A stretch of DNA of 52,531 nt. Source: Nanobdellota archaeon. Lineage in GTDB: Archaea; Nanobdellota; Nanobdellia; Woesearchaeales; GW2011-AR4. The position numbers and the translations under genes are program-made. Below, piece by piece: positions 1 to 52,531 of the stretch; position 1 is the stretch's first letter, and every line of letters starts with the position of its first letter. The stretch covers positions 1 to 52,531 of the forward strand of contig JADFLA010000004.1 of assembly GCA_022564635.1 (NCBI GenBank). Reading direction: 5' to 3'. A model generated the notes under the pieces. It saw only the letters and a list, made by a program, of their open reading frames with translations, was not told the origin of the DNA and searched no databases.

Positions 1-1977
1 TAAAAAACTGCCAATAAAGAAAGCACTCATTCCCAATAAAGTAAATACAATGCTTAAACCTAAAAAGAAAGCTATGGTCATTCCCTTAATGTTCTGTTTA
101 GAGGCTCTAAAGGAATAAGCAATATAGGCTGGAAGTATTGGCAAGGTACAAGGAGAAGCAAAAGAAACAAACCCTGCTATCAGGGCAATAATAATCAACA
201 GTAAAATCGGCCCTTGTAGTTTCTCAAGACCTTCTTCCGAGACATTAAAAGCTTGAGATGTAATTTGATTTTTTACTAATTCATCAACCCAAAAATTTTC
301 CTGTTTATCTTTCTCAAATTCCACAATTTTAATTTTGTTAATTTCATATTCTGATAATAAATTGTTTTCTATAATAAATTGTGCAGCTTTAATGAAATAA
401 TATGCACTATCAAGACCACCAATTTCCCTAATCTTATGACCAATAGTTTTAATTCCGGCATTTAAATACAAAGGCTCATTAGTCTGATCATATAATTTAA
501 GCAACGCAAATGCAATGATCCCATTTTCCTGCATAGGTTTTGATAATAATATGTTATCTCCGAGTGCATATAATTCTGTATCTGGACTATTCCTCTCAAA
601 AAATCCACCACCGTTCCAGTCATATAAATTCTCTAAACTAAAATCCGCAATTTTCCTTGCAACTTCTAAATACTCATCTTTACCCAAAACTTCATAACCC
701 TCAACAAATGCCAATAACAAATAAGAATTATCTAAAAGATTGCCTCTAACTCCTTTCTCCTTATTTTCTTTAAAGTAATGATATGCTCCATTATCACTTA
801 CCATATTTTTAGAAAAAAATTCTAATGATTTTTCTGCTATTAATTTATACTTTTTATTGCTAGTTGTCTGCCATAAATAAAGATACGTTAATATTGCATC
901 TGTGTTCCAATCAGAGTATTTTGTTTTTTCTACCCTTGGCTTGTCTGCTGGTCTTGGATATTTTCCATAGTATTCATCCTCTCCATGCACATCACTATTC
1001 CCATAAAAGCCTCCATTTAAGCTGTCATACCAATTTTTCTCAATAAAATCCAATGTTTTCTCAATTACTTCTTTAGTCAGTTCATCATTAGGTTTAATCT
1101 GCAACAAATGAAAATAAGCTTTCAACAATCTAGCATTATCATAAAGCATCTTTTCATAATGAGGTGGCGTCCATTCCCTCGTTGTACCATATCTATGAAA
1201 TCCACCATCAACAGGATCAAATAAATTATAATTTTCCTCTAACTCATCAACTTTTGTATATTGATTTTTTAATGTATTTTCAACAATTTTCAGAAACTGA
1301 TTATTTCCAGTTAATTCGTATAATTCCAAAGAAAAATCCAAAGTTCTGCCTTGTGGAAACTTCCGCCCTGTACCAAAACCACCATGCTCATTATCATAAG
1401 AGCCTAAAATAGATCCTGCAAGATTATTAATTAAATTATTAAGTTGATTTTGAGTTGGGATTATTGGATTTGATTTCTGATAGTTATACAAAACCTGGCT
1501 AGAAAAACTTTTGGAATTTACAAAATTAACCGCTTGCTGCAGATTAGCGACCATATTTGCAACAGGTCGTGGTCCAGAGTAACCAAACAGTCGTTCTCTA
1601 CTTGGTGCTATAACTGTTGTTGATGGCCAGCCACCTTCTAAGTATTGTCTTGTTAAATCCTGTCTCTTATCTGCATCAACATAAATTGGAATAAATTTTT
1701 CATTAATAATATCAACAACTTGTGGATTAAAAAGAAAATCCTCGCTTTCATATACTTGGCACCAATAACACCAAGATGGTGCTGTCAACAATAAGAAGAT
1801 TGGTTTATTTTCTTCTATAGCATCACTAAAAGCCTCAGGTCCGTAATCATACCAATTAATTAAAGGCTTAAGCTCTTCTGCATGTTCGTATGTATAATGT
1901 GATGTTGCATTAGCTATTCCAGGAAAGAATAATAAAACAAACAATACTAAAACAATATATTTGAGGTAAAGATTCAT
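1..1977 (-). CDS. YyaL/DUF255-type thioredoxin-domain protein fused to C-terminal CcdA/DsbD-like transmembrane domain (3' end truncated by window edge)
   Basis: Manual translation from ATG at 1977: signal-like MNLYLKYIVLVLFVLLFFPGIANA, then APSWCYWCQVYESEDF, PVDGGFHRYGTTREWTPPHYEKMLY (YyaL-like), and in the same frame near position 120 VSFASPCTLPILPAYIAY (CcdA motif). Open at window start, so absent from the ORF track. Frame checked at several points, not at every codon. Confidence 0.8.
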   Translation of the reverse strand, partial: MNLYLKYIVLVLFVLLFFPGIANATSHYTYEHAEELKPLINWYDYGPEAFSDAIEENKPIFLLLTAPSWCYWCQVYESEDFLFNPQVVDIINEKFIPIYVDADKRQDLTRQYLEGGWPSTTVIAPSRERLFGYSGPRPVANMVANLQQAVNFVNSKSFSSQVLYNYQKSNPIIPTQNQLNNLINNLAGSILGSYDNEHGGFGTGRKFPQGRTLDFSLELYELTGNNQFLKIVENTLKNQYTKVDELEENYNLFDPVDGGFHRYGTTREWTPPHYEKMLYDNARLLKAYFHLLQIKPNDELTKEVIEKTLDFIEKNWYDSLNGGFYGNSDVHGEDEYYGKYPRPADKPRVEKTKYSDWNTDAILTYLYLWQTTSNKKYKLIAEKSLEFFSKNMVSDNGAYHYFKENKEKGVRGNLLDNSYLLLAFVEGYEVLGKDEYLEVARKIADFSLENLYDWNGGGFFERNSPDTELYALGDNILLSKPMQENGIIAFALLKLYDQTNEPLYLNAGIKTIGHKIREIGGLDSAYYFIKAAQFIIENNLLSEYEINKIKIVEFEKDKQENFWVDELVKNQITSQAFNVSEEGLEKLQGPILLLIIIALIAGFVSFASPCTLPILPAYIAYSFRASKQNIKGMTIAFFLGLSIVFTLLGMSAFFIGSFL

Positions 1978-2023
1978 TTTACTTACTTTATTGTTATCCC
2001 CACAACCTTTTTTTGCTTTTATC

Positions 2024-2515
2024 TCAACATCCATCATTAGCTTTGCATATTAAATTTTCCAAATCTTTTTTATAAACAAAAGATGGATGTATTATTTCAT
2101 CAAAGCCATTGACCTTAAGTATCAATGTTGGAACTCTTATTGCCCCATATTGAATAAATTCCTTCTCACAATTGTCAATATTAAAAAACTCCAGAGAAAA
2201 CAAATTTCCTTTCTCTTTCAACAATTGTTTTAGTATAGGATCTTGTTTTTTGCACCATGCACAAAAATCAGAATAAAAGTATTTTATATTAAAAACCGAT
2301 TCTTTGTTGCCTGCTATTGCATCAGGACACCCTTTTTCTTCTAATTTATTTATTTCGCTGAAATCAAAGCTCACTTCATTACTATTCTGGGTTATTAAAT
2401 TATTTAACTCTGCCTTATATTGATAGATAATAACTGCAATTGATATGTTTACGAATATTGCTATTATTAATATTATAGTTAAAGATGTAGTTCTTTTATT
2501 GCTTTTCTTTGACAT
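2024..2515 (-). CDS. membrane-anchored thioredoxin-fold protein
   Basis: N-terminal TM; DFCAWCKKQDPILKQLL active site; RVPTLIL cis-Pro region; likely start MSKKSNK (internal to listed ORF). Confidence 0.75.
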   Translation of the reverse strand: MSKKSNKRTTSLTIILIIAIFVNISIAVIIYQYKAELNNLITQNSNEVSFDFSEINKLEEKGCPDAIAGNKESVFNIKYFYSDFCAWCKKQDPILKQLLKEKGNLFSLEFFNIDNCEKEFIQYGAIRVPTLILKVNGFDEIIHPSFVYKKDLENLICKANDGC

Positions 2516-2516
2516 T

Positions 2517-3221
2517 CTAAACAAAAATCGCAAATGCCCTATTTACAGCGATTTGATAATATATAATATAGCTGCCGGCAATTATTATTACAACAGCAGT
2601 TATAACCCTTACATATGGAAATATCCTAGAGAATTTTTTCATAATAGTAACTTTTGACATAGCAGTTATTACAGAGATGCCAACTACTCCAACAGCAGCT
2701 GCAACTGAATATATTAGGAAGATAAATATTCCATCGATAACACTACCTGTACTTAAAGCGCTTATTATTATAGCCAAAAAAACAGGTAGCGTGCAACTCA
2801 TTACTGCTAAACCATACCCTATCCCAAAAGTGTAAAAACGCAAAAAGCCGTTGTTTATTTTTTTCTTGGGTTGCAAATGAAACGGAAGCGCAAAAGAAAA
2901 ATTCTTATTAAATAACATGAAGAAACCAATAATTATCAAGACAAGCCCAACAACCAGGGTAAAGATTGGAATATAAAATTTTATAAAATTGCCAATATAA
3001 ACTATAATAGCTCCTATAATCATAAAGATGGATATTAGACCAAAAGAAACAAACAAACCATTTTTTAAGCCATTAAATAAATCCTTTTTTACATTTTTTT
3101 CACTTTTTTCCCTTCCAATGTAATAAGAAACATAGGCTGGAAGCATAGCTATGCCACATGGGCTTATGAATGTTACAAACCCTGCTGCTATTGCCACAGA
3201 TATTAAAGCCAGACTAATCAT
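2517..3221 (-). CDS. CcdA/DsbD-like transmembrane thiol-disulfide transporter
   Basis: FISPCGIAMLPAYVSYY and MSCTLPVFLAI paired Cys motifs, about 6 TM segments. Confidence 0.85.
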   Translation of the reverse strand: MISLALISVAIAAGFVTFISPCGIAMLPAYVSYYIGREKSEKNVKKDLFNGLKNGLFVSFGLISIFMIIGAIIVYIGNFIKFYIPIFTLVVGLVLIIIGFFMLFNKNFSFALPFHLQPKKKINNGFLRFYTFGIGYGLAVMSCTLPVFLAIIISALSTGSVIDGIFIFLIYSVAAAVGVVGISVITAMSKVTIMKKFSRIFPYVRVITAVVIIIAGSYIIYYQIAVNRAFAIFV

Positions 3222-3232
3222 TTTTAAAATTT

Positions 3233-3805
3233 TTAAGCTGTTAAACCTCTAAATATTGTTTCCCATTGCTCGTCATTTAAAACCCCATAGCCGGAGTAAA
3301 GAATAATACCTTCTCTGCTTACTGCAAATTTAGCTGTTGTTCCCCTAATTCCATAATCCGTTAATACTTCCGGATAACCCGGAGCAAAAATAAAGTCATG
3401 ATTTCTACTAGTTTTATATTGGCTTAATATTTGAGCATTTTCAGTCAAATCAAGATCAATTGCTATAAACTCTACTTGGTCCTTATATTTTGGATAAACT
3501 CTATCTACAACAGCCAAATCCTGTGTACAGTAAGGACACCATGTTGCCATAAAATAAACCAAGACAGGCTTGTTTTGCGCAGTTATCTCGCTTAATTTTA
3601 TTGTATTGCCTTCTGTTGTTGTAACTATAAAGTCTGGTGCTCTAAAGTCTTTACTATTACCAACGGGTATATCCCCTATAGCACTTTGTCCTTGCTGCAC
3701 AGCACTGCTGCTTATATTAACGTTTTTAGCACAACCTGCTATAAATATCAATAAAATAACTGAAATTCCTAATAAATATTTAACAAAAATTGCTTTTAGC
3801 TTCAT
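3233..3805 (-). CDS. TlpA/ResA-like thioredoxin-family lipoprotein
   Basis: lipobox LLIFIAGC; APDFIVTTTEGNTIKLSE; FMATWCPYCTQDL. Confidence 0.85.
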   Translation of the reverse strand: MKLKAIFVKYLLGISVILLIFIAGCAKNVNISSSAVQQGQSAIGDIPVGNSKDFRAPDFIVTTTEGNTIKLSEITAQNKPVLVYFMATWCPYCTQDLAVVDRVYPKYKDQVEFIAIDLDLTENAQILSQYKTSRNHDFIFAPGYPEVLTDYGIRGTTAKFAVSREGIILYSGYGVLNDEQWETIFRGLTA

Positions 3806-3819
3806 TTTTAATCAATCCA

Positions 3820-4449
3820 TTATTTTTTAGTTATAGTATATCCTAATATTTTGCTTAGTTCACTTTCTAAAGTTTCCAATGATGTTATCCAATTATCTTT
3901 ATATGTAATAAAACCATTTTTGTCTATCATAAATGTAGTTACTGTTTGCTTTACACCATACATTGAAGCAATTTTTGTGTCTTTATCCACTAGATGAATC
4001 CAATTTCCTCCATAAATTTTTACATACTTCTTAAAATCTTCATTGGAATCAAGTTGATAGGTATCGATTGATATAATTATTAAGCTATCTTTGTACTTTT
4101 CTTTTAGTTGCTCAAAAGCGTCTCTTTCATCAAAGGTCATTCCACACCAGGTAGCTGTAAAATCTAAGATAACTACTTTACCATTGAAATCGCTCAAGCT
4201 ATATGAATTACCCTTTATGTCCTCAAAAGAAAAATCAGGTGCTTTTTCTTCAACCTCTAGTACTGGTAAATCCTTATCATAAAGTTCTGGTATTGGCATT
4301 CCTCTAGACTTTACTTTAGCCGCATCTTTTATCAGATTTGAAATAAGTATGTTATCATCTTTACTTTGAGTTTGACAGCCAACAATAAAGAGTAACATAC
4401 CTGCCCCTACTAACAAACATGTTTTACTTAGTAATTTATTAAATGACAT
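3820..4449 (-). CDS. TlpA/ResA-like thioredoxin-family lipoprotein with CxxT active site
   Basis: lipobox LFIVGC; APDFSFEDIKGNSYSLSDFNGKVVILDFTATWCGMTFDERDAF; second active-site Cys replaced by Thr. Confidence 0.85.
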   Translation of the reverse strand: MSFNKLLSKTCLLVGAGMLLFIVGCQTQSKDDNILISNLIKDAAKVKSRGMPIPELYDKDLPVLEVEEKAPDFSFEDIKGNSYSLSDFNGKVVILDFTATWCGMTFDERDAFEQLKEKYKDSLIIISIDTYQLDSNEDFKKYVKIYGGNWIHLVDKDTKIASMYGVKQTVTTFMIDKNGFITYKDNWITSLETLESELSKILGYTITKK

Positions 4450-4484
4450 TTTATTTTCCTGATTATTTTTTTATATTGATATTT

Positions 4485-5423
4485 TTAATGCTCATGCTCA
4501 TCTCCAAAACCTGCTATTGCATCTTCTATAATATGCTCATAATACAAAGACATTCTTTTAATACTTTCTACCTTTCCATTAACGAAAAATGAAGAAGCGT
4601 TGATACCAATTTTTTCAGCAGTTTTTAAGTTATTAACAATTTCAAAAACATATTCTCTGTTTATTATGCAATTTTCAAATTTTTCAATATCAATGCCAAT
4701 CTCATCAGCATAGCTAACTAAATTTTCCTTACTACCAAAATTTTCTTTATCTTGATTTTTAAATAATAATTTGTGATATTCCCAGAACTTATTTTGCTGT
4801 TGAGCACATCTTGCAGCTAAAGCTAAATTTATAGAGTCAGGATTTGGCGCAAAATCCTTAAAAACATACCTCAATTTCCCATTATCTACAAATTCCTTAA
4901 TTATTTTCGGCTTTATTTTTTCATTAAATTCTTTGCATTCTTTACAATTAAAATCCTCAAAAACAATTAAGGTTGTAGCATCTTTGCTTCCTAATATAGG
5001 ATCTGAACTATCTACAAAATCCTCAGCTTTGAAAACTGGTTTTATTTGAAATTTGTTAAACTCTTCTTCTAATAATATCTCTGCATCATAGTAGCTTGTA
5101 AATATTTTTAAACTAATTATATCTTCTGGATTAATTAAACCAGAAATGTATTTTACTTCAGCGGTTTCAGCTTCAAGGTTGATATTAATTTCTTTAATAC
5201 CTTCTTCCGATAATAATGCTTTTTTTATTGTTGTTACACATGTAGGACAAGTCATTCCCCTTACCTTTAAATATGAAGTTTCAATTGAACCATCAAGGAC
5301 ATCATTAGAAGGTTTAGATTTTATATTATTAAAACTAAGAATAGCATAACTCCCGCCTATCATTAACAAAAGTACGAATATAAGTAAATATGTTTTGGAT
5401 TTAATTTCATTCAATTTAAACAC
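4485..5423 (-). CDS. HMA/MerP-like domain fused to DsbA-like thioredoxin domain, membrane-anchored
   Basis: VRGMTCPTCVTTIKKALLSEEGIKEININLEAETAEVKY (HMA-like) followed by IVFEDFNCKECKEFNEKIKPKII and KIGINASSFFVNGK (DsbA/thioredoxin_4-like). Confidence 0.85.
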   Translation of the reverse strand: MFKLNEIKSKTYLLIFVLLLMIGGSYAILSFNNIKSKPSNDVLDGSIETSYLKVRGMTCPTCVTTIKKALLSEEGIKEININLEAETAEVKYISGLINPEDIISLKIFTSYYDAEILLEEEFNKFQIKPVFKAEDFVDSSDPILGSKDATTLIVFEDFNCKECKEFNEKIKPKIIKEFVDNGKLRYVFKDFAPNPDSINLALAARCAQQQNKFWEYHKLLFKNQDKENFGSKENLVSYADEIGIDIEKFENCIINREYVFEIVNNLKTAEKIGINASSFFVNGKVESIKRMSLYYEHIIEDAIAGFGDEHEH

Positions 5424-6314
5424 CTATCTTACCTGCCAAAAATAAACATACATAAGATAAATCCCAACAACAATTAAAAGAGCGCTGCTTATCTTCTTGA
5501 TAGTGTTGCCAGCTATGCTAAGCTTGTTTAATAATAAATCTTTATATGAAGCGGTCATTGTTGTTACAATAACCATTGATAATCCATTTCCAATCAAAAA
5601 CGCTAAAAATCCAAATAAGCCAATTGCAAATTTTCCCAATATGAACGGTGACAAGATAACAATCAAGAAAATTGGTAATGTACATGCAGTTGAGCCAGCA
5701 GCATAAGCCATGCCAAAAAGATAAATCTTAACCTTGGGGCTCTTGATCTTGCTGGAATTTATTTTTCCCACCATACCTGATGATAATCTCTCAAATCCGA
5801 ACTTAAAATCTTTCTTCAGAAAATAACTTACACCCATAATAATAAAAACAATTCCAACTACTAATATTAAGGAATTAGTTATTGATTGTAATGATGTAGC
5901 TGCTCCAATTAAGAATAAAGGTATAGCAATTAAGACAAAGAAAGTTGACATGCCTAATGCTGCTATGAGACCTTTTCCAGCAGCTTTTCCAAAAGTTTCT
6001 TCTTTATCACCAGTTGTTATATAATATGCCATATAACTTGGGAGTATTGCTATTGAGCAAGGACACGGTGCTGAGAAAACTACTGTTCCAGCCAAAAAAC
6101 TAAATGCTAATGTAAGAATTAAAATTGAGTTATCTATATTATTTATATTGGGCAGTATAAACTTATAGTAACTGAAAATTCCTAGTCCAACTATTCCCAG
6201 AAAGATTAATGTAAGTACTAAAATAGATAGTTTGTCTTTACCAGAGCTTTTGGGCATTTTGTTATTTGCATTAGATGTATTCTTTGCTTTATTTGATTTT
6301 TTTATAATTATCAC
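5424..6314 (-). CDS. CcdA/DsbD-like transmembrane protein
   Basis: FSAPCPCSIAILPSYMAYY, STACTLPIFLIVIL, multiple TM segments. Confidence 0.8.
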   Translation of the reverse strand: MIIIKKSNKAKNTSNANNKMPKSSGKDKLSILVLTLIFLGIVGLGIFSYYKFILPNINNIDNSILILTLAFSFLAGTVVFSAPCPCSIAILPSYMAYYITTGDKEETFGKAAGKGLIAALGMSTFFVLIAIPLFLIGAATSLQSITNSLILVVGIVFIIMGVSYFLKKDFKFGFERLSSGMVGKINSSKIKSPKVKIYLFGMAYAAGSTACTLPIFLIVILSPFILGKFAIGLFGFLAFLIGNGLSMVIVTTMTASYKDLLLNKLSIAGNTIKKISSALLIVVGIYLMYVYFWQVR

Positions 6315-6315
6315 C

Positions 6316-6855
6316 TTAAGGACCTATTTTAATGCTATTCAGAAAGTTAAGCTGCCCATTAACATCGTCCTCATTCCCGTAGCTTATCAATAATCTGTCA
6401 TTATCTTTAATAATATAATTATCGAAATCATTATTCAACTTTTCATTGACGTAAAACTTTAAATTTTTATCATCATTATTGCAATAACTATTTCCTTTGT
6501 CATCTACGAAACAATTTTCATCAAAACCCATTCCTAAAGTCTCTAAAAAATGTCCTATAGTAATTCCGGTGGCATGCTTATGGATAATTATGCCATCCAA
6601 TCCCTCAATATGTACACGTCTCGCTCTAACCATGTATTCAGGCTTTGAAAGATCAAGTACATTACCATTTATGAATATTAAAAATGCAGTATGCTCATGG
6701 GTAGAATCCCAAGGTCCTATTGATGGATCTTTCAACACATATAAAGGCCTATCAATCGGTCCTCCATGAGGGGTGGGTTGAGGTGCTCTGCAACTGGCTA
6801 AGAAAATTAAACTCAATAAAAATAACATTGATAATAACAATTTTTTATTTTTCAT
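6316..6855 (-). CDS. secreted lipoprotein with conserved-looking His motifs (HEH...IIHKHA), possible metal binding
   Basis: lipobox LIFLASC; DSTHEHTAFLIFINGNVLDL; GIIIHKHATGITIGHFLETLG. Confidence 0.7.
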   Translation of the reverse strand: MKNKKLLLSMLFLLSLIFLASCRAPQPTPHGGPIDRPLYVLKDPSIGPWDSTHEHTAFLIFINGNVLDLSKPEYMVRARRVHIEGLDGIIIHKHATGITIGHFLETLGMGFDENCFVDDKGNSYCNNDDKNLKFYVNEKLNNDFDNYIIKDNDRLLISYGNEDDVNGQLNFLNSIKIGP

Positions 6856-6880
6856 TTTCTATTTTATAATATTATTATTT

Positions 6881-7891
6881 TTATGGTGCCATAGATTGCA
6901 ACTCATCTAAACTATCTCTTATATCAATAGGAATATCTTTACCATATATTTTTTCTAATACTTCTTTGTGTCTAGGCAAATTCTCATTTACCTCTTTTAA
7001 GACCAAATCAGAAAACAACAAAAGCTGCTTTTTCTCCTTACCTTTTTCCTTGGCAGTTTTTACGAATTTTAAAGTGTTGCTGAGAGAAGCTGTATAAGCA
7101 TCTGACAGAGCTTCTTTATTTTCTTCTATCTTATTAATATTTATTAAAAAGTTCATTTCCTTTATTCTATTGTTAGCCATTAAAAACTGATTTTTGGCTT
7201 TGTAAATGACGGTGGGGGATAAAGAAAATCTAACTTGCTCAGTTTTAATTTTTGCAGGATATATGTAGGTTCCAGGAGTATAAGAAGTACCTAAATTTTC
7301 AATTAAAGATGATAATCTTAACATTAATTTTATTCTCTTTTCATTATTTTCTGGAGTTCCTTCTTTAATTTCTTTGCCTCTGCTTTCAACTTCATCCAAT
7401 AAAGAAATAATTTCATCCATCCCTTCCTTGCTCCTTATTGCAGTTAATATTTTAGCTTCTGCCTTTTGTAATGGCTCTATAGCGTACCTATAATCATAAT
7501 CTAAAACCGGGCTGCTTTCAAATTTAAAATCATCAGCTTCTCCTACTATTTTTTCTTCAACAAATTTAGCAGTATAATATCCAGAAAAAATGTCATGGTT
7601 TAAGATTTCATCTTTGCTTATTACAAAATCATTATAGTTTAAAATTGTATTTCCGGTTTCCAATTCTATAGTAGTATTAATTATACCCGGAGTACCTTCC
7701 AATGAACTTTTTACAACATTTGCGCATGCCTGGCAAACAAGACCTTTAACCTCTAATCTTAATTCTTTTATTTTTCCTTGTGTAGCTTTTTCCTCAGGAG
7801 AATTATATAGTAATAATGAAAATAGAAATATCCCCATAATAAAAACAATTCCAAATCCAATAATAAAATTAGTTATTTTTTTACCTTCCAT
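6881..7891 (-). CDS. membrane-anchored protein with N-terminal HMA-like domain and long helical C-terminus
   Basis: TM then LEVKGLVCQACANVVKSSLEGTPGIINTTIELETGNTILNY; C-terminal part unrecognised. Confidence 0.7.
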   Translation of the reverse strand: MEGKKITNFIIGFGIVFIMGIFLFSLLLYNSPEEKATQGKIKELRLEVKGLVCQACANVVKSSLEGTPGIINTTIELETGNTILNYNDFVISKDEILNHDIFSGYYTAKFVEEKIVGEADDFKFESSPVLDYDYRYAIEPLQKAEAKILTAIRSKEGMDEIISLLDEVESRGKEIKEGTPENNEKRIKLMLRLSSLIENLGTSYTPGTYIYPAKIKTEQVRFSLSPTVIYKAKNQFLMANNRIKEMNFLININKIEENKEALSDAYTASLSNTLKFVKTAKEKGKEKKQLLLFSDLVLKEVNENLPRHKEVLEKIYGKDIPIDIRDSLDELQSMAP

Positions 7892-7903
7892 TTTTAATCA
7901 TAT

Positions 7904-8881
7904 TTATATCTTTTTGTCTTCCAAAAGTTTTGCAGTGTAGCTCCATTCATATTTGGTATTTTCAGAAAAAATATCATTATTTAGAATGTCATTTTCTATT
8001 GAAGTCAAAGTAGAATCATAAACTATAGCCCCTTTACTATTTTCAAGACTTAAAATAACATCAACCACACCGGGAATATCTTTTATGTTATCTTTAATTA
8101 TTTTAATGCACGCTGGACATGTCATTCCTTTTATTTCGAGAACAGCTAAATTGTACCTTTGATTATCAAATATTTCCTCCATTCTTGAGACTTCCTCCTC
8201 AAAATTAATTTGCTTTACTTTACCATAGACATCATCACTTGTTGCAGAGGCATCTAAACTTAGAGATTTTAAACCTAATTTACTTAATTCCTTAACAAGG
8301 GTTTCATACTCTGTAGAATAAGAATCTCTGTAAGCAATTTTTCCATTTTTATCAATTAAAATTGTTGTGCCTGTAAAAGGGCTTCCATATTTTACGACAA
8401 CATTATCGGTATCGCGGGCATAAATCCAATTATCATAACCTTCTGAATATGCCCTAATAAATCTTTTTATGTCTTCGTTTGTTTCTGTAGGATCTATGTC
8501 TACAGATATAATGCTTACTTTTGGAAAATTATTCAATAATTTTCTAAAGTCATCAGTTTCAGAAATGCAAACACCGCACCATGTAGAAAATATCTCAACA
8601 ATCGCTGGATTTCCTCTAAAATCAGACAGTTTAAAGCTTTTTCCATTTACATCCGTAAGTGCGAAATCAGGAGCTTCTTTTCCAGGAGCGCTTTTAATAC
8701 CACCAGCTGCCTTTGCACTTTCTGCTAAAATAAAAGCTATAGGATCAGATTTTTTAATGTCTGGTTTATTAATATTCGTTATAGTAAAATAAATACCTAT
8801 AATAACAACTAACAAAATAAAACCTGCTGACATTCCTAACAAAAAAGTATTTTTTTCCTTTTTTTCCATCTTTAGTTCCAT
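7904..8881 (-). CDS. TlpA-like thioredoxin domain fused to C-terminal HMA-like domain
   Basis: APDFALTDVNGKSFKLSDFRGNPAIVEIFSTWCGVCISE; IKGMTCPACIKIIKDNIKDIPGVVDVILSLENSKGAIVYD. Confidence 0.85.
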   Translation of the reverse strand: MELKMEKKEKNTFLLGMSAGFILLVVIIGIYFTITNINKPDIKKSDPIAFILAESAKAAGGIKSAPGKEAPDFALTDVNGKSFKLSDFRGNPAIVEIFSTWCGVCISETDDFRKLLNNFPKVSIISVDIDPTETNEDIKRFIRAYSEGYDNWIYARDTDNVVVKYGSPFTGTTILIDKNGKIAYRDSYSTEYETLVKELSKLGLKSLSLDASATSDDVYGKVKQINFEEEVSRMEEIFDNQRYNLAVLEIKGMTCPACIKIIKDNIKDIPGVVDVILSLENSKGAIVYDSTLTSIENDILNNDIFSENTKYEWSYTAKLLEDKKI

Positions 8882-8916
8882 ATCTACTAAAAATCAATTT
8901 ACTCCATTTCTCTTAA

Positions 8917-9141
8917 TCAGAAACAACCGCCTACTTGGTCTGGTATCTCTGCTTGTATATCAATTACACTTTTTGAGGGACTTGGGCTGCCAGTAGTAAT
9001 TTTTGTCGAGGCACTTCCTATTGAAAAGCCTCCTTCATTAAGACTATTTTTGACATTAATTAACTGTATTGCCTGCACTGTTGCTATAAGCAAAGTCACT
9101 ACAACTAAAATTAAAAGTATTTTCTCCATTTTTAACTCCAT
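8917..9141 (-). CDS. small membrane-anchored peptide ending PDQVGGCF
   Basis: 74 aa; one N-terminal TM, Ser/Thr/Gly-rich middle, C-terminal AEIPDQVGGCF; lies within the operon. Confidence 0.7.
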   Translation of the reverse strand: MELKMEKILLILVVVTLLIATVQAIQLINVKNSLNEGGFSIGSASTKITTGSPSPSKSVIDIQAEIPDQVGGCF

Positions 9142-9159
9142 TTTTGCACCTCCATGAAT

Positions 9160-10029
9160 TTAAAAACATCCACCTACCTGGTCTGGGACAACACTTGATA
9201 TATCCTGTCCTCCTAGAGCTGCTTCTACTCTCAGTTTTCCATTTCTTGAGAAAGTCTGGACATCTATTGGTATTGTTGATGGGTCCAAGCCCTGATCTAA
9301 ATAATACTTTGCCCATTTAACTGCCATACCAGGGAAAAAGTAGGCCATCCATACTCTTAACTCATCTTCTATCTGGTCTTTCGTATAACCTTGTTTTAAC
9401 AATAAGGTTGTTAAACCTCTAATTGTTCCTTTTTTAAAGCAACCACCTGCACCACCCGGGGCATTGCAAAACAAGCAACCACCTACCGCATCTTTAAAAT
9501 TATTTTCTTGAGTTCCATACATTAAATCAGCGTAAATCTTTTGTTGCTCAGAGGTTAAGTCCTTAGGTACATCTTGTCTGCCTCTGCCACCATTAGGCGG
9601 AAAGGGATCAAACTTCATAAGAATATTTCTTTTATCTAAAGTTAATTCAATTGGCTGCCCATTAACTGAAAAAGGTCTTATCTTATCTTCTTCACTTGGT
9701 AAAACCGCTGCAGCAATTTCTTGAATCGAAGCGTCACTTCCTAGATTTATGGTTCTACTAGAAATCCCAATAGAACTGCCAGTAACAGATATTGGTAAGC
9801 TAAATATCATATACTGATTAAAAGCCAGCACAAGAAACACTAAAAACATTATAATCATATACGGTTTATAGTTTACCTCCTCTTTTTTTTCATCCTCTGC
9901 ATGATGTAAAATATTATATGGTTTATGGCTAATTTTTCCCTTTTTTTTATGAAGAACATGGTATATAACCTTATTATACTCAGAACCTAATTCTTCACTT
10001 TTCTCATGATCTTTTTGGGATCCTTCCAT
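9160..10029 (-). CDS. membrane-anchored Cys/Gly-motif protein ending VPDQVGGCF
   Basis: 289 aa; central DAVGGCLFCNAPGGAGGCFKKG and terminal SSVVPDQVGGCF; one TM. Confidence 0.75.
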   Translation of the reverse strand: MEGSQKDHEKSEELGSEYNKVIYHVLHKKKGKISHKPYNILHHAEDEKKEEVNYKPYMIIMFLVFLVLAFNQYMIFSLPISVTGSSIGISSRTINLGSDASIQEIAAAVLPSEEDKIRPFSVNGQPIELTLDKRNILMKFDPFPPNGGRGRQDVPKDLTSEQQKIYADLMYGTQENNFKDAVGGCLFCNAPGGAGGCFKKGTIRGLTTLLLKQGYTKDQIEDELRVWMAYFFPGMAVKWAKYYLDQGLDPSTIPIDVQTFSRNGKLRVEAALGGQDISSVVPDQVGGCF

Positions 10030-10067
10030 TTTAATTAACCTCCAAATTGAAATTGTTTATCTAGCAA

Positions 10068-11345
10068 TTAAACTTCAATAATATCATTAACCTTATTATT
10101 CGAACTACTATCATAACTCAAATCTTTATAAACAATATTCTTACCCATTGCTTCAAGACTTCTAAAAACATAGCTACCATCATCTTCCACTGTAAAAAAG
10201 TTTCCAAAACTTTTTGCAGAAGGATAATCAGAAAAATCACTTGATAATATTATAGTAGGAACTTTAGTAATAGAATATTTCTCAACTAATTCCTTGCCTT
10301 CGTCATCTGAAATATCGATCTTTTTTTCGCTATTAATATTTATGTTAATCCCTCTAGGATTTGACAAAATTTGCCTATGAATTTCTACATCATAGCAATC
10401 TAAACAACTTTTGTCTGATAGGTAAGTAACATCAACTAATCCCACCACTTTATTTTTATTTAAATCAAAATATGGCGGACTTATTGTTCTAAAAATATAG
10501 CTCCCATCATTTTCAACAGTACCTACTTGCTGCCAATCTTTAGTTATATCTTCATAAGCAGATAAATCTGAAGAAATTATTAAGGAAGGCACTTTGTCTA
10601 AGCTATACTTGGAAATAAGTGAATCTGCATTTTTTATATCAACCACTTTTTCATCTGTAATTGCAACACCTAGTTGCTTTAATTGTCGTACAAAGATTGA
10701 CAAGTCTGTGCAATTTCCACAAGTTGCATCATTTATATAAGTTAAAGAAACTCTTCCCATAATTTCATTAGAAGATGTATCAAAATATGGTGCCTTAATT
10801 CCTGTAAATATCAACGCATCGCTCTCTTTTTTTAAACCAAGATTACCTGATTTTTCTATCTCGCCAAAAACTAAAACTGTAGGAATCCTTTTAATATTGT
10901 ATTTGTTAATTAAATCCTTTGCTTTTGCAGAATTCAAATCTAAAGATTCTTCATTTGTAATTTTTACTTTATTATTTTTTATGGAATTTAGGATTTGGCT
11001 GAGATCAAAACAGTCGGTACATGCAGTGTTCTCTATTACTGTGAGCTGAATCTCTGCAGGTCTTGTTAACTCCTCAGCTTCTTCAATTTTTGCCTTAGCT
11101 GTATTTTTTAAGCCAAATGCCAAAAATAGATTTAATATTAGCAATAGGCTTAAAGCAACTACAAGCAAGTTAATTAATTTAATTCCTTTTAAATTCTCAA
11201 AAAAATTAATTTTTATTTTTTTATCATCTGGAATTTTCTCATGAACACTTTTATTATGGTGTTCATGAACATTATGATGCTTTTCCATCCCATCATGCCT
11301 ATTAGTTTGGTGATGCCCTTTTTCTGTATGGTGTTCTTTTTCCAT
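10068..11345 (-). CDS. His-rich membrane protein with three tandem thioredoxin-like CxxC domains
   Basis: N-terminal MEKEHHTEKGHHQTNRHDGMEKHHNVHEHH; TM; TACTDCFDL, ATCGNCTDL, KSCLDCYDV each followed by a KYxIxKxPTxx block. Confidence 0.8.
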   Translation of the reverse strand: MEKEHHTEKGHHQTNRHDGMEKHHNVHEHHNKSVHEKIPDDKKIKINFFENLKGIKLINLLVVALSLLLILNLFLAFGLKNTAKAKIEEAEELTRPAEIQLTVIENTACTDCFDLSQILNSIKNNKVKITNEESLDLNSAKAKDLINKYNIKRIPTVLVFGEIEKSGNLGLKKESDALIFTGIKAPYFDTSSNEIMGRVSLTYINDATCGNCTDLSIFVRQLKQLGVAITDEKVVDIKNADSLISKYSLDKVPSLIISSDLSAYEDITKDWQQVGTVENDGSYIFRTISPPYFDLNKNKVVGLVDVTYLSDKSCLDCYDVEIHRQILSNPRGINININSEKKIDISDDEGKELVEKYSITKVPTIILSSDFSDYPSAKSFGNFFTVEDDGSYVFRSLEAMGKNIVYKDLSYDSSSNNKVNDIIEV

Positions 11346-11373
11346 TTTATATTTTTATTTTCTCACACTTAAA

Positions 11374-11808
11374 TTAAATTTTACAACCTGTTAGATCTGC
11401 CAACCTGTTAAATGTCTGTACATTTTCATAATACTTGCCGTTAATTAACCAAGTAGGTGTTATCTTGATATTAGGATCCTCAGTAAAATCCCTGGAGTCA
11501 ATAAACCTCATAGAATTTCCAAACATTCCCTTTTGTGCATGAGTATATTGACATGCAGATGCACCATACATAATAACACCCTTCTCAGTTAAGCATTGTG
11601 CAAAACCATCCAAGGGCGCTGGCTTCAAAGTATTTAAATAACCAAAACCAATACCCACGAAAATCAAAATAATAGCAACTGAAATACTAGAAACAATTAG
11701 AATTTTTTTGTAATTTTTTGGCTTTTCTATTGTACTTTTGTCTATGTTTTGCTCTGTTTTTTGACTTTCATCCCTAATGCTTTCAATTTCATCCTTGCTT
11801 AAAGCCAT
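11374..11808 (-). CDS. membrane-anchored thioredoxin-like protein resembling the C-terminal Trx domain of VKOR fusions, active site CxxT
   Basis: LDGFAQCLTEKGVIMYGASACQYTHAQKGMFG ... PNIKITPTWLINGKYYENVQTFNRLADLTGC. Confidence 0.75.
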   Translation of the reverse strand: MALSKDEIESIRDESQKTEQNIDKSTIEKPKNYKKILIVSSISVAIILIFVGIGFGYLNTLKPAPLDGFAQCLTEKGVIMYGASACQYTHAQKGMFGNSMRFIDSRDFTEDPNIKITPTWLINGKYYENVQTFNRLADLTGCKI

Positions 11809-11816
11809 TTTTGAAA

Positions 11817-12035
11817 CTATAGATTACTAGGGACTGAGCCTATGCTAGCTGAACTATCACCCAAATTGTCTACAGGTGCTACTCCGCAACCACCACCTAC
11901 ATAAGGTTGTTGCTGTCCACCCTGACCCTGTTGCGCACTATAGGCTGCATACCCAGTAGAGCTGCTTTTGGTACACCCAGCCACTAACACAATCCCTACC
12001 AACAATACCACAAATAAAATTGTTTTGTACTTCAT
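11817..12035 (-). CDS. small lipoprotein with GGGCG motif
   Basis: lipobox VLVAGC; Gln/Gly-rich YVGGGCGVAPVDNL. Confidence 0.65.
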   Translation of the reverse strand: MKYKTILFVVLLVGIVLVAGCTKSSSTGYAAYSAQQGQGGQQQPYVGGGCGVAPVDNLGDSSASIGSVPSNL

Positions 12036-12267
12036 TTTACTGCTGGTAATCCCTCTTTTATTTATAATCGTTTCTATATTCTTACTAATAAATCATATAT
12101 TATATATAATTCATTGCGTCTATACTTAGGGAAAAAATACGTTTTTTGTCCAAAATTAGCATTAAAACGCCTTATTACCGTTCATAAAGCATTATTACCT
12201 CTTATTTAACCAAGAATAGTCCAAAAATACCTTTAAAACCTGATTTTTAAGAAGTTCAAAATAATTA

Positions 12268-12789
12268 TTAAAAATTCTCTGTCAAGAATACCTCATAAGT
12301 TTTCCCTTTTGCTTTTCTTGCTACTAAGTTCTTTTTTTCAAAATCCATAAGAATCTGGCTTACTTTTGCTTTTGATAAATTAGTTCTATACTTTAAAGTG
12401 GATTGTGTTACTCCTTCCTGTTCTTTAACAGACATTAAAACCTTTCTTTCATTCCCATCCAAAGGCCTTAGCAATAAGTTAAACTTATCTTCATCTGTCT
12501 TTTGCATTTTCTCTTCTTGAATTTTCTCTAATGCATCATTATATTTTGACACATCTACCTCACTCTTGTTAAAAAACAATAAATAAAACCCCAATGCAAA
12601 AATAAAAGACAAGACTCCAACTGCTATATGTGAGGTTCCTAATAAAGAATTTACTTGTTGGCATTCCTTGGTTGGATTGCATTGAAGCTGTTGTCCTTGT
12701 AAATTAAGCTGATTCATATAAGAAAACATAATGAAACCTAGAATAATACTCATACCTACAATTAAAAAGCCAAGTTTTTTTGTTTCCAT
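12268..12789 (-). CDS. membrane-anchored winged-helix transcriptional regulator
   Basis: Two N-terminal TM helices flanking a QCNPTKECQQ loop; C-terminal NERKVLMSVKEQEGVTQSTLKYRTNLSKAKVSQILMDFEKKNLVARKAKGKTYEVFLT wHTH. Confidence 0.8.
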   Translation of the reverse strand: METKKLGFLIVGMSIILGFIMFSYMNQLNLQGQQLQCNPTKECQQVNSLLGTSHIAVGVLSFIFALGFYLLFFNKSEVDVSKYNDALEKIQEEKMQKTDEDKFNLLLRPLDGNERKVLMSVKEQEGVTQSTLKYRTNLSKAKVSQILMDFEKKNLVARKAKGKTYEVFLTENF

Positions 12790-12900
12790 AATCCTTTTTA
12801 ACCCAATCTACAATAAATTTGCAATCTTACTATAAAAACTTTACTAAAATATAGTAGCGGACATATGTTATGCATCATAAATATCCGATACTATATATAT

Positions 12901-12939
12901 AAAACGACATACAAATTGAAATAAAACCTATGTCGTTTT
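12901..12939. repeat. perfect 11-bp inverted repeat (hairpin), next to a second imperfect hairpin 12848-12897
   Basis: aaaacgacata ... tatgtcgtttt. Confidence 0.85.
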
Positions 12940-13042
12940 CTAATAAACCCATAAAAATTATATGTTGTTTAATGATAAACTCCCATATATAAACCTATTA
13001 CTTATAATTCAATAATAATTTTAAATAATTAAATAATACATC

Positions 13043-13678
13043 CTAAACTGTCTTAATCTTCTTAACTAATTCCCTAGCATCTTCTTTAACGTCATCAGCA
13101 CCAACAACAGCACTAATAACAGCTACACTCTTAACTCCTTGATCTAAAACAGAATCAATATTTTTTTTATTTATCCCACCAATTGCTATCAATGGTTTAT
13201 TAATCTTATTTATAATCTGATTAATAATGTTGGTACCTACTGTATAATCCTTTGACCTTGTTTTGAATATTGGACCTATTGTAATGTAATTAGTACCTTC
13301 TTTATCCGCTTTGATAGCCTGCTCACTACTATGCGTAGACAACCCTATTATTAAATTTTTATATTTTTTATTGGAAATTTCTCTTGCACCTTTAATAGAC
13401 ATATCACTTTGTCCCAAATGAACACCATCCGCATTAATTTCCAAAGCAACATCAACATAATCATTCAAAATAAAAAGAACATTATTTTCTCTGCAAATTT
13501 TTAATAGTTTAATTGCTTCTTCTTTTATTCTATTTTTGTCCCAATTCTTTTCCCTTAATTGAATTATCTCTGCACCGCCTTTTATCGCTTCCTTAACAAT
13601 AAATTCATTGCTCCTATTTTTAGAAATAGTACTTTCTGTTATTACATATAATTTATTGTTAAAATCAAAGTTTTTCAT
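13043..13678 (-). CDS. thiE: thiamine-phosphate synthase
   Basis: IQLREKNWDKN, FILNDYVDVALEINADGVHLGQSD, IGLSTHSSEQA, TIGPIFKT. Confidence 0.93.
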   Translation of the reverse strand: MKNFDFNNKLYVITESTISKNRSNEFIVKEAIKGGAEIIQLREKNWDKNRIKEEAIKLLKICRENNVLFILNDYVDVALEINADGVHLGQSDMSIKGAREISNKKYKNLIIGLSTHSSEQAIKADKEGTNYITIGPIFKTRSKDYTVGTNIINQIINKINKPLIAIGGINKKNIDSVLDQGVKSVAVISAVVGADDVKEDARELVKKIKTV

Positions 13679-13779
13679 AATAAAAAGAAATTATTTTTAT
13701 TTTTTATTTGATTATTTTTATTGTTATAATTTTTATTTTAATGGAAAAAATTTATTTGAATATCATTGTACCAAAAATT

Positions 13780-14550
13780 CTATTTAATGACACCTTCTAT
13801 CGGACTGGAAGCACTTGCATACAGTTTCTTTTGAATCCTACCAGCCAAAAAAGCGTCTCTTCCAGACTCTATAGCTGATTTCATTGCCCTTGCCATCCTT
13901 ACAGGATCCTTAGCCAATGCAACTCCAGTGTTAAGCAAAACTCCATCCGCACCCAGCTCCATTGCAATTGTAACATCCGAAGCCGTTCCAACACCAGCAT
14001 CAACAATTATTGGAACATTTGCATTCTCTATAATATTTTTTATATTGTTTGGATTCAAAATACCTTGTCCGGACCCGATTGGACTTCCAAGCGGCATAAC
14101 AGATGTTGCTCCAGCTTCCTCAATTTTCTTAGCATATATAATATCATCATTTGTATAAGCTAGAACAGTAAAACCCTCCTTAACCAAAACCTTTGTAGCC
14201 TTAAGTGTTTCCCCATTATCAGGCATTAATGTTTTTTGGTCTCCTATAACCTCTAATTTAACCCAATCTCCCATTCCTAACTCGCGAGCAAGCCTTGCAG
14301 TTCTGATTGCATCTTCCGCAGTATAACAACCAGCAGTATTCGGCAATATAGTAAGTTTATCTTTATTAATATAATTCAACAAATTTTCTTTTTCATCATC
14401 AAAATTAACCCTTCTTATTGCAACAGTAACAACTTCTGCACCACAAGCCTCATGCGCCTTTTTCATTACCTCAAAATTCTCATACTTCCCAGTACCAATA
14501 ATCAATCTGGAATTAAATTCAAACTTTCCAATTTTTAATTTGTCATCCAT
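13780..14550 (-). CDS. thiG: thiazole synthase
   Basis: [62 protein letters not shown]. Confidence 0.95.
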
Positions 14551-14553
14551 ATA

Positions 14554-14751
14554 TTAACCACCACCTACAATAGTAACTATTTCTAATTTGTCATCATTTT
14601 TTAATATTGTATTATTAAAATTTTGTCTATGAACAATGTTTTTATTTAACTCAATAGCAACGGTATCCATTTTAAGGTTAAGAGAATTTAACAAATCTGA
14701 AATTTTTTCACATTCTAAATTCTTTTCTTCTCCATTGATTATTAATTTCAT
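14554..14751 (-). CDS. thiS: sulfur carrier protein ThiS
   Basis: 65 aa, ubiquitin-like pattern, C-terminal EIVTIVGGG, adjacent to thiG. Confidence 0.9.
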   Translation of the reverse strand: MKLIINGEEKNLECEKISDLLNSLNLKMDTVAIELNKNIVHRQNFNNTILKNDDKLEIVTIVGGG

Positions 14752-14973
14752 TTCTACCCCTTGGAATATAAGAAGTACTGTTAATTTAAAAAGATTTTTA
14801 TTGTTAAGAAAAAAGTTAGGTCGGAGTAGAAGCTATGCTTCGTTACGTAGCCGTATAAAGCTGATGCTTTATGCGATGAAATGGGACTTAAGTTCTCGGT
14901 TTAACTGTTGTTATGTTTGTTTTTGTGAACTAAAATCTCGAAGAGATTAAATTGTGAGCAAAAACCGAAAAAT

Positions 14974-15012
14974 TTAACTCAATTTATTGAGATTAAATTT
15001 TTTGAGTTAAAA
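14974..15012. repeat. 10-bp inverted repeat with competing internal pairing
   Basis: tttaactcaa (14974-14983) / ttgagttaaa (15003-15012); intervening ttgagattaaa is an alternative partner. Confidence 0.75.
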
Positions 15013-15027
15013 GAAAGACCCGTCTAT

Positions 15028-15366
15028 TTAACTAGAGCTCTGTTTTTTCCGATTCTTCCATATCGTAAGATAAATAATAATTCCACTAAGTAATGGCAGT
15101 AATACATACAGTAAAATACCTGGATTTGTTAAATCATCACAATAAATTAACCACTTCGATTTAAAAACAGAGGTAGGAATTATTGTTTTTCCTATTTTTC
15201 CACAGAATAGAAAAACTGAAATAAGATATTCAACTACGATTAGAATCAAAAATATTACTGGAGATAAAATAATTCTTATTGTAATATCGACAGATTTTTT
15301 CATTTTTATTTTATTGTATTCCTTACCATATAAATATTTTTGTATTTTATTGGGTCTTTCTTTCAA
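15028..15366 (-). CDS. hypothetical membrane protein
   Basis: 112 aa ORF with 2 hydrophobic segments; no family recognised. Confidence 0.45.
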   Translation of the reverse strand: MKERPNKIQKYLYGKEYNKIKMKKSVDITIRIILSPVIFLILIVVEYLISVFLFCGKIGKTIIPTSVFKSKWLIYCDDLTNPGILLYVLLPLLSGIIIYLTIWKNRKKQSSS

Positions 15367-15421
15367 TTAAACATAACACAGTTAAACCCTTGTTTCTTGA
15401 AGAGCACCTAATATTATTAGG

Positions 15422-15554
15422 CAAAAATACCAACAACAAGGATGAGAACTGACTGGAGAGGGAAAATCCATACGCAAGTGTGGATTTTTCCTTTCGGAAT
15501 AGGGCGTGCGAAGCACGACCGTGTTCGAATCCATTGTTGTTGTTGGGATTTTTG
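15422..15554 (+). ncRNA. putative structured RNA
   Basis: Terminal inverted repeat caaaaataccaacaacaa (15422-15439) / ttgttgttgggatttttg (15537-15554), one mismatch in 18; internal long hairpin capped by GCAA tetraloop (agggaaaatccatac-gcaa-gtgtggatttttcct); small hairpin cgtgc-gaa-gcacg; T-rich 3' flank. Confidence 0.45.
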
Positions 15555-15760
15555 TTTCTGTTTTCTTTGTATGGAAATGGAAATGCTCATCAAGAAACTT
15601 TGAGTTAACGAAAAGGGTTGTAAAAAAAACGTCACATAATGGGAAATTAGACGAACTCTCATCTTTTAATTTTATACCACCACTTCTTTTCCATATAGAA
15701 AATAATTTTAAATATAATTTTAGTTAAATTTTTAAACACCAAATAATAAACTAATGATAC

Positions 15761-17269
15761 ATGACTTTAGTCTCTAGCTTTAACAAAACATTCCAAACTT
15801 ATAAAAATAAGGTTGCAATAGAATTTAATGATAAAGAGGTTACTTTTGACAACATAAATAAAACCTCAAACAAAATAGCAAATGCTTTAAGAAATATTTC
15901 TGTAAATAAAGGGGATAGAGTTGCTTTATTTCATGCCAACAGCTTAGAATTAATTAATTTCTTTAATGGTACCATCAAAAATGGTTCCATTGTAGTTCCA
16001 ATGAACACCTATTTTAAGGAAATTGAAGCAAAACATATGCTCAATGATTCTGGAGCAAAAGTAATTTTAACAGATAAGGAAAGACTACCAATAATAAAAA
16101 AAATATTATCAGAACTTAACTTTTTAAAGCATGTCATTACAGTAGACAGCAACGAATTCATCGATTTTAATGATTTTATTAAAGATGCATCTGATAAAAA
16201 TCCTGATGTAGAAATTAATGATGATGATGGTTCTATAATATTTTATACTTCCGGAACAACAGGAAGATGCAAGGGAGCATTATTAAGCCATAAAAACATG
16301 GAATCTGATTTAGAAGCTCTAAAACAAACATGGCATCTAACAGATAAAGATAAATTACTCTTAACACTGCCGCTATACCATATTCATGGCTTAGGTGTAG
16401 CATTATGCAGCTCTTTTTATAACGGTTATAGCTCTCTTTTAAGAAAAAGGTTTGATCCAGAAGAAGTTTTAAAGTTAATAGAAGATAAAAAAACTACTTT
16501 ATTTATGGGAGTTCCTACAATGTATATTAAAATCTTGGAAGTAAAAGATAAAGAAAAGTATGATATTAGCAGCATGAGATTATTTATTTCTGGCTCAGCA
16601 GCTTTATCAGCAGAGACATTTAAGGAATTTAAAGATGTTTTTGGACATGAGGTTTTAGAACGGGCAGGAATGTCAGAAACAAACATGAATTTTTCCAATC
16701 CTTATAATGGAAAAAGAAAGCCAGGCACAGTAGGATTACCATTGCCATGTGTTCAAGTAAAAATTGTTGACAAAAACTTTAATGAAGTTTCGCAAGGAAA
16801 AGAAGGTGAAATTTTACTTAAAGGTCCTAATGTCTTCAAAGGTTATTGGAATTGTGAGGAAAAAACTAAAGCATCCTTCCATGATGGATGGTTTATAACT
16901 GGAGACATAGGAAAATTTGACGAAGATGGTTATATAACCTTCTTGGGCAGAAGCAAAGACCTAATAATTTCTGGTGGTTTAAATATTTATCCTGTAGAGG
17001 TTGAAGAGGTTATTAATTCACATCCTGAAGTTCAAGAAAGTGCCGTTGTTGGTGTACCAGACAAATGTTTCGGAGAAGCAGTTAAAGCCTTTGTCGTTCT
17101 AAAAGATGGTATTAAGATAAATGACAATGAAATAATTGCATACTGCAAACAAAAGGTAGCAAGCTATAAAAAGCCCAAATATGTCGAATTTATTGATGCC
17201 TTGCCAAGAAACACAATGGGAAAAGTCCAGAAAAATATTTTGAGAGAAAGATTAAATTTAGTATCTTAA
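15761..17269 (+). CDS. AMP-dependent acyl-CoA synthetase/ligase
   Basis: IIFYTSGTTGRCKGALLSHKN; GWFITGDIGKFDEDGYITFLGRSKDLIISGGLNIYPVEVEE; PRNTMGKVQKN. Confidence 0.92.
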   Translation: MTLVSSFNKTFQTYKNKVAIEFNDKEVTFDNINKTSNKIANALRNISVNKGDRVALFHANSLELINFFNGTIKNGSIVVPMNTYFKEIEAKHMLNDSGAKVILTDKERLPIIKKILSELNFLKHVITVDSNEFIDFNDFIKDASDKNPDVEINDDDGSIIFYTSGTTGRCKGALLSHKNMESDLEALKQTWHLTDKDKLLLTLPLYHIHGLGVALCSSFYNGYSSLLRKRFDPEEVLKLIEDKKTTLFMGVPTMYIKILEVKDKEKYDISSMRLFISGSAALSAETFKEFKDVFGHEVLERAGMSETNMNFSNPYNGKRKPGTVGLPLPCVQVKIVDKNFNEVSQGKEGEILLKGPNVFKGYWNCEEKTKASFHDGWFITGDIGKFDEDGYITFLGRSKDLIISGGLNIYPVEVEEVINSHPEVQESAVVGVPDKCFGEAVKAFVVLKDGIKINDNEIIAYCKQKVASYKKPKYVEFIDALPRNTMGKVQKNILRERLNLVS

Positions 17270-17464
17270 ATAATTCTAATGGTTCTAAAAGTAATGATAT
17301 CTAATCTCGCAATTATTGCCTGCGAGTCCTTAACGTTGTATATAGCAATAGATGGCGAGCGTATTGGCGAGCCCTAGAATTCCAAGGAATAATTATAATA
17401 TAAAAAAGTAAAAATAATGAATTTAGAAATTTCAATAATATCAATTTAAATAATAATATCCTTT

Positions 17465-18676
17465 TTATTCATATCTTAACGCATCCACAGGCTTTAATTT
17501 AGAAGCCCTATAAGCAGGCAAAGATCCAGATGCAGCTCCTACAAAAAATGCGAATAGAATACTCCCGATAGTGAGCCAAATAGGGAAAGAAGGTTGTAAA
17601 AATGAAAAGCCGGCTTGTGCGGCAATTTTGCCGCCTGTACTTGAAATAAGGAAACCAAGAATTACCCCAATAAGGCCGCCAATTGCTCCTAAGATTCCTG
17701 ATTCTATTACAAAAATTGACAAGATATCTCTATTCCTAGCGCCAACAGCCTTCATTATTCCTATCTCTTTTGTCCTTTCCACAACAGCAGTGTACATTGT
17801 GTTCATTGTGTTTACAGAAGCAACAATTAAAGAAACTAAAGCAATTAAAACTAAAATTCCACTCAAAATCAATATAATATTATTGAAAGTTTGTAATGCA
17901 TCCTCAAACGTCTGCACAAAAAAATCCTCTTTACCTTCTTCTTGACCCTTATGCTTTCTTAACTTGTCTGTTATCCTTTCAGCAAGCAAAGAAGGATCAA
18001 CATTTCTGTTAGCCTTAACCATTACAAACCCAAACTGATCCTTATCATCAGGAAACAACGATTCAAAAGTATCATATGTAAAAAAAACATTAGAATCATC
18101 TTGAGGATTCCCAATTTTTTCATAAAAGCCAATAACCTCGAATACTTCATCATTAATCTCTATTTTTTCCCCTAAAGCTACAGATTTTTTGAAAATTTTA
18201 TCCTCAAGCTGATAATTATGTCCCAATACAACTTTATCAAAATCCCCTTTTTTCAGCTGCCTACCTTTTTCAACACCTACAGTAAATGCTTCCTCAACAA
18301 AGTCTATTTTACTGGGATCAATGCCAGATCCAAATACAAATTTAAGTTGTCTGTTCTTTTTAACTTCAACAGTTTTAAAGTAAATTCCAGAAATCTCTTG
18401 AATGCCATTGATTTTTTCCACAAAATCAATATCATCTCTTAAAATCCTAAAGTTTTCATCTGTGCCTGGAGCGCCTATACCTCTGCTTTGTATGAACAGC
18501 TTGTCAATACCAGCTTGCTCAGCAATAACATTGACATAATTCTGCAGCCCAACACCAAAACTTATTAGAGCATAAATAGCAGTTACTCCTATTAGGATGG
18601 ACAGTATTGTTAGACCACTCCTTAGCTTTCTTTTTTTCACATTTAGGAATGCATATTTAATTAATTCTAGGTTCAT
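17465..18676 (-). CDS. MacB/FtsX-family ABC transporter permease
   Basis: N-terminal MacB-PCD pattern (KLRSGLTILSILIGVTAI), C-terminal FtsX (TAVVERTKEIGIMKAVGA), ends PVDALRYE. Confidence 0.9.
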   Translation of the reverse strand: MNLELIKYAFLNVKKRKLRSGLTILSILIGVTAIYALISFGVGLQNYVNVIAEQAGIDKLFIQSRGIGAPGTDENFRILRDDIDFVEKINGIQEISGIYFKTVEVKKNRQLKFVFGSGIDPSKIDFVEEAFTVGVEKGRQLKKGDFDKVVLGHNYQLEDKIFKKSVALGEKIEINDEVFEVIGFYEKIGNPQDDSNVFFTYDTFESLFPDDKDQFGFVMVKANRNVDPSLLAERITDKLRKHKGQEEGKEDFFVQTFEDALQTFNNIILILSGILVLIALVSLIVASVNTMNTMYTAVVERTKEIGIMKAVGARNRDILSIFVIESGILGAIGGLIGVILGFLISSTGGKIAAQAGFSFLQPSFPIWLTIGSILFAFFVGAASGSLPAYRASKLKPVDALRYE

Positions 18677-19896
18677 TTTGTAAACCGCAAGGAATCAACT
18701 GGATTTTTCTTAGAGGCTTGATAAGCAGGAACAGTACCTGCAATTAACCCAACTAAAAAGGAAAAGAGTAAAGCACCTAGTACTAGCTCAATACTAATAT
18801 CTGCCCTAATTAGTTCAGATCCAAGAGCCAGCCTTCCCATAAAAGCAAGTCCATGTGAAAGTACAAATCCAAATATTATTCCAACAACCCCACCAACAAT
18901 ACCCAACAAACCAGATTCAATGAAGAATAATGTGAATATAGTTTGATTAGTTGCACCTATTGATTTCATAATACCAATTTCTTTAGTTCTTTCTAAAACA
19001 GCTGTATACATAGTATTTGTAATTCCAATGCCACCAACTATTATAGAAATAAAGGCAATTATTGAAATAAATAATTGTACACCAAATAAAGTTTGATCAA
19101 GACTTTGCAAAGCATTTTGTGGACTTTGAACAGTAAAGTCTTCTTCTCCTTCCTTTACATTTCGTTCTTTTCTTAGGAGCTGCTCAATATCTCTTTGCAC
19201 ATTACCTATAGTTTTCAAATCTTTAACTTTGACAGCTATGACGTTTACTGAATTATCATCACGAAATTCATTCACTAGAACATCTTCATTCATAATAACT
19301 GCTGTATCGAAAATAAAACTTCCCTTTTTTTCTAAAATTCCAACAACATCAAATAGTTGTCCATTGAATAACACTTTATTACCAACTTTAATTTCCTTTC
19401 CAAACCTATCTTCATCAGTGAAGCTATCACCAAGAACAACCTTAAACTTGTCTCCATCTTTTAATAAGCGCCCTTCCCTAACTTTTAGATTAATCATATC
19501 CTCAAATATATTGCGATCTTTTCCTTCTGGTACATTCCATGCAAAAACAATATCTTGCTTGTCATTAAATTCAAATGTTCCAGACTCGATGAACCTGTTG
19601 ATAGCAGCATCAACCCCAGGAATTCTTTCAATTTTATCTGCTAAATCATCTGTTAGAGGATTTACAACAGCTTGTCCAGGAGGCCCAGCAAAATTTATCC
19701 CAGATGCTTGTACACCCAAAACATCTGGTCCAAGAAAACCAAACTGGCCTGTTATAGCGCCTCTTAAACCCTCTCCTAGGCCCATTAAAGCAACTACAGC
19801 TGCAATCCCGATAAAAATGCCAATCATAGTCAGCCAAGAACGAAGCTTTCGCTGCGTGAGACTTTTCAAAGCAATGATAATATAATCAATTCGCAT
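18673..19896 (-). CDS. MacB/FtsX-family ABC transporter permease
   Basis: KLRSWLTMIGIFIGIAAV; TAVLERTKEIGIMKSIGATN; paralogous to the adjacent gene; 4-nt overlap. Confidence 0.9.
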   Translation of the reverse strand: MRIDYIIIALKSLTQRKLRSWLTMIGIFIGIAAVVALMGLGEGLRGAITGQFGFLGPDVLGVQASGINFAGPPGQAVVNPLTDDLADKIERIPGVDAAINRFIESGTFEFNDKQDIVFAWNVPEGKDRNIFEDMINLKVREGRLLKDGDKFKVVLGDSFTDEDRFGKEIKVGNKVLFNGQLFDVVGILEKKGSFIFDTAVIMNEDVLVNEFRDDNSVNVIAVKVKDLKTIGNVQRDIEQLLRKERNVKEGEEDFTVQSPQNALQSLDQTLFGVQLFISIIAFISIIVGGIGITNTMYTAVLERTKEIGIMKSIGATNQTIFTLFFIESGLLGIVGGVVGIIFGFVLSHGLAFMGRLALGSELIRADISIELVLGALLFSFLVGLIAGTVPAYQASKKNPVDSLRFTK

Positions 19897-19897
19897 C

Positions 19898-21217
19898 CTA
19901 AGATTTTTTTCTCATCTTTCTTCTTTTCCTATAGTACCAAAGCCCTGCAACTACAATTACGATAATTATAAGTGCCCCCATAAATCTATTACCTTGCTTT
20001 AAGCCTAGTTTTTTTGCTTCAGAAGCCGTATACAGATTAAGTTTTAGCTCAATTTTGTCACTAAAATCATTATTATTAGCGTCCTTGTACTCGAGTACCA
20101 AAGGCAATGTTATTTGCTTGCTTCTTGTTTTATCAACAAACAATTTAAATTCAGCAGTCTCGAAATCATCAGATTCTATATTGCCCAAATATTTATCTTC
20201 ATTTGACAGTATTCTATAATCTTCGCTTGACAACAATTTCATATTAACAAACTTGATGTTTATTACCCCTTTATTTACAACTTTGATAACAATTTCTCCA
20301 GATTTCCCAGCCTCATATATATCTGAATCGTCTAAGGTGACGCTTAAATCAGGTATCGCTCCTATTACAATGCCTATAGTGCCATTAGTAACATAACCCT
20401 TTCCCAATTCATCTGAATATGCAATTTTCAACGGAACCTGGTAAACTCCGCTTTCAGCTTCCGGATTTGCTAAGATCTTAAAGTTAAATTCATAGTCTTC
20501 TTTCGCATCTATCTGATAAATACTTTTTTCATTAGTAGAGCCTAAAGGAACAAATAGTGACTTGTCTATGTCAAGTGTTACTTTTATATCCTTCAAAACC
20601 GAATCGGCTTTATTTGAAAGCATTATTTTTATATTTCCGCTTGATCCAGGTTCCAATGTTTTTTTATCTAAAGAAACAGAATCAACTGCTAGAATTGCAT
20701 CATGTGTTTGTATATCCACAAAAAATTCTTCCAGTTTTATCCAAACACCCTTATCAATCCTGTACCTGACTCTTAACTCATTTTCTCCTTCTACAGCATT
20801 TTTATCTACTCTTAACTTATACTTTACTATGACACCTACATCACCCTTTTGCCTGCTCTGCAGTATGCCTATATTCCTTACCGCATGTCTTCCAGGATCT
20901 AATGATAATGGATATTCCGGCAGTATTTCAACATCAACATCCCTTGCTTCCCCTGTACCGTTATTATCGAACTTGATTCTGACATCAACATACTTTCCTG
21001 GCTCTGCAGGATCTGGTTCCTGGTTAATCAAGGTTACAGCTATGTCTTGTATGTTTGATGGTCTTTGTGTGCTTTGCTTTGTTTGTCCGCCTACATAAAT
21101 AGTAAGCAAAATCATTATTATACTATAAACAATTAACATATTTAATATATTTTTTTTAATTAATTTTTTCATTGGTTTAAATTTATTTAAACCTTGAAAA
21201 TTTCTTTTAATTTTCAT
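19898..21217 (-). CDS. CARDB/S-layer-like (COG1361-type) extracytoplasmic protein, membrane-anchored at both ends
   Basis: Repeated beta-rich domains (EPDPAEPGKYVDVRIKFDNNGTGEARDVDVEI etc.), N- and C-terminal TM, within ABC operon. Confidence 0.7.
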   Translation of the reverse strand: MKIKRNFQGLNKFKPMKKLIKKNILNMLIVYSIIMILLTIYVGGQTKQSTQRPSNIQDIAVTLINQEPDPAEPGKYVDVRIKFDNNGTGEARDVDVEILPEYPLSLDPGRHAVRNIGILQSRQKGDVGVIVKYKLRVDKNAVEGENELRVRYRIDKGVWIKLEEFFVDIQTHDAILAVDSVSLDKKTLEPGSSGNIKIMLSNKADSVLKDIKVTLDIDKSLFVPLGSTNEKSIYQIDAKEDYEFNFKILANPEAESGVYQVPLKIAYSDELGKGYVTNGTIGIVIGAIPDLSVTLDDSDIYEAGKSGEIVIKVVNKGVINIKFVNMKLLSSEDYRILSNEDKYLGNIESDDFETAEFKLFVDKTRSKQITLPLVLEYKDANNNDFSDKIELKLNLYTASEAKKLGLKQGNRFMGALIIIVIVVAGLWYYRKRRKMRKKS

Positions 21218-21909
21218 TGAGTACCACCTTTAGTTCTTTTTACTATTTTTCCGTCTTTAAGGAATTCAATTCTATGAGCATGTTTTGCAACATTTGCATC
21301 ATGCGTCACCACTATTATTGTCTTGCCATCCTTGTTAAGATTTTCCAAGAACTTTATGACAACTTCTCCTGTTTTTGAATCTAAATTCCCAGTAGGCTCA
21401 TCTGCTAAAACAACTTCTGGATCATTAGCTAGGCTTCTTGCAATTGCTACACGCTGCTGTTCACCACCACTTAATTCTGTCGGCTTATGGTAAATTCTTT
21501 CTTGTAATCCAACTCTCTCCAAAAGTTTTTTTCCAATTTCTAATCTTTCATCTCTTTCTATACCCTGAAATACCATTGGTAAAGCAACATTTTCCAGCGC
21601 ACTTAACGTGTTTATCAAATTGAATTGCTGGAATATAAATCCAATTTTTTTGCCTCTTATTTGTGCTAAATCAGACTCTGATAGCTTTGAAATGTCATGC
21701 TTCTCAAGATAAACCTTGCCTTTACTTGGAATATCCAATGCACCAACCATATTTACAGCAGTTGATTTTCCTGACCCAGATGGGCCCATTATAGCAACAA
21801 ACTCCCCTTTCTTAATTTCTAAGTCTAATCCTCTGAGAGCATTTACCTTAACCTCTCCCATTTGGTAGGTTTTCCATACATTATCCAGTTTGATTATTGT
21901 GTCTTTCAT
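21214..21909 (-). CDS. ABC transporter ATP-binding protein (MacB/LolD type)
   Basis: Walker A GPSGSGKST, signature LSGGEQQR, Walker B VVLADEPTGNLDS. Confidence 0.95.
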   Translation of the reverse strand: MKDTIIKLDNVWKTYQMGEVKVNALRGLDLEIKKGEFVAIMGPSGSGKSTAVNMVGALDIPSKGKVYLEKHDISKLSESDLAQIRGKKIGFIFQQFNLINTLSALENVALPMVFQGIERDERLEIGKKLLERVGLQERIYHKPTELSGGEQQRVAIARSLANDPEVVLADEPTGNLDSKTGEVVIKFLENLNKDGKTIIVVTHDANVAKHAHRIEFLKDGKIVKRTKGGTQ

Positions 21910-21910
21910 C

Positions 21911-22102
21911 TTATTTCAAAACCCATAAGTTAACACCTACTTTTTTTATCCTCCTGAATTTATTATCTAAAGTTAGCTCTAGAAGGTACTTTTCTGCAGT
22001 ATTCCAGGAAATCTCAAATTTATTAGCGATTTCTGTAGTAGTTATAACTCCATCTTCCTTAGCAAAATCCAGAATTTTATCTTTTAAATTATGTGATTTC
22101 AT
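21911..22102 (-). CDS. small winged-helix DNA-binding protein
   Basis: MKSHNLKDKILDFAKEDGVITTTEIANKFEISWNTAEKYLLELTLDNKFRRIKK; start shortened to internal Met; heads the ABC operon. Confidence 0.6.
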   Translation of the reverse strand: MKSHNLKDKILDFAKEDGVITTTEIANKFEISWNTAEKYLLELTLDNKFRRIKKVGVNLWVLK

Positions 22103-22214
22103 AAGTAAATACCTATTTTTATACCTATGTATAAACCTATGTAATAACATATATTTAAATTTTGTGTTTAGTAATAAAAACATTTATATTAAATAAAAAC
22201 AAATTCATATTATA

Positions 22215-23636
22215 ATGTTAAATTGGAAAATATTATCACATTTAAACTCAAAAAAAATAAAACTCTTGCAAGAAAAAAAAATAAGATATTTTATACAGCA
22301 TAAAATCCCATTTAGTCCTTATTACAACAAATTGTTCAAAAAAAATAAAATAAAATTCTCCGATATAAAAACATTAGAAGATTTAAGGAGAATTCCTTTT
22401 ACAACAAAAAAAGACATCGTTCCAACAAAAAAAGAGAAAAAACATATTAATTTCATATTAAAACCTGATAAAGAATTAATTAAAAAATATTCTTCAAAAT
22501 TTGACTTATTGAAATACTCTTTAAATAAAAATTCTGCTTTTAAAGAATTTAATCCAACACACATACACTTTACCACAGGTAGAACAGCAAATACAGTTCC
22601 ATTTCTTTATACACCTTATGATTTGGAAAAGTTAAGAGAGGCAGGAAGAAGAATGATGGACATTTTTAATATAGATAAAAGTGATAGACTTGTGAACGCC
22701 TTTCCTTATGCTCCGCATTTAGCTTTCTGGGCCACATTTTTTGCAGCAGAGGCCTCTGGTTTATTTGCAGTACACACAGGAGGTGGAAAAATTTTGGGTA
22801 CAGATAAGATAATAAAAACTATTGAGAACACAAAAGCAAGCTTATTATCCTTTATTCCTGGCTATGCATATCATTTGTTAAGAGAAGCAAAAAACAAGAA
22901 GGCAAATTTTAGTAATGTTAAAAAAATATTTTTTGGTGGTGAAAGAGTCTCTAAAGGATTAAGGTATAAAATAAAAATCATGCTTAAAAGCTTAGGAAGC
23001 AAAAATCCAGAAATATTTGCAACTTACGCTTTTACAGAAGGAAAGGTTGCATGGGCAGAATGCAAAGAAAATTCCGGTTATCATCTTTATCCTGATATGG
23101 AATTTATTGAAATAGTAGATAAGAATAATGAAAATGTTGGAGAAAATGAAAAAGGAGAAATTGTTTACACAGCACTAGATTTTAGAGGAACTATTGTCTT
23201 AAGATACAAAACAGGTGATATTGGAAGCATAACAAATGAAAAATGCAGCTGTGGAAGAACAGTACCAAGAATAAGCTCTAAAATAGAAAGAAGTTCCGAA
23301 ATTAAAGAATTTAATCTGACAAAGGTAAAAGGTACATTGGTTAATTTAAATACATTTTTTGAAATATTAAACATAAAGGAAATAGAGGAATGGCAAGTTG
23401 AGATAAGGAAAAAGAATAATGATCCTTACGATTTGGATGAATTAATAGTTTATATCTCACCCAAAAAAAATATTGATTTTATTAAACTAAAATCTAAACT
23501 GAAAAATATATTGAAAGATCAATTGGAAATCACTCCTCAAATCATTAAAATAGACTTAAATAAATTATTAGACAAATTAGGAATGGAAACGGAGTTAAAG
23601 GAAAAGAGAATTATTGATAAAAGGACTAAAATTTGA
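22215..23636 (+). CDS. PaaK-like phenylacetate-CoA ligase family / adenylate-forming enzyme
   Basis: KNKIKFSDIKTLEDLRRIPFTTKKDI; HFTTGRTANTVPFLYTPYDLEKL; LRYKTGDIGSI..CSCGRTVPRI. Confidence 0.8.
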   Translation: MLNWKILSHLNSKKIKLLQEKKIRYFIQHKIPFSPYYNKLFKKNKIKFSDIKTLEDLRRIPFTTKKDIVPTKKEKKHINFILKPDKELIKKYSSKFDLLKYSLNKNSAFKEFNPTHIHFTTGRTANTVPFLYTPYDLEKLREAGRRMMDIFNIDKSDRLVNAFPYAPHLAFWATFFAAEASGLFAVHTGGGKILGTDKIIKTIENTKASLLSFIPGYAYHLLREAKNKKANFSNVKKIFFGGERVSKGLRYKIKIMLKSLGSKNPEIFATYAFTEGKVAWAECKENSGYHLYPDMEFIEIVDKNNENVGENEKGEIVYTALDFRGTIVLRYKTGDIGSITNEKCSCGRTVPRISSKIERSSEIKEFNLTKVKGTLVNLNTFFEILNIKEIEEWQVEIRKKNNDPYDLDELIVYISPKKNIDFIKLKSKLKNILKDQLEITPQIIKIDLNKLLDKLGMETELKEKRIIDKRTKI

Positions 23637-24249
23637 CTAATACCGCCCTAATAGGGCTTGCATCACCATCTTTAACTTTTAATGGTAACCCAATAAAGAA
23701 ATATCTTCCCGACTTTATCTTGGACAATTCAAGACCTTCAAATATAATTATGCCCTTACCAAGCAGAGACTTGTGTGTGTCATAGCTAGGTTGGCTCCTT
23801 TCTATGCCCAATGCATTAATTCCAACACTTTTGATTTTTTTTGACGCAAGAAATTTTGCGCCAGATGCAGCTAAATAAACAAAGTTAAAATCAAATGTTT
23901 TTTTGTACTCATTTGAAGTCTTCAAAATAACAATATCATCTTTCCTTATTTTAGCTTTAATAAGGTCTACTTTTTCTATACCGCGATTTTTTATATCAGT
24001 TAAATCAATAACAACACATTCTCCTAAAAATTTTTCAGCTGAAACCTTATCAATCTTTTTCCCATTCTGAAGAAAATGAAATGGAGCATCGACATGAGTT
24101 CCTGTATGCGCATCAAGATGAAACCTGGATTCATTGGCATTACCTGTTCTGGTTGTAGAAGTGATCTCTATCTTAGGTCTTTTATCATCCTTGTCTTTCC
24201 AGACTCCCATGCCCTCATTTATCTCCATAGAAATATCAAAGATTTTCAT
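23626..24249 (-). CDS. cyclase-family protein (kynurenine formamidase-like)
   Basis: HLDAHTGTHVDAPFHF metal-binding motif; SVGINALGIE. Confidence 0.85.
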   Translation of the reverse strand: MKIFDISMEINEGMGVWKDKDDKRPKIEITSTTRTGNANESRFHLDAHTGTHVDAPFHFLQNGKKIDKVSAEKFLGECVVIDLTDIKNRGIEKVDLIKAKIRKDDIVILKTSNEYKKTFDFNFVYLAASGAKFLASKKIKSVGINALGIERSQPSYDTHKSLLGKGIIIFEGLELSKIKSGRYFFIGLPLKVKDGDASPIRAVLVKF

Positions 24250-24323
24250 TTTTCCAATTTTTAAATTAATAATTATTTTATTAAAAAATATTTCATTGAA
24301 TTTGATTATTATTGTATTTATTT

Positions 24324-25847
24324 TTATTGTGTTGTTGAGTTTTGTAGTAATGTCGAATAAATAGATTTTTGGGGCTTATACCATTTCCTTTTGTCTTTCT
24401 CAATCAAAACATCTGCTTCCTTAGGTCCCCAGCTTCCTGCATTATAACTAGTAACCTTTCCATTCTTCCACGCTTTTGATATCTTATCAACAATCTTCCA
24501 AGAATGTTCCACCATATCCCAGCTTGTAAATAAAGTTTGATCACCAATCATTACATCATAAAGCAATCTTTCATAAGCATCTGGAGTATTAGGGCCAAAC
24601 TTACATTCATGGCAGAAATCCATCCTTACATTATCAACTATCATTTTTTTGCCAGGAATCTTTGCAGAAAATTGTAAGGAAATTCCTTCTTCTGGCTGTA
24701 TCCTGACAATTAACATATTTGGTTCTATGTTTTTGACATGCTCATTGAACAAAATTCCTGGATTTTGCTTAAAAACAATATTTATCTCAGCAACCCTTTC
24801 CTTTAGCCTTTTTCCTGTTCTTAAATAAAAGGGAACATTTAACCATCTCCAATTATCGATATTAAGTTTTAATGCAGCAAAAGTCTCAGTATTTGAATTT
24901 TTTTCAATTTTATCCTCCTCCCTGTAAGCCTTTACTCTTTTGTTATTTATTGTTCCAGATCCATACTGACCGCGTACTGCTATTTTACTAACCTCTTTTA
25001 ACGTAAATGCTCTTATCGATCTTAAAACTTTTACTTTTTCCTCTCTTACATCATCTGCATCTAAACTAACTGGAGGTTCCATCGCTGTCAGCACAATAAG
25101 TTGCATCATATGGTTCTGTATAATATCCTTTAGAGCTCCAGACTTATCATAATAATTCCCTCTAGTTTCAACACCTAGATCTTCTGCAACAGTAATCTGT
25201 ACATGATCTATATATTTCTTGTTCCATATAGGATCAAAAATACTGTTTGCAAATCTAAGAACCAGCAAATTTTGCACAAGCTCTTTTCCTAAGTAATGAT
25301 CAATTCTGTATATTTCATTTTCCTTGAAAGCCTTTTTTATTGCCTTGTTAAGTTTTTTTGCTGACTTTAAGTCGTGACCAAATGGTTTTTCAAAAACAAC
25401 TCTGCTCCATGATTTTTCACTTATAGCAAGGCCGCTTTTCTTCAAATTATTTATTATCACCTCAAAGAAAGATGGGGGCGCTGCAAGGTAAAAGATTCTG
25501 TTGCATTTTCCGGAAGATTTTGAGCATATTTTTTTTATCAAATTCTTAAGTTTATTATAACCTTTAATATCTTGAAACTCGGACTGATGGTAAACAATTT
25601 TATTTGATAACCTCTTCCAAACTTCGTTATTTACTTTAAATTTTGAAAAATTTTTTATCGCTTTTAATGATTCTTTTCTAAACTGTTCATTATCTTTTGA
25701 TTTCCTTGCAAATGCAATTATTTTAGATTCCTTATGCAGAAGACTCTCAAATTCAAGCTTATACAGAGCTGGCAACAATTTCCTATTTGTTAAGTCCCCG
25801 GTTGCCCCAAAAATAATTATTATACAAGGATCAATATTTTTTTCCAT
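24324..25847 (-). CDS. zwf: glucose-6-phosphate dehydrogenase
   Basis: IFGATGDLTNRKLLPALY; YRIDHYLGKELVQNLLVLRFAN; ETRGNYYDKSGALKDIIQNHMMQ. Confidence 0.95.
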   Translation of the reverse strand: MEKNIDPCIIIIFGATGDLTNRKLLPALYKLEFESLLHKESKIIAFARKSKDNEQFRKESLKAIKNFSKFKVNNEVWKRLSNKIVYHQSEFQDIKGYNKLKNLIKKICSKSSGKCNRIFYLAAPPSFFEVIINNLKKSGLAISEKSWSRVVFEKPFGHDLKSAKKLNKAIKKAFKENEIYRIDHYLGKELVQNLLVLRFANSIFDPIWNKKYIDHVQITVAEDLGVETRGNYYDKSGALKDIIQNHMMQLIVLTAMEPPVSLDADDVREEKVKVLRSIRAFTLKEVSKIAVRGQYGSGTINNKRVKAYREEDKIEKNSNTETFAALKLNIDNWRWLNVPFYLRTGKRLKERVAEINIVFKQNPGILFNEHVKNIEPNMLIVRIQPEEGISLQFSAKIPGKKMIVDNVRMDFCHECKFGPNTPDAYERLLYDVMIGDQTLFTSWDMVEHSWKIVDKISKAWKNGKVTSYNAGSWGPKEADVLIEKDKRKWYKPQKSIYSTLLQNSTTQ

Positions 25848-25915
25848 TTTTTATATTATTATTTAAGTTTTTATTATTATTGAGTTTTATTTTATATTGG
25901 AATTTTTAAATGTGC

Positions 25916-26809
25916 TTAATTTTTCTTCTTTACAGCATGCCCCCCAAACTCTCTCCTTGTAGCAGCTATTACCTTTTTTCCCAAAATAAACTTCTTACTT
26001 TTATCCTGCCTTATTTTTGTAGCAATTTCAAAAGCAGGAGCATACCCTTTAATCGATTTTGCTGTTTTCTTGAGCTCGTCAATTGTAACACTACCAATTT
26101 TTGGACTAATATTATTAAAATCTGGTCTTTTAAGTGCTATATTTGTAAGGTCAAGTAACCAACTATTTACCACACTTGCTGGCCTCCACACAGAAGTTGC
26201 TTTAACAATATCTATCGGCTGTTTAAACTTACTGAGTAACTCTACACCTTCTGCTAAACCTTGCAAATATACATACTCAACTATGTTATGCACACTTTTG
26301 ACAAAATGTCCTGCTCCGGCATTTCCAAAATAACCATAACCTCCTTTAGCAGAAAGAGCTCTGCAAATAGGTTCTATATACCTAAATTTTTTCTTAGGTC
26401 CACCAATCATTAAAGTGTATCCATTTTTTAGGCCCCAAATACCTCCTGATACACCGCAATCAAAAAAATAAATGCCATATTTTTTACACCATTTGTCATG
26501 TTTTTCTGCATTTTTATAGAAATCATTTGCCCCATCTATTATAATATCCCCTTTCTTTAATAACCGTAGTATTTTTTTCATCATATGATCAGTAGCTTTG
26601 CCTGCCGGTAACATCAACCAAACAATTTTCTTCCCAGGCAGCTTCTCAATTAACTCCTCAACACTGTAAGCAGGAATAGCACCTTTCCTAGCAATTTTCG
26701 TGACTTTTTCAGGGCTTCTATTATATGCAACAACATTAATTTTATACTTAAGAAGTCTCTCAACCATATGAAAACCCATTCTCCCTAAACCAATAAAACC
26801 CAGTTTCAT
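25916..26809 (-). CDS. gnd: 6-phosphogluconate dehydrogenase (short, NAD/NADP type)
   Basis: MKLGFIGLGRMGFHMVERLL; MLPAGKATD; DCGVSGGIWGLKNGYTLMIGG; HFVKSVHNIVEY. Confidence 0.9.
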   Translation of the reverse strand: MKLGFIGLGRMGFHMVERLLKYKINVVAYNRSPEKVTKIARKGAIPAYSVEELIEKLPGKKIVWLMLPAGKATDHMMKKILRLLKKGDIIIDGANDFYKNAEKHDKWCKKYGIYFFDCGVSGGIWGLKNGYTLMIGGPKKKFRYIEPICRALSAKGGYGYFGNAGAGHFVKSVHNIVEYVYLQGLAEGVELLSKFKQPIDIVKATSVWRPASVVNSWLLDLTNIALKRPDFNNISPKIGSVTIDELKKTAKSIKGYAPAFEIATKIRQDKSKKFILGKKVIAATRREFGGHAVKKKN

Positions 26810-27032
26810 ATTAAAATCACCAATTTTTTATTTTGATTGTTATTTTTTATTGCAATATTCATATTTTTTATATTATTAATTATTTTATTTTTAATTATTA
26901 TTATTAATTTATTGAAATTTTATTGTATTCTTTATTATTGCACCTTTTTTATTATTGAAGTTAATTTTTATTTAATAATTGAATTGAATAAGTAGTATTT
27001 AAATAATATGCCTTTAACCCTATAAAAATATA

Positions 27033-27584
27033 ATGAAATCTATAATATTATTGCTATTAACCATTATTATATTGCTTCTAGTTTCAGCATGTAAAACAAT
27101 AGAAGAACCTAAAGAAAAAGTTGTAGAATTCGGAAAAACTATTACATTTGACTATGCAGCAGGGTTTGACAATGGAACTTTGTTCGATACTTCTTTTGAA
27201 GTAGCTGCAAGAGAAGCAGGTATTTACGATCCCGACAGAATTTATGAACCAGTTACTATCGTGTATGGTCAAGGCACATTTTTTCCTGGCTTAGAGCAGG
27301 CATTACTTGGGATGAAAGAAGAAGAAACAAAAAATATAAGAATCCCTCCTGATAAAGCTTATGGCACAAAAATAGAAAACTCTACAAGAGTTTTGCCAAA
27401 AACTACAATTGATAATTACGAAAATCTAAAAATTGATGATGTAGTCACAATAGTCGATCGCGATGGAAATAAAATTAATACTTATGTAAAAGAAATAGAA
27501 GAGGAAAACATTATTGTTGATTTGAATCATCCTCTTGCTGGACAATATATTCAATTTGCGATAATATTAAGGAGCATAGAATAA
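27033..27584 (+). CDS. FKBP-type peptidyl-prolyl cis-trans isomerase, lipoprotein
   Basis: lipobox LLLVSAC; ITFDYAAGFDNGTLFDTS; FFPGLEQALLGMKEEETKNIRIPPDKAYG. Confidence 0.9.
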   Translation: MKSIILLLLTIIILLLVSACKTIEEPKEKVVEFGKTITFDYAAGFDNGTLFDTSFEVAAREAGIYDPDRIYEPVTIVYGQGTFFPGLEQALLGMKEEETKNIRIPPDKAYGTKIENSTRVLPKTTIDNYENLKIDDVVTIVDRDGNKINTYVKEIEEENIIVDLNHPLAGQYIQFAIILRSIE

Positions 27585-27689
27585 ATTTTAATTATTATTT
27601 CTTTATACCCTTTCTAAATTTTTATTTTTTTAATTTAACAATTTTAATATTTTTTATTATTGATTTATTGTATTGAATTTTGTCAATGT

Positions 27690-27776
27690 ATAGTGGCGGA
27701 ACTAAATAATTGAGCAATATTATTCCGCCACTATGTTAGAGAACACAAACTATTTTGCTCAATTATTTGTGTTCTC
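27690..27776. repeat. interleaved inverted-repeat element between convergent genes (two hairpins with complementary loops)
   Basis: A atagtggcggaa 27690-27701 / A' ttccgccactat 27723-27734; B aaataattgagcaa 27704-27717 / B' ttgctcaattattt 27755-27768; C gagaacacaaa 27739-27749 / C' tttgtgttctc 27766-27776; all perfect. Confidence 0.85.
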
Positions 27777-27778
27777 CG

Positions 27779-29272
27779 TTATACATATGTTTTAATAGGA
27801 TCTAATTCCTTAACCTCAACTTTACCAACCAAACTCCTCAACATATGACCAGATATTTCCAAATCATAAAATTTCTTCAACTCTAATCTTCCTTTTACTC
27901 CGACAATTAATGGATAAGTTCCAAATTGTCTGCAAAATGTAGTATTGCCGTCATAGATCTCTGCATAACAATTCCTAAGTACAGTACCTTTTGGAATGAT
28001 TCTTTGTAACATTGGCCAATCAATCTTCTGTCTTATCTCATTTCTCCATTTCCAATAATATTTTTTATTTTTCTTCAAAAATTTATCTTTGCCTTCATCA
28101 AATAAAGAAGTTCCTTCAAATATAGCAACCTGCCTTATATTAATTCTTCTTAACATTAAACCATCATTATATATTTTCTTAAGCCATTTCATATTTTCTT
28201 CATGAGTTTTTTTACTTTCCCCCCTTAACCCAAAAATTATGTTGATGCCTGGCAAGAACCTTGGCATTCCATCTTCCCCCCTTTCTGCTCCATATTTATT
28301 TAGAATCTTTACAGCTTCATAAGCAATATTAGGAGAACTATTAAGAGTGTTTTCCTTGCAAACTTCTTTATCAAAACTCTCTACTCCAAAAGCAGCTATA
28401 TTACCTGAAGTGCAATACTTAACAATAGCCTTTGTTATTTCATGGTTTTTGTCCATAATAACCTTAACTGGATTTACATTATCAAGATGTAAAACCCTAA
28501 TATCCTTACAATTTTCCCTTATTTCCTTTAACAATTCAATAGCATAAGGTAATGTGTAAAAACAAGTTTGCTTTCCCAATCTAAAATATTTACAACCAAG
28601 TTTATAAAACTCAACAACCTCTTTTAAAACATCTTCCTTATCTCTAAATTCAACTTTATTTTTTATTGGTTCTGTGCAAAAACTGCATTTTCCTATATCA
28701 CAACCATGTCCCGTCTCAATTTCTATCATTCTGTAATCCGGAATCTGTTTAATAATTTTTACACCACCAATTGCATAATCCTTAACCTTATCATATTTAA
28801 AATTAAACATAGAATAATCAACCTTATCAAATATTGATTTGTCATATTTCTCAAAGAATTTTCCCCCATAAAGCTGGGTTCCAAATACTGCCGGACCTGT
28901 AAGTATTTTTTTGCATTTAAGATCCCTAATTAATGGAATAACCTCATTTAAAGTCCCAGGCACTGCAGAAAGATATTTCCCAGGAACATGAACACCTAAA
29001 ACAATAATTAATACATCAGTTTCTTCCAATATTTTATTAATATTTTTATAATTAATTGTTAAATTGTAAGTTGTAATGTTTGTTTTTTGAGATGGTTTAG
29101 GATGTCGTACTTCTGAATTATTTTTCTTGTATAGTCTTAAATCATCTATTGTCAAATAATTTACATCTTCATTCAAATAACCTGCTATATACCTTGGATA
29201 TGTCCCCAGATAAGGTGGAACACCTAATCCTGCTGGCTCATCAGTATAGCAATCCAAAATTGTATATGTCAT
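27779..29272 (-). CDS. radical SAM protein
   Basis: IETGHGCDIGKCSFCTEP cluster motif; N-terminal B12-binding-like region; GINIIFGLRGES. Confidence 0.88.
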   Translation of the reverse strand: MTYTILDCYTDEPAGLGVPPYLGTYPRYIAGYLNEDVNYLTIDDLRLYKKNNSEVRHPKPSQKTNITTYNLTINYKNINKILEETDVLIIVLGVHVPGKYLSAVPGTLNEVIPLIRDLKCKKILTGPAVFGTQLYGGKFFEKYDKSIFDKVDYSMFNFKYDKVKDYAIGGVKIIKQIPDYRMIEIETGHGCDIGKCSFCTEPIKNKVEFRDKEDVLKEVVEFYKLGCKYFRLGKQTCFYTLPYAIELLKEIRENCKDIRVLHLDNVNPVKVIMDKNHEITKAIVKYCTSGNIAAFGVESFDKEVCKENTLNSSPNIAYEAVKILNKYGAERGEDGMPRFLPGINIIFGLRGESKKTHEENMKWLKKIYNDGLMLRRINIRQVAIFEGTSLFDEGKDKFLKKNKKYYWKWRNEIRQKIDWPMLQRIIPKGTVLRNCYAEIYDGNTTFCRQFGTYPLIVGVKGRLELKKFYDLEISGHMLRSLVGKVEVKELDPIKTYV

Positions 29273-29373
29273 AGATATTAGTAATTTTTATGCTATTAAA
29301 AAGGTTTTTATTTAAATAAACATATAATAAAACATAAAAACATTTATATTACCTAAATTGAACATAAATTATT

Positions 29374-29988
29374 ATGGGGGCACTATTAATATCAATAATC
29401 GTTGTAGTTTTGATTATTGTTTTGTTCTTATTAAATTTCTACAGAGATCCTGAAAGAAAAATACCAATAGGCAACAATATAGTAAGCCCTGCAGATGGTC
29501 GCGTTTTAAAAATTTTAAAAACTAATAATAACAAAATAAAGATAAATAAAGGCTCTCTTGGAAAAATAGAAACCCTTACAAGGGATATAGCAAAAGAGTG
29601 CTATGTTATCTCGATTTTTATGTCTCCTTTTGATGTCCATGTTAACAGAGCTCCAATAGAAGGCGAAATAGGTTCTATAAAGTATAAAAAAGGAAAGTAT
29701 TTTGCTGCATATAATCTAAAAAAATCTTTAATGAACGAGAAAAATGAGATAATAATAAAAAATAAAATTATAGGAAAAATAAAGATGATACAGATTGCTG
29801 GTTTTCTTGCTAGAAGAATTATTTGCTCAGTAAATATTAATGATAAAGTTAATAAAGGACAGAGGATAGGCAAGATTGTACTTGGTTCACAAGTTACCTT
29901 AATATTACCATCAAAGAAAATAAAGCTTAAGATTAAAAAAAATCAAAAAGTGGTTGGGGGTGAAACAGTAGTTGCTATTTTAAGATGA
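29374..29988 (+). CDS. asd: phosphatidylserine/archaetidylserine decarboxylase-like
   Basis: FYRDPERKIPIGNNIVSPADGRV; FMSPFDVHVNRAPIEGEI; GKIVLGSQVTLILP (GS autocleavage-like site). Confidence 0.9.
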   Translation: MGALLISIIVVVLIIVLFLLNFYRDPERKIPIGNNIVSPADGRVLKILKTNNNKIKINKGSLGKIETLTRDIAKECYVISIFMSPFDVHVNRAPIEGEIGSIKYKKGKYFAAYNLKKSLMNEKNEIIIKNKIIGKIKMIQIAGFLARRIICSVNINDKVNKGQRIGKIVLGSQVTLILPSKKIKLKIKKNQKVVGGETVVAILR

Positions 29989-30548
29989 ATTCCAAACTAG
30001 TATTTTTTTCTAATTTTCTTAAAAAACCAAAAGAAGTTGCAGCTGTTACTCCTAGTTCGAAATATGTAATCAATAAAATAACCAAAAATATTGATTTTAA
30101 CAAATCAAAATGCATTATTGAATATGGTCCGGGTGTTGGAACAATAACAAAAGAGATATTAAAGAACCTAAATCAAGATGCAAAATTAATCTGTTTTGAG
30201 TCAAACAAAAAATTTTGTAAATTCCTTAATCAAGATCTAGAAGATCCACGTTTAATAATTATAAATGATTCAGCTGAAAAACTCAATTTTTATCTTGAAA
30301 AACTTAATATAAATAATATTGATTACATATTATCCGGAATACCTTTTTCTTTGATTAAAAAGGAAATCAAAAAAGAAATTATAAAAAAAACAAGAGACAA
30401 CTTAAGAATAGGTGGAAAATTTATTATTTATCAACAATATAACTGGCATTTAAAAAAATATCTTGATATTTATTTCAAAAAAATTTCAACAAAAGTAGAG
30501 CTTAGAAATATACCTCCTACCTTGTTATATATATGTGAAAGAACATGA
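29985..30548 (+). CDS. SAM-dependent methyltransferase (phospholipid methyltransferase / KsgA-like fold)
   Basis: IEYGPGVGTITKEIL; DYILSGIPFSL; 4-nt overlap with both neighbours. Confidence 0.75.
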   Translation: MNSKLVFFSNFLKKPKEVAAVTPSSKYVINKITKNIDFNKSKCIIEYGPGVGTITKEILKNLNQDAKLICFESNKKFCKFLNQDLEDPRLIIINDSAEKLNFYLEKLNINNIDYILSGIPFSLIKKEIKKEIIKKTRDNLRIGGKFIIYQQYNWHLKKYLDIYFKKISTKVELRNIPPTLLYICERT

Positions 30549-31579
30549 AAATAAGAATCAAGGAAAAAAAAATTTCTATAACAATAAGCTTATTTAGATT
30601 ATTCTCGGCATTTATATTATTTTTTATTATTGTTTCTGGAAAACAAGACATAGCTGTTTTTCTTTTTATTGTAACAGCATTTTGGTCTTTCTTTGAGCAT
30701 TTTATATACAAAAAACAGAAATCACAGTTGAGGTCTATAGTCGATTTATTGGCTGATAAACTGTTGGTAAACCTTACTGGAGTAGCTTTGGTAATAACAG
30801 ATTTACTTCCACTTTGGGCCATGTTAGTTTTTCTAGGCCGTGACCTACTAACAATAATAGGTGGCTCTTATTTATTTTATAAAGATATTAGGAGAGAATT
30901 TAAAGCTACTTTTATAGGAAAAATAACATTATTCTTCCAGATAATAGCATTGGTCCCTGCCATCCTAGGAGAGATAGACTGGGTTTTGATGTGGACAGCA
31001 ATAACATTAACAGTAATATCGGCAATAGAGTTATTCTTTAAATCAGAATTTAGATTAACAAGAAGAACAGATATAAGTGAATTTAGAATATCGAAGTTAT
31101 TGAAAATTTCGGATATTTTTACTTTGGCAAACATTATTTTTGGCTTAACCGCAATATTTTTTGCAATAAATAGGAACTATAATTATATGATAATTTCACT
31201 TTTCTTGGCTGTCTTAGCCGATTATACAGACGGAAAATTAGCAAAAAAACTTAAACAGCAAAATATTTTTGGAAAAGAACTGGATTCTTTAGCAGATACA
31301 GTATCTTTTGGTGTAGCTCCGGCAATTTTTGGTTTTTCTTTAATCCAAACACCTTTGGCAATAGTTTCCTTCACAATTTTTTTATTTTGCGGCGTCTTGA
31401 GATTAGCCCGGTATAATATCATGGACATGCAAGACAGCTATGCAGGAATGCCTATAACCCTAAATGGAATTATTATTCCAATAGTTTACCTTGCTAAAGT
31501 ACCTTTTGATTATTATCCATATATATACATTTTACTAGGTATTCTTATGGTGTCATCTTTAGGAATTAGAAAATTATAA
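30545..31579 (+). CDS. tandem CDP-alcohol phosphatidyltransferase fusion (N-terminal domain degenerate)
   Basis: C-terminal LADYTDGKLAKKLKQQNIFGKELDSLADTVSFG; N-terminal SLFRLFSAF...SIVDLLADKLL lacks DxxDG. Confidence 0.85.
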   Translation: MKIRIKEKKISITISLFRLFSAFILFFIIVSGKQDIAVFLFIVTAFWSFFEHFIYKKQKSQLRSIVDLLADKLLVNLTGVALVITDLLPLWAMLVFLGRDLLTIIGGSYLFYKDIRREFKATFIGKITLFFQIIALVPAILGEIDWVLMWTAITLTVISAIELFFKSEFRLTRRTDISEFRISKLLKISDIFTLANIIFGLTAIFFAINRNYNYMIISLFLAVLADYTDGKLAKKLKQQNIFGKELDSLADTVSFGVAPAIFGFSLIQTPLAIVSFTIFLFCGVLRLARYNIMDMQDSYAGMPITLNGIIIPIVYLAKVPFDYYPYIYILLGILMVSSLGIRKL

Positions 31580-31586
31580 CTTAAAA

Positions 31587-32090
31587 TCAAGAAACAATAT
31601 AACTAAAAATCGCAGAAATAAAACCTATAATCAAACCAACAAGCACTTGCATAGGGGTGTGACCTAAAGAATAATGAAATTTACTTATTTTTATATTTTC
31701 ATATTTAACAATTTTTTCAATTATTTTTCCTTCCTCACCAACACTTCTTCTTACACCCATTGCATCCCTTAGAACAATCAAAGAAAAAGTAAAAACTACA
31801 AAAAATAGCGGGCTTAGACCTTGATTTAACCATATTATAGTTGTAAGCGAACTTACTAAAGCAGAGTGTGTACTTGGCATTCCTCCTGTTATAATCAAAT
31901 CCTTAAAATGAAATTTTTGTTTGTGTTTTAACGTAATGATTAATATTTTTGCTAATTGAGCTATAACCCCTGCTAATAAGATAGATAGAAAAATATTATT
32001 TGCGAATAAATCAGCTATAATGGGCATATTAAAAAAGCTTAAATAATAGTTTATAAATATTTCTAAAGTCAAATGAAACAAAAGCACCAT
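31587..32090 (-). CDS. divergent PAP2/DUF212 family membrane protein
   Basis: TGGMPSTHSALVSSLTT; RDAMGVRRSVGEE; FHYSLGHTPMQVLVG. Confidence 0.88.
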   Translation of the reverse strand: MVLLFHLTLEIFINYYLSFFNMPIIADLFANNIFLSILLAGVIAQLAKILIITLKHKQKFHFKDLIITGGMPSTHSALVSSLTTIIWLNQGLSPLFFVVFTFSLIVLRDAMGVRRSVGEEGKIIEKIVKYENIKISKFHYSLGHTPMQVLVGLIIGFISAIFSYIVS

Positions 32091-32783
32091 ACTACATTTT
32101 ATATATTAACTGTAATAATAATTGTAATTTTTTTCTTATCCTTGAAATTCGGATATATAGACAAATTAGACCTAAGTCCATCTAAAATAAAAGATGAACT
32201 ATTGGAATTTGGGATATTTGCGCCACTAATATTAATTGCAATTCAATTTTTGTTAGCGATTATATCTATTTTACCAAGTGCATTATTTGTTATAGCAGGA
32301 GGTTACTTATTTGGACCGTTCTTTGGCACCTTATACAGCCTAATAGGCATGTTAATAGGATCTTTAGTAGTCTTCTCAATTGCAAAGAGATTTGGAAGAA
32401 ATTTTGTTGAAAGATTTGTAGATAAAAGGGAGTTACACCATTTTGATTTATTCTTTAAAAAGAAAGGGAAATTGGTTTTTATTTTTGCAAGTTACCTATC
32501 AATTTTTCCTAGAGATACTATAAGTCTCTGTGCTGGATTAACAAAGATTAAAAAATTGGAATTCATTATGATTTCAATAATGGCATTTATTCCTCACCTA
32601 TTAATACTTACTTATTTTGGCTCTCAATTATCCAAAAATATTTTTGACTATAGGATAATATTAGCTGGAATAATTATAATTGTCTCGCTAATTTTATATT
32701 ATTTTAGACACAAAATTAAAGGTTTAATAGTAAAAGAAATAAAAATATTTGAAGAAGAGTATAAAAAGAAAAAGTTTTTTTAA
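32073..32783 (+). CDS. TVP38/TMEM64 (VTT domain, SNARE-associated) membrane protein
   Basis: PSALFVIAGGYLFGPFFGTLYSLIGMLIGSLVVFSIAKRFGR. Confidence 0.85.
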   Translation: MKQKHHTTFYILTVIIIVIFFLSLKFGYIDKLDLSPSKIKDELLEFGIFAPLILIAIQFLLAIISILPSALFVIAGGYLFGPFFGTLYSLIGMLIGSLVVFSIAKRFGRNFVERFVDKRELHHFDLFFKKKGKLVFIFASYLSIFPRDTISLCAGLTKIKKLEFIMISIMAFIPHLLILTYFGSQLSKNIFDYRIILAGIIIIVSLILYYFRHKIKGLIVKEIKIFEEEYKKKKFF

Positions 32784-32929
32784 AAAAGAGGAGTTAATTA
32801 TAGCATGGTAAGACTAATTGTTTATAATATAGAATATTGTGAGGGTATGACAGGTTTATGGTGGGAATATTTTAAAATTTGATTTGCGTAAATAAAACCA
32901 ATATAGAAATGATCTTGAGTGATGCATAG

Positions 32930-33490
32930 CTAGATATTTGATAATATTTCCTTTCTATGCCAGAGTAAGAAATTTAATGCGTAACCAAGGGATATAATTG
33001 TCATAATCAAAGTTAAATAAAAAACTAAAGTATTATTGAAAAGAAATATTATTTTATCTGAATATGTAAGGTATAAAAAAATCTGTATATAGAGTACTAC
33101 AATTGTTTGCATAAAAAGTTTACTTTTTCCCATCCAATTTGCACCAACAACTTTCTTTGGAGTAGAGCAAAACTGTCTAATTCCAGTAACTAGCAATTCT
33201 CTAAATAAAATTAACAGTGCCATCCATAATGGAATCAGATCTAAATCTACAAAAATAAAAAACATTGTAAGAATTAGCATTTTGTCAATAAGGGGGTCAA
33301 AGAATGTACCAAATGCAGATTTTTGGTTGTGATGCCTTGCAATAAACCCATCAGCCCAATCAGTCAAAGAAGCAATAATAAAAAATATTGTGCTTAACAA
33401 TATATAATTTGGATTATCTGAGTAGAGAAGAAATGCTATAGTTGGAATTAAGAAAAATCTAATGAGTGTTAACAGATTTGGTATTTTCAT
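32930..33490 (-). CDS. pgsA: CDP-alcohol phosphatidyltransferase (PgsA-like)
   Basis: MKIPNLLTLIRFFLIP; ASLTDWADGFIARHHNQKSAFGTFFDPLIDKML; start moved to internal ATG at 33490. Confidence 0.88.
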   Translation of the reverse strand: MKIPNLLTLIRFFLIPTIAFLLYSDNPNYILLSTIFFIIASLTDWADGFIARHHNQKSAFGTFFDPLIDKMLILTMFFIFVDLDLIPLWMALLILFRELLVTGIRQFCSTPKKVVGANWMGKSKLFMQTIVVLYIQIFLYLTYSDKIIFLFNNTLVFYLTLIMTIISLGYALNFLLWHRKEILSNI

Positions 33491-33567
33491 ATAAGATGAA
33501 GAATTAAAGTCTTTGCTTTTTATATCTTTCGTAAAATTTATTAACACATTATAAATATCTCCCGTCA

Positions 33568-34782
33568 ATGAATTTTCATAAGGAAAATAAGGAATTGCAA
33601 AGTTTATTGGATAATAGCTCGTCAGAGAGTACTTATCTGAATAATTTAAATATTCATGTAGGGAATAATGAACATGAAAATATAGTCAAGGCTATGAGAA
33701 AATTTGGAGAAAGAGTTCTTTTTTGCACTGGAAATAGGGCAATGAGGCATTATGGATTCTTAGACATCTATTTAAAATTGTTTAGCAAATTTAATTTTAG
33801 AGTAGTGTATTATGATAATATTTCAGTAAACCCAACCTTAAAACAGATGGAAGAAGGTCTTACTGTAGCAAAAGAGTTTAATCCTGATTTTATTTTTGCA
33901 TTAGGCGGCGGCTCAGTTATTGATACAGCAAAAGTAATAAGTGTTGGATTATTTGGAGATATTTGGGACTTTGTTGAAAAAAAGCAGGAGATTAAAAAAG
34001 CAATTCCAATCGTAGCAAGCGCAACTACGTCAGGAACTGGTAGTCATGTAACCCCTTATGCAGTTATTACTAATACAGATACATTACAAAAAAAAACATT
34101 AAAGCACGATCTACTGTTGCCTAAGATGTCGATTAATGACTTAGATATAATAAAATATATGCCAAAGTACATTATAGCAACAACTGGTTTTGATGTTTTA
34201 TGTCATGCGACTGAAGTATTTACCCGAAATGAATGTACAAACATAGCAGAAAATTTTTGTATCAAATCATGTAAGTCGATAAGAGAGAATCTCGTTAGCT
34301 CTTATAATCAGGATTCTGTTAAGAACAAATTGGGTATGATTTATGCTGACATATATGCAGGAATTGCTTTAGCATTAATTGGTACACATGTTCCTCATGC
34401 TATATCACATCCAATATCAGCAAGATTCCAAAATATTAATCATGGGCATTCATTGGCTTATATTACAGCTGAAACTGCAAAAAAACTTATAGAGAAAAAG
34501 AATTCCAATTTAAATAACAAATTTAGGTTTTTATCAGATATATTGGGTGGTAGTTCTGATTTTGTTAGAGCAGTTAATAATTATAAACAATTATTAGGGT
34601 TAAATAGCATCCACACTTTTAATGATATGGATTGTCAATTAATATACGAAGACACTCTAGGTTACAGGAGGGATAGTGTTGATAGAAGTCCTGTTGTATT
34701 ATTGGATGAAGATATAAAAGATATTATTTTTCATTCCCTAAAAAATGATAATGCTAAAATTAATAAAGGTCATCATTTATAA
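33568..34782 (+). CDS. iron-containing alcohol dehydrogenase family protein
   Basis: FALGGGSVIDTAKVIS; TSGTGSHVTPYAVI; GFDVLCHATEVFT; GIALALIGTHVPHAISHPISARFQNINHGHSLA. Confidence 0.9.
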   Translation: MNFHKENKELQSLLDNSSSESTYLNNLNIHVGNNEHENIVKAMRKFGERVLFCTGNRAMRHYGFLDIYLKLFSKFNFRVVYYDNISVNPTLKQMEEGLTVAKEFNPDFIFALGGGSVIDTAKVISVGLFGDIWDFVEKKQEIKKAIPIVASATTSGTGSHVTPYAVITNTDTLQKKTLKHDLLLPKMSINDLDIIKYMPKYIIATTGFDVLCHATEVFTRNECTNIAENFCIKSCKSIRENLVSSYNQDSVKNKLGMIYADIYAGIALALIGTHVPHAISHPISARFQNINHGHSLAYITAETAKKLIEKKNSNLNNKFRFLSDILGGSSDFVRAVNNYKQLLGLNSIHTFNDMDCQLIYEDTLGYRRDSVDRSPVVLLDEDIKDIIFHSLKNDNAKINKGHHL

Positions 34783-35811
34783 TTTCACAGATTTAAACGA
34801 CCCACTTGATAAAATTATATACCTAAACATAGACAAATATAATAAAATAAATGTTATAATTAATATTTGTTCTTTGTAAATAAAATTTATTAATATTGCA
34901 ATGATTGCAAAATAAATAATACCTACAGAAATTTTTGCAATAGGTGTTACAAGCATTTTTCTATATTTTTTTAGAAGAACAATTTTTGACAGTGGAATAA
35001 ATATAGCTGGCAAAATTAATAACAGTATCCAGATTAAATCTATATGACCCTTGATAGTTAAAAGAAGAAAGCTTGTTAATATTAATAATCCGTCTGTAAA
35101 AGAATCAAATATCCTTCCGAATTCAGTCGTTTGATTCATAATTCTAGCTGAAATTCCATCAAGCTTATCACTTATTACGATTATGGCAAAAATGAGTAAG
35201 GAATAATTTAATTTTGAATTAATTATTGTAACTGCAAATAAAGGTAATAGCCCAAAACGCATAAAAGTAATAATATTTGGTATATTTAGAATTTTTATAT
35301 CTAATATATTCCTTATTTTAATTATATACCCAAGTCCAGAAACAACTGTAAAAATAACCGCTACTAACATGAAATACCAATTGAATGGAAAATTTACGAT
35401 AACAGCTAATATTGCTATTGTTTGGGTAATTGTTTTGATTTTTCCTAATCTTCCAGCTGGAATAATCTGTCTGTGTACAACAATGAGTCTTAGAAACGTA
35501 ATAACCCACTCCCTTGCTATTATTACAATTGCCATCCATGCTGGCACACCTTTACCAATTAAGAAAATAAGAGCTGCAGAAATAAGAAGTTTATCTGCAA
35601 TAGGGTCTATTATCTTCCCTATCCCAGTTATCTGCTGTTTTTTTCTTGCAATATATCCGTCAAGAGCATCAGATAAAGACAATACAATAAAAATAAAAGC
35701 TGCAATATAATCTCTATAAGGTATATCCATTAAAAGAAAAATTATAAATACTGGAATTAGAAGAATCCTAATGTAAGTTATCTGGTTTGGAATTGATAAA
35801 AGATCTTTCAT
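34777..35811 (-). CDS. tandem CDP-alcohol phosphatidyltransferase fusion (both domains intact)
   Basis: SLSDALDGYIARKKQQITGIGKIIDPIADKLL and VISDKLDGISARIMNQTTEFGRIFDSFTDGLL. Confidence 0.88.
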   Translation of the reverse strand: MKDLLSIPNQITYIRILLIPVFIIFLLMDIPYRDYIAAFIFIVLSLSDALDGYIARKKQQITGIGKIIDPIADKLLISAALIFLIGKGVPAWMAIVIIAREWVITFLRLIVVHRQIIPAGRLGKIKTITQTIAILAVIVNFPFNWYFMLVAVIFTVVSGLGYIIKIRNILDIKILNIPNIITFMRFGLLPLFAVTIINSKLNYSLLIFAIIVISDKLDGISARIMNQTTEFGRIFDSFTDGLLILTSFLLLTIKGHIDLIWILLLILPAIFIPLSKIVLLKKYRKMLVTPIAKISVGIIYFAIIAILINFIYKEQILIITFILLYLSMFRYIILSSGSFKSVKL

Positions 35812-35896
35812 TTTGCTATATAATATTAAAAATCATAAAATTTATAACCCTTATATATTTTTCCTTTTACTTTAAGAACTTTAATTTATACGCAAA

Positions 35897-36523
35897 ATGG
35901 TTTATCCTATTTTCAAAAGAGCAGTTTTGTTGCCTTTAAGATTATTCTTAAAAAAGATTAGAGGTATACAAAACATACCAAAAAATGGACCTTTTATTAT
36001 AACTTCTAACTACGAAAGCTATGTAGATCCATGGTTAATAGCATCAGTGATAATACCTCTAAAAAATAAAAAAATACATTATCTTGCAAAGAAAGGTCGT
36101 TTTTGGGATTTTTTTGGTGACACTATATCGGGAAAATGGATGGGGTGTGTTTGTGCAGATCAAGCAAAGGAAAAGGTCTTTGAAGAACTTTTGTCTTTAT
36201 TAAAAAGAAATGATATTGTGGGAATTATGATAGAGGGCCAAAGAACCTCAGGTGGAAAACTAAACAGAGGGAAAATAGGTGTTGTGAAATTGGCTCTTAA
36301 AGCCCATGTACCTATCCTTCCAATAGGACTTATTGGAACATACAACATAGCTCCAGGAAAAAAATTAATACCAAAACCAAGAAGAGCAAAATTGCATATA
36401 GGTAAACCAATATACCTGGATAAATACTACAAAAATAATATAAATGGGAAGCTATTAAGAAAATTAACCGATGATGTAATGCATGTTATATCAGAACTTA
36501 CAGGAAAGCCTTACAACTATTGA
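35897..36523 (+). CDS. plsC: PlsC-like 1-acylglycerol-3-phosphate acyltransferase
   Basis: ITSNYESYVDPWLIASV (NHxxxxD-like, His replaced); GIMIEGQRTSGGKLNRGKIGVVKLALKAHVPILPIGL. Confidence 0.8.
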   Translation: MVYPIFKRAVLLPLRLFLKKIRGIQNIPKNGPFIITSNYESYVDPWLIASVIIPLKNKKIHYLAKKGRFWDFFGDTISGKWMGCVCADQAKEKVFEELLSLLKRNDIVGIMIEGQRTSGGKLNRGKIGVVKLALKAHVPILPIGLIGTYNIAPGKKLIPKPRRAKLHIGKPIYLDKYYKNNINGKLLRKLTDDVMHVISELTGKPYNY

Positions 36524-36545
36524 ATATCATAAAAATTAATTTAAA

Positions 36546-37223
36546 ATGAAATACGACTTACACAATCATACGTATTATTCTTCATGTAGCAATTTAAAAC
36601 CCGAAATACTCCTCAAGCTTATAAAAAAGAAAGGCATGAAAGGCATAGCTGTTACGGACCATAATACCATAAAAGGTGCACTTAAAGTAAAAAAACTAAA
36701 CAAAGATAAAGATTTTGAGGTTATTATAGGAGAAGAAGTGGACACAAATTATGGGGATGTTCTTACTTACTATTTGAAAAAAGAAATAAAAACTCATGAT
36801 TTTTTTTCTGTTGTTGATGAAGTAAAAAAACAAAATGGCTTAATCGTAATTCCCCATCCTTTTAGATTATCCATAAATCCAAAGCATAAATTCAAATATC
36901 CAATAAAGAAGTTAAAAAACAAAATTGATGCTATCGAGTGTTTTAATTCTAGAATGCTTCCAGGTAATAATGAAAAAGCGCAGGAACTGGCAAAAAAGCT
37001 TAAAATTCCTGGAATTGGAGGTTCAGATGCACATTTTAGATTTGACATAGGCAGAGCATATACAATTTTTGACGATAATCTAAACTTAAGAAAAGCCATA
37101 AAACAGAACAAAACAAGCTATGAAGGCACAATCATCTACGGCTCTCTTAGCGGATTGTCAAGTTTTCTGAGAAAAAGAATTTACAATAAGATCCCTGGAC
37201 TAAACACCGTTCCTATGAAATAA
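36546..37223 (+). CDS. PHP-domain metal-dependent phosphoesterase
   Basis: DLHNHTYYSSCS; GIAVTDHNTIKG; GGSDAHFRFDIG. Confidence 0.9.
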   Translation: MKYDLHNHTYYSSCSNLKPEILLKLIKKKGMKGIAVTDHNTIKGALKVKKLNKDKDFEVIIGEEVDTNYGDVLTYYLKKEIKTHDFFSVVDEVKKQNGLIVIPHPFRLSINPKHKFKYPIKKLKNKIDAIECFNSRMLPGNNEKAQELAKKLKIPGIGGSDAHFRFDIGRAYTIFDDNLNLRKAIKQNKTSYEGTIIYGSLSGLSSFLRKRIYNKIPGLNTVPMK

Positions 37224-38001
37224 AATATATGGGGTTTTTTGATATTTTAACTGTAACTTTCTGCCCTGCTTTGAATTTATGCTCTTTGCTCAAAGAATCA
37301 GCTATCAAAATACCATTTCCAACCTCAAAAATAATCTCTATTTTCTCATTTTTGTTTAAAACATTATTGACTAGAGTACATTTTGCGGAAATTTTTCCGC
37401 AGTAAGGCTCTCTAACAAGATATTCAAATTTATAAGAATTTAAAGACAAAATTTTTCCACCAGCACTTTTTATCCATGCATTGCTGCCTGCAGGAGTTGC
37501 AATTAAAACACCGCTGCTCTTCTGCCTTTCCTTCTTGCCCCTTACATTAAGAAAATACCTTGCTGTATGGTACTCCTTTTCCGATGCTATATAGAATTCG
37601 TTCAATGCCAGCTCTTTAACCCTTTTATTATTTATATAAGCCTCTAACCTTTGAAATTTTTTTATTTTATAATTTCCTCTTAAAAGTTCTTTAAATTTTT
37701 GTTCAAAGTTTTTTTTGTCAGCTACCATAAAAAAGCCTTCCTTGTATTTTGGATCAGAATTAACACCTAGAACTGGAGTTTTGTCAAAAATAAAATGAGA
37801 AGTACGCAAGAAAGTACCATCCCCACCAACAGCAATTATCAAATCCTTATTTTGAAATAATTTTTTGTTTAACTTTCTCCTATGAGATATTTTATAATTA
37901 ATATTGTATTTTTTCAATATATTTTTGACTATTCCTAATGTTGATTTTTCTACTTTACTTGTTGGTTTGGCATAGACTATTAAGATATTATTTAATTTCA
38001 T
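37213..38001 (-). CDS. nadK: NAD kinase
   Basis: IAVGGDGTFLRTSH; PVLGVNSDPKYKEGFF; SSGVLIATPAGSNAWIKSAGG. Confidence 0.9.
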   Translation of the reverse strand: MKLNNILIVYAKPTSKVEKSTLGIVKNILKKYNINYKISHRRKLNKKLFQNKDLIIAVGGDGTFLRTSHFIFDKTPVLGVNSDPKYKEGFFMVADKKNFEQKFKELLRGNYKIKKFQRLEAYINNKRVKELALNEFYIASEKEYHTARYFLNVRGKKERQKSSGVLIATPAGSNAWIKSAGGKILSLNSYKFEYLVREPYCGKISAKCTLVNNVLNKNEKIEIIFEVGNGILIADSLSKEHKFKAGQKVTVKISKNPIYFIS

Positions 38002-38049
38002 AGTTAATTTAAAATTTAATATTGTTTATATGTTTTATTGTTTTCAGAA

Positions 38050-38946
38050 TTATTTCTTATTTAAATTCAAATTCTCCATCCCCTTAATAATCATAACTAA
38101 ACCTTCATTAACAGGACACTTAATTCCATATTTCTTTCCTAACTCAACAACGGCCCCATTTAAATAATCAATTTCTGTTTTTTTGCCTTTAATTATGTCC
38201 TGGTACATTGAAGATAAGTTTTTAGAACCTTTATATCCAAATATCATTTTTTTAATAAAATCATCTTCAATCTGAATACCCTCCTTTTCTGCTACTTTAA
38301 TGCATTCATCTACAATTAGTTTTTTTAAAGGATTGAGCCTTTCATCAGCAATTCCTTTATTCTCAATTCTTAATATTGCGGTAATAGGATTAATCATGCA
38401 ATTCAATATTAATTTTTTCCACATATCAATCTTAATGTTTTCAGAAACATAAGCTTGTAATCCACATTTATCAAAATTCTCAGCTAAATTCTTGCTTATT
38501 TTATTATTCTCAATCGCAGTATAGCTTAAATTGTTATATTGAACTATTCCTGGCTCCAAGAAAGTAGTGCCGCAAGCAGTAACTCCACGCAAAACAAGGC
38601 ATTTGTCCCTAATAATTTCTTTTACAATATTTTCATTATAAAGACCATTCTGTAAACATAATATTATAGTATTTTTTTTAATTAAGTTTTTAATATTATT
38701 TATTGATTTTTCATTATCATAAACTTTTGTTGTAAGCAATATTAGTGTATCATCTTCAATTTTTTTAATTTCTGTTATCGCCTTTAATTTATATGTCTTA
38801 TTTTCCTCACCAGTAATCTTTAACCCATCCTTATTTATCTTATCAACATGCTCTTGCCTACCAACTAATGTAACATCATTTAGCTTTGATAATTTTGCTC
38901 CATAAAGACTTCCAATTGCCCCTGCTCCCAATACAACAATTTTCAT
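38050..38946 (-). CDS. panE: 2-dehydropantoate 2-reductase
   Basis: KIVVLGAGAIGSLYGAKL; CLQNGLYNE; RGVTACGTTFLEPG; WKKLILNCMINPITAIL. Confidence 0.9.
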   Translation of the reverse strand: MKIVVLGAGAIGSLYGAKLSKLNDVTLVGRQEHVDKINKDGLKITGEENKTYKLKAITEIKKIEDDTLILLTTKVYDNEKSINNIKNLIKKNTIILCLQNGLYNENIVKEIIRDKCLVLRGVTACGTTFLEPGIVQYNNLSYTAIENNKISKNLAENFDKCGLQAYVSENIKIDMWKKLILNCMINPITAILRIENKGIADERLNPLKKLIVDECIKVAEKEGIQIEDDFIKKMIFGYKGSKNLSSMYQDIIKGKKTEIDYLNGAVVELGKKYGIKCPVNEGLVMIIKGMENLNLNKK

Positions 38947-39098
38947 TTTTATTAATTATAATTATTTTTTATATTGTCATGGAAATTTTTTCTAGGACAC
39001 CAAAAATTGCAATACAATTTTTGCGTGTATTTTCATTAATTTATAATTTTTTTTATTTTTGTTTATTAATTATTGAAATATTATTTATTGTAAGAAAA

Positions 39099-41786
39099 CT
39101 ATTCAATCAAAATAGCAACTTTGCCGGGCATTGCCTGTTTTGCTTTTGGCTCTTCACTTTTCCCATCAATAATCTCAACATCACAATCAAATTCTTGTTT
39201 AAAAACGTCTAATGAATTTTTTAAGTAATCTATTTCTTTGTTTCTACCAACAACTACTTTTGGCATTTTAGTTTCATCCTTAACAAGTTTAGGAACCATT
39301 TTTGAAATTTCCTTAATATAAATATCCAAATCACTTTTAGCAAAACTCTTTATTATTTCTCCAACATTCCTTGTTTTTTCTATCTTTTTCTTTAATTTTC
39401 TAATAAAATCATATTTCCATGCTTCAGCAACAAATATTCTTATTTTACTTGGCTTATCTATTTTTGCAAGTTCTATAACAGAATAAATATCCTTTTTTGT
39501 TCTATCCAAACTATCCTCAAGAGCCTCTGCTTCTTCATCAATCTTGCTTTCATCATAGCTAGGCCATTTTTGCAAAGAAGCAAATCCTTTTAATTTCAGT
39601 TTATTCCATAATTCTTCAGAAATATGCGGTGTAAAAGGACTCAGCAACAATATAAGATTTTTGATACATTCTCCAAAAACCTTCTTATTTTTTTCATTAT
39701 ATTTTTGAAGTGCATTTACAAATTCCATTATACTGCCTATTGCAATATTATACTTAAAGTTATTAATATTCTCTGTAACATTCTTTATGGTAATATGCAT
39801 TTTATTCAAAATAAATTTGTCTTTTTCGTTCAAACTTTTATATTTGGAATCTATTTTAATATCTTTAAGATTTTCATTAACCAGATTGTAAACTCTATTC
39901 AAGAACCTGAAAGCACCACTTACACCTTTATCGTTCCAATCCAGTTCCTTTTCAGGCATAGCAGCAAATAAAATAAATAATCTTCCAGTATCAGGTCCAT
40001 ATTTTCCTGTTATTTCTGTAGGATCAACTACATTGCCAATACTTTTGCTCATTTTTGCTCCATCCTTAATGACCATGCCTTGCGTCATAAGTCTAGTAAA
40101 AGGTTCATCAACATCCACTAAACCCAAATCCCTCAACGCTTTTGTAAAGAATCTGGCATAAAGTAAGTGCAAAATAGCATGTTCTATGCCGCCAATATAT
40201 TGGTTAACAGGCATCCAATAATTCGCAATTTTTTTGTCAAAAGGACCTTTGTTATATTTTGGACTGCAATACCTTATGAAATACCATGAACTGTCAACAA
40301 AAGTATCCATTGTATCTGTTTCCCTTCTTGCTTTGCTTTTACATTCAGGACATTTTGCTTCAACAAATTTCTTAGAGGTCTCTAAAGGATTTCCAGAACC
40401 TGTGAACTTAACATTCTTTGGGAGTTTAACTGGTAATCTCTCATATGGCACAGGAACAACACCACATTTATCACAATAAATCATTGGAATAGGTGTTCCC
40501 CAATATCTTTGTCTAGAAATTAACCAATCTCTTAATTTATATTGCACTGTTCTTTTTCCATAATTATTTTTCTCCATCCATTTTGATATTGGTTCAATAG
40601 CTTCTCTATTGTTCATACCAGAAAATCTTCCAGAATCAAATAGTATTCCGTCCTCTGTATAAGCTCGGCTTGCCTTATCCGCATCTATTTTGCTTCCGTC
40701 TTCAGAAATCACAAATTTTAATGGAATTTTATATTTTCTCGCAAATTCAAAATCCCTTTGGTCATGAGCATCAGCCATTACTATTCCAGTCCCATATTCC
40801 ATTATGACAAAATTCGCAAGATATATGGGAATTTCTTCTCCATTAACAGGATTTATTGTATATTTGCCAACAAAACATCCTATCTTATCCTTTCCTTCTG
40901 GAGTAGTCCTTTCCGCTAATGATTGCTTTTTGATTTTTTTTATTGTCTCTAAGACTTCTTTTTCATATTTCGTTCCTTTAACCCATTCCAAAACCAATGG
41001 ATGCTCGGGTGAAATAACAATAAATGTTACACTATAAATTGTATCTGGTCTTGTTGTAAAAGTTGGAATTACTTGTCCACTATCTTTTAATTTAAAGAAA
41101 ATGTCAACACCATAACTTTTCCCAATCCAATTCCGCTGCATTACTTTAACTCTTTCTGGCCAGTGCTCCAACTTATCCAAATCCTCTAAAAGCTGGTCAG
41201 CATATTTTGTTATCTTAAAAAACCATTGCTCAAGCTCTTTTTCTCCAACATCATTTTTGCATCTCCAGCATTTACCATCCTCAACCTGCTCGTTTGCCAG
41301 CACTGTAGTGCAGGAATTACACCAGTTCACAACTGCATTCTTTCTGTAAGCAAGTCCTTTTTCATAAAATTTTAAGAAAATCCATTGGTTCCACTTGTAA
41401 TAATCTTCTGTGCAGCTCTGTATCTGTCTGCTCCAGTCATAACTAAAACCTAGGCTTTGTTGCTGTTTTTTTATCTGATTAATATTATCCCAAGTCCACT
41501 TTTCCGGATCAACTTTATTTTTTATTGCAGCGTTTTCCGCTGGTAATCCAAAAGCATCATAACCCATTGGATAAAGAACATTATAACCATTCATTCTTTT
41601 AAATCTTGCAAGAGCATCACCTAAAGAATAATTTCGCAAATGACCCATATGTAATGTATTGCTTGGGTAGGGATACATTTCTAAACAATAGAACTTCTTC
41701 TTTTTCTTATCCTCTTTAACCTTAAATATATTCTTATCTTCCCACTTCTTCTGCCATTTCTTAGCTATTTTGTTGAAGTCTACCAT
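39099..41786 (-). CDS. leuS: leucyl-tRNA synthetase, bacterial-type
   Basis: [62 protein letters not shown]. Confidence 0.96.
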
Positions 41787-41825
41787 AGTAAGAAAAAATA
41801 AGAATTAGTTTAAATTGTTTATGGT

Positions 41826-42023
41826 TTAAAACTTCTTGAACTGCGCTGTAGTATCTATTAAATCTACATGCCCCATGAATATTGCTCTGCAACAGTATCT
41901 TTCCAAGCCTAGTTCATCTAGTGCTTTCTTGCGGTCTTCGCCTTTCTCTAGTCTAGCATTAAAATCTTCCCACAAATGTCCTATTGGCTTACCACATGAC
42001 CAACACCTTATCGGAATAATCAT
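41826..42023 (-). CDS. rpoN: DNA-directed RNA polymerase subunit N (RPB10)
   Basis: MIIPIRCWSCGKPIGHLWEDF; LGLERYCCRAIFMGHVDLID. Confidence 0.95.
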   Translation of the reverse strand: MIIPIRCWSCGKPIGHLWEDFNARLEKGEDRKKALDELGLERYCCRAIFMGHVDLIDTTAQFKKF

Positions 42024-42047
42024 TTTTGTTCACCTTGTTTAATATTT

Positions 42048-42449
42048 TTATCGGTACGACTTTTGTCTTTTAGCTCTAGCCTGTCCATGCCTATTTGGCT
42101 TAGATGATTCTTTAAACCTTGAATCTGCAACCAAAAGATTTCTATCATAATTCAAAAAATCCTCTTTTAGCTTATCGCTTTTCGAAAACTCAACCAAACC
42201 TTTTGCGATAGCTAGCCTTGATGCATCTGCCTGGCTGGAAATTCCGCCACCAAAAACATTTACATTAATATTTACCTTATTTATTAGGTCTCCTGCAATA
42301 ATTAAAGGTTCCTTTATCTTTAATCTAGAGAGCTTTGGCTCATAAAAATCCAGAATTAAATTGTTTACTTTTACAATGCCCTTTCCCTGCCTTATTGTGG
42401 CTCTTGCAATGGCACTCTTTCTCTTTCCAGCAGCAGTTACGATTTTCAT
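42048..42449 (-). CDS. rpsI: 30S ribosomal protein S9
   Basis: AAGKRKSAIARATIRQGKG; GGGISSQADASRLAIAKGLVEF; RFKESSKPNRHGQARAKRQKSYR. Confidence 0.95.
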   Translation of the reverse strand: MKIVTAAGKRKSAIARATIRQGKGIVKVNNLILDFYEPKLSRLKIKEPLIIAGDLINKVNINVNVFGGGISSQADASRLAIAKGLVEFSKSDKLKEDFLNYDRNLLVADSRFKESSKPNRHGQARAKRQKSYR

Positions 42450-42862
42450 ATTTTAGCTCCTATATGCTTACAAACTTCCTTTACTGTAATATATTTAAGG
42501 TTTGGAACCTTTTCAACATTCGCTTCTTTTAAAACATCAAATTTTTGATTTTTAAAATTTTCAGGAATACCCATATGGCACTTTATGTTTTTGAAAGCTA
42601 TCCTTCCTCTTTCTTTTTTATATGGTAGCATCCCCCTTATAGCCCTCTTAACAAACCTGTCAGGCATTCTTCTGATAAAAGGTCCCTTAGCCGGTATGCC
42701 TCTTTTCAAAAAATTATCATAATCTTTAAAAATATTAGCCCTATCGCCTGTAATAACAGAGTTTTCACAATTAACAATATCTATTTTTTCCCCTAACAAC
42801 GCTTTCTTTGCTACATATGTTCCAAGCCTTCCTAATATTAAATTATTTGCATCAATTATCAT
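42446..42862 (-). CDS. rplM: 50S ribosomal protein L13
   Basis: IIDANNLILGRLGTYVAKKALLGEKIDIVNCENSVITG; RRMPDRFVKRAIRGMLPYKKERG. Confidence 0.95.
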   Translation of the reverse strand: MIIDANNLILGRLGTYVAKKALLGEKIDIVNCENSVITGDRANIFKDYDNFLKRGIPAKGPFIRRMPDRFVKRAIRGMLPYKKERGRIAFKNIKCHMGIPENFKNQKFDVLKEANVEKVPNLKYITVKEVCKHIGAKI

Positions 42863-42936
42863 TTTGCCATTATTTGATTTTTAATTATTGTTTTATTTTT
42901 TATTGAATTTTTGATTATTGAATTATTTAATTGTCT

Positions 42937-43299
42937 TTAACCAATTATCCTTATCTTTTTACCATTAGGTTTATCTTTACTTAATTCTAATAAAGGAATT
43001 ATTTTTGCATTGGCTTTCTCTATCTTATCCTTTGCCTGCTCTGAAAATTGATATGCACTTATTGTCAATTTATGATTTAACATCCCAGAACCTAAAACCT
43101 TGCCCGGAACAACTATAATTTCATTCTCTTTTGTATGCCTATTTATTCTGGACAAATTTACAGCTCTTCTATTCCTAGTAGGCCTTTCTAAATCCGAAGC
43201 AATTCTTTTCCATAAATTTACAGACTGCTCATTACTTCTTTTCTTCAATTCCCCAATTAAATCTTGCAACAATGGATTTGTTGGTCCTGTTCGTTTCAT
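42937..43299 (-). CDS. rpl18e: 50S ribosomal protein L18e
   Basis: KRTGPTNPLLQDLIGELKKRSNEQSVNLWKRIASDLERPTRNRRAVNLSRI. Confidence 0.95.
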   Translation of the reverse strand: MKRTGPTNPLLQDLIGELKKRSNEQSVNLWKRIASDLERPTRNRRAVNLSRINRHTKENEIIVVPGKVLGSGMLNHKLTISAYQFSEQAKDKIEKANAKIIPLLELSKDKPNGKKIRIIG

Positions 43300-43380
43300 T
43301 TTTATAATTATTATTTTAATTTGATTTTTTAATTCATTATTTTTAATTTTAATTATTTTTTATTGAATTTTTATTATTGT

Positions 43381-43405
43381 ATAAAAAGTATGAAATACTT
43401 TTTAT
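43381..43405. repeat. perfect 11-bp hairpin between rpl18e and rpoD
   Basis: ataaaaagtat-gaa-atactttttat. Confidence 0.9.
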
Positions 43406-43455
43406 GCTTGAAAAAATTCTTATTTTTTCATTGTAATTAATTTTTAATCATGGTA

Positions 43456-44250
43456 TCATTTTGCCTTCTTTACTGCCTCATTAAACTCATCAAAAGTTTC
43501 ATCAAAAATTTTCAAAGCCTGATTCAAAATTTCCTTGCAGCTTAATTGTCCCCATGATTCCATGTAAAAAATAATATCCTTGTCATACTTTACCTTGACT
43601 TCTCCATTTGATACTTCTTCAACTATACCTGCAAGATCATACTTAAACAAATTGTCTTTTATAACCTCGAGCTTTCCATTCTTTATCTCAAAAATATTTC
43701 CATGTGTTTTCTCCACAACTTCTTCTGGATTTTTTACATTTCCTATTTCTATGATTGGTTTGTGTTTGTAAAAAGCAAGACAAGGACTCCATTTAGTGTG
43801 TTCTTTTCCCTTACCCAAAACAGCAGTTGCTTCTAACTCCAAAGACTGGCCTTTTAACAGCTTTACAATAGGCATTTTTGGATATACGGGCTTTACAGCA
43901 GAATCTTTACTTTTAAGCTCAGAAGCATAAATAATGCCAGAACCTTTTGATGCTTTCAAGGTAAGCTTAAGCTGGCATCTTGCACAACCTTCTCCCTTAC
44001 ACTTGCATTTCTCTGGTAAATTATACGATTTTAGATCTGTTGTTAATGGTATCAAACCAATCCTATGTGCAACAATCTCATCATACAAAATTGAATTATT
44101 TTTCCTGAATTCTATATCCTCAATAGCCATTGTGGGAACTTCATCTACCATAATCCTCCTTAATGTATTTGCAAAAGCCGGAGTTGTATCTTTCATAATA
44201 AATGAAAGCTTCCTTTCATCTTTGTTGTTTGACAATACTCTTATTTCCAT
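43456..44250 (-). CDS. rpoD: DNA-directed RNA polymerase subunit D
   Basis: FIMKDTTPAFANTLRRIMVDEVPTMAIEDIEFRKNNSILYDEIVAHRIGLIPLTTD. Confidence 0.95.
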   Translation of the reverse strand: MEIRVLSNNKDERKLSFIMKDTTPAFANTLRRIMVDEVPTMAIEDIEFRKNNSILYDEIVAHRIGLIPLTTDLKSYNLPEKCKCKGEGCARCQLKLTLKASKGSGIIYASELKSKDSAVKPVYPKMPIVKLLKGQSLELEATAVLGKGKEHTKWSPCLAFYKHKPIIEIGNVKNPEEVVEKTHGNIFEIKNGKLEVIKDNLFKYDLAGIVEEVSNGEVKVKYDKDIIFYMESWGQLSCKEILNQALKIFDETFDEFNEAVKKAK

Positions 44251-44264
44251 TTTTCACACCCCAT

Positions 44265-44660
44265 CTAAACTCTTCTACCCCTCCTACCGCCCTTCTTTCT
44301 GCAACCATCATGTGGCAAAGGAGTAACATCTTCTATTAAACCTATCCTCAAACCCATTCTTGATAATGCCCTTATAGCAGCTTGCGCTCCTGGTCCAGGG
44401 CCTACAGGATCATTATGGCCTCCAGGTGCCCTTATCTTAACATGAATTGCATTTATTCCCTTTTCTATAGCTCCTTCAGCAGCTCTTTTAGCTGCAACCA
44501 TTGCAGCCGTGGGACTAGATTCCATTCTGTCACTCTTAACAACCATGCCTCCAGATGCCTTGCTTATTGTTTCTGTTCCAGTAATATCTGTTATATGTAT
44601 TATTGTATTATTATAGGATGCGTAAATGTGTGCAATCCCCCATCTTTCTTGTCTTGCCAT
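44265..44660 (-). CDS. rpsK: 30S ribosomal protein S11
   Basis: [54 protein letters not shown]. Confidence 0.96.
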
Positions 44661-44662
44661 TT

Positions 44663-45481
44663 TTATTTTTCCTTAGTTTTTTTATCTTCTTGTTTTTCTT
44701 CAACACCAGTTTTATTTTTTTTTCTTTTTGTTTTTTTCAAATCATGAGCAGTTGGAACTTCTTTTTTCTTTCCAACGGAGTTGGTGCCGGAAACCACATC
44801 AGTGGTACCGGAAGCTTTGCTTCCATGTATCTCTGATTCCCCAGTATCTTTGGATCTTTCTTCTACTTTTATTTCTTTTTCCACTTTCTTTTCTTCTGCC
44901 CTAACTTCTTTATCTGGTTCTTTTTTTTCAGCTTTCTCTTTAGTCTTTTTCTGCATTTTCATGTCCTTAATTACCGTTCTAATTGGATGACTTGTATTAG
45001 TAAGAATAGAACCTTGAGCAAATTGTATGCTATTTTCATCATCTAATGGAACAATATATGATGGCGCTGTAATCGTTTTGTTTCCTAAAGAAACATGCTC
45101 ATGAACAATAAACTGCCTTGCTTGCTTAATGCTGCTAGCTAAATCTTTCCTGTAAACCAAAGTTTGCAATCTCCTTTCCATAACATCTTTTAATGTTAAG
45201 GACAATACATCCTCTATCTTTGCATCCTTGCCTGTTAAACCCAGGGAAAAAAGCTTTGTCAAGAGCTGGTTTCTTTCTTTTTCTACCTGAGGATTTCCAG
45301 TAGTAATGAGATTTTTTGCTTGTCTGGTGAAGTTCTTTAGAATAGAGTTCATCTTCCATATTTCATATTTCCTGTTCAATCCATATGCTTTAAGCAGTTC
45401 TTTCTCTGCCAAAATCCTTTCCTTTTGCCATGGATGTGATGGCTTTGAGAATTTTTTTCTTTGCCTTTTTGGACTTCCCAT
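44663..45481 (-). CDS. rpsD: 30S ribosomal protein S4 (archaeal) with long charged C-terminal extension
   Basis: [24 protein letters not shown]4 domain [32 protein letters not shown]; about 95-aa Lys/Glu-rich tail. Confidence 0.93.
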
Positions 45482-45545
45482 TTTTATTAATTTTTCCCAA
45501 TTATTATTTTTAATTTTTTCATTGAATTTTGAATTATGGACGCAC

Positions 45546-46085
45546 TCAAACTCTACCCGCTTTTGCTTCTGTTTTTTTTGCCACTCCTAATGATACTTTA
45601 CCTTTGTTTTTCCTGAAATTTGATTTTGTTCTTTGACCCCTGACAGGTAAACCAATACCATGTCTTACTCCCCTGTAGGATCTGATTTTTTTCATTCTCT
45701 TAACATCATTTTCCTCTGCAAAAGATAAGTTTCCTGTAACAAGATGATAGTCTTTTCCGTCTTCATAATTTCTTCTTCTATTTAGCATCCAAGTAGGAAC
45801 ATTATAATTTGATAAATTATTCAAAACATCATCAAGTTTTTTAACCTGCTCATCACTCAAGTAGCCAGTTTTTGTTGCTTTATCTACACCTGCAAGGTGG
45901 CATATCATACTAGAGAACATAAAACTAACACCTTTAATTTTTCTAAAAGCATTGGCTATCTGCTTATTCCCATCTAAATCCGTATTTGCAATTCTAACAA
46001 AATACTTGAAATCTTTACCTATGGAATTGGTGCCGGAAACTTGTTTCCGAGCATCTTCTGCAGCTTGAGCTTTTTGTTCTACCAT
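45546..46085 (-). CDS. rpsM: 30S ribosomal protein S13 with N-terminal extension
   Basis: FKYFVRIANTDLDGNKQIANAFRKIKGVSFMFSSMICHLAGV; RGVRHGIGLPVRGQRTKSNFRKNKG. Confidence 0.95.
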   Translation of the reverse strand: MVEQKAQAAEDARKQVSGTNSIGKDFKYFVRIANTDLDGNKQIANAFRKIKGVSFMFSSMICHLAGVDKATKTGYLSDEQVKKLDDVLNNLSNYNVPTWMLNRRRNYEDGKDYHLVTGNLSFAEENDVKRMKKIRSYRGVRHGIGLPVRGQRTKSNFRKNKGKVSLGVAKKTEAKAGRV

Positions 46086-46360
46086 TCTAAAAACATACTC
46101 ACTTCACTTCGTTTCGTTCGTAGCATCAAACAAACAAATTAATACTATTTCATATACTGTTTATTTGATATATAACCGAGAATATAGCACTTTATATAAC
46201 CCTAAAAGCGCTCTATATGAACTCGGGCATAGGAGAAGGGAAATAAGGTTGGTTTATAAATATTACGCTTGTCGGTAGTGTTGCGAGAACGGTTGGTTTA
46301 GGGTAAAATTAGTAGTTTGTTGCGTTATGGTTGGTATTCAGAATTTTGGCTATAAAGTGG

Positions 46361-46588
46361 CTACCCAATCCAGAAAGTATTGATAGCCCAAATTACATAA
46401 ATACTTACTGCAACCACTAAAACCCAACTCCATTTTTCTGCTTTTAAAAACTTAGAAATGATTGCACATATTAGCGTAATTGTGCCCAGTACAAGATGGT
46501 ACTGAAATATTCCAATTAGTCCAACTATTGCTCCAATCAAAACAAAGGTATCTTTTTTCTCAAATCTAAATATTCCAAATTGTATCAT
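46361..46588 (-). CDS. small hydrophobic membrane protein
   Basis: 75 aa, 2-3 hydrophobic segments. Confidence 0.5.
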   Translation of the reverse strand: MIQFGIFRFEKKDTFVLIGAIVGLIGIFQYHLVLGTITLICAIISKFLKAEKWSWVLVVAVSIYVIWAINTFWIG

Positions 46589-46622
46589 TTCCCCTTCACC
46601 TTCCCAATGATAAGTCCGATTT

Positions 46623-47468
46623 TCATTTTTTCTTGGTTCTTGTTACTATATAACCCATTTTTTTGAATAGCCAAGACACTAATAGTCCCAACAAAACTGC
46701 ATAGACAATCACTGAGATTATTAAGGTACTTGTCTTAAAATTATTCAATACTTCATGATTTTCGTATAAAATTAACACAGGAAGTGCAATTATGAGCAAT
46801 ATAATCCATCTACCTACTTTCCACAAATCTTTATCTGTAGCTTTTGCGAAATATTTCCTGTACATTGGTCTTCCTAATAACCCAAGAATTATAATTATAG
46901 ATAAATAGAAAGCAATTTCTCCAAGTACGTATCCAACGTAAAGAGCAATTGGAGTAATAAAACTAAATGAAAATATTATAAACACAAGAATTTTAACACT
47001 TTTTTTTGCTTCAACTCCTTTAACTATTTTTAGAGTGTAATAGTTACTCTTCTTTTTCTTTCCTTTTGATTTCTCCCATTCTCGTTCTCTTATTACACTC
47101 AATCTATAATAATGTATTAATATGAAAAATGGGGGTGAAAACATACCGAGAAAATATACTATTAGTAAAAATATAACCATAAATTTAGTATGGTCAAAAT
47201 TATCTAAATGTAACTCCACTAAAGCCCTTAACAAAATATAAAATACAAGCCACGTGAAAAATGATGCTAAAATACCCATCTTTCCTTTCTGCATTAATCG
47301 AACTGAGAAATATTGTAGAAATAAAGTAATAATGGTTAATATAATCATGCCTGTATGACTCAACAACCAAAGCTTACCCGGATAAAACAATAAGAGTATA
47401 GCTAAAATTGGAATAACAATATTTAATGGCTTATTTTTTAACCCTTGCCACCAAGTTTTGAGTATCAT
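46623..47468 (-). CDS. multi-pass membrane protein of unknown function
   Basis: 281 aa, about 7-8 hydrophobic segments. Confidence 0.65.
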   Translation of the reverse strand: MILKTWWQGLKNKPLNIVIPILAILLLFYPGKLWLLSHTGMIILTIITLFLQYFSVRLMQKGKMGILASFFTWLVFYILLRALVELHLDNFDHTKFMVIFLLIVYFLGMFSPPFFILIHYYRLSVIREREWEKSKGKKKKSNYYTLKIVKGVEAKKSVKILVFIIFSFSFITPIALYVGYVLGEIAFYLSIIIILGLLGRPMYRKYFAKATDKDLWKVGRWIILLIIALPVLILYENHEVLNNFKTSTLIISVIVYAVLLGLLVSWLFKKMGYIVTRTKKK

Positions 47469-47800
47469 ATTTTTCTTATAAAATCTACTCCACCTTTTGT
47501 CTGATTTATAGCTGTAAATCCCCTTCTTTTCAATGCAGGAAAGAGTTCTTCATTTGACCATCTAAATAATATTTCTTGACATCCTTTAGGCTTTGCCAAT
47601 TTTTCTATTAACAAGTTTAGAAAGCCCTCCCCATACCCTTTTCTACGCATTTTTAAATCATATATTTCCATCTCAAAAATCTCAAATATTTTTTCTCCGC
47701 AACTTATTTCTGCCCAGCCTATAGGTTCAGAATGATTTGTAAAAAACAACCCATATCTTTTTCTAAACTTATTTATTAATTTAATTTCTAAATTTTTCAT
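47465..47800 (-). CDS. GNAT-like N-acetyltransferase
   Basis: IFEMEIYDLKMRRKGYGEGFLNLLIEKLAKPKGCQEILFRW (acetyl-CoA-binding R/QxxGxG/A-like). Confidence 0.6.
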   Translation of the reverse strand: MKNLEIKLINKFRKRYGLFFTNHSEPIGWAEISCGEKIFEIFEMEIYDLKMRRKGYGEGFLNLLIEKLAKPKGCQEILFRWSNEELFPALKRRGFTAINQTKGGVDFIRKI

Positions 47801-47887
47801 ATATCCAATAAGAATTAGAGGAATTTAAAAGCTTTTCTTCAACAAAGCCATCCACCTATTGCCTTCCATCTCAACACCAATTCTTTC

Positions 47888-48142
47888 TCAATAAGCCTTG
47901 GGTCTTTTTTCAATATCAGAAATAAATACTGAATTTCCTTCATAATGGACGGTGTATTATATCCTGTAATCACCAACCCTTAATCTGAATATCTTTTCCT
48001 TTCTGTTTACTACTCTCTTAACATCGCTTGGAAACGGTTCTATGTTTAATTTTTCTATTTTGTCAATTATCCTCTTTGCAAGTTCTTTGCCGGCTTTCTT
48101 GAGAAATCTTTTAGCATGAGAAGAAAACTCAATATTAAACAT
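47888..48142 (-). pseudogene. RelE/ParE-family toxin interrupted by an in-frame TAA
   Basis: MFNIEFSSHAKRFLKKAGKELAKRIIDKIEKL...VFRLRVGDYRI-stop(47957-47959)-YTVHYEGNSVFISDIEKRPKAY-stop(47888-47890); the region after the stop continues the RelE fold in the same frame. Confidence 0.75.
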
Positions 48143-48143
48143 T

Positions 48144-48347
48144 TTACAATCCCAATTCTTTTTTAAGTTCAGAAAGTGGTGTTGTTTTTCCTTCTTTAAA
48201 CTCTTTCATGCTTTCTTCAAATCTCTTGCTTTCTTCTGTAGTCATTATAGTATCAGGATCAAACATGTGCTTTTTGATGAATGTAACATCTTTTTTTAGT
48301 CCTTTAAGTTCATCATAAATTTTTTGTATTGTAGTTGTTTCTGCCAT
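48144..48347 (-). CDS. RelB-like antitoxin
   Basis: 67 aa, immediately upstream of relE-like gene; MTTEESKRFEESMKEFKEGKTTPLSELKKELGL. Confidence 0.65.
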   Translation of the reverse strand: MAETTTIQKIYDELKGLKKDVTFIKKHMFDPDTIMTTEESKRFEESMKEFKEGKTTPLSELKKELGL

Positions 48348-48407
48348 AGTAGAGTATATAGCATATTAGAATATTTAAATCTTATGGAATATATCAGAAT
48401 TCAATCC

Positions 48408-50309
48408 CTAATAATTAACCAAAATCTCAACATCCTTACCAAATATACTCTTCAAATCCTCAAATATTGGCTCTTTAATGAAAACTTTGGGAGGTATCTT
48501 AACTTTTGCTAGTGCTTTTTCCAGCTCTTCTAAAGAACTTTTCTGCGTAGTTCCTAAACTGCCATCTTCTTTTATCTTTGCTTTGCTTAATTCCTTTTCT
48601 TCATGATCTATGTCATGTATTATAAAAGCCTCTTTTCCCAACAAAATAACTTCTCCATACCTGTTACCATGTTTAACCCTTATCTTTGCCCTTTCTATTT
48701 CTCTTCCTCTTTTTCTTTGAATATACTCAACTAAAAATTTTATGAATTCATTAGAATCCTTCTTTACCTTTTCCACTTCGATTCTTGTTAACTTTTTATC
48801 ATCATAATCTTTCTTAGCCTTTATTATCTCATTTAAGATCCTCAGAAATTTTACAGGTAATTTTCCCTGGCTTATTAGCTTGTCCTCAAATAATTTAACG
48901 ATTTCCTCATCTTCCACTTTCTCTATACCTTCAATCCTCAGCACGTCCCTAATGATTGTAACAATTGTTTCATAAACCTTTAACATATCCTCTTCTTCCT
49001 TAATTTTCTCTATCTGGGTAAACAATCTTTTTATTCTTTTGAGGTATTTATCGCTTTCTCCTAATAACTCATCAATCTCTTTTCCGGTTATTTCTTTCTT
49101 TTCCCCATGCTCAATTGACTTTCTTGTGTCTATTATCTTTTCCAGGATTTTTATGTACTTTTCCTCTAACAATTTTTCCTTTTGAACAAAAATTTCTCTC
49201 ATTAAAGTAGCAGTTTCCTTTGGAGCAGGAGGTGGAATTCCATGCAGCATCAATGCGGCTTGTGAAGGGGTTAAAATCGCATAATAAATATCTTCCATTC
49301 CTATATCCTTAAGCTTTAACGCTACGCGTTTAAGCATCTGCTCACCAGAGCCCATAAACATGTCAATGGCTTCTGCGCTTGGCTTTATTTTTCCCATCTT
49401 AAGCAGCTGCTTCCATGCCATAAATATACCCCGGTCATAGAAAGGAACACCATCCCTAAGCAAAGTAAATATTATTGGGTTTGCTTCCCTTAGGCTGTCC
49501 CAGAAATCCGTCAAAATATAAACCTGAATATTCAATTTATTCTTAATTCCAGTTAACTCCCCTGCTTCAATACCCATTCCAATTATTATAGCCCTTAACT
49601 TGTCTTTCAGCTCTGCCCTAGTCATTTTTTTAACATCAGTGTCATCAATCACAATCCAGACATCAATATCTGATGTAGGTGTTGCTCTGCCCTGAACCAA
49701 GCTTCCTGCAAGGACGTAGCTAACAATATACTTCTCAAACTTTTTAAGAACCATAGTCTTGTGAACTTCAGCTATTTTAATTGCTGCCAACATTCCCCTG
49801 TCAAAAATCGGGGCAGATAAAGATATTAACTGCAGCATCTCGCTTTTGCCATCATAGCAGTTCTGCCATAGCTCGGATAAAATTAGAGCTTGCGGTGTAA
49901 GATTCTTATCAATTTCCCGCGCAATATTCTTCATTATAGAAGTTAATTTATCCTTTAACTCAAACTTGGACATCTTCCTGCTGTCAGAATCATCAACTAG
50001 AACAAGGACATTTATCTTGTCCTTATCTACAGGTTGCTTTTGAACTTCTGTATGTTGCTGAACTGCTGGTTGCTTTTGATCAGGTTTTGGTGGCGGTAAT
50101 AAAGTCATCCCCATGATATATTTATCAAATTTTTCCAAAACTCTTTTCTGGAATTTATCCAGCTTTGTCTTTATGCTCTTTAATTTCTCCTGCACATCTT
50201 TGGGAAGTTTTTCCAAAGCTACTTTTTCCCTTAAAGCTGCAGAACTTTCCTTCATATCAGGTTTTTCCACAGGACCTTTCTTATCATATTTTTTAGTTTT
50301 TTTAGCCAT
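48408..50309 (-). CDS. nucleotidyltransferase (MNT-like) protein with duplicated NT-like region and HEPN-like C-terminal segment
   Basis: LAGSLVQGRATPTSDIDVWIVIDDTD (GSx10DxD); preceding related region NVLVLVDDSDSRKMSKFELKDKL lacks GS; RKSIEH (RxxxxH). Confidence 0.7.
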   Translation of the reverse strand: MAKKTKKYDKKGPVEKPDMKESSAALREKVALEKLPKDVQEKLKSIKTKLDKFQKRVLEKFDKYIMGMTLLPPPKPDQKQPAVQQHTEVQKQPVDKDKINVLVLVDDSDSRKMSKFELKDKLTSIMKNIAREIDKNLTPQALILSELWQNCYDGKSEMLQLISLSAPIFDRGMLAAIKIAEVHKTMVLKKFEKYIVSYVLAGSLVQGRATPTSDIDVWIVIDDTDVKKMTRAELKDKLRAIIIGMGIEAGELTGIKNKLNIQVYILTDFWDSLREANPIIFTLLRDGVPFYDRGIFMAWKQLLKMGKIKPSAEAIDMFMGSGEQMLKRVALKLKDIGMEDIYYAILTPSQAALMLHGIPPPAPKETATLMREIFVQKEKLLEEKYIKILEKIIDTRKSIEHGEKKEITGKEIDELLGESDKYLKRIKRLFTQIEKIKEEEDMLKVYETIVTIIRDVLRIEGIEKVEDEEIVKLFEDKLISQGKLPVKFLRILNEIIKAKKDYDDKKLTRIEVEKVKKDSNEFIKFLVEYIQRKRGREIERAKIRVKHGNRYGEVILLGKEAFIIHDIDHEEKELSKAKIKEDGSLGTTQKSSLEELEKALAKVKIPPKVFIKEPIFEDLKSIFGKDVEILVNY

Positions 50310-50431
50310 AATGCAGAACTTTGTGTTTTTTCATCCTATATAAAGGTTTTGATGTCCTAGTAGACGACATTAATTTTAAAACCAAAAATTTAAATATTAT
50401 TAATGAAGATATTAAGAATGAAGAGGTGATT

Positions 50432-50626
50432 ATGTTGGTAACATCATCAGCATACAAAATTACTGGACTTGTTGTTTTAATGGTAGGAGCATTATTCTTT
50501 CTAAGGGATCTGGGGGTTAACTATATAGGCAATACAAGCGGCTGGACAATAATAATTGTTTTAGTTGGTGCTGCATTATTAGCCGGAGATTTTGAATTAA
50601 ACAAGCTTAAACAAAAGAAAAAATAA
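50432..50626 (+). CDS. small membrane protein
   Basis: MLVTSSAYKITGLVVLMVGALFFLRDLGVNYIGNTSGWTIIIVLVGAALLAGDFELNKLKQKKK, preceded by gaggtgat. Confidence 0.6.
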   Translation: MLVTSSAYKITGLVVLMVGALFFLRDLGVNYIGNTSGWTIIIVLVGAALLAGDFELNKLKQKKK

Positions 50627-50629
50627 TTT

Positions 50630-52384
50630 TTACTTTTTTTGCTTTCTATAAGTCTCTTTAATCATATCTAGGGTAGTTGCATCGTCTGGTGGTTTTTCCA
50701 TTGAGCGTAATCGTATAACTCTTGGAAAGCGCAAAGCGAAACCGCTACTATAAGTAGGACTTTTTTGTATCTCTTCGTATCCTACTTCTATTACAATCTT
50801 TGGTCTTAATATAACTTCCTTCCCTTCTTCTTTCTTTATTAAAGGCTTAAGCAAATCTGTCATTTCTGCAAAACTTAAACCCTCTTCTCTTTTTTCCTTA
50901 AGGCCTGTGCTTGCTTTGCCTACCTCAACAAACTTATCCTTGTCTCTGCATGCAAGTGTATAGCTGCTCAACCATCTTGATCGTTTGCCCTCACCCCATT
51001 CTGCTTTTACAACAACCAAATCAAGATTTTCTTTCGTTTCTTTAAGTTTACACATGAAACCAACCCGTGCACCTGGTTTGTATGGTGCATCAAGCTTTTT
51101 GATCATTAAGCCCTCATTTCCGGAATCAACAGCTTCTTTGTGAAAATCCTGAACCTCTTTTTTATTTGAGGTTACAATACTTTTTGCAACCTTGATTTTT
51201 TTTGAAACATTCTTTATTATTTTATCAATAATTTTTTTTCTTTCCTCAAAAGGCTCATTAATAACACTTTTGCCCTTATAGTTTATTATATCAAAGACAT
51301 TTACCTCAACTGGAAACTGCTCAGACATCTTTTCAATATCATATTTTCTTTTTATTCTCCGGGATATGTTCTGGAAAGGAAGATATTTTCCAGTTTTTTT
51401 ATCGAAACCAACAGCCTCCGAATCAAGAATAACCTTGTTTTCCTTAACATACTTTTTTACGCAATCCACAACCTCTGGAAACTGATTAGTAACATTCTCC
51501 AATCTTCTCGTAAATATTTTAATTTCATTATCATTTTTATGTATCTGCATTCTCATACCATCATATTTAAACTCAAATTCTGCTGGTTTTCCACATCTTT
51601 CAAAGCCCTCCTCAATATCATCAACCTTAATGGCAAGCATAACCTTTAAAGGAATGCCTACGCTCATTATCATTTCTCCAAGTCCTTTTAGACCTTGTTT
51701 TTTTGCTGCCTCTGCTACCGTAGCAAAATCATTTGTAATATCATAAGCTCTTTGTAAAGCATCAATATATTGATTATATTTTTCCCTATCTTCTATCTCA
51801 ATATTATTTTCTTCTTTATTGTAATGAACCTTCAATTCTTTGCCAAAAAAAGCCCATACAATCGCATCCCTTATACTTCCTTCTCCAACACCTATACGCA
51901 TATCATTAAGGATTGTCCTGACAATATATTTTGCCTCATTTGGTTTTGCTGATGTTAATAGCTCTGCAACCAAAGATATTTTCTTGTCAACAGAACCTTG
52001 GCCTTCTATTGTAGCAAGCTTCCTTAGATTTTTCAAAACCTTTTTTACAGTAAGCTCATGAGATCCTAATGTATGCTGCTTTTTTTTCTTGATCAAATTA
52101 TATGAGACCGTTCCTAAATCACCTGTTTTTTTCCACTCCTTATTTATCCTTTCTTTTGACTCACCGGAAGCCACACCAATAGCCTTAAGCATCATCTTTG
52201 ATGCCATTCCTATCTCCCTTTCATCCCACCTTGGAAAAATCCTGCCCTCCAATAATAAAATGGTTGTACCTAATTCCTCTACACTTACATTTTTAAGAAA
52301 CTCAGAAATAATGTATACATGATGCAATCTTTTCGTTGTACTTTCTAGTTTTTCATAAATTTCCACAAGCTTTGAGTATTGCAT
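50630..52384 (-). CDS. lig: ATP-dependent DNA ligase (archaeal)
   Basis: FEFKYDGMRMQIHK (KxDG), VILDSEAVGFD, EGLMIKKLDAPYKPG, LDLVVVKAEWG. Confidence 0.95.
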   Translation of the reverse strand: MQYSKLVEIYEKLESTTKRLHHVYIISEFLKNVSVEELGTTILLLEGRIFPRWDEREIGMASKMMLKAIGVASGESKERINKEWKKTGDLGTVSYNLIKKKKQHTLGSHELTVKKVLKNLRKLATIEGQGSVDKKISLVAELLTSAKPNEAKYIVRTILNDMRIGVGEGSIRDAIVWAFFGKELKVHYNKEENNIEIEDREKYNQYIDALQRAYDITNDFATVAEAAKKQGLKGLGEMIMSVGIPLKVMLAIKVDDIEEGFERCGKPAEFEFKYDGMRMQIHKNDNEIKIFTRRLENVTNQFPEVVDCVKKYVKENKVILDSEAVGFDKKTGKYLPFQNISRRIKRKYDIEKMSEQFPVEVNVFDIINYKGKSVINEPFEERKKIIDKIIKNVSKKIKVAKSIVTSNKKEVQDFHKEAVDSGNEGLMIKKLDAPYKPGARVGFMCKLKETKENLDLVVVKAEWGEGKRSRWLSSYTLACRDKDKFVEVGKASTGLKEKREEGLSFAEMTDLLKPLIKKEEGKEVILRPKIVIEVGYEEIQKSPTYSSGFALRFPRVIRLRSMEKPPDDATTLDMIKETYRKQKK

Positions 52385-52531
52385 ATCAAAATATAATTGT
52401 AAGAAGTTTAAAAATATATCTATGTAATAGTATAAGACAAAAGAAACGCATATATACTAGTACTTCTTTTATCCCTTTATGTTAACCATAAAAGAACGAA
52501 AATTGATTCTACAATGGAATCATAATGGAAA

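Follow-up and report, generated by a model that had tools for sequence, protein, structure and literature searches.

A candidate extracytoplasmic thiol and metal relay locus in a Nanobdellota archaeon, with two membrane proteins that share a VGGC C-terminal end

Introduction

Several described systems show similarities to parts of the locus presented here. The TlpA/Sco/PCuAC pathway of CuA assembly (Bradyrhizobium, Rhodobacter) has extracytoplasmic reductants of the TlpA and CcdA types in common with it, and reduction of copper ligands by TlpA ahead of metallation is established (PMC7558416). CuA cupredoxins and copper ATPases encoded in related loci are a further likeness. This pathway is, however, without the two proteins described below (termed BIG and the VGGC tether), and the module that they belong to has no proven Sco or PCuAC protein and no oxidase. 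According to a published description (PMC7558416), CopG, the DUF411 protein of copper resistance (PDB 6WIS), binds a tetranuclear Cu cluster. DUF411 proteins with a CGCC motif adjoin the tether gene in many relatives, but the described CopG operons are without BIG and tether. MerT/MerP mercury uptake also has an HMA domain outside the cytosol, and a MerT-HMA-like protein is encoded beside the module in a relative of the same genus (L153); the matches, however, are well below family cut-offs and no MerA or MerR was seen. CuA-only proteins of DPANN archaea have been reported by others as possible nitrous oxide reductases (PMC10936187).

The DNA analysed (the window, 52,531 nt) is positions 1 to 52,531 of contig JADFLA010000004.1 of a Nanobdellota archaeon (GCA_022564635.1); its own genome is labelled G000, in which it starts at base 1 of contig 67.

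The gene run in the window

The minus strand carries 15 tightly packed genes at positions 1–12035, with intergenic gaps of −14 to +38 bp (Table 1). A gap of 232 bp separates the run from the next minus-strand gene. The initial annotation, made from the sequence alone, had listed 15 genes of redox, metal-binding and Cys-motif families. All are present, and domain checks (Pfam, NCBIfam, paralogy) agree with the listed families, but the annotation overlooked the upstream gene for a two-TM HTH protein. The same gene order was found again in relatives by neighbourhood comparison; the run is thus not due to chance. Hits to DsbD_2 and DsbD_TM, hits to Trx, TlpA and DsbA families and one CcdA paralogue agree with electron transfer of the CcdA/DsbD type. 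A PADLOC search gave no match.

Table 1. Genes of the run and of the adjacent HTH locus (window positions).
Feature	Position	Strand	Evidence
DsbH/YyaL-type (DUF255) thioredoxin + six-hairpin domain fused to CcdA	1..2037	-	PF03190 1e-20, PF07470 2e-7, partial DsbD_TM
Membrane-anchored thioredoxin, FCAWCKKQ	2024..2515	-	PF00085 7e-6
CcdA/DsbD-type membrane electron carrier	2517..3221	-	PF13386 (DsbD_2) 1.7e-8
TlpA-type lipoprotein, WCPYC	3233..3805	-	PF00578 1.7e-13
TlpA-type lipoprotein, monothiol WCGMT site (CxxT, not CxxC)	3820..4449	-	PF00578 4e-19
HMA (GMTCPTC) + DsbA-type Trx (Thioredoxin_4) fusion	4485..5423	-	PF00403 2.7e-11, PF13462 2e-26
CcdA-like membrane protein	5424..6314	-	paralogue of 2517-3221: 30% over 220 aa, 2e-22
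HEH lipoprotein, invariant His/Cys domain	6316..6855	-	family alignments, conserved HxH/H/H/C/C
HMA (GLVCQAC) + DUF5667-like helical protein	6881..7891	-	PF00403 7.5e-6, PF18915 1.1e-5
AhpC-TSA/TlpA + C-terminal HMA (GMTCPAC) fusion	7904..8881	-	PF00578 8e-18, PF00403 5e-9
Small tether: one TM, variable linker, C-terminal DQVGGCF	8917..9141	-	family membership, tail conservation
BIG: one TM, Cys-cluster domain (diverged, CLFC..GGCF), C-terminal DQVGGCF	9160..10029	-	family profile E 1e-52
Membrane-anchored triple thioredoxin (three CxxC Trx domains), His-rich cytosolic tail	10068..11345	-	PF00085/PF13192, family alignment
VKOR-type monothiol thioredoxin, CQYT, 144 aa	11374..11808	-	PDB 3KP9/4NV6 Trx domain, 1e-10 for family
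Small lipoprotein, YVGGGCGVAP motif (third GGC protein)	11817..12035	-	motif invariant in 5 aligned genomes
Membrane-anchored winged-HTH, Cys pair C-N-P-T-K-E-C in loop between two TMs	12268..12789	-	PF24034 2e-7, MarR 1e-5

The product of the first gene has a signal-like N-terminus; the 3′ end of this gene is lost at the contig end and only the start of DsbD_TM is present. For the adjoining thioredoxin gene the ATG at 2515 was chosen as start over a TTG at 2533. The second CcdA-like protein (5424-6314) has no Pfam hit.

A protein pair with VGGC ends

The BIG family displays the motif CEYCCG..CGCxH and is without a match in Pfam, NCBIfam or PDB folds. Both the BIG and tether families end in -MVGGC. 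In the BIG of the window half of the Cys/His motif is gone (the CCG and CxH ligands). Conservation shows BIG and the one-TM tether, with their common -VGGC ends, to be the core of the module and a previously undescribed pair; among the papers listed by a literature search, none uses the term VGGC.

In a survey of 285 genomes the tail pattern is present in 76, and all 76 have BIG, while BIG is absent from 206 of the 209 genomes without the tail (Fisher 2e-66, counts not phylogeny-corrected). Among the closest 60 genomes, every open reading frame recovered at tail-pattern sites is BIG or tether; a reversed-pattern control gave 1 site. The last five residues of the tether have an entropy of 0.3–0.6 bits vs. 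2.6–3.2 in the linker. The tail M has changed to Q in BIG and tether together in two lineages, that of the window (-DQVGGCF) and that of G066. Tether homologues without the tail are found in loci without BIG (L103, L113, L117, L122); in the absence of BIG the tether has lost its tail. Conversely, 19 of 70 BIGs have no VGGC end and their tethers retain one, which suggests that the tail can act in trans.

The predicted model of BIG is all-helical, and the linkers that carry the VGGC tails have 18–78 residues and are probably flexible. By the positive-inside trend (45/51 BIG, 43/71 tethers) the tails are predicted to be extracytoplasmic. Docking of the tail is suggested by a tail pLDDT of ~88, without coordinates.

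The initial annotation had proposed a dedicated envelope thiol/metal system acting on client proteins, possibly the GGC proteins. The system itself stands, and its genes are linked in relatives by neighbourhood comparison. Conservation within it is tightest for the GGC proteins, but the main two are the core pair and not arbitrary clients. The data agree with a shared thiol arm no less well than with modified clients, and we consider the arm more likely.

A tail that is exactly C-terminal and common to two otherwise unrelated proteins could also be a sorting or processing signal, where a protease or transferase recognises -VGGC and, e.g., cuts off the Cys so that Gly-Gly is exposed, or attaches lipid or another protein to the thiol. 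QbsE, which has a GGCF end and undergoes trimming by a JAMM protease, provides a parallel. This explanation is nevertheless improbable: a candidate protease or transferase conserved in the loci was not found, ATP-driven E1 chemistry is not expected at the predicted extracytoplasmic location of the tails, and the tail tracks BIG alone. The last property, together with the BIGs that have no tail, makes BIG the likely tail receptor. Identity with a diGly sulfur carrier of the QbsE/ThiS type (GGCF end; beta-grasp, cytosolic) was rejected, as the tether consists of one TM and a variable linker and the BIG model is helical.

An origin of BIG from CcmH or PCYCGC was first suggested by CxxC, SDxEI and KWK..FFP, and both were rejected. 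CcmH is unsupported by Pfam and Foldseek; it is not among the Pfam matches of 21 BIG members at E 5, and a fold search of BIG against the PDB gave no match with E below 3.8. The PCYCGC family (PF13798) also comprises Cys-rich membrane proteins or lipoproteins and is present in related loci (L138, L145), but it has no profile similarity to BIG: it is not among the Pfam matches at E 5, and hhalign with one divergent BIG family member gives a probability of 3%.

CcdA, TlpA and DsbA types are also encoded in loci for the maturation of cytochrome c or haem-copper oxidases, and a match to a characterised cytochrome c locus was a refuting outcome named in the initial annotation. It is extremely unlikely that the locus is an ordinary one of this kind. 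Cytochrom_C_asm (PF01578) was found in 0/60 relatives including G000, while the control search was positive in 8/14 genomes; a haem-handling CcmF, CcmC or CcsA protein of the Ccm or Ccs type is thus absent from the 60 relatives, which excludes cytochrome c maturation in these genomes. The lack of support for CcmH in BIG also stands against it, and published DPANN genomes have a CuA protein without other oxidase parts (PMC10936187).

Genes associated with the pair in related genomes

As judged from these sequences, the module is phylum-wide in this DPANN phylum and the window locus is a diverged, expanded copy. DUF411 is present in 43 genomes, 40 of them with BIG (p 4e-23, counts not phylogeny-corrected). 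Its gene is usually 256–464 bp from the tether gene, and the protein aligns to CopG 6WIS (6e-26). Module loci also contain CopA-type ATPases and CuA cupredoxins (the latter in genomes with BIG 26/40 vs. 6/40, not phylogeny-corrected). Copper-specific proteins are therefore linked to the module in relatives, and this association suggests copper as the metal. Two module neighbours are MerT/MerTP-like, and the metal may therefore be mercury or a different soft metal. In G000, an assembly 87% complete, DUF411 was not found, and P-type ATPase matches are distant only; the window has three HMA domains.

That no DUF411 was found in this assembly would suit a purely redox function. BIG and tethers would then act as thiol oxidoreductases, or as a reductase relay running from CcdA through triple-Trx and VGGC to clients, and would protect envelope disulfides or isomerise them, with copper genes nearby through common stress islands. 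Among the loci examined, with triple-Trx used to locate related ones, CcdA is found in 34/59 and triple-Trx in 47/59, and minimal loci such as L086 contain only BIG, tether, triple-Trx, CcdA and DoxX. The VKOR-type thioredoxin provides another point. Listed in the initial annotation as VKOR-Trx-like, it has a Trx domain homologous to that of the Synechococcus VKOR-Trx fusion (3KP9, 1e-10), but there is no VKOR catalytic domain, and CxxT replaces CxxC where BIG is present (CxxT in 22/23 BIG loci, CxxC in classifiable loci without BIG). This conversion suits mixed-disulfide chemistry, and its link to BIG also speaks for the relay proposed below. A redox-only function leaves unexplained, however, the close DUF411/CopG, CuA and CopA association and the His/Cys-rich cytosolic tails, and the six-residue CxxCC..CxCxH cluster looks more like a metal site than a redox site; we consider this function unlikely, but deserving of attention.

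There is little to recommend a third possibility, that a flexible arm presents the VGGC Cys as a persulfide, with extracytoplasmic rhodanese lipoproteins of some loci supplying the sulfur. DsrC is a precedent, as its flexible C-terminus carries a persulfide at the penultimate Cys (PMC3397948), and the DsrC/TusE arm is comparable in its reactive terminal or penultimate Cys. But these are different proteins, whereas the arms of the module are membrane-tethered and predicted to lie outside the membrane. A rhodanese lipoprotein and a DoxX-like protein are each found in 8 loci, a minority; no DsrE/TusA partners were seen, and the window has neither rhodanese nor DoxX near the module.

A possible thiol/copper(I) relay

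The preferred interpretation, given about an even chance, is that the locus encodes an extracytoplasmic thiol/copper(I) relay with the VGGC tails as tethered thiol arms. Its probable role is to maintain cysteines in the reduced state on the outer side of the membrane and to transfer copper. The CcdA proteins would carry electrons out from the cytosol, and the triple-Trx, TlpA and DsbA-type proteins would hold extracytoplasmic thiols reduced. BIG would bind a soft metal, in all likelihood Cu(I), through thiolates. As swinging arms with a thiol at the end, the VGGC tails may dock on BIG, either in cis or, from the tether, in trans, and pass metal or electrons to the monothiol CxxT thioredoxin, CopG/DUF411, HMA domains and CuA cupredoxins. 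In the window, HMA-Trx fusions may replace the separate metal-transfer proteins of relatives.

The membrane HTH protein is a probable regulator and sensor of the module; its Cys loop would sense the envelope thiol or copper state. Of its homologues in module loci, 28/29 have at least 2 Cys in the loop region.

More tentatively, and with some doubt, the VGGC tail and BIG may be a new device, in which a C-terminal thiol arm that is tethered to the membrane and can be swapped docks on a dedicated Cys/His receptor fold. It would move copper(I) in many DPANN archaea and in one or more Magasanikbacteria (CPR) genomes, and would be the missing maturation system for orphan CuA ("nosZ-like") proteins of DPANN archaea. 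If the proposal holds, DPANN archaea gain an envelope thiol/metal pathway with core proteins of its own, a conserved C-terminal motif on two unannotated protein families is explained, and the CuA-only DPANN proteins (PMC10936187) have a testable maturation route. The tail motif would be a simple handle to find and test the module.

HMA fusions and other genes

Conserved co-occurrence of GGCF proteins with HMA-Trx fusions was named in the initial annotation as potential support for a system. The fusions were not seen in the 284 other genomes, apart from weak, near-full-length places in G224 and G162 (27–28%). The best matches of the HMA-DsbA fusion in other genomes are confined to the Trx part, and the TlpA-HMA fusion is without a full-length match in these genomes. 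The fusions are thus rejected as a hallmark common to the module and appear peculiar to the window's genome.

A one-to-one pairing of the three Trx domains of the triple thioredoxin with the three GGC proteins is unsupported, because three CxxC are likewise present in loci that lack GGC72. The small YVGGGCGVAP lipoprotein is present in 20 loci. Orthologues of the WCPYC TlpA lipoprotein adjoin BIG in L025, L027, L032 and L035.

The HEH lipoprotein has no Pfam or NCBIfam family hit, and its His/Cys domain is undescribed. The AF2 model (pLDDT 86) displays a fold that weakly resembles the beta domain of transcobalamin (best E 0.047).

The VGGC tail and the BIG protein

A search of 60 genomes from the order with the 289-aa GGC protein of the window (BIG, a Cys-cluster membrane protein) found homologues in 19. 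Most of these open reading frames terminate exactly in -MVGGC, and the same end is present on the adjoining protein of 53–112 aa with one transmembrane (TM) segment, termed the tether. The DNA pattern of this tail (ATG-GTN-GGN-GGN-TGY-stop) is present in 37 of these genomes, and its sites almost always lie in neighbouring pairs that use different codons; the reversed-pattern control gave one site in the same 60 genomes. Open reading frames recovered from the pattern sites all fall in the BIG and tether families.

Alignment A2 shows the layout of the tether to be a TM segment, a linker of 18–78 residues and the tail. The tail is conserved: the last five positions have an entropy of 0.3–0.6 bits, whereas the linker displays mostly 2.6–3.2, and the tail is therefore the selected part of the tether.

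In the phylum, 76 of 285 genomes have the tail pattern, and BIG is present in all 76. The exact pattern is missing in only three BIG genomes, i.e. that of the window (G000, tails ending in -QVGGCF), G066 (-QVGGC) and G130 (-IVGEC), and both members of the pair show the M to Q change in G000 and again in G066. The VGGC tail was not found in genomes that have the triple-Trx protein but lack BIG; the C-termini of the tether homologues in such genomes are VGNQ, PEVAE, GVACPYT or VQGCFS. Several BIG proteins have no tail of their own, and their tethers retain it. BIG and the tail are thus linked, co-occur and co-vary. The economical reading is that BIG would be the receptor on which the tail docks, in cis or in trans.

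BIG itself (alignments A1 and A7) has one TM segment, more in some forms, and a conserved YGxxxGVSFDD segment, after which come C-E/D-Y/F-C-C-G, C-G-C-x-H and SDxEI..E..KWK..FFP in this order. It is without known families, as Pfam and NCBIfam searches gave no family and a PDB sequence search no relative. The AlphaFold model is all-helical (pLDDT 89, tail block ~88), and a PDB fold search with it gave no match (best E 3.8). A positive-inside trend in 45 of 51 BIG proteins and 43 of 71 tethers suggests that both have an extracytoplasmic orientation.

The gene run in the window

Contig 67 of a 1.43-Mb assembly, 87% complete, makes up the entire window. Its first 12 kb form a single minus-strand gene run with intergenic gaps of -14 to +38 bp, which is probably transcribed as an operon. 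The initial annotation described a thiol-redox/metal relay here, and searches of Pfam, NCBIfam and PDB bear out its domain calls apart from some corrections. The contig end truncates the YyaL-CcdA gene, which has the domains named; the second TlpA is of that type but has a CxxT active site instead of CxxC; the VKOR-Trx-like protein is a VKOR-type Trx, also with CxxT instead of CxxC, and has no VKOR domain. The HMA-helical protein was correctly described and also gives a weak DUF5667 match.

The winged-HTH protein upstream of the run has homologues next to BIG in many loci. Two or more Cys are present in the loop region of 28 of 29 homologues, which makes the protein a probable envelope-sensing regulator of the module.

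Features of the window
Positions	Strand	Feature	Remarks
1–12035	-	gene run
8917–9141	-	tether
9160–10029	-	BIG
12268–12789	-	winged-HTH protein, two TMs, short loop with two Cys	232 bp upstream of run
13043–14550		ThiE and ThiG together (PF02581, PF05690)	adjoins module
24324–26809		bacterial-type glucose-6-phosphate dehydrogenase (PF02781 8e-129) adjoining 6-phosphogluconate dehydrogenase (PF03446 1e-40)
29374–35811		phosphatidylserine decarboxylase (PF02666), several CDP-alcohol phosphatidyltransferase-like proteins, iron-ADH-type dehydrogenase
48408–50309		633-aa protein	no Pfam match at 1e-5

The module in related genomes

The named loci are from Woesearchaeota, Aenigmatarchaeota, one Nanoarchaeota and, from the CPR, Magasanikbacteria (L108). 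Their usual gene order is BIG, tether, (YVGGGC lipoprotein), (VKOR-type Trx), triple-Trx, and the HEH lipoprotein and/or CcdA. Co-occurrence of triple-Trx and BIG is strong, not strict (56/71), and in Buchananbacteria the Trx protein is present without VGGC tails. In three Buchananbacteria loci (L106, L107, L109) a two-domain triple-Trx relative has a Trx-CcdA fusion and a ZIP-like transporter as neighbours, again without the tails; this is either the relay in a CPR form or another system.

The active site of the VKOR-type Trx is CxxT in 22 of 23 loci with BIG; the four proteins that could be classified from loci without BIG have CxxC (p 3e-4, a statistic that ignores shared descent). This pattern would fit a partner that provides the missing thiol; we infer this, and likewise the direction of electron flow in the module. 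Cytochrome c assembly proteins (PF01578) are absent from the 60 relatives. In two genomes PCYCGC-family (PF13798) proteins adjoin BIG and tether (L138:3456-3815, L145:6038-6496).

The metal

A second common gene set around BIG consists of HTH, BIG, tether, DUF411, an HCPLC membrane protein and a helical protein. DUF411 is found in 43 of the 285 genomes, and 40 of the 43 have BIG (p 4e-23). It aligns to CopG (6WIS, 6e-26), a protein reported to bind copper in a tetranuclear cluster (PMC7558416). CopA-type ATPases, Met-rich proteins and CuA cupredoxins are also linked to the module in relatives. CuA-type cupredoxins at E ≤1e-25, a threshold picked post hoc, are found in 26 of 40 BIG genomes versus 6 of 40 without BIG (p 9e-6); at 1e-10 the numbers are 31 and 19 (p 0.01). 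A CuA-only "nosZ-like" protein has been reported in DPANN genomes without other oxidase parts (PMC10936187), and the loci described here place CuA cupredoxins beside a plausible maturation system. Copper may thus be the substrate of the module, but related loci also have MerT-like neighbours, and therefore other soft metals are possible.

Two copper-ATPase-like proteins (L020:2-2110, L030:3-2021) display an N-terminal DPVCxMEV..YFCSxxCYxKF segment ahead of the HMA domains, which by eye is YHS/TRASH-like.

G000 is a variant. Its BIG keeps C185, C188 and C197 and has lost C189, C195 and H199, and neither DUF411 nor a close CopA was found in the 87% complete assembly. Its run encodes three HMA proteins, two of them Trx-fold fusions. 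Matches to the TlpA-HMA protein in other genomes cover the TlpA part only, those to HMA-DsbA almost only the Trx part, and there is no HMA-Trx-fold fusion among the fetched loci. Probably either the HMA fusions have taken over the metal step in G000 or the substrate has changed.

Other loci in the window

The two adjoining dehydrogenases are an oxidative pentose phosphate pair, unexpected for a DPANN archaeon. ThiG normally requires the sulfur carrier ThiS. The 633-aa protein is nucleotidyltransferase-like by eye (GSDIDVWIV). The genes around phosphatidylserine decarboxylase are a lipid headgroup cluster, in which two of the CDP-alcohol phosphatidyltransferase-like proteins appear by eye to be two-domain.
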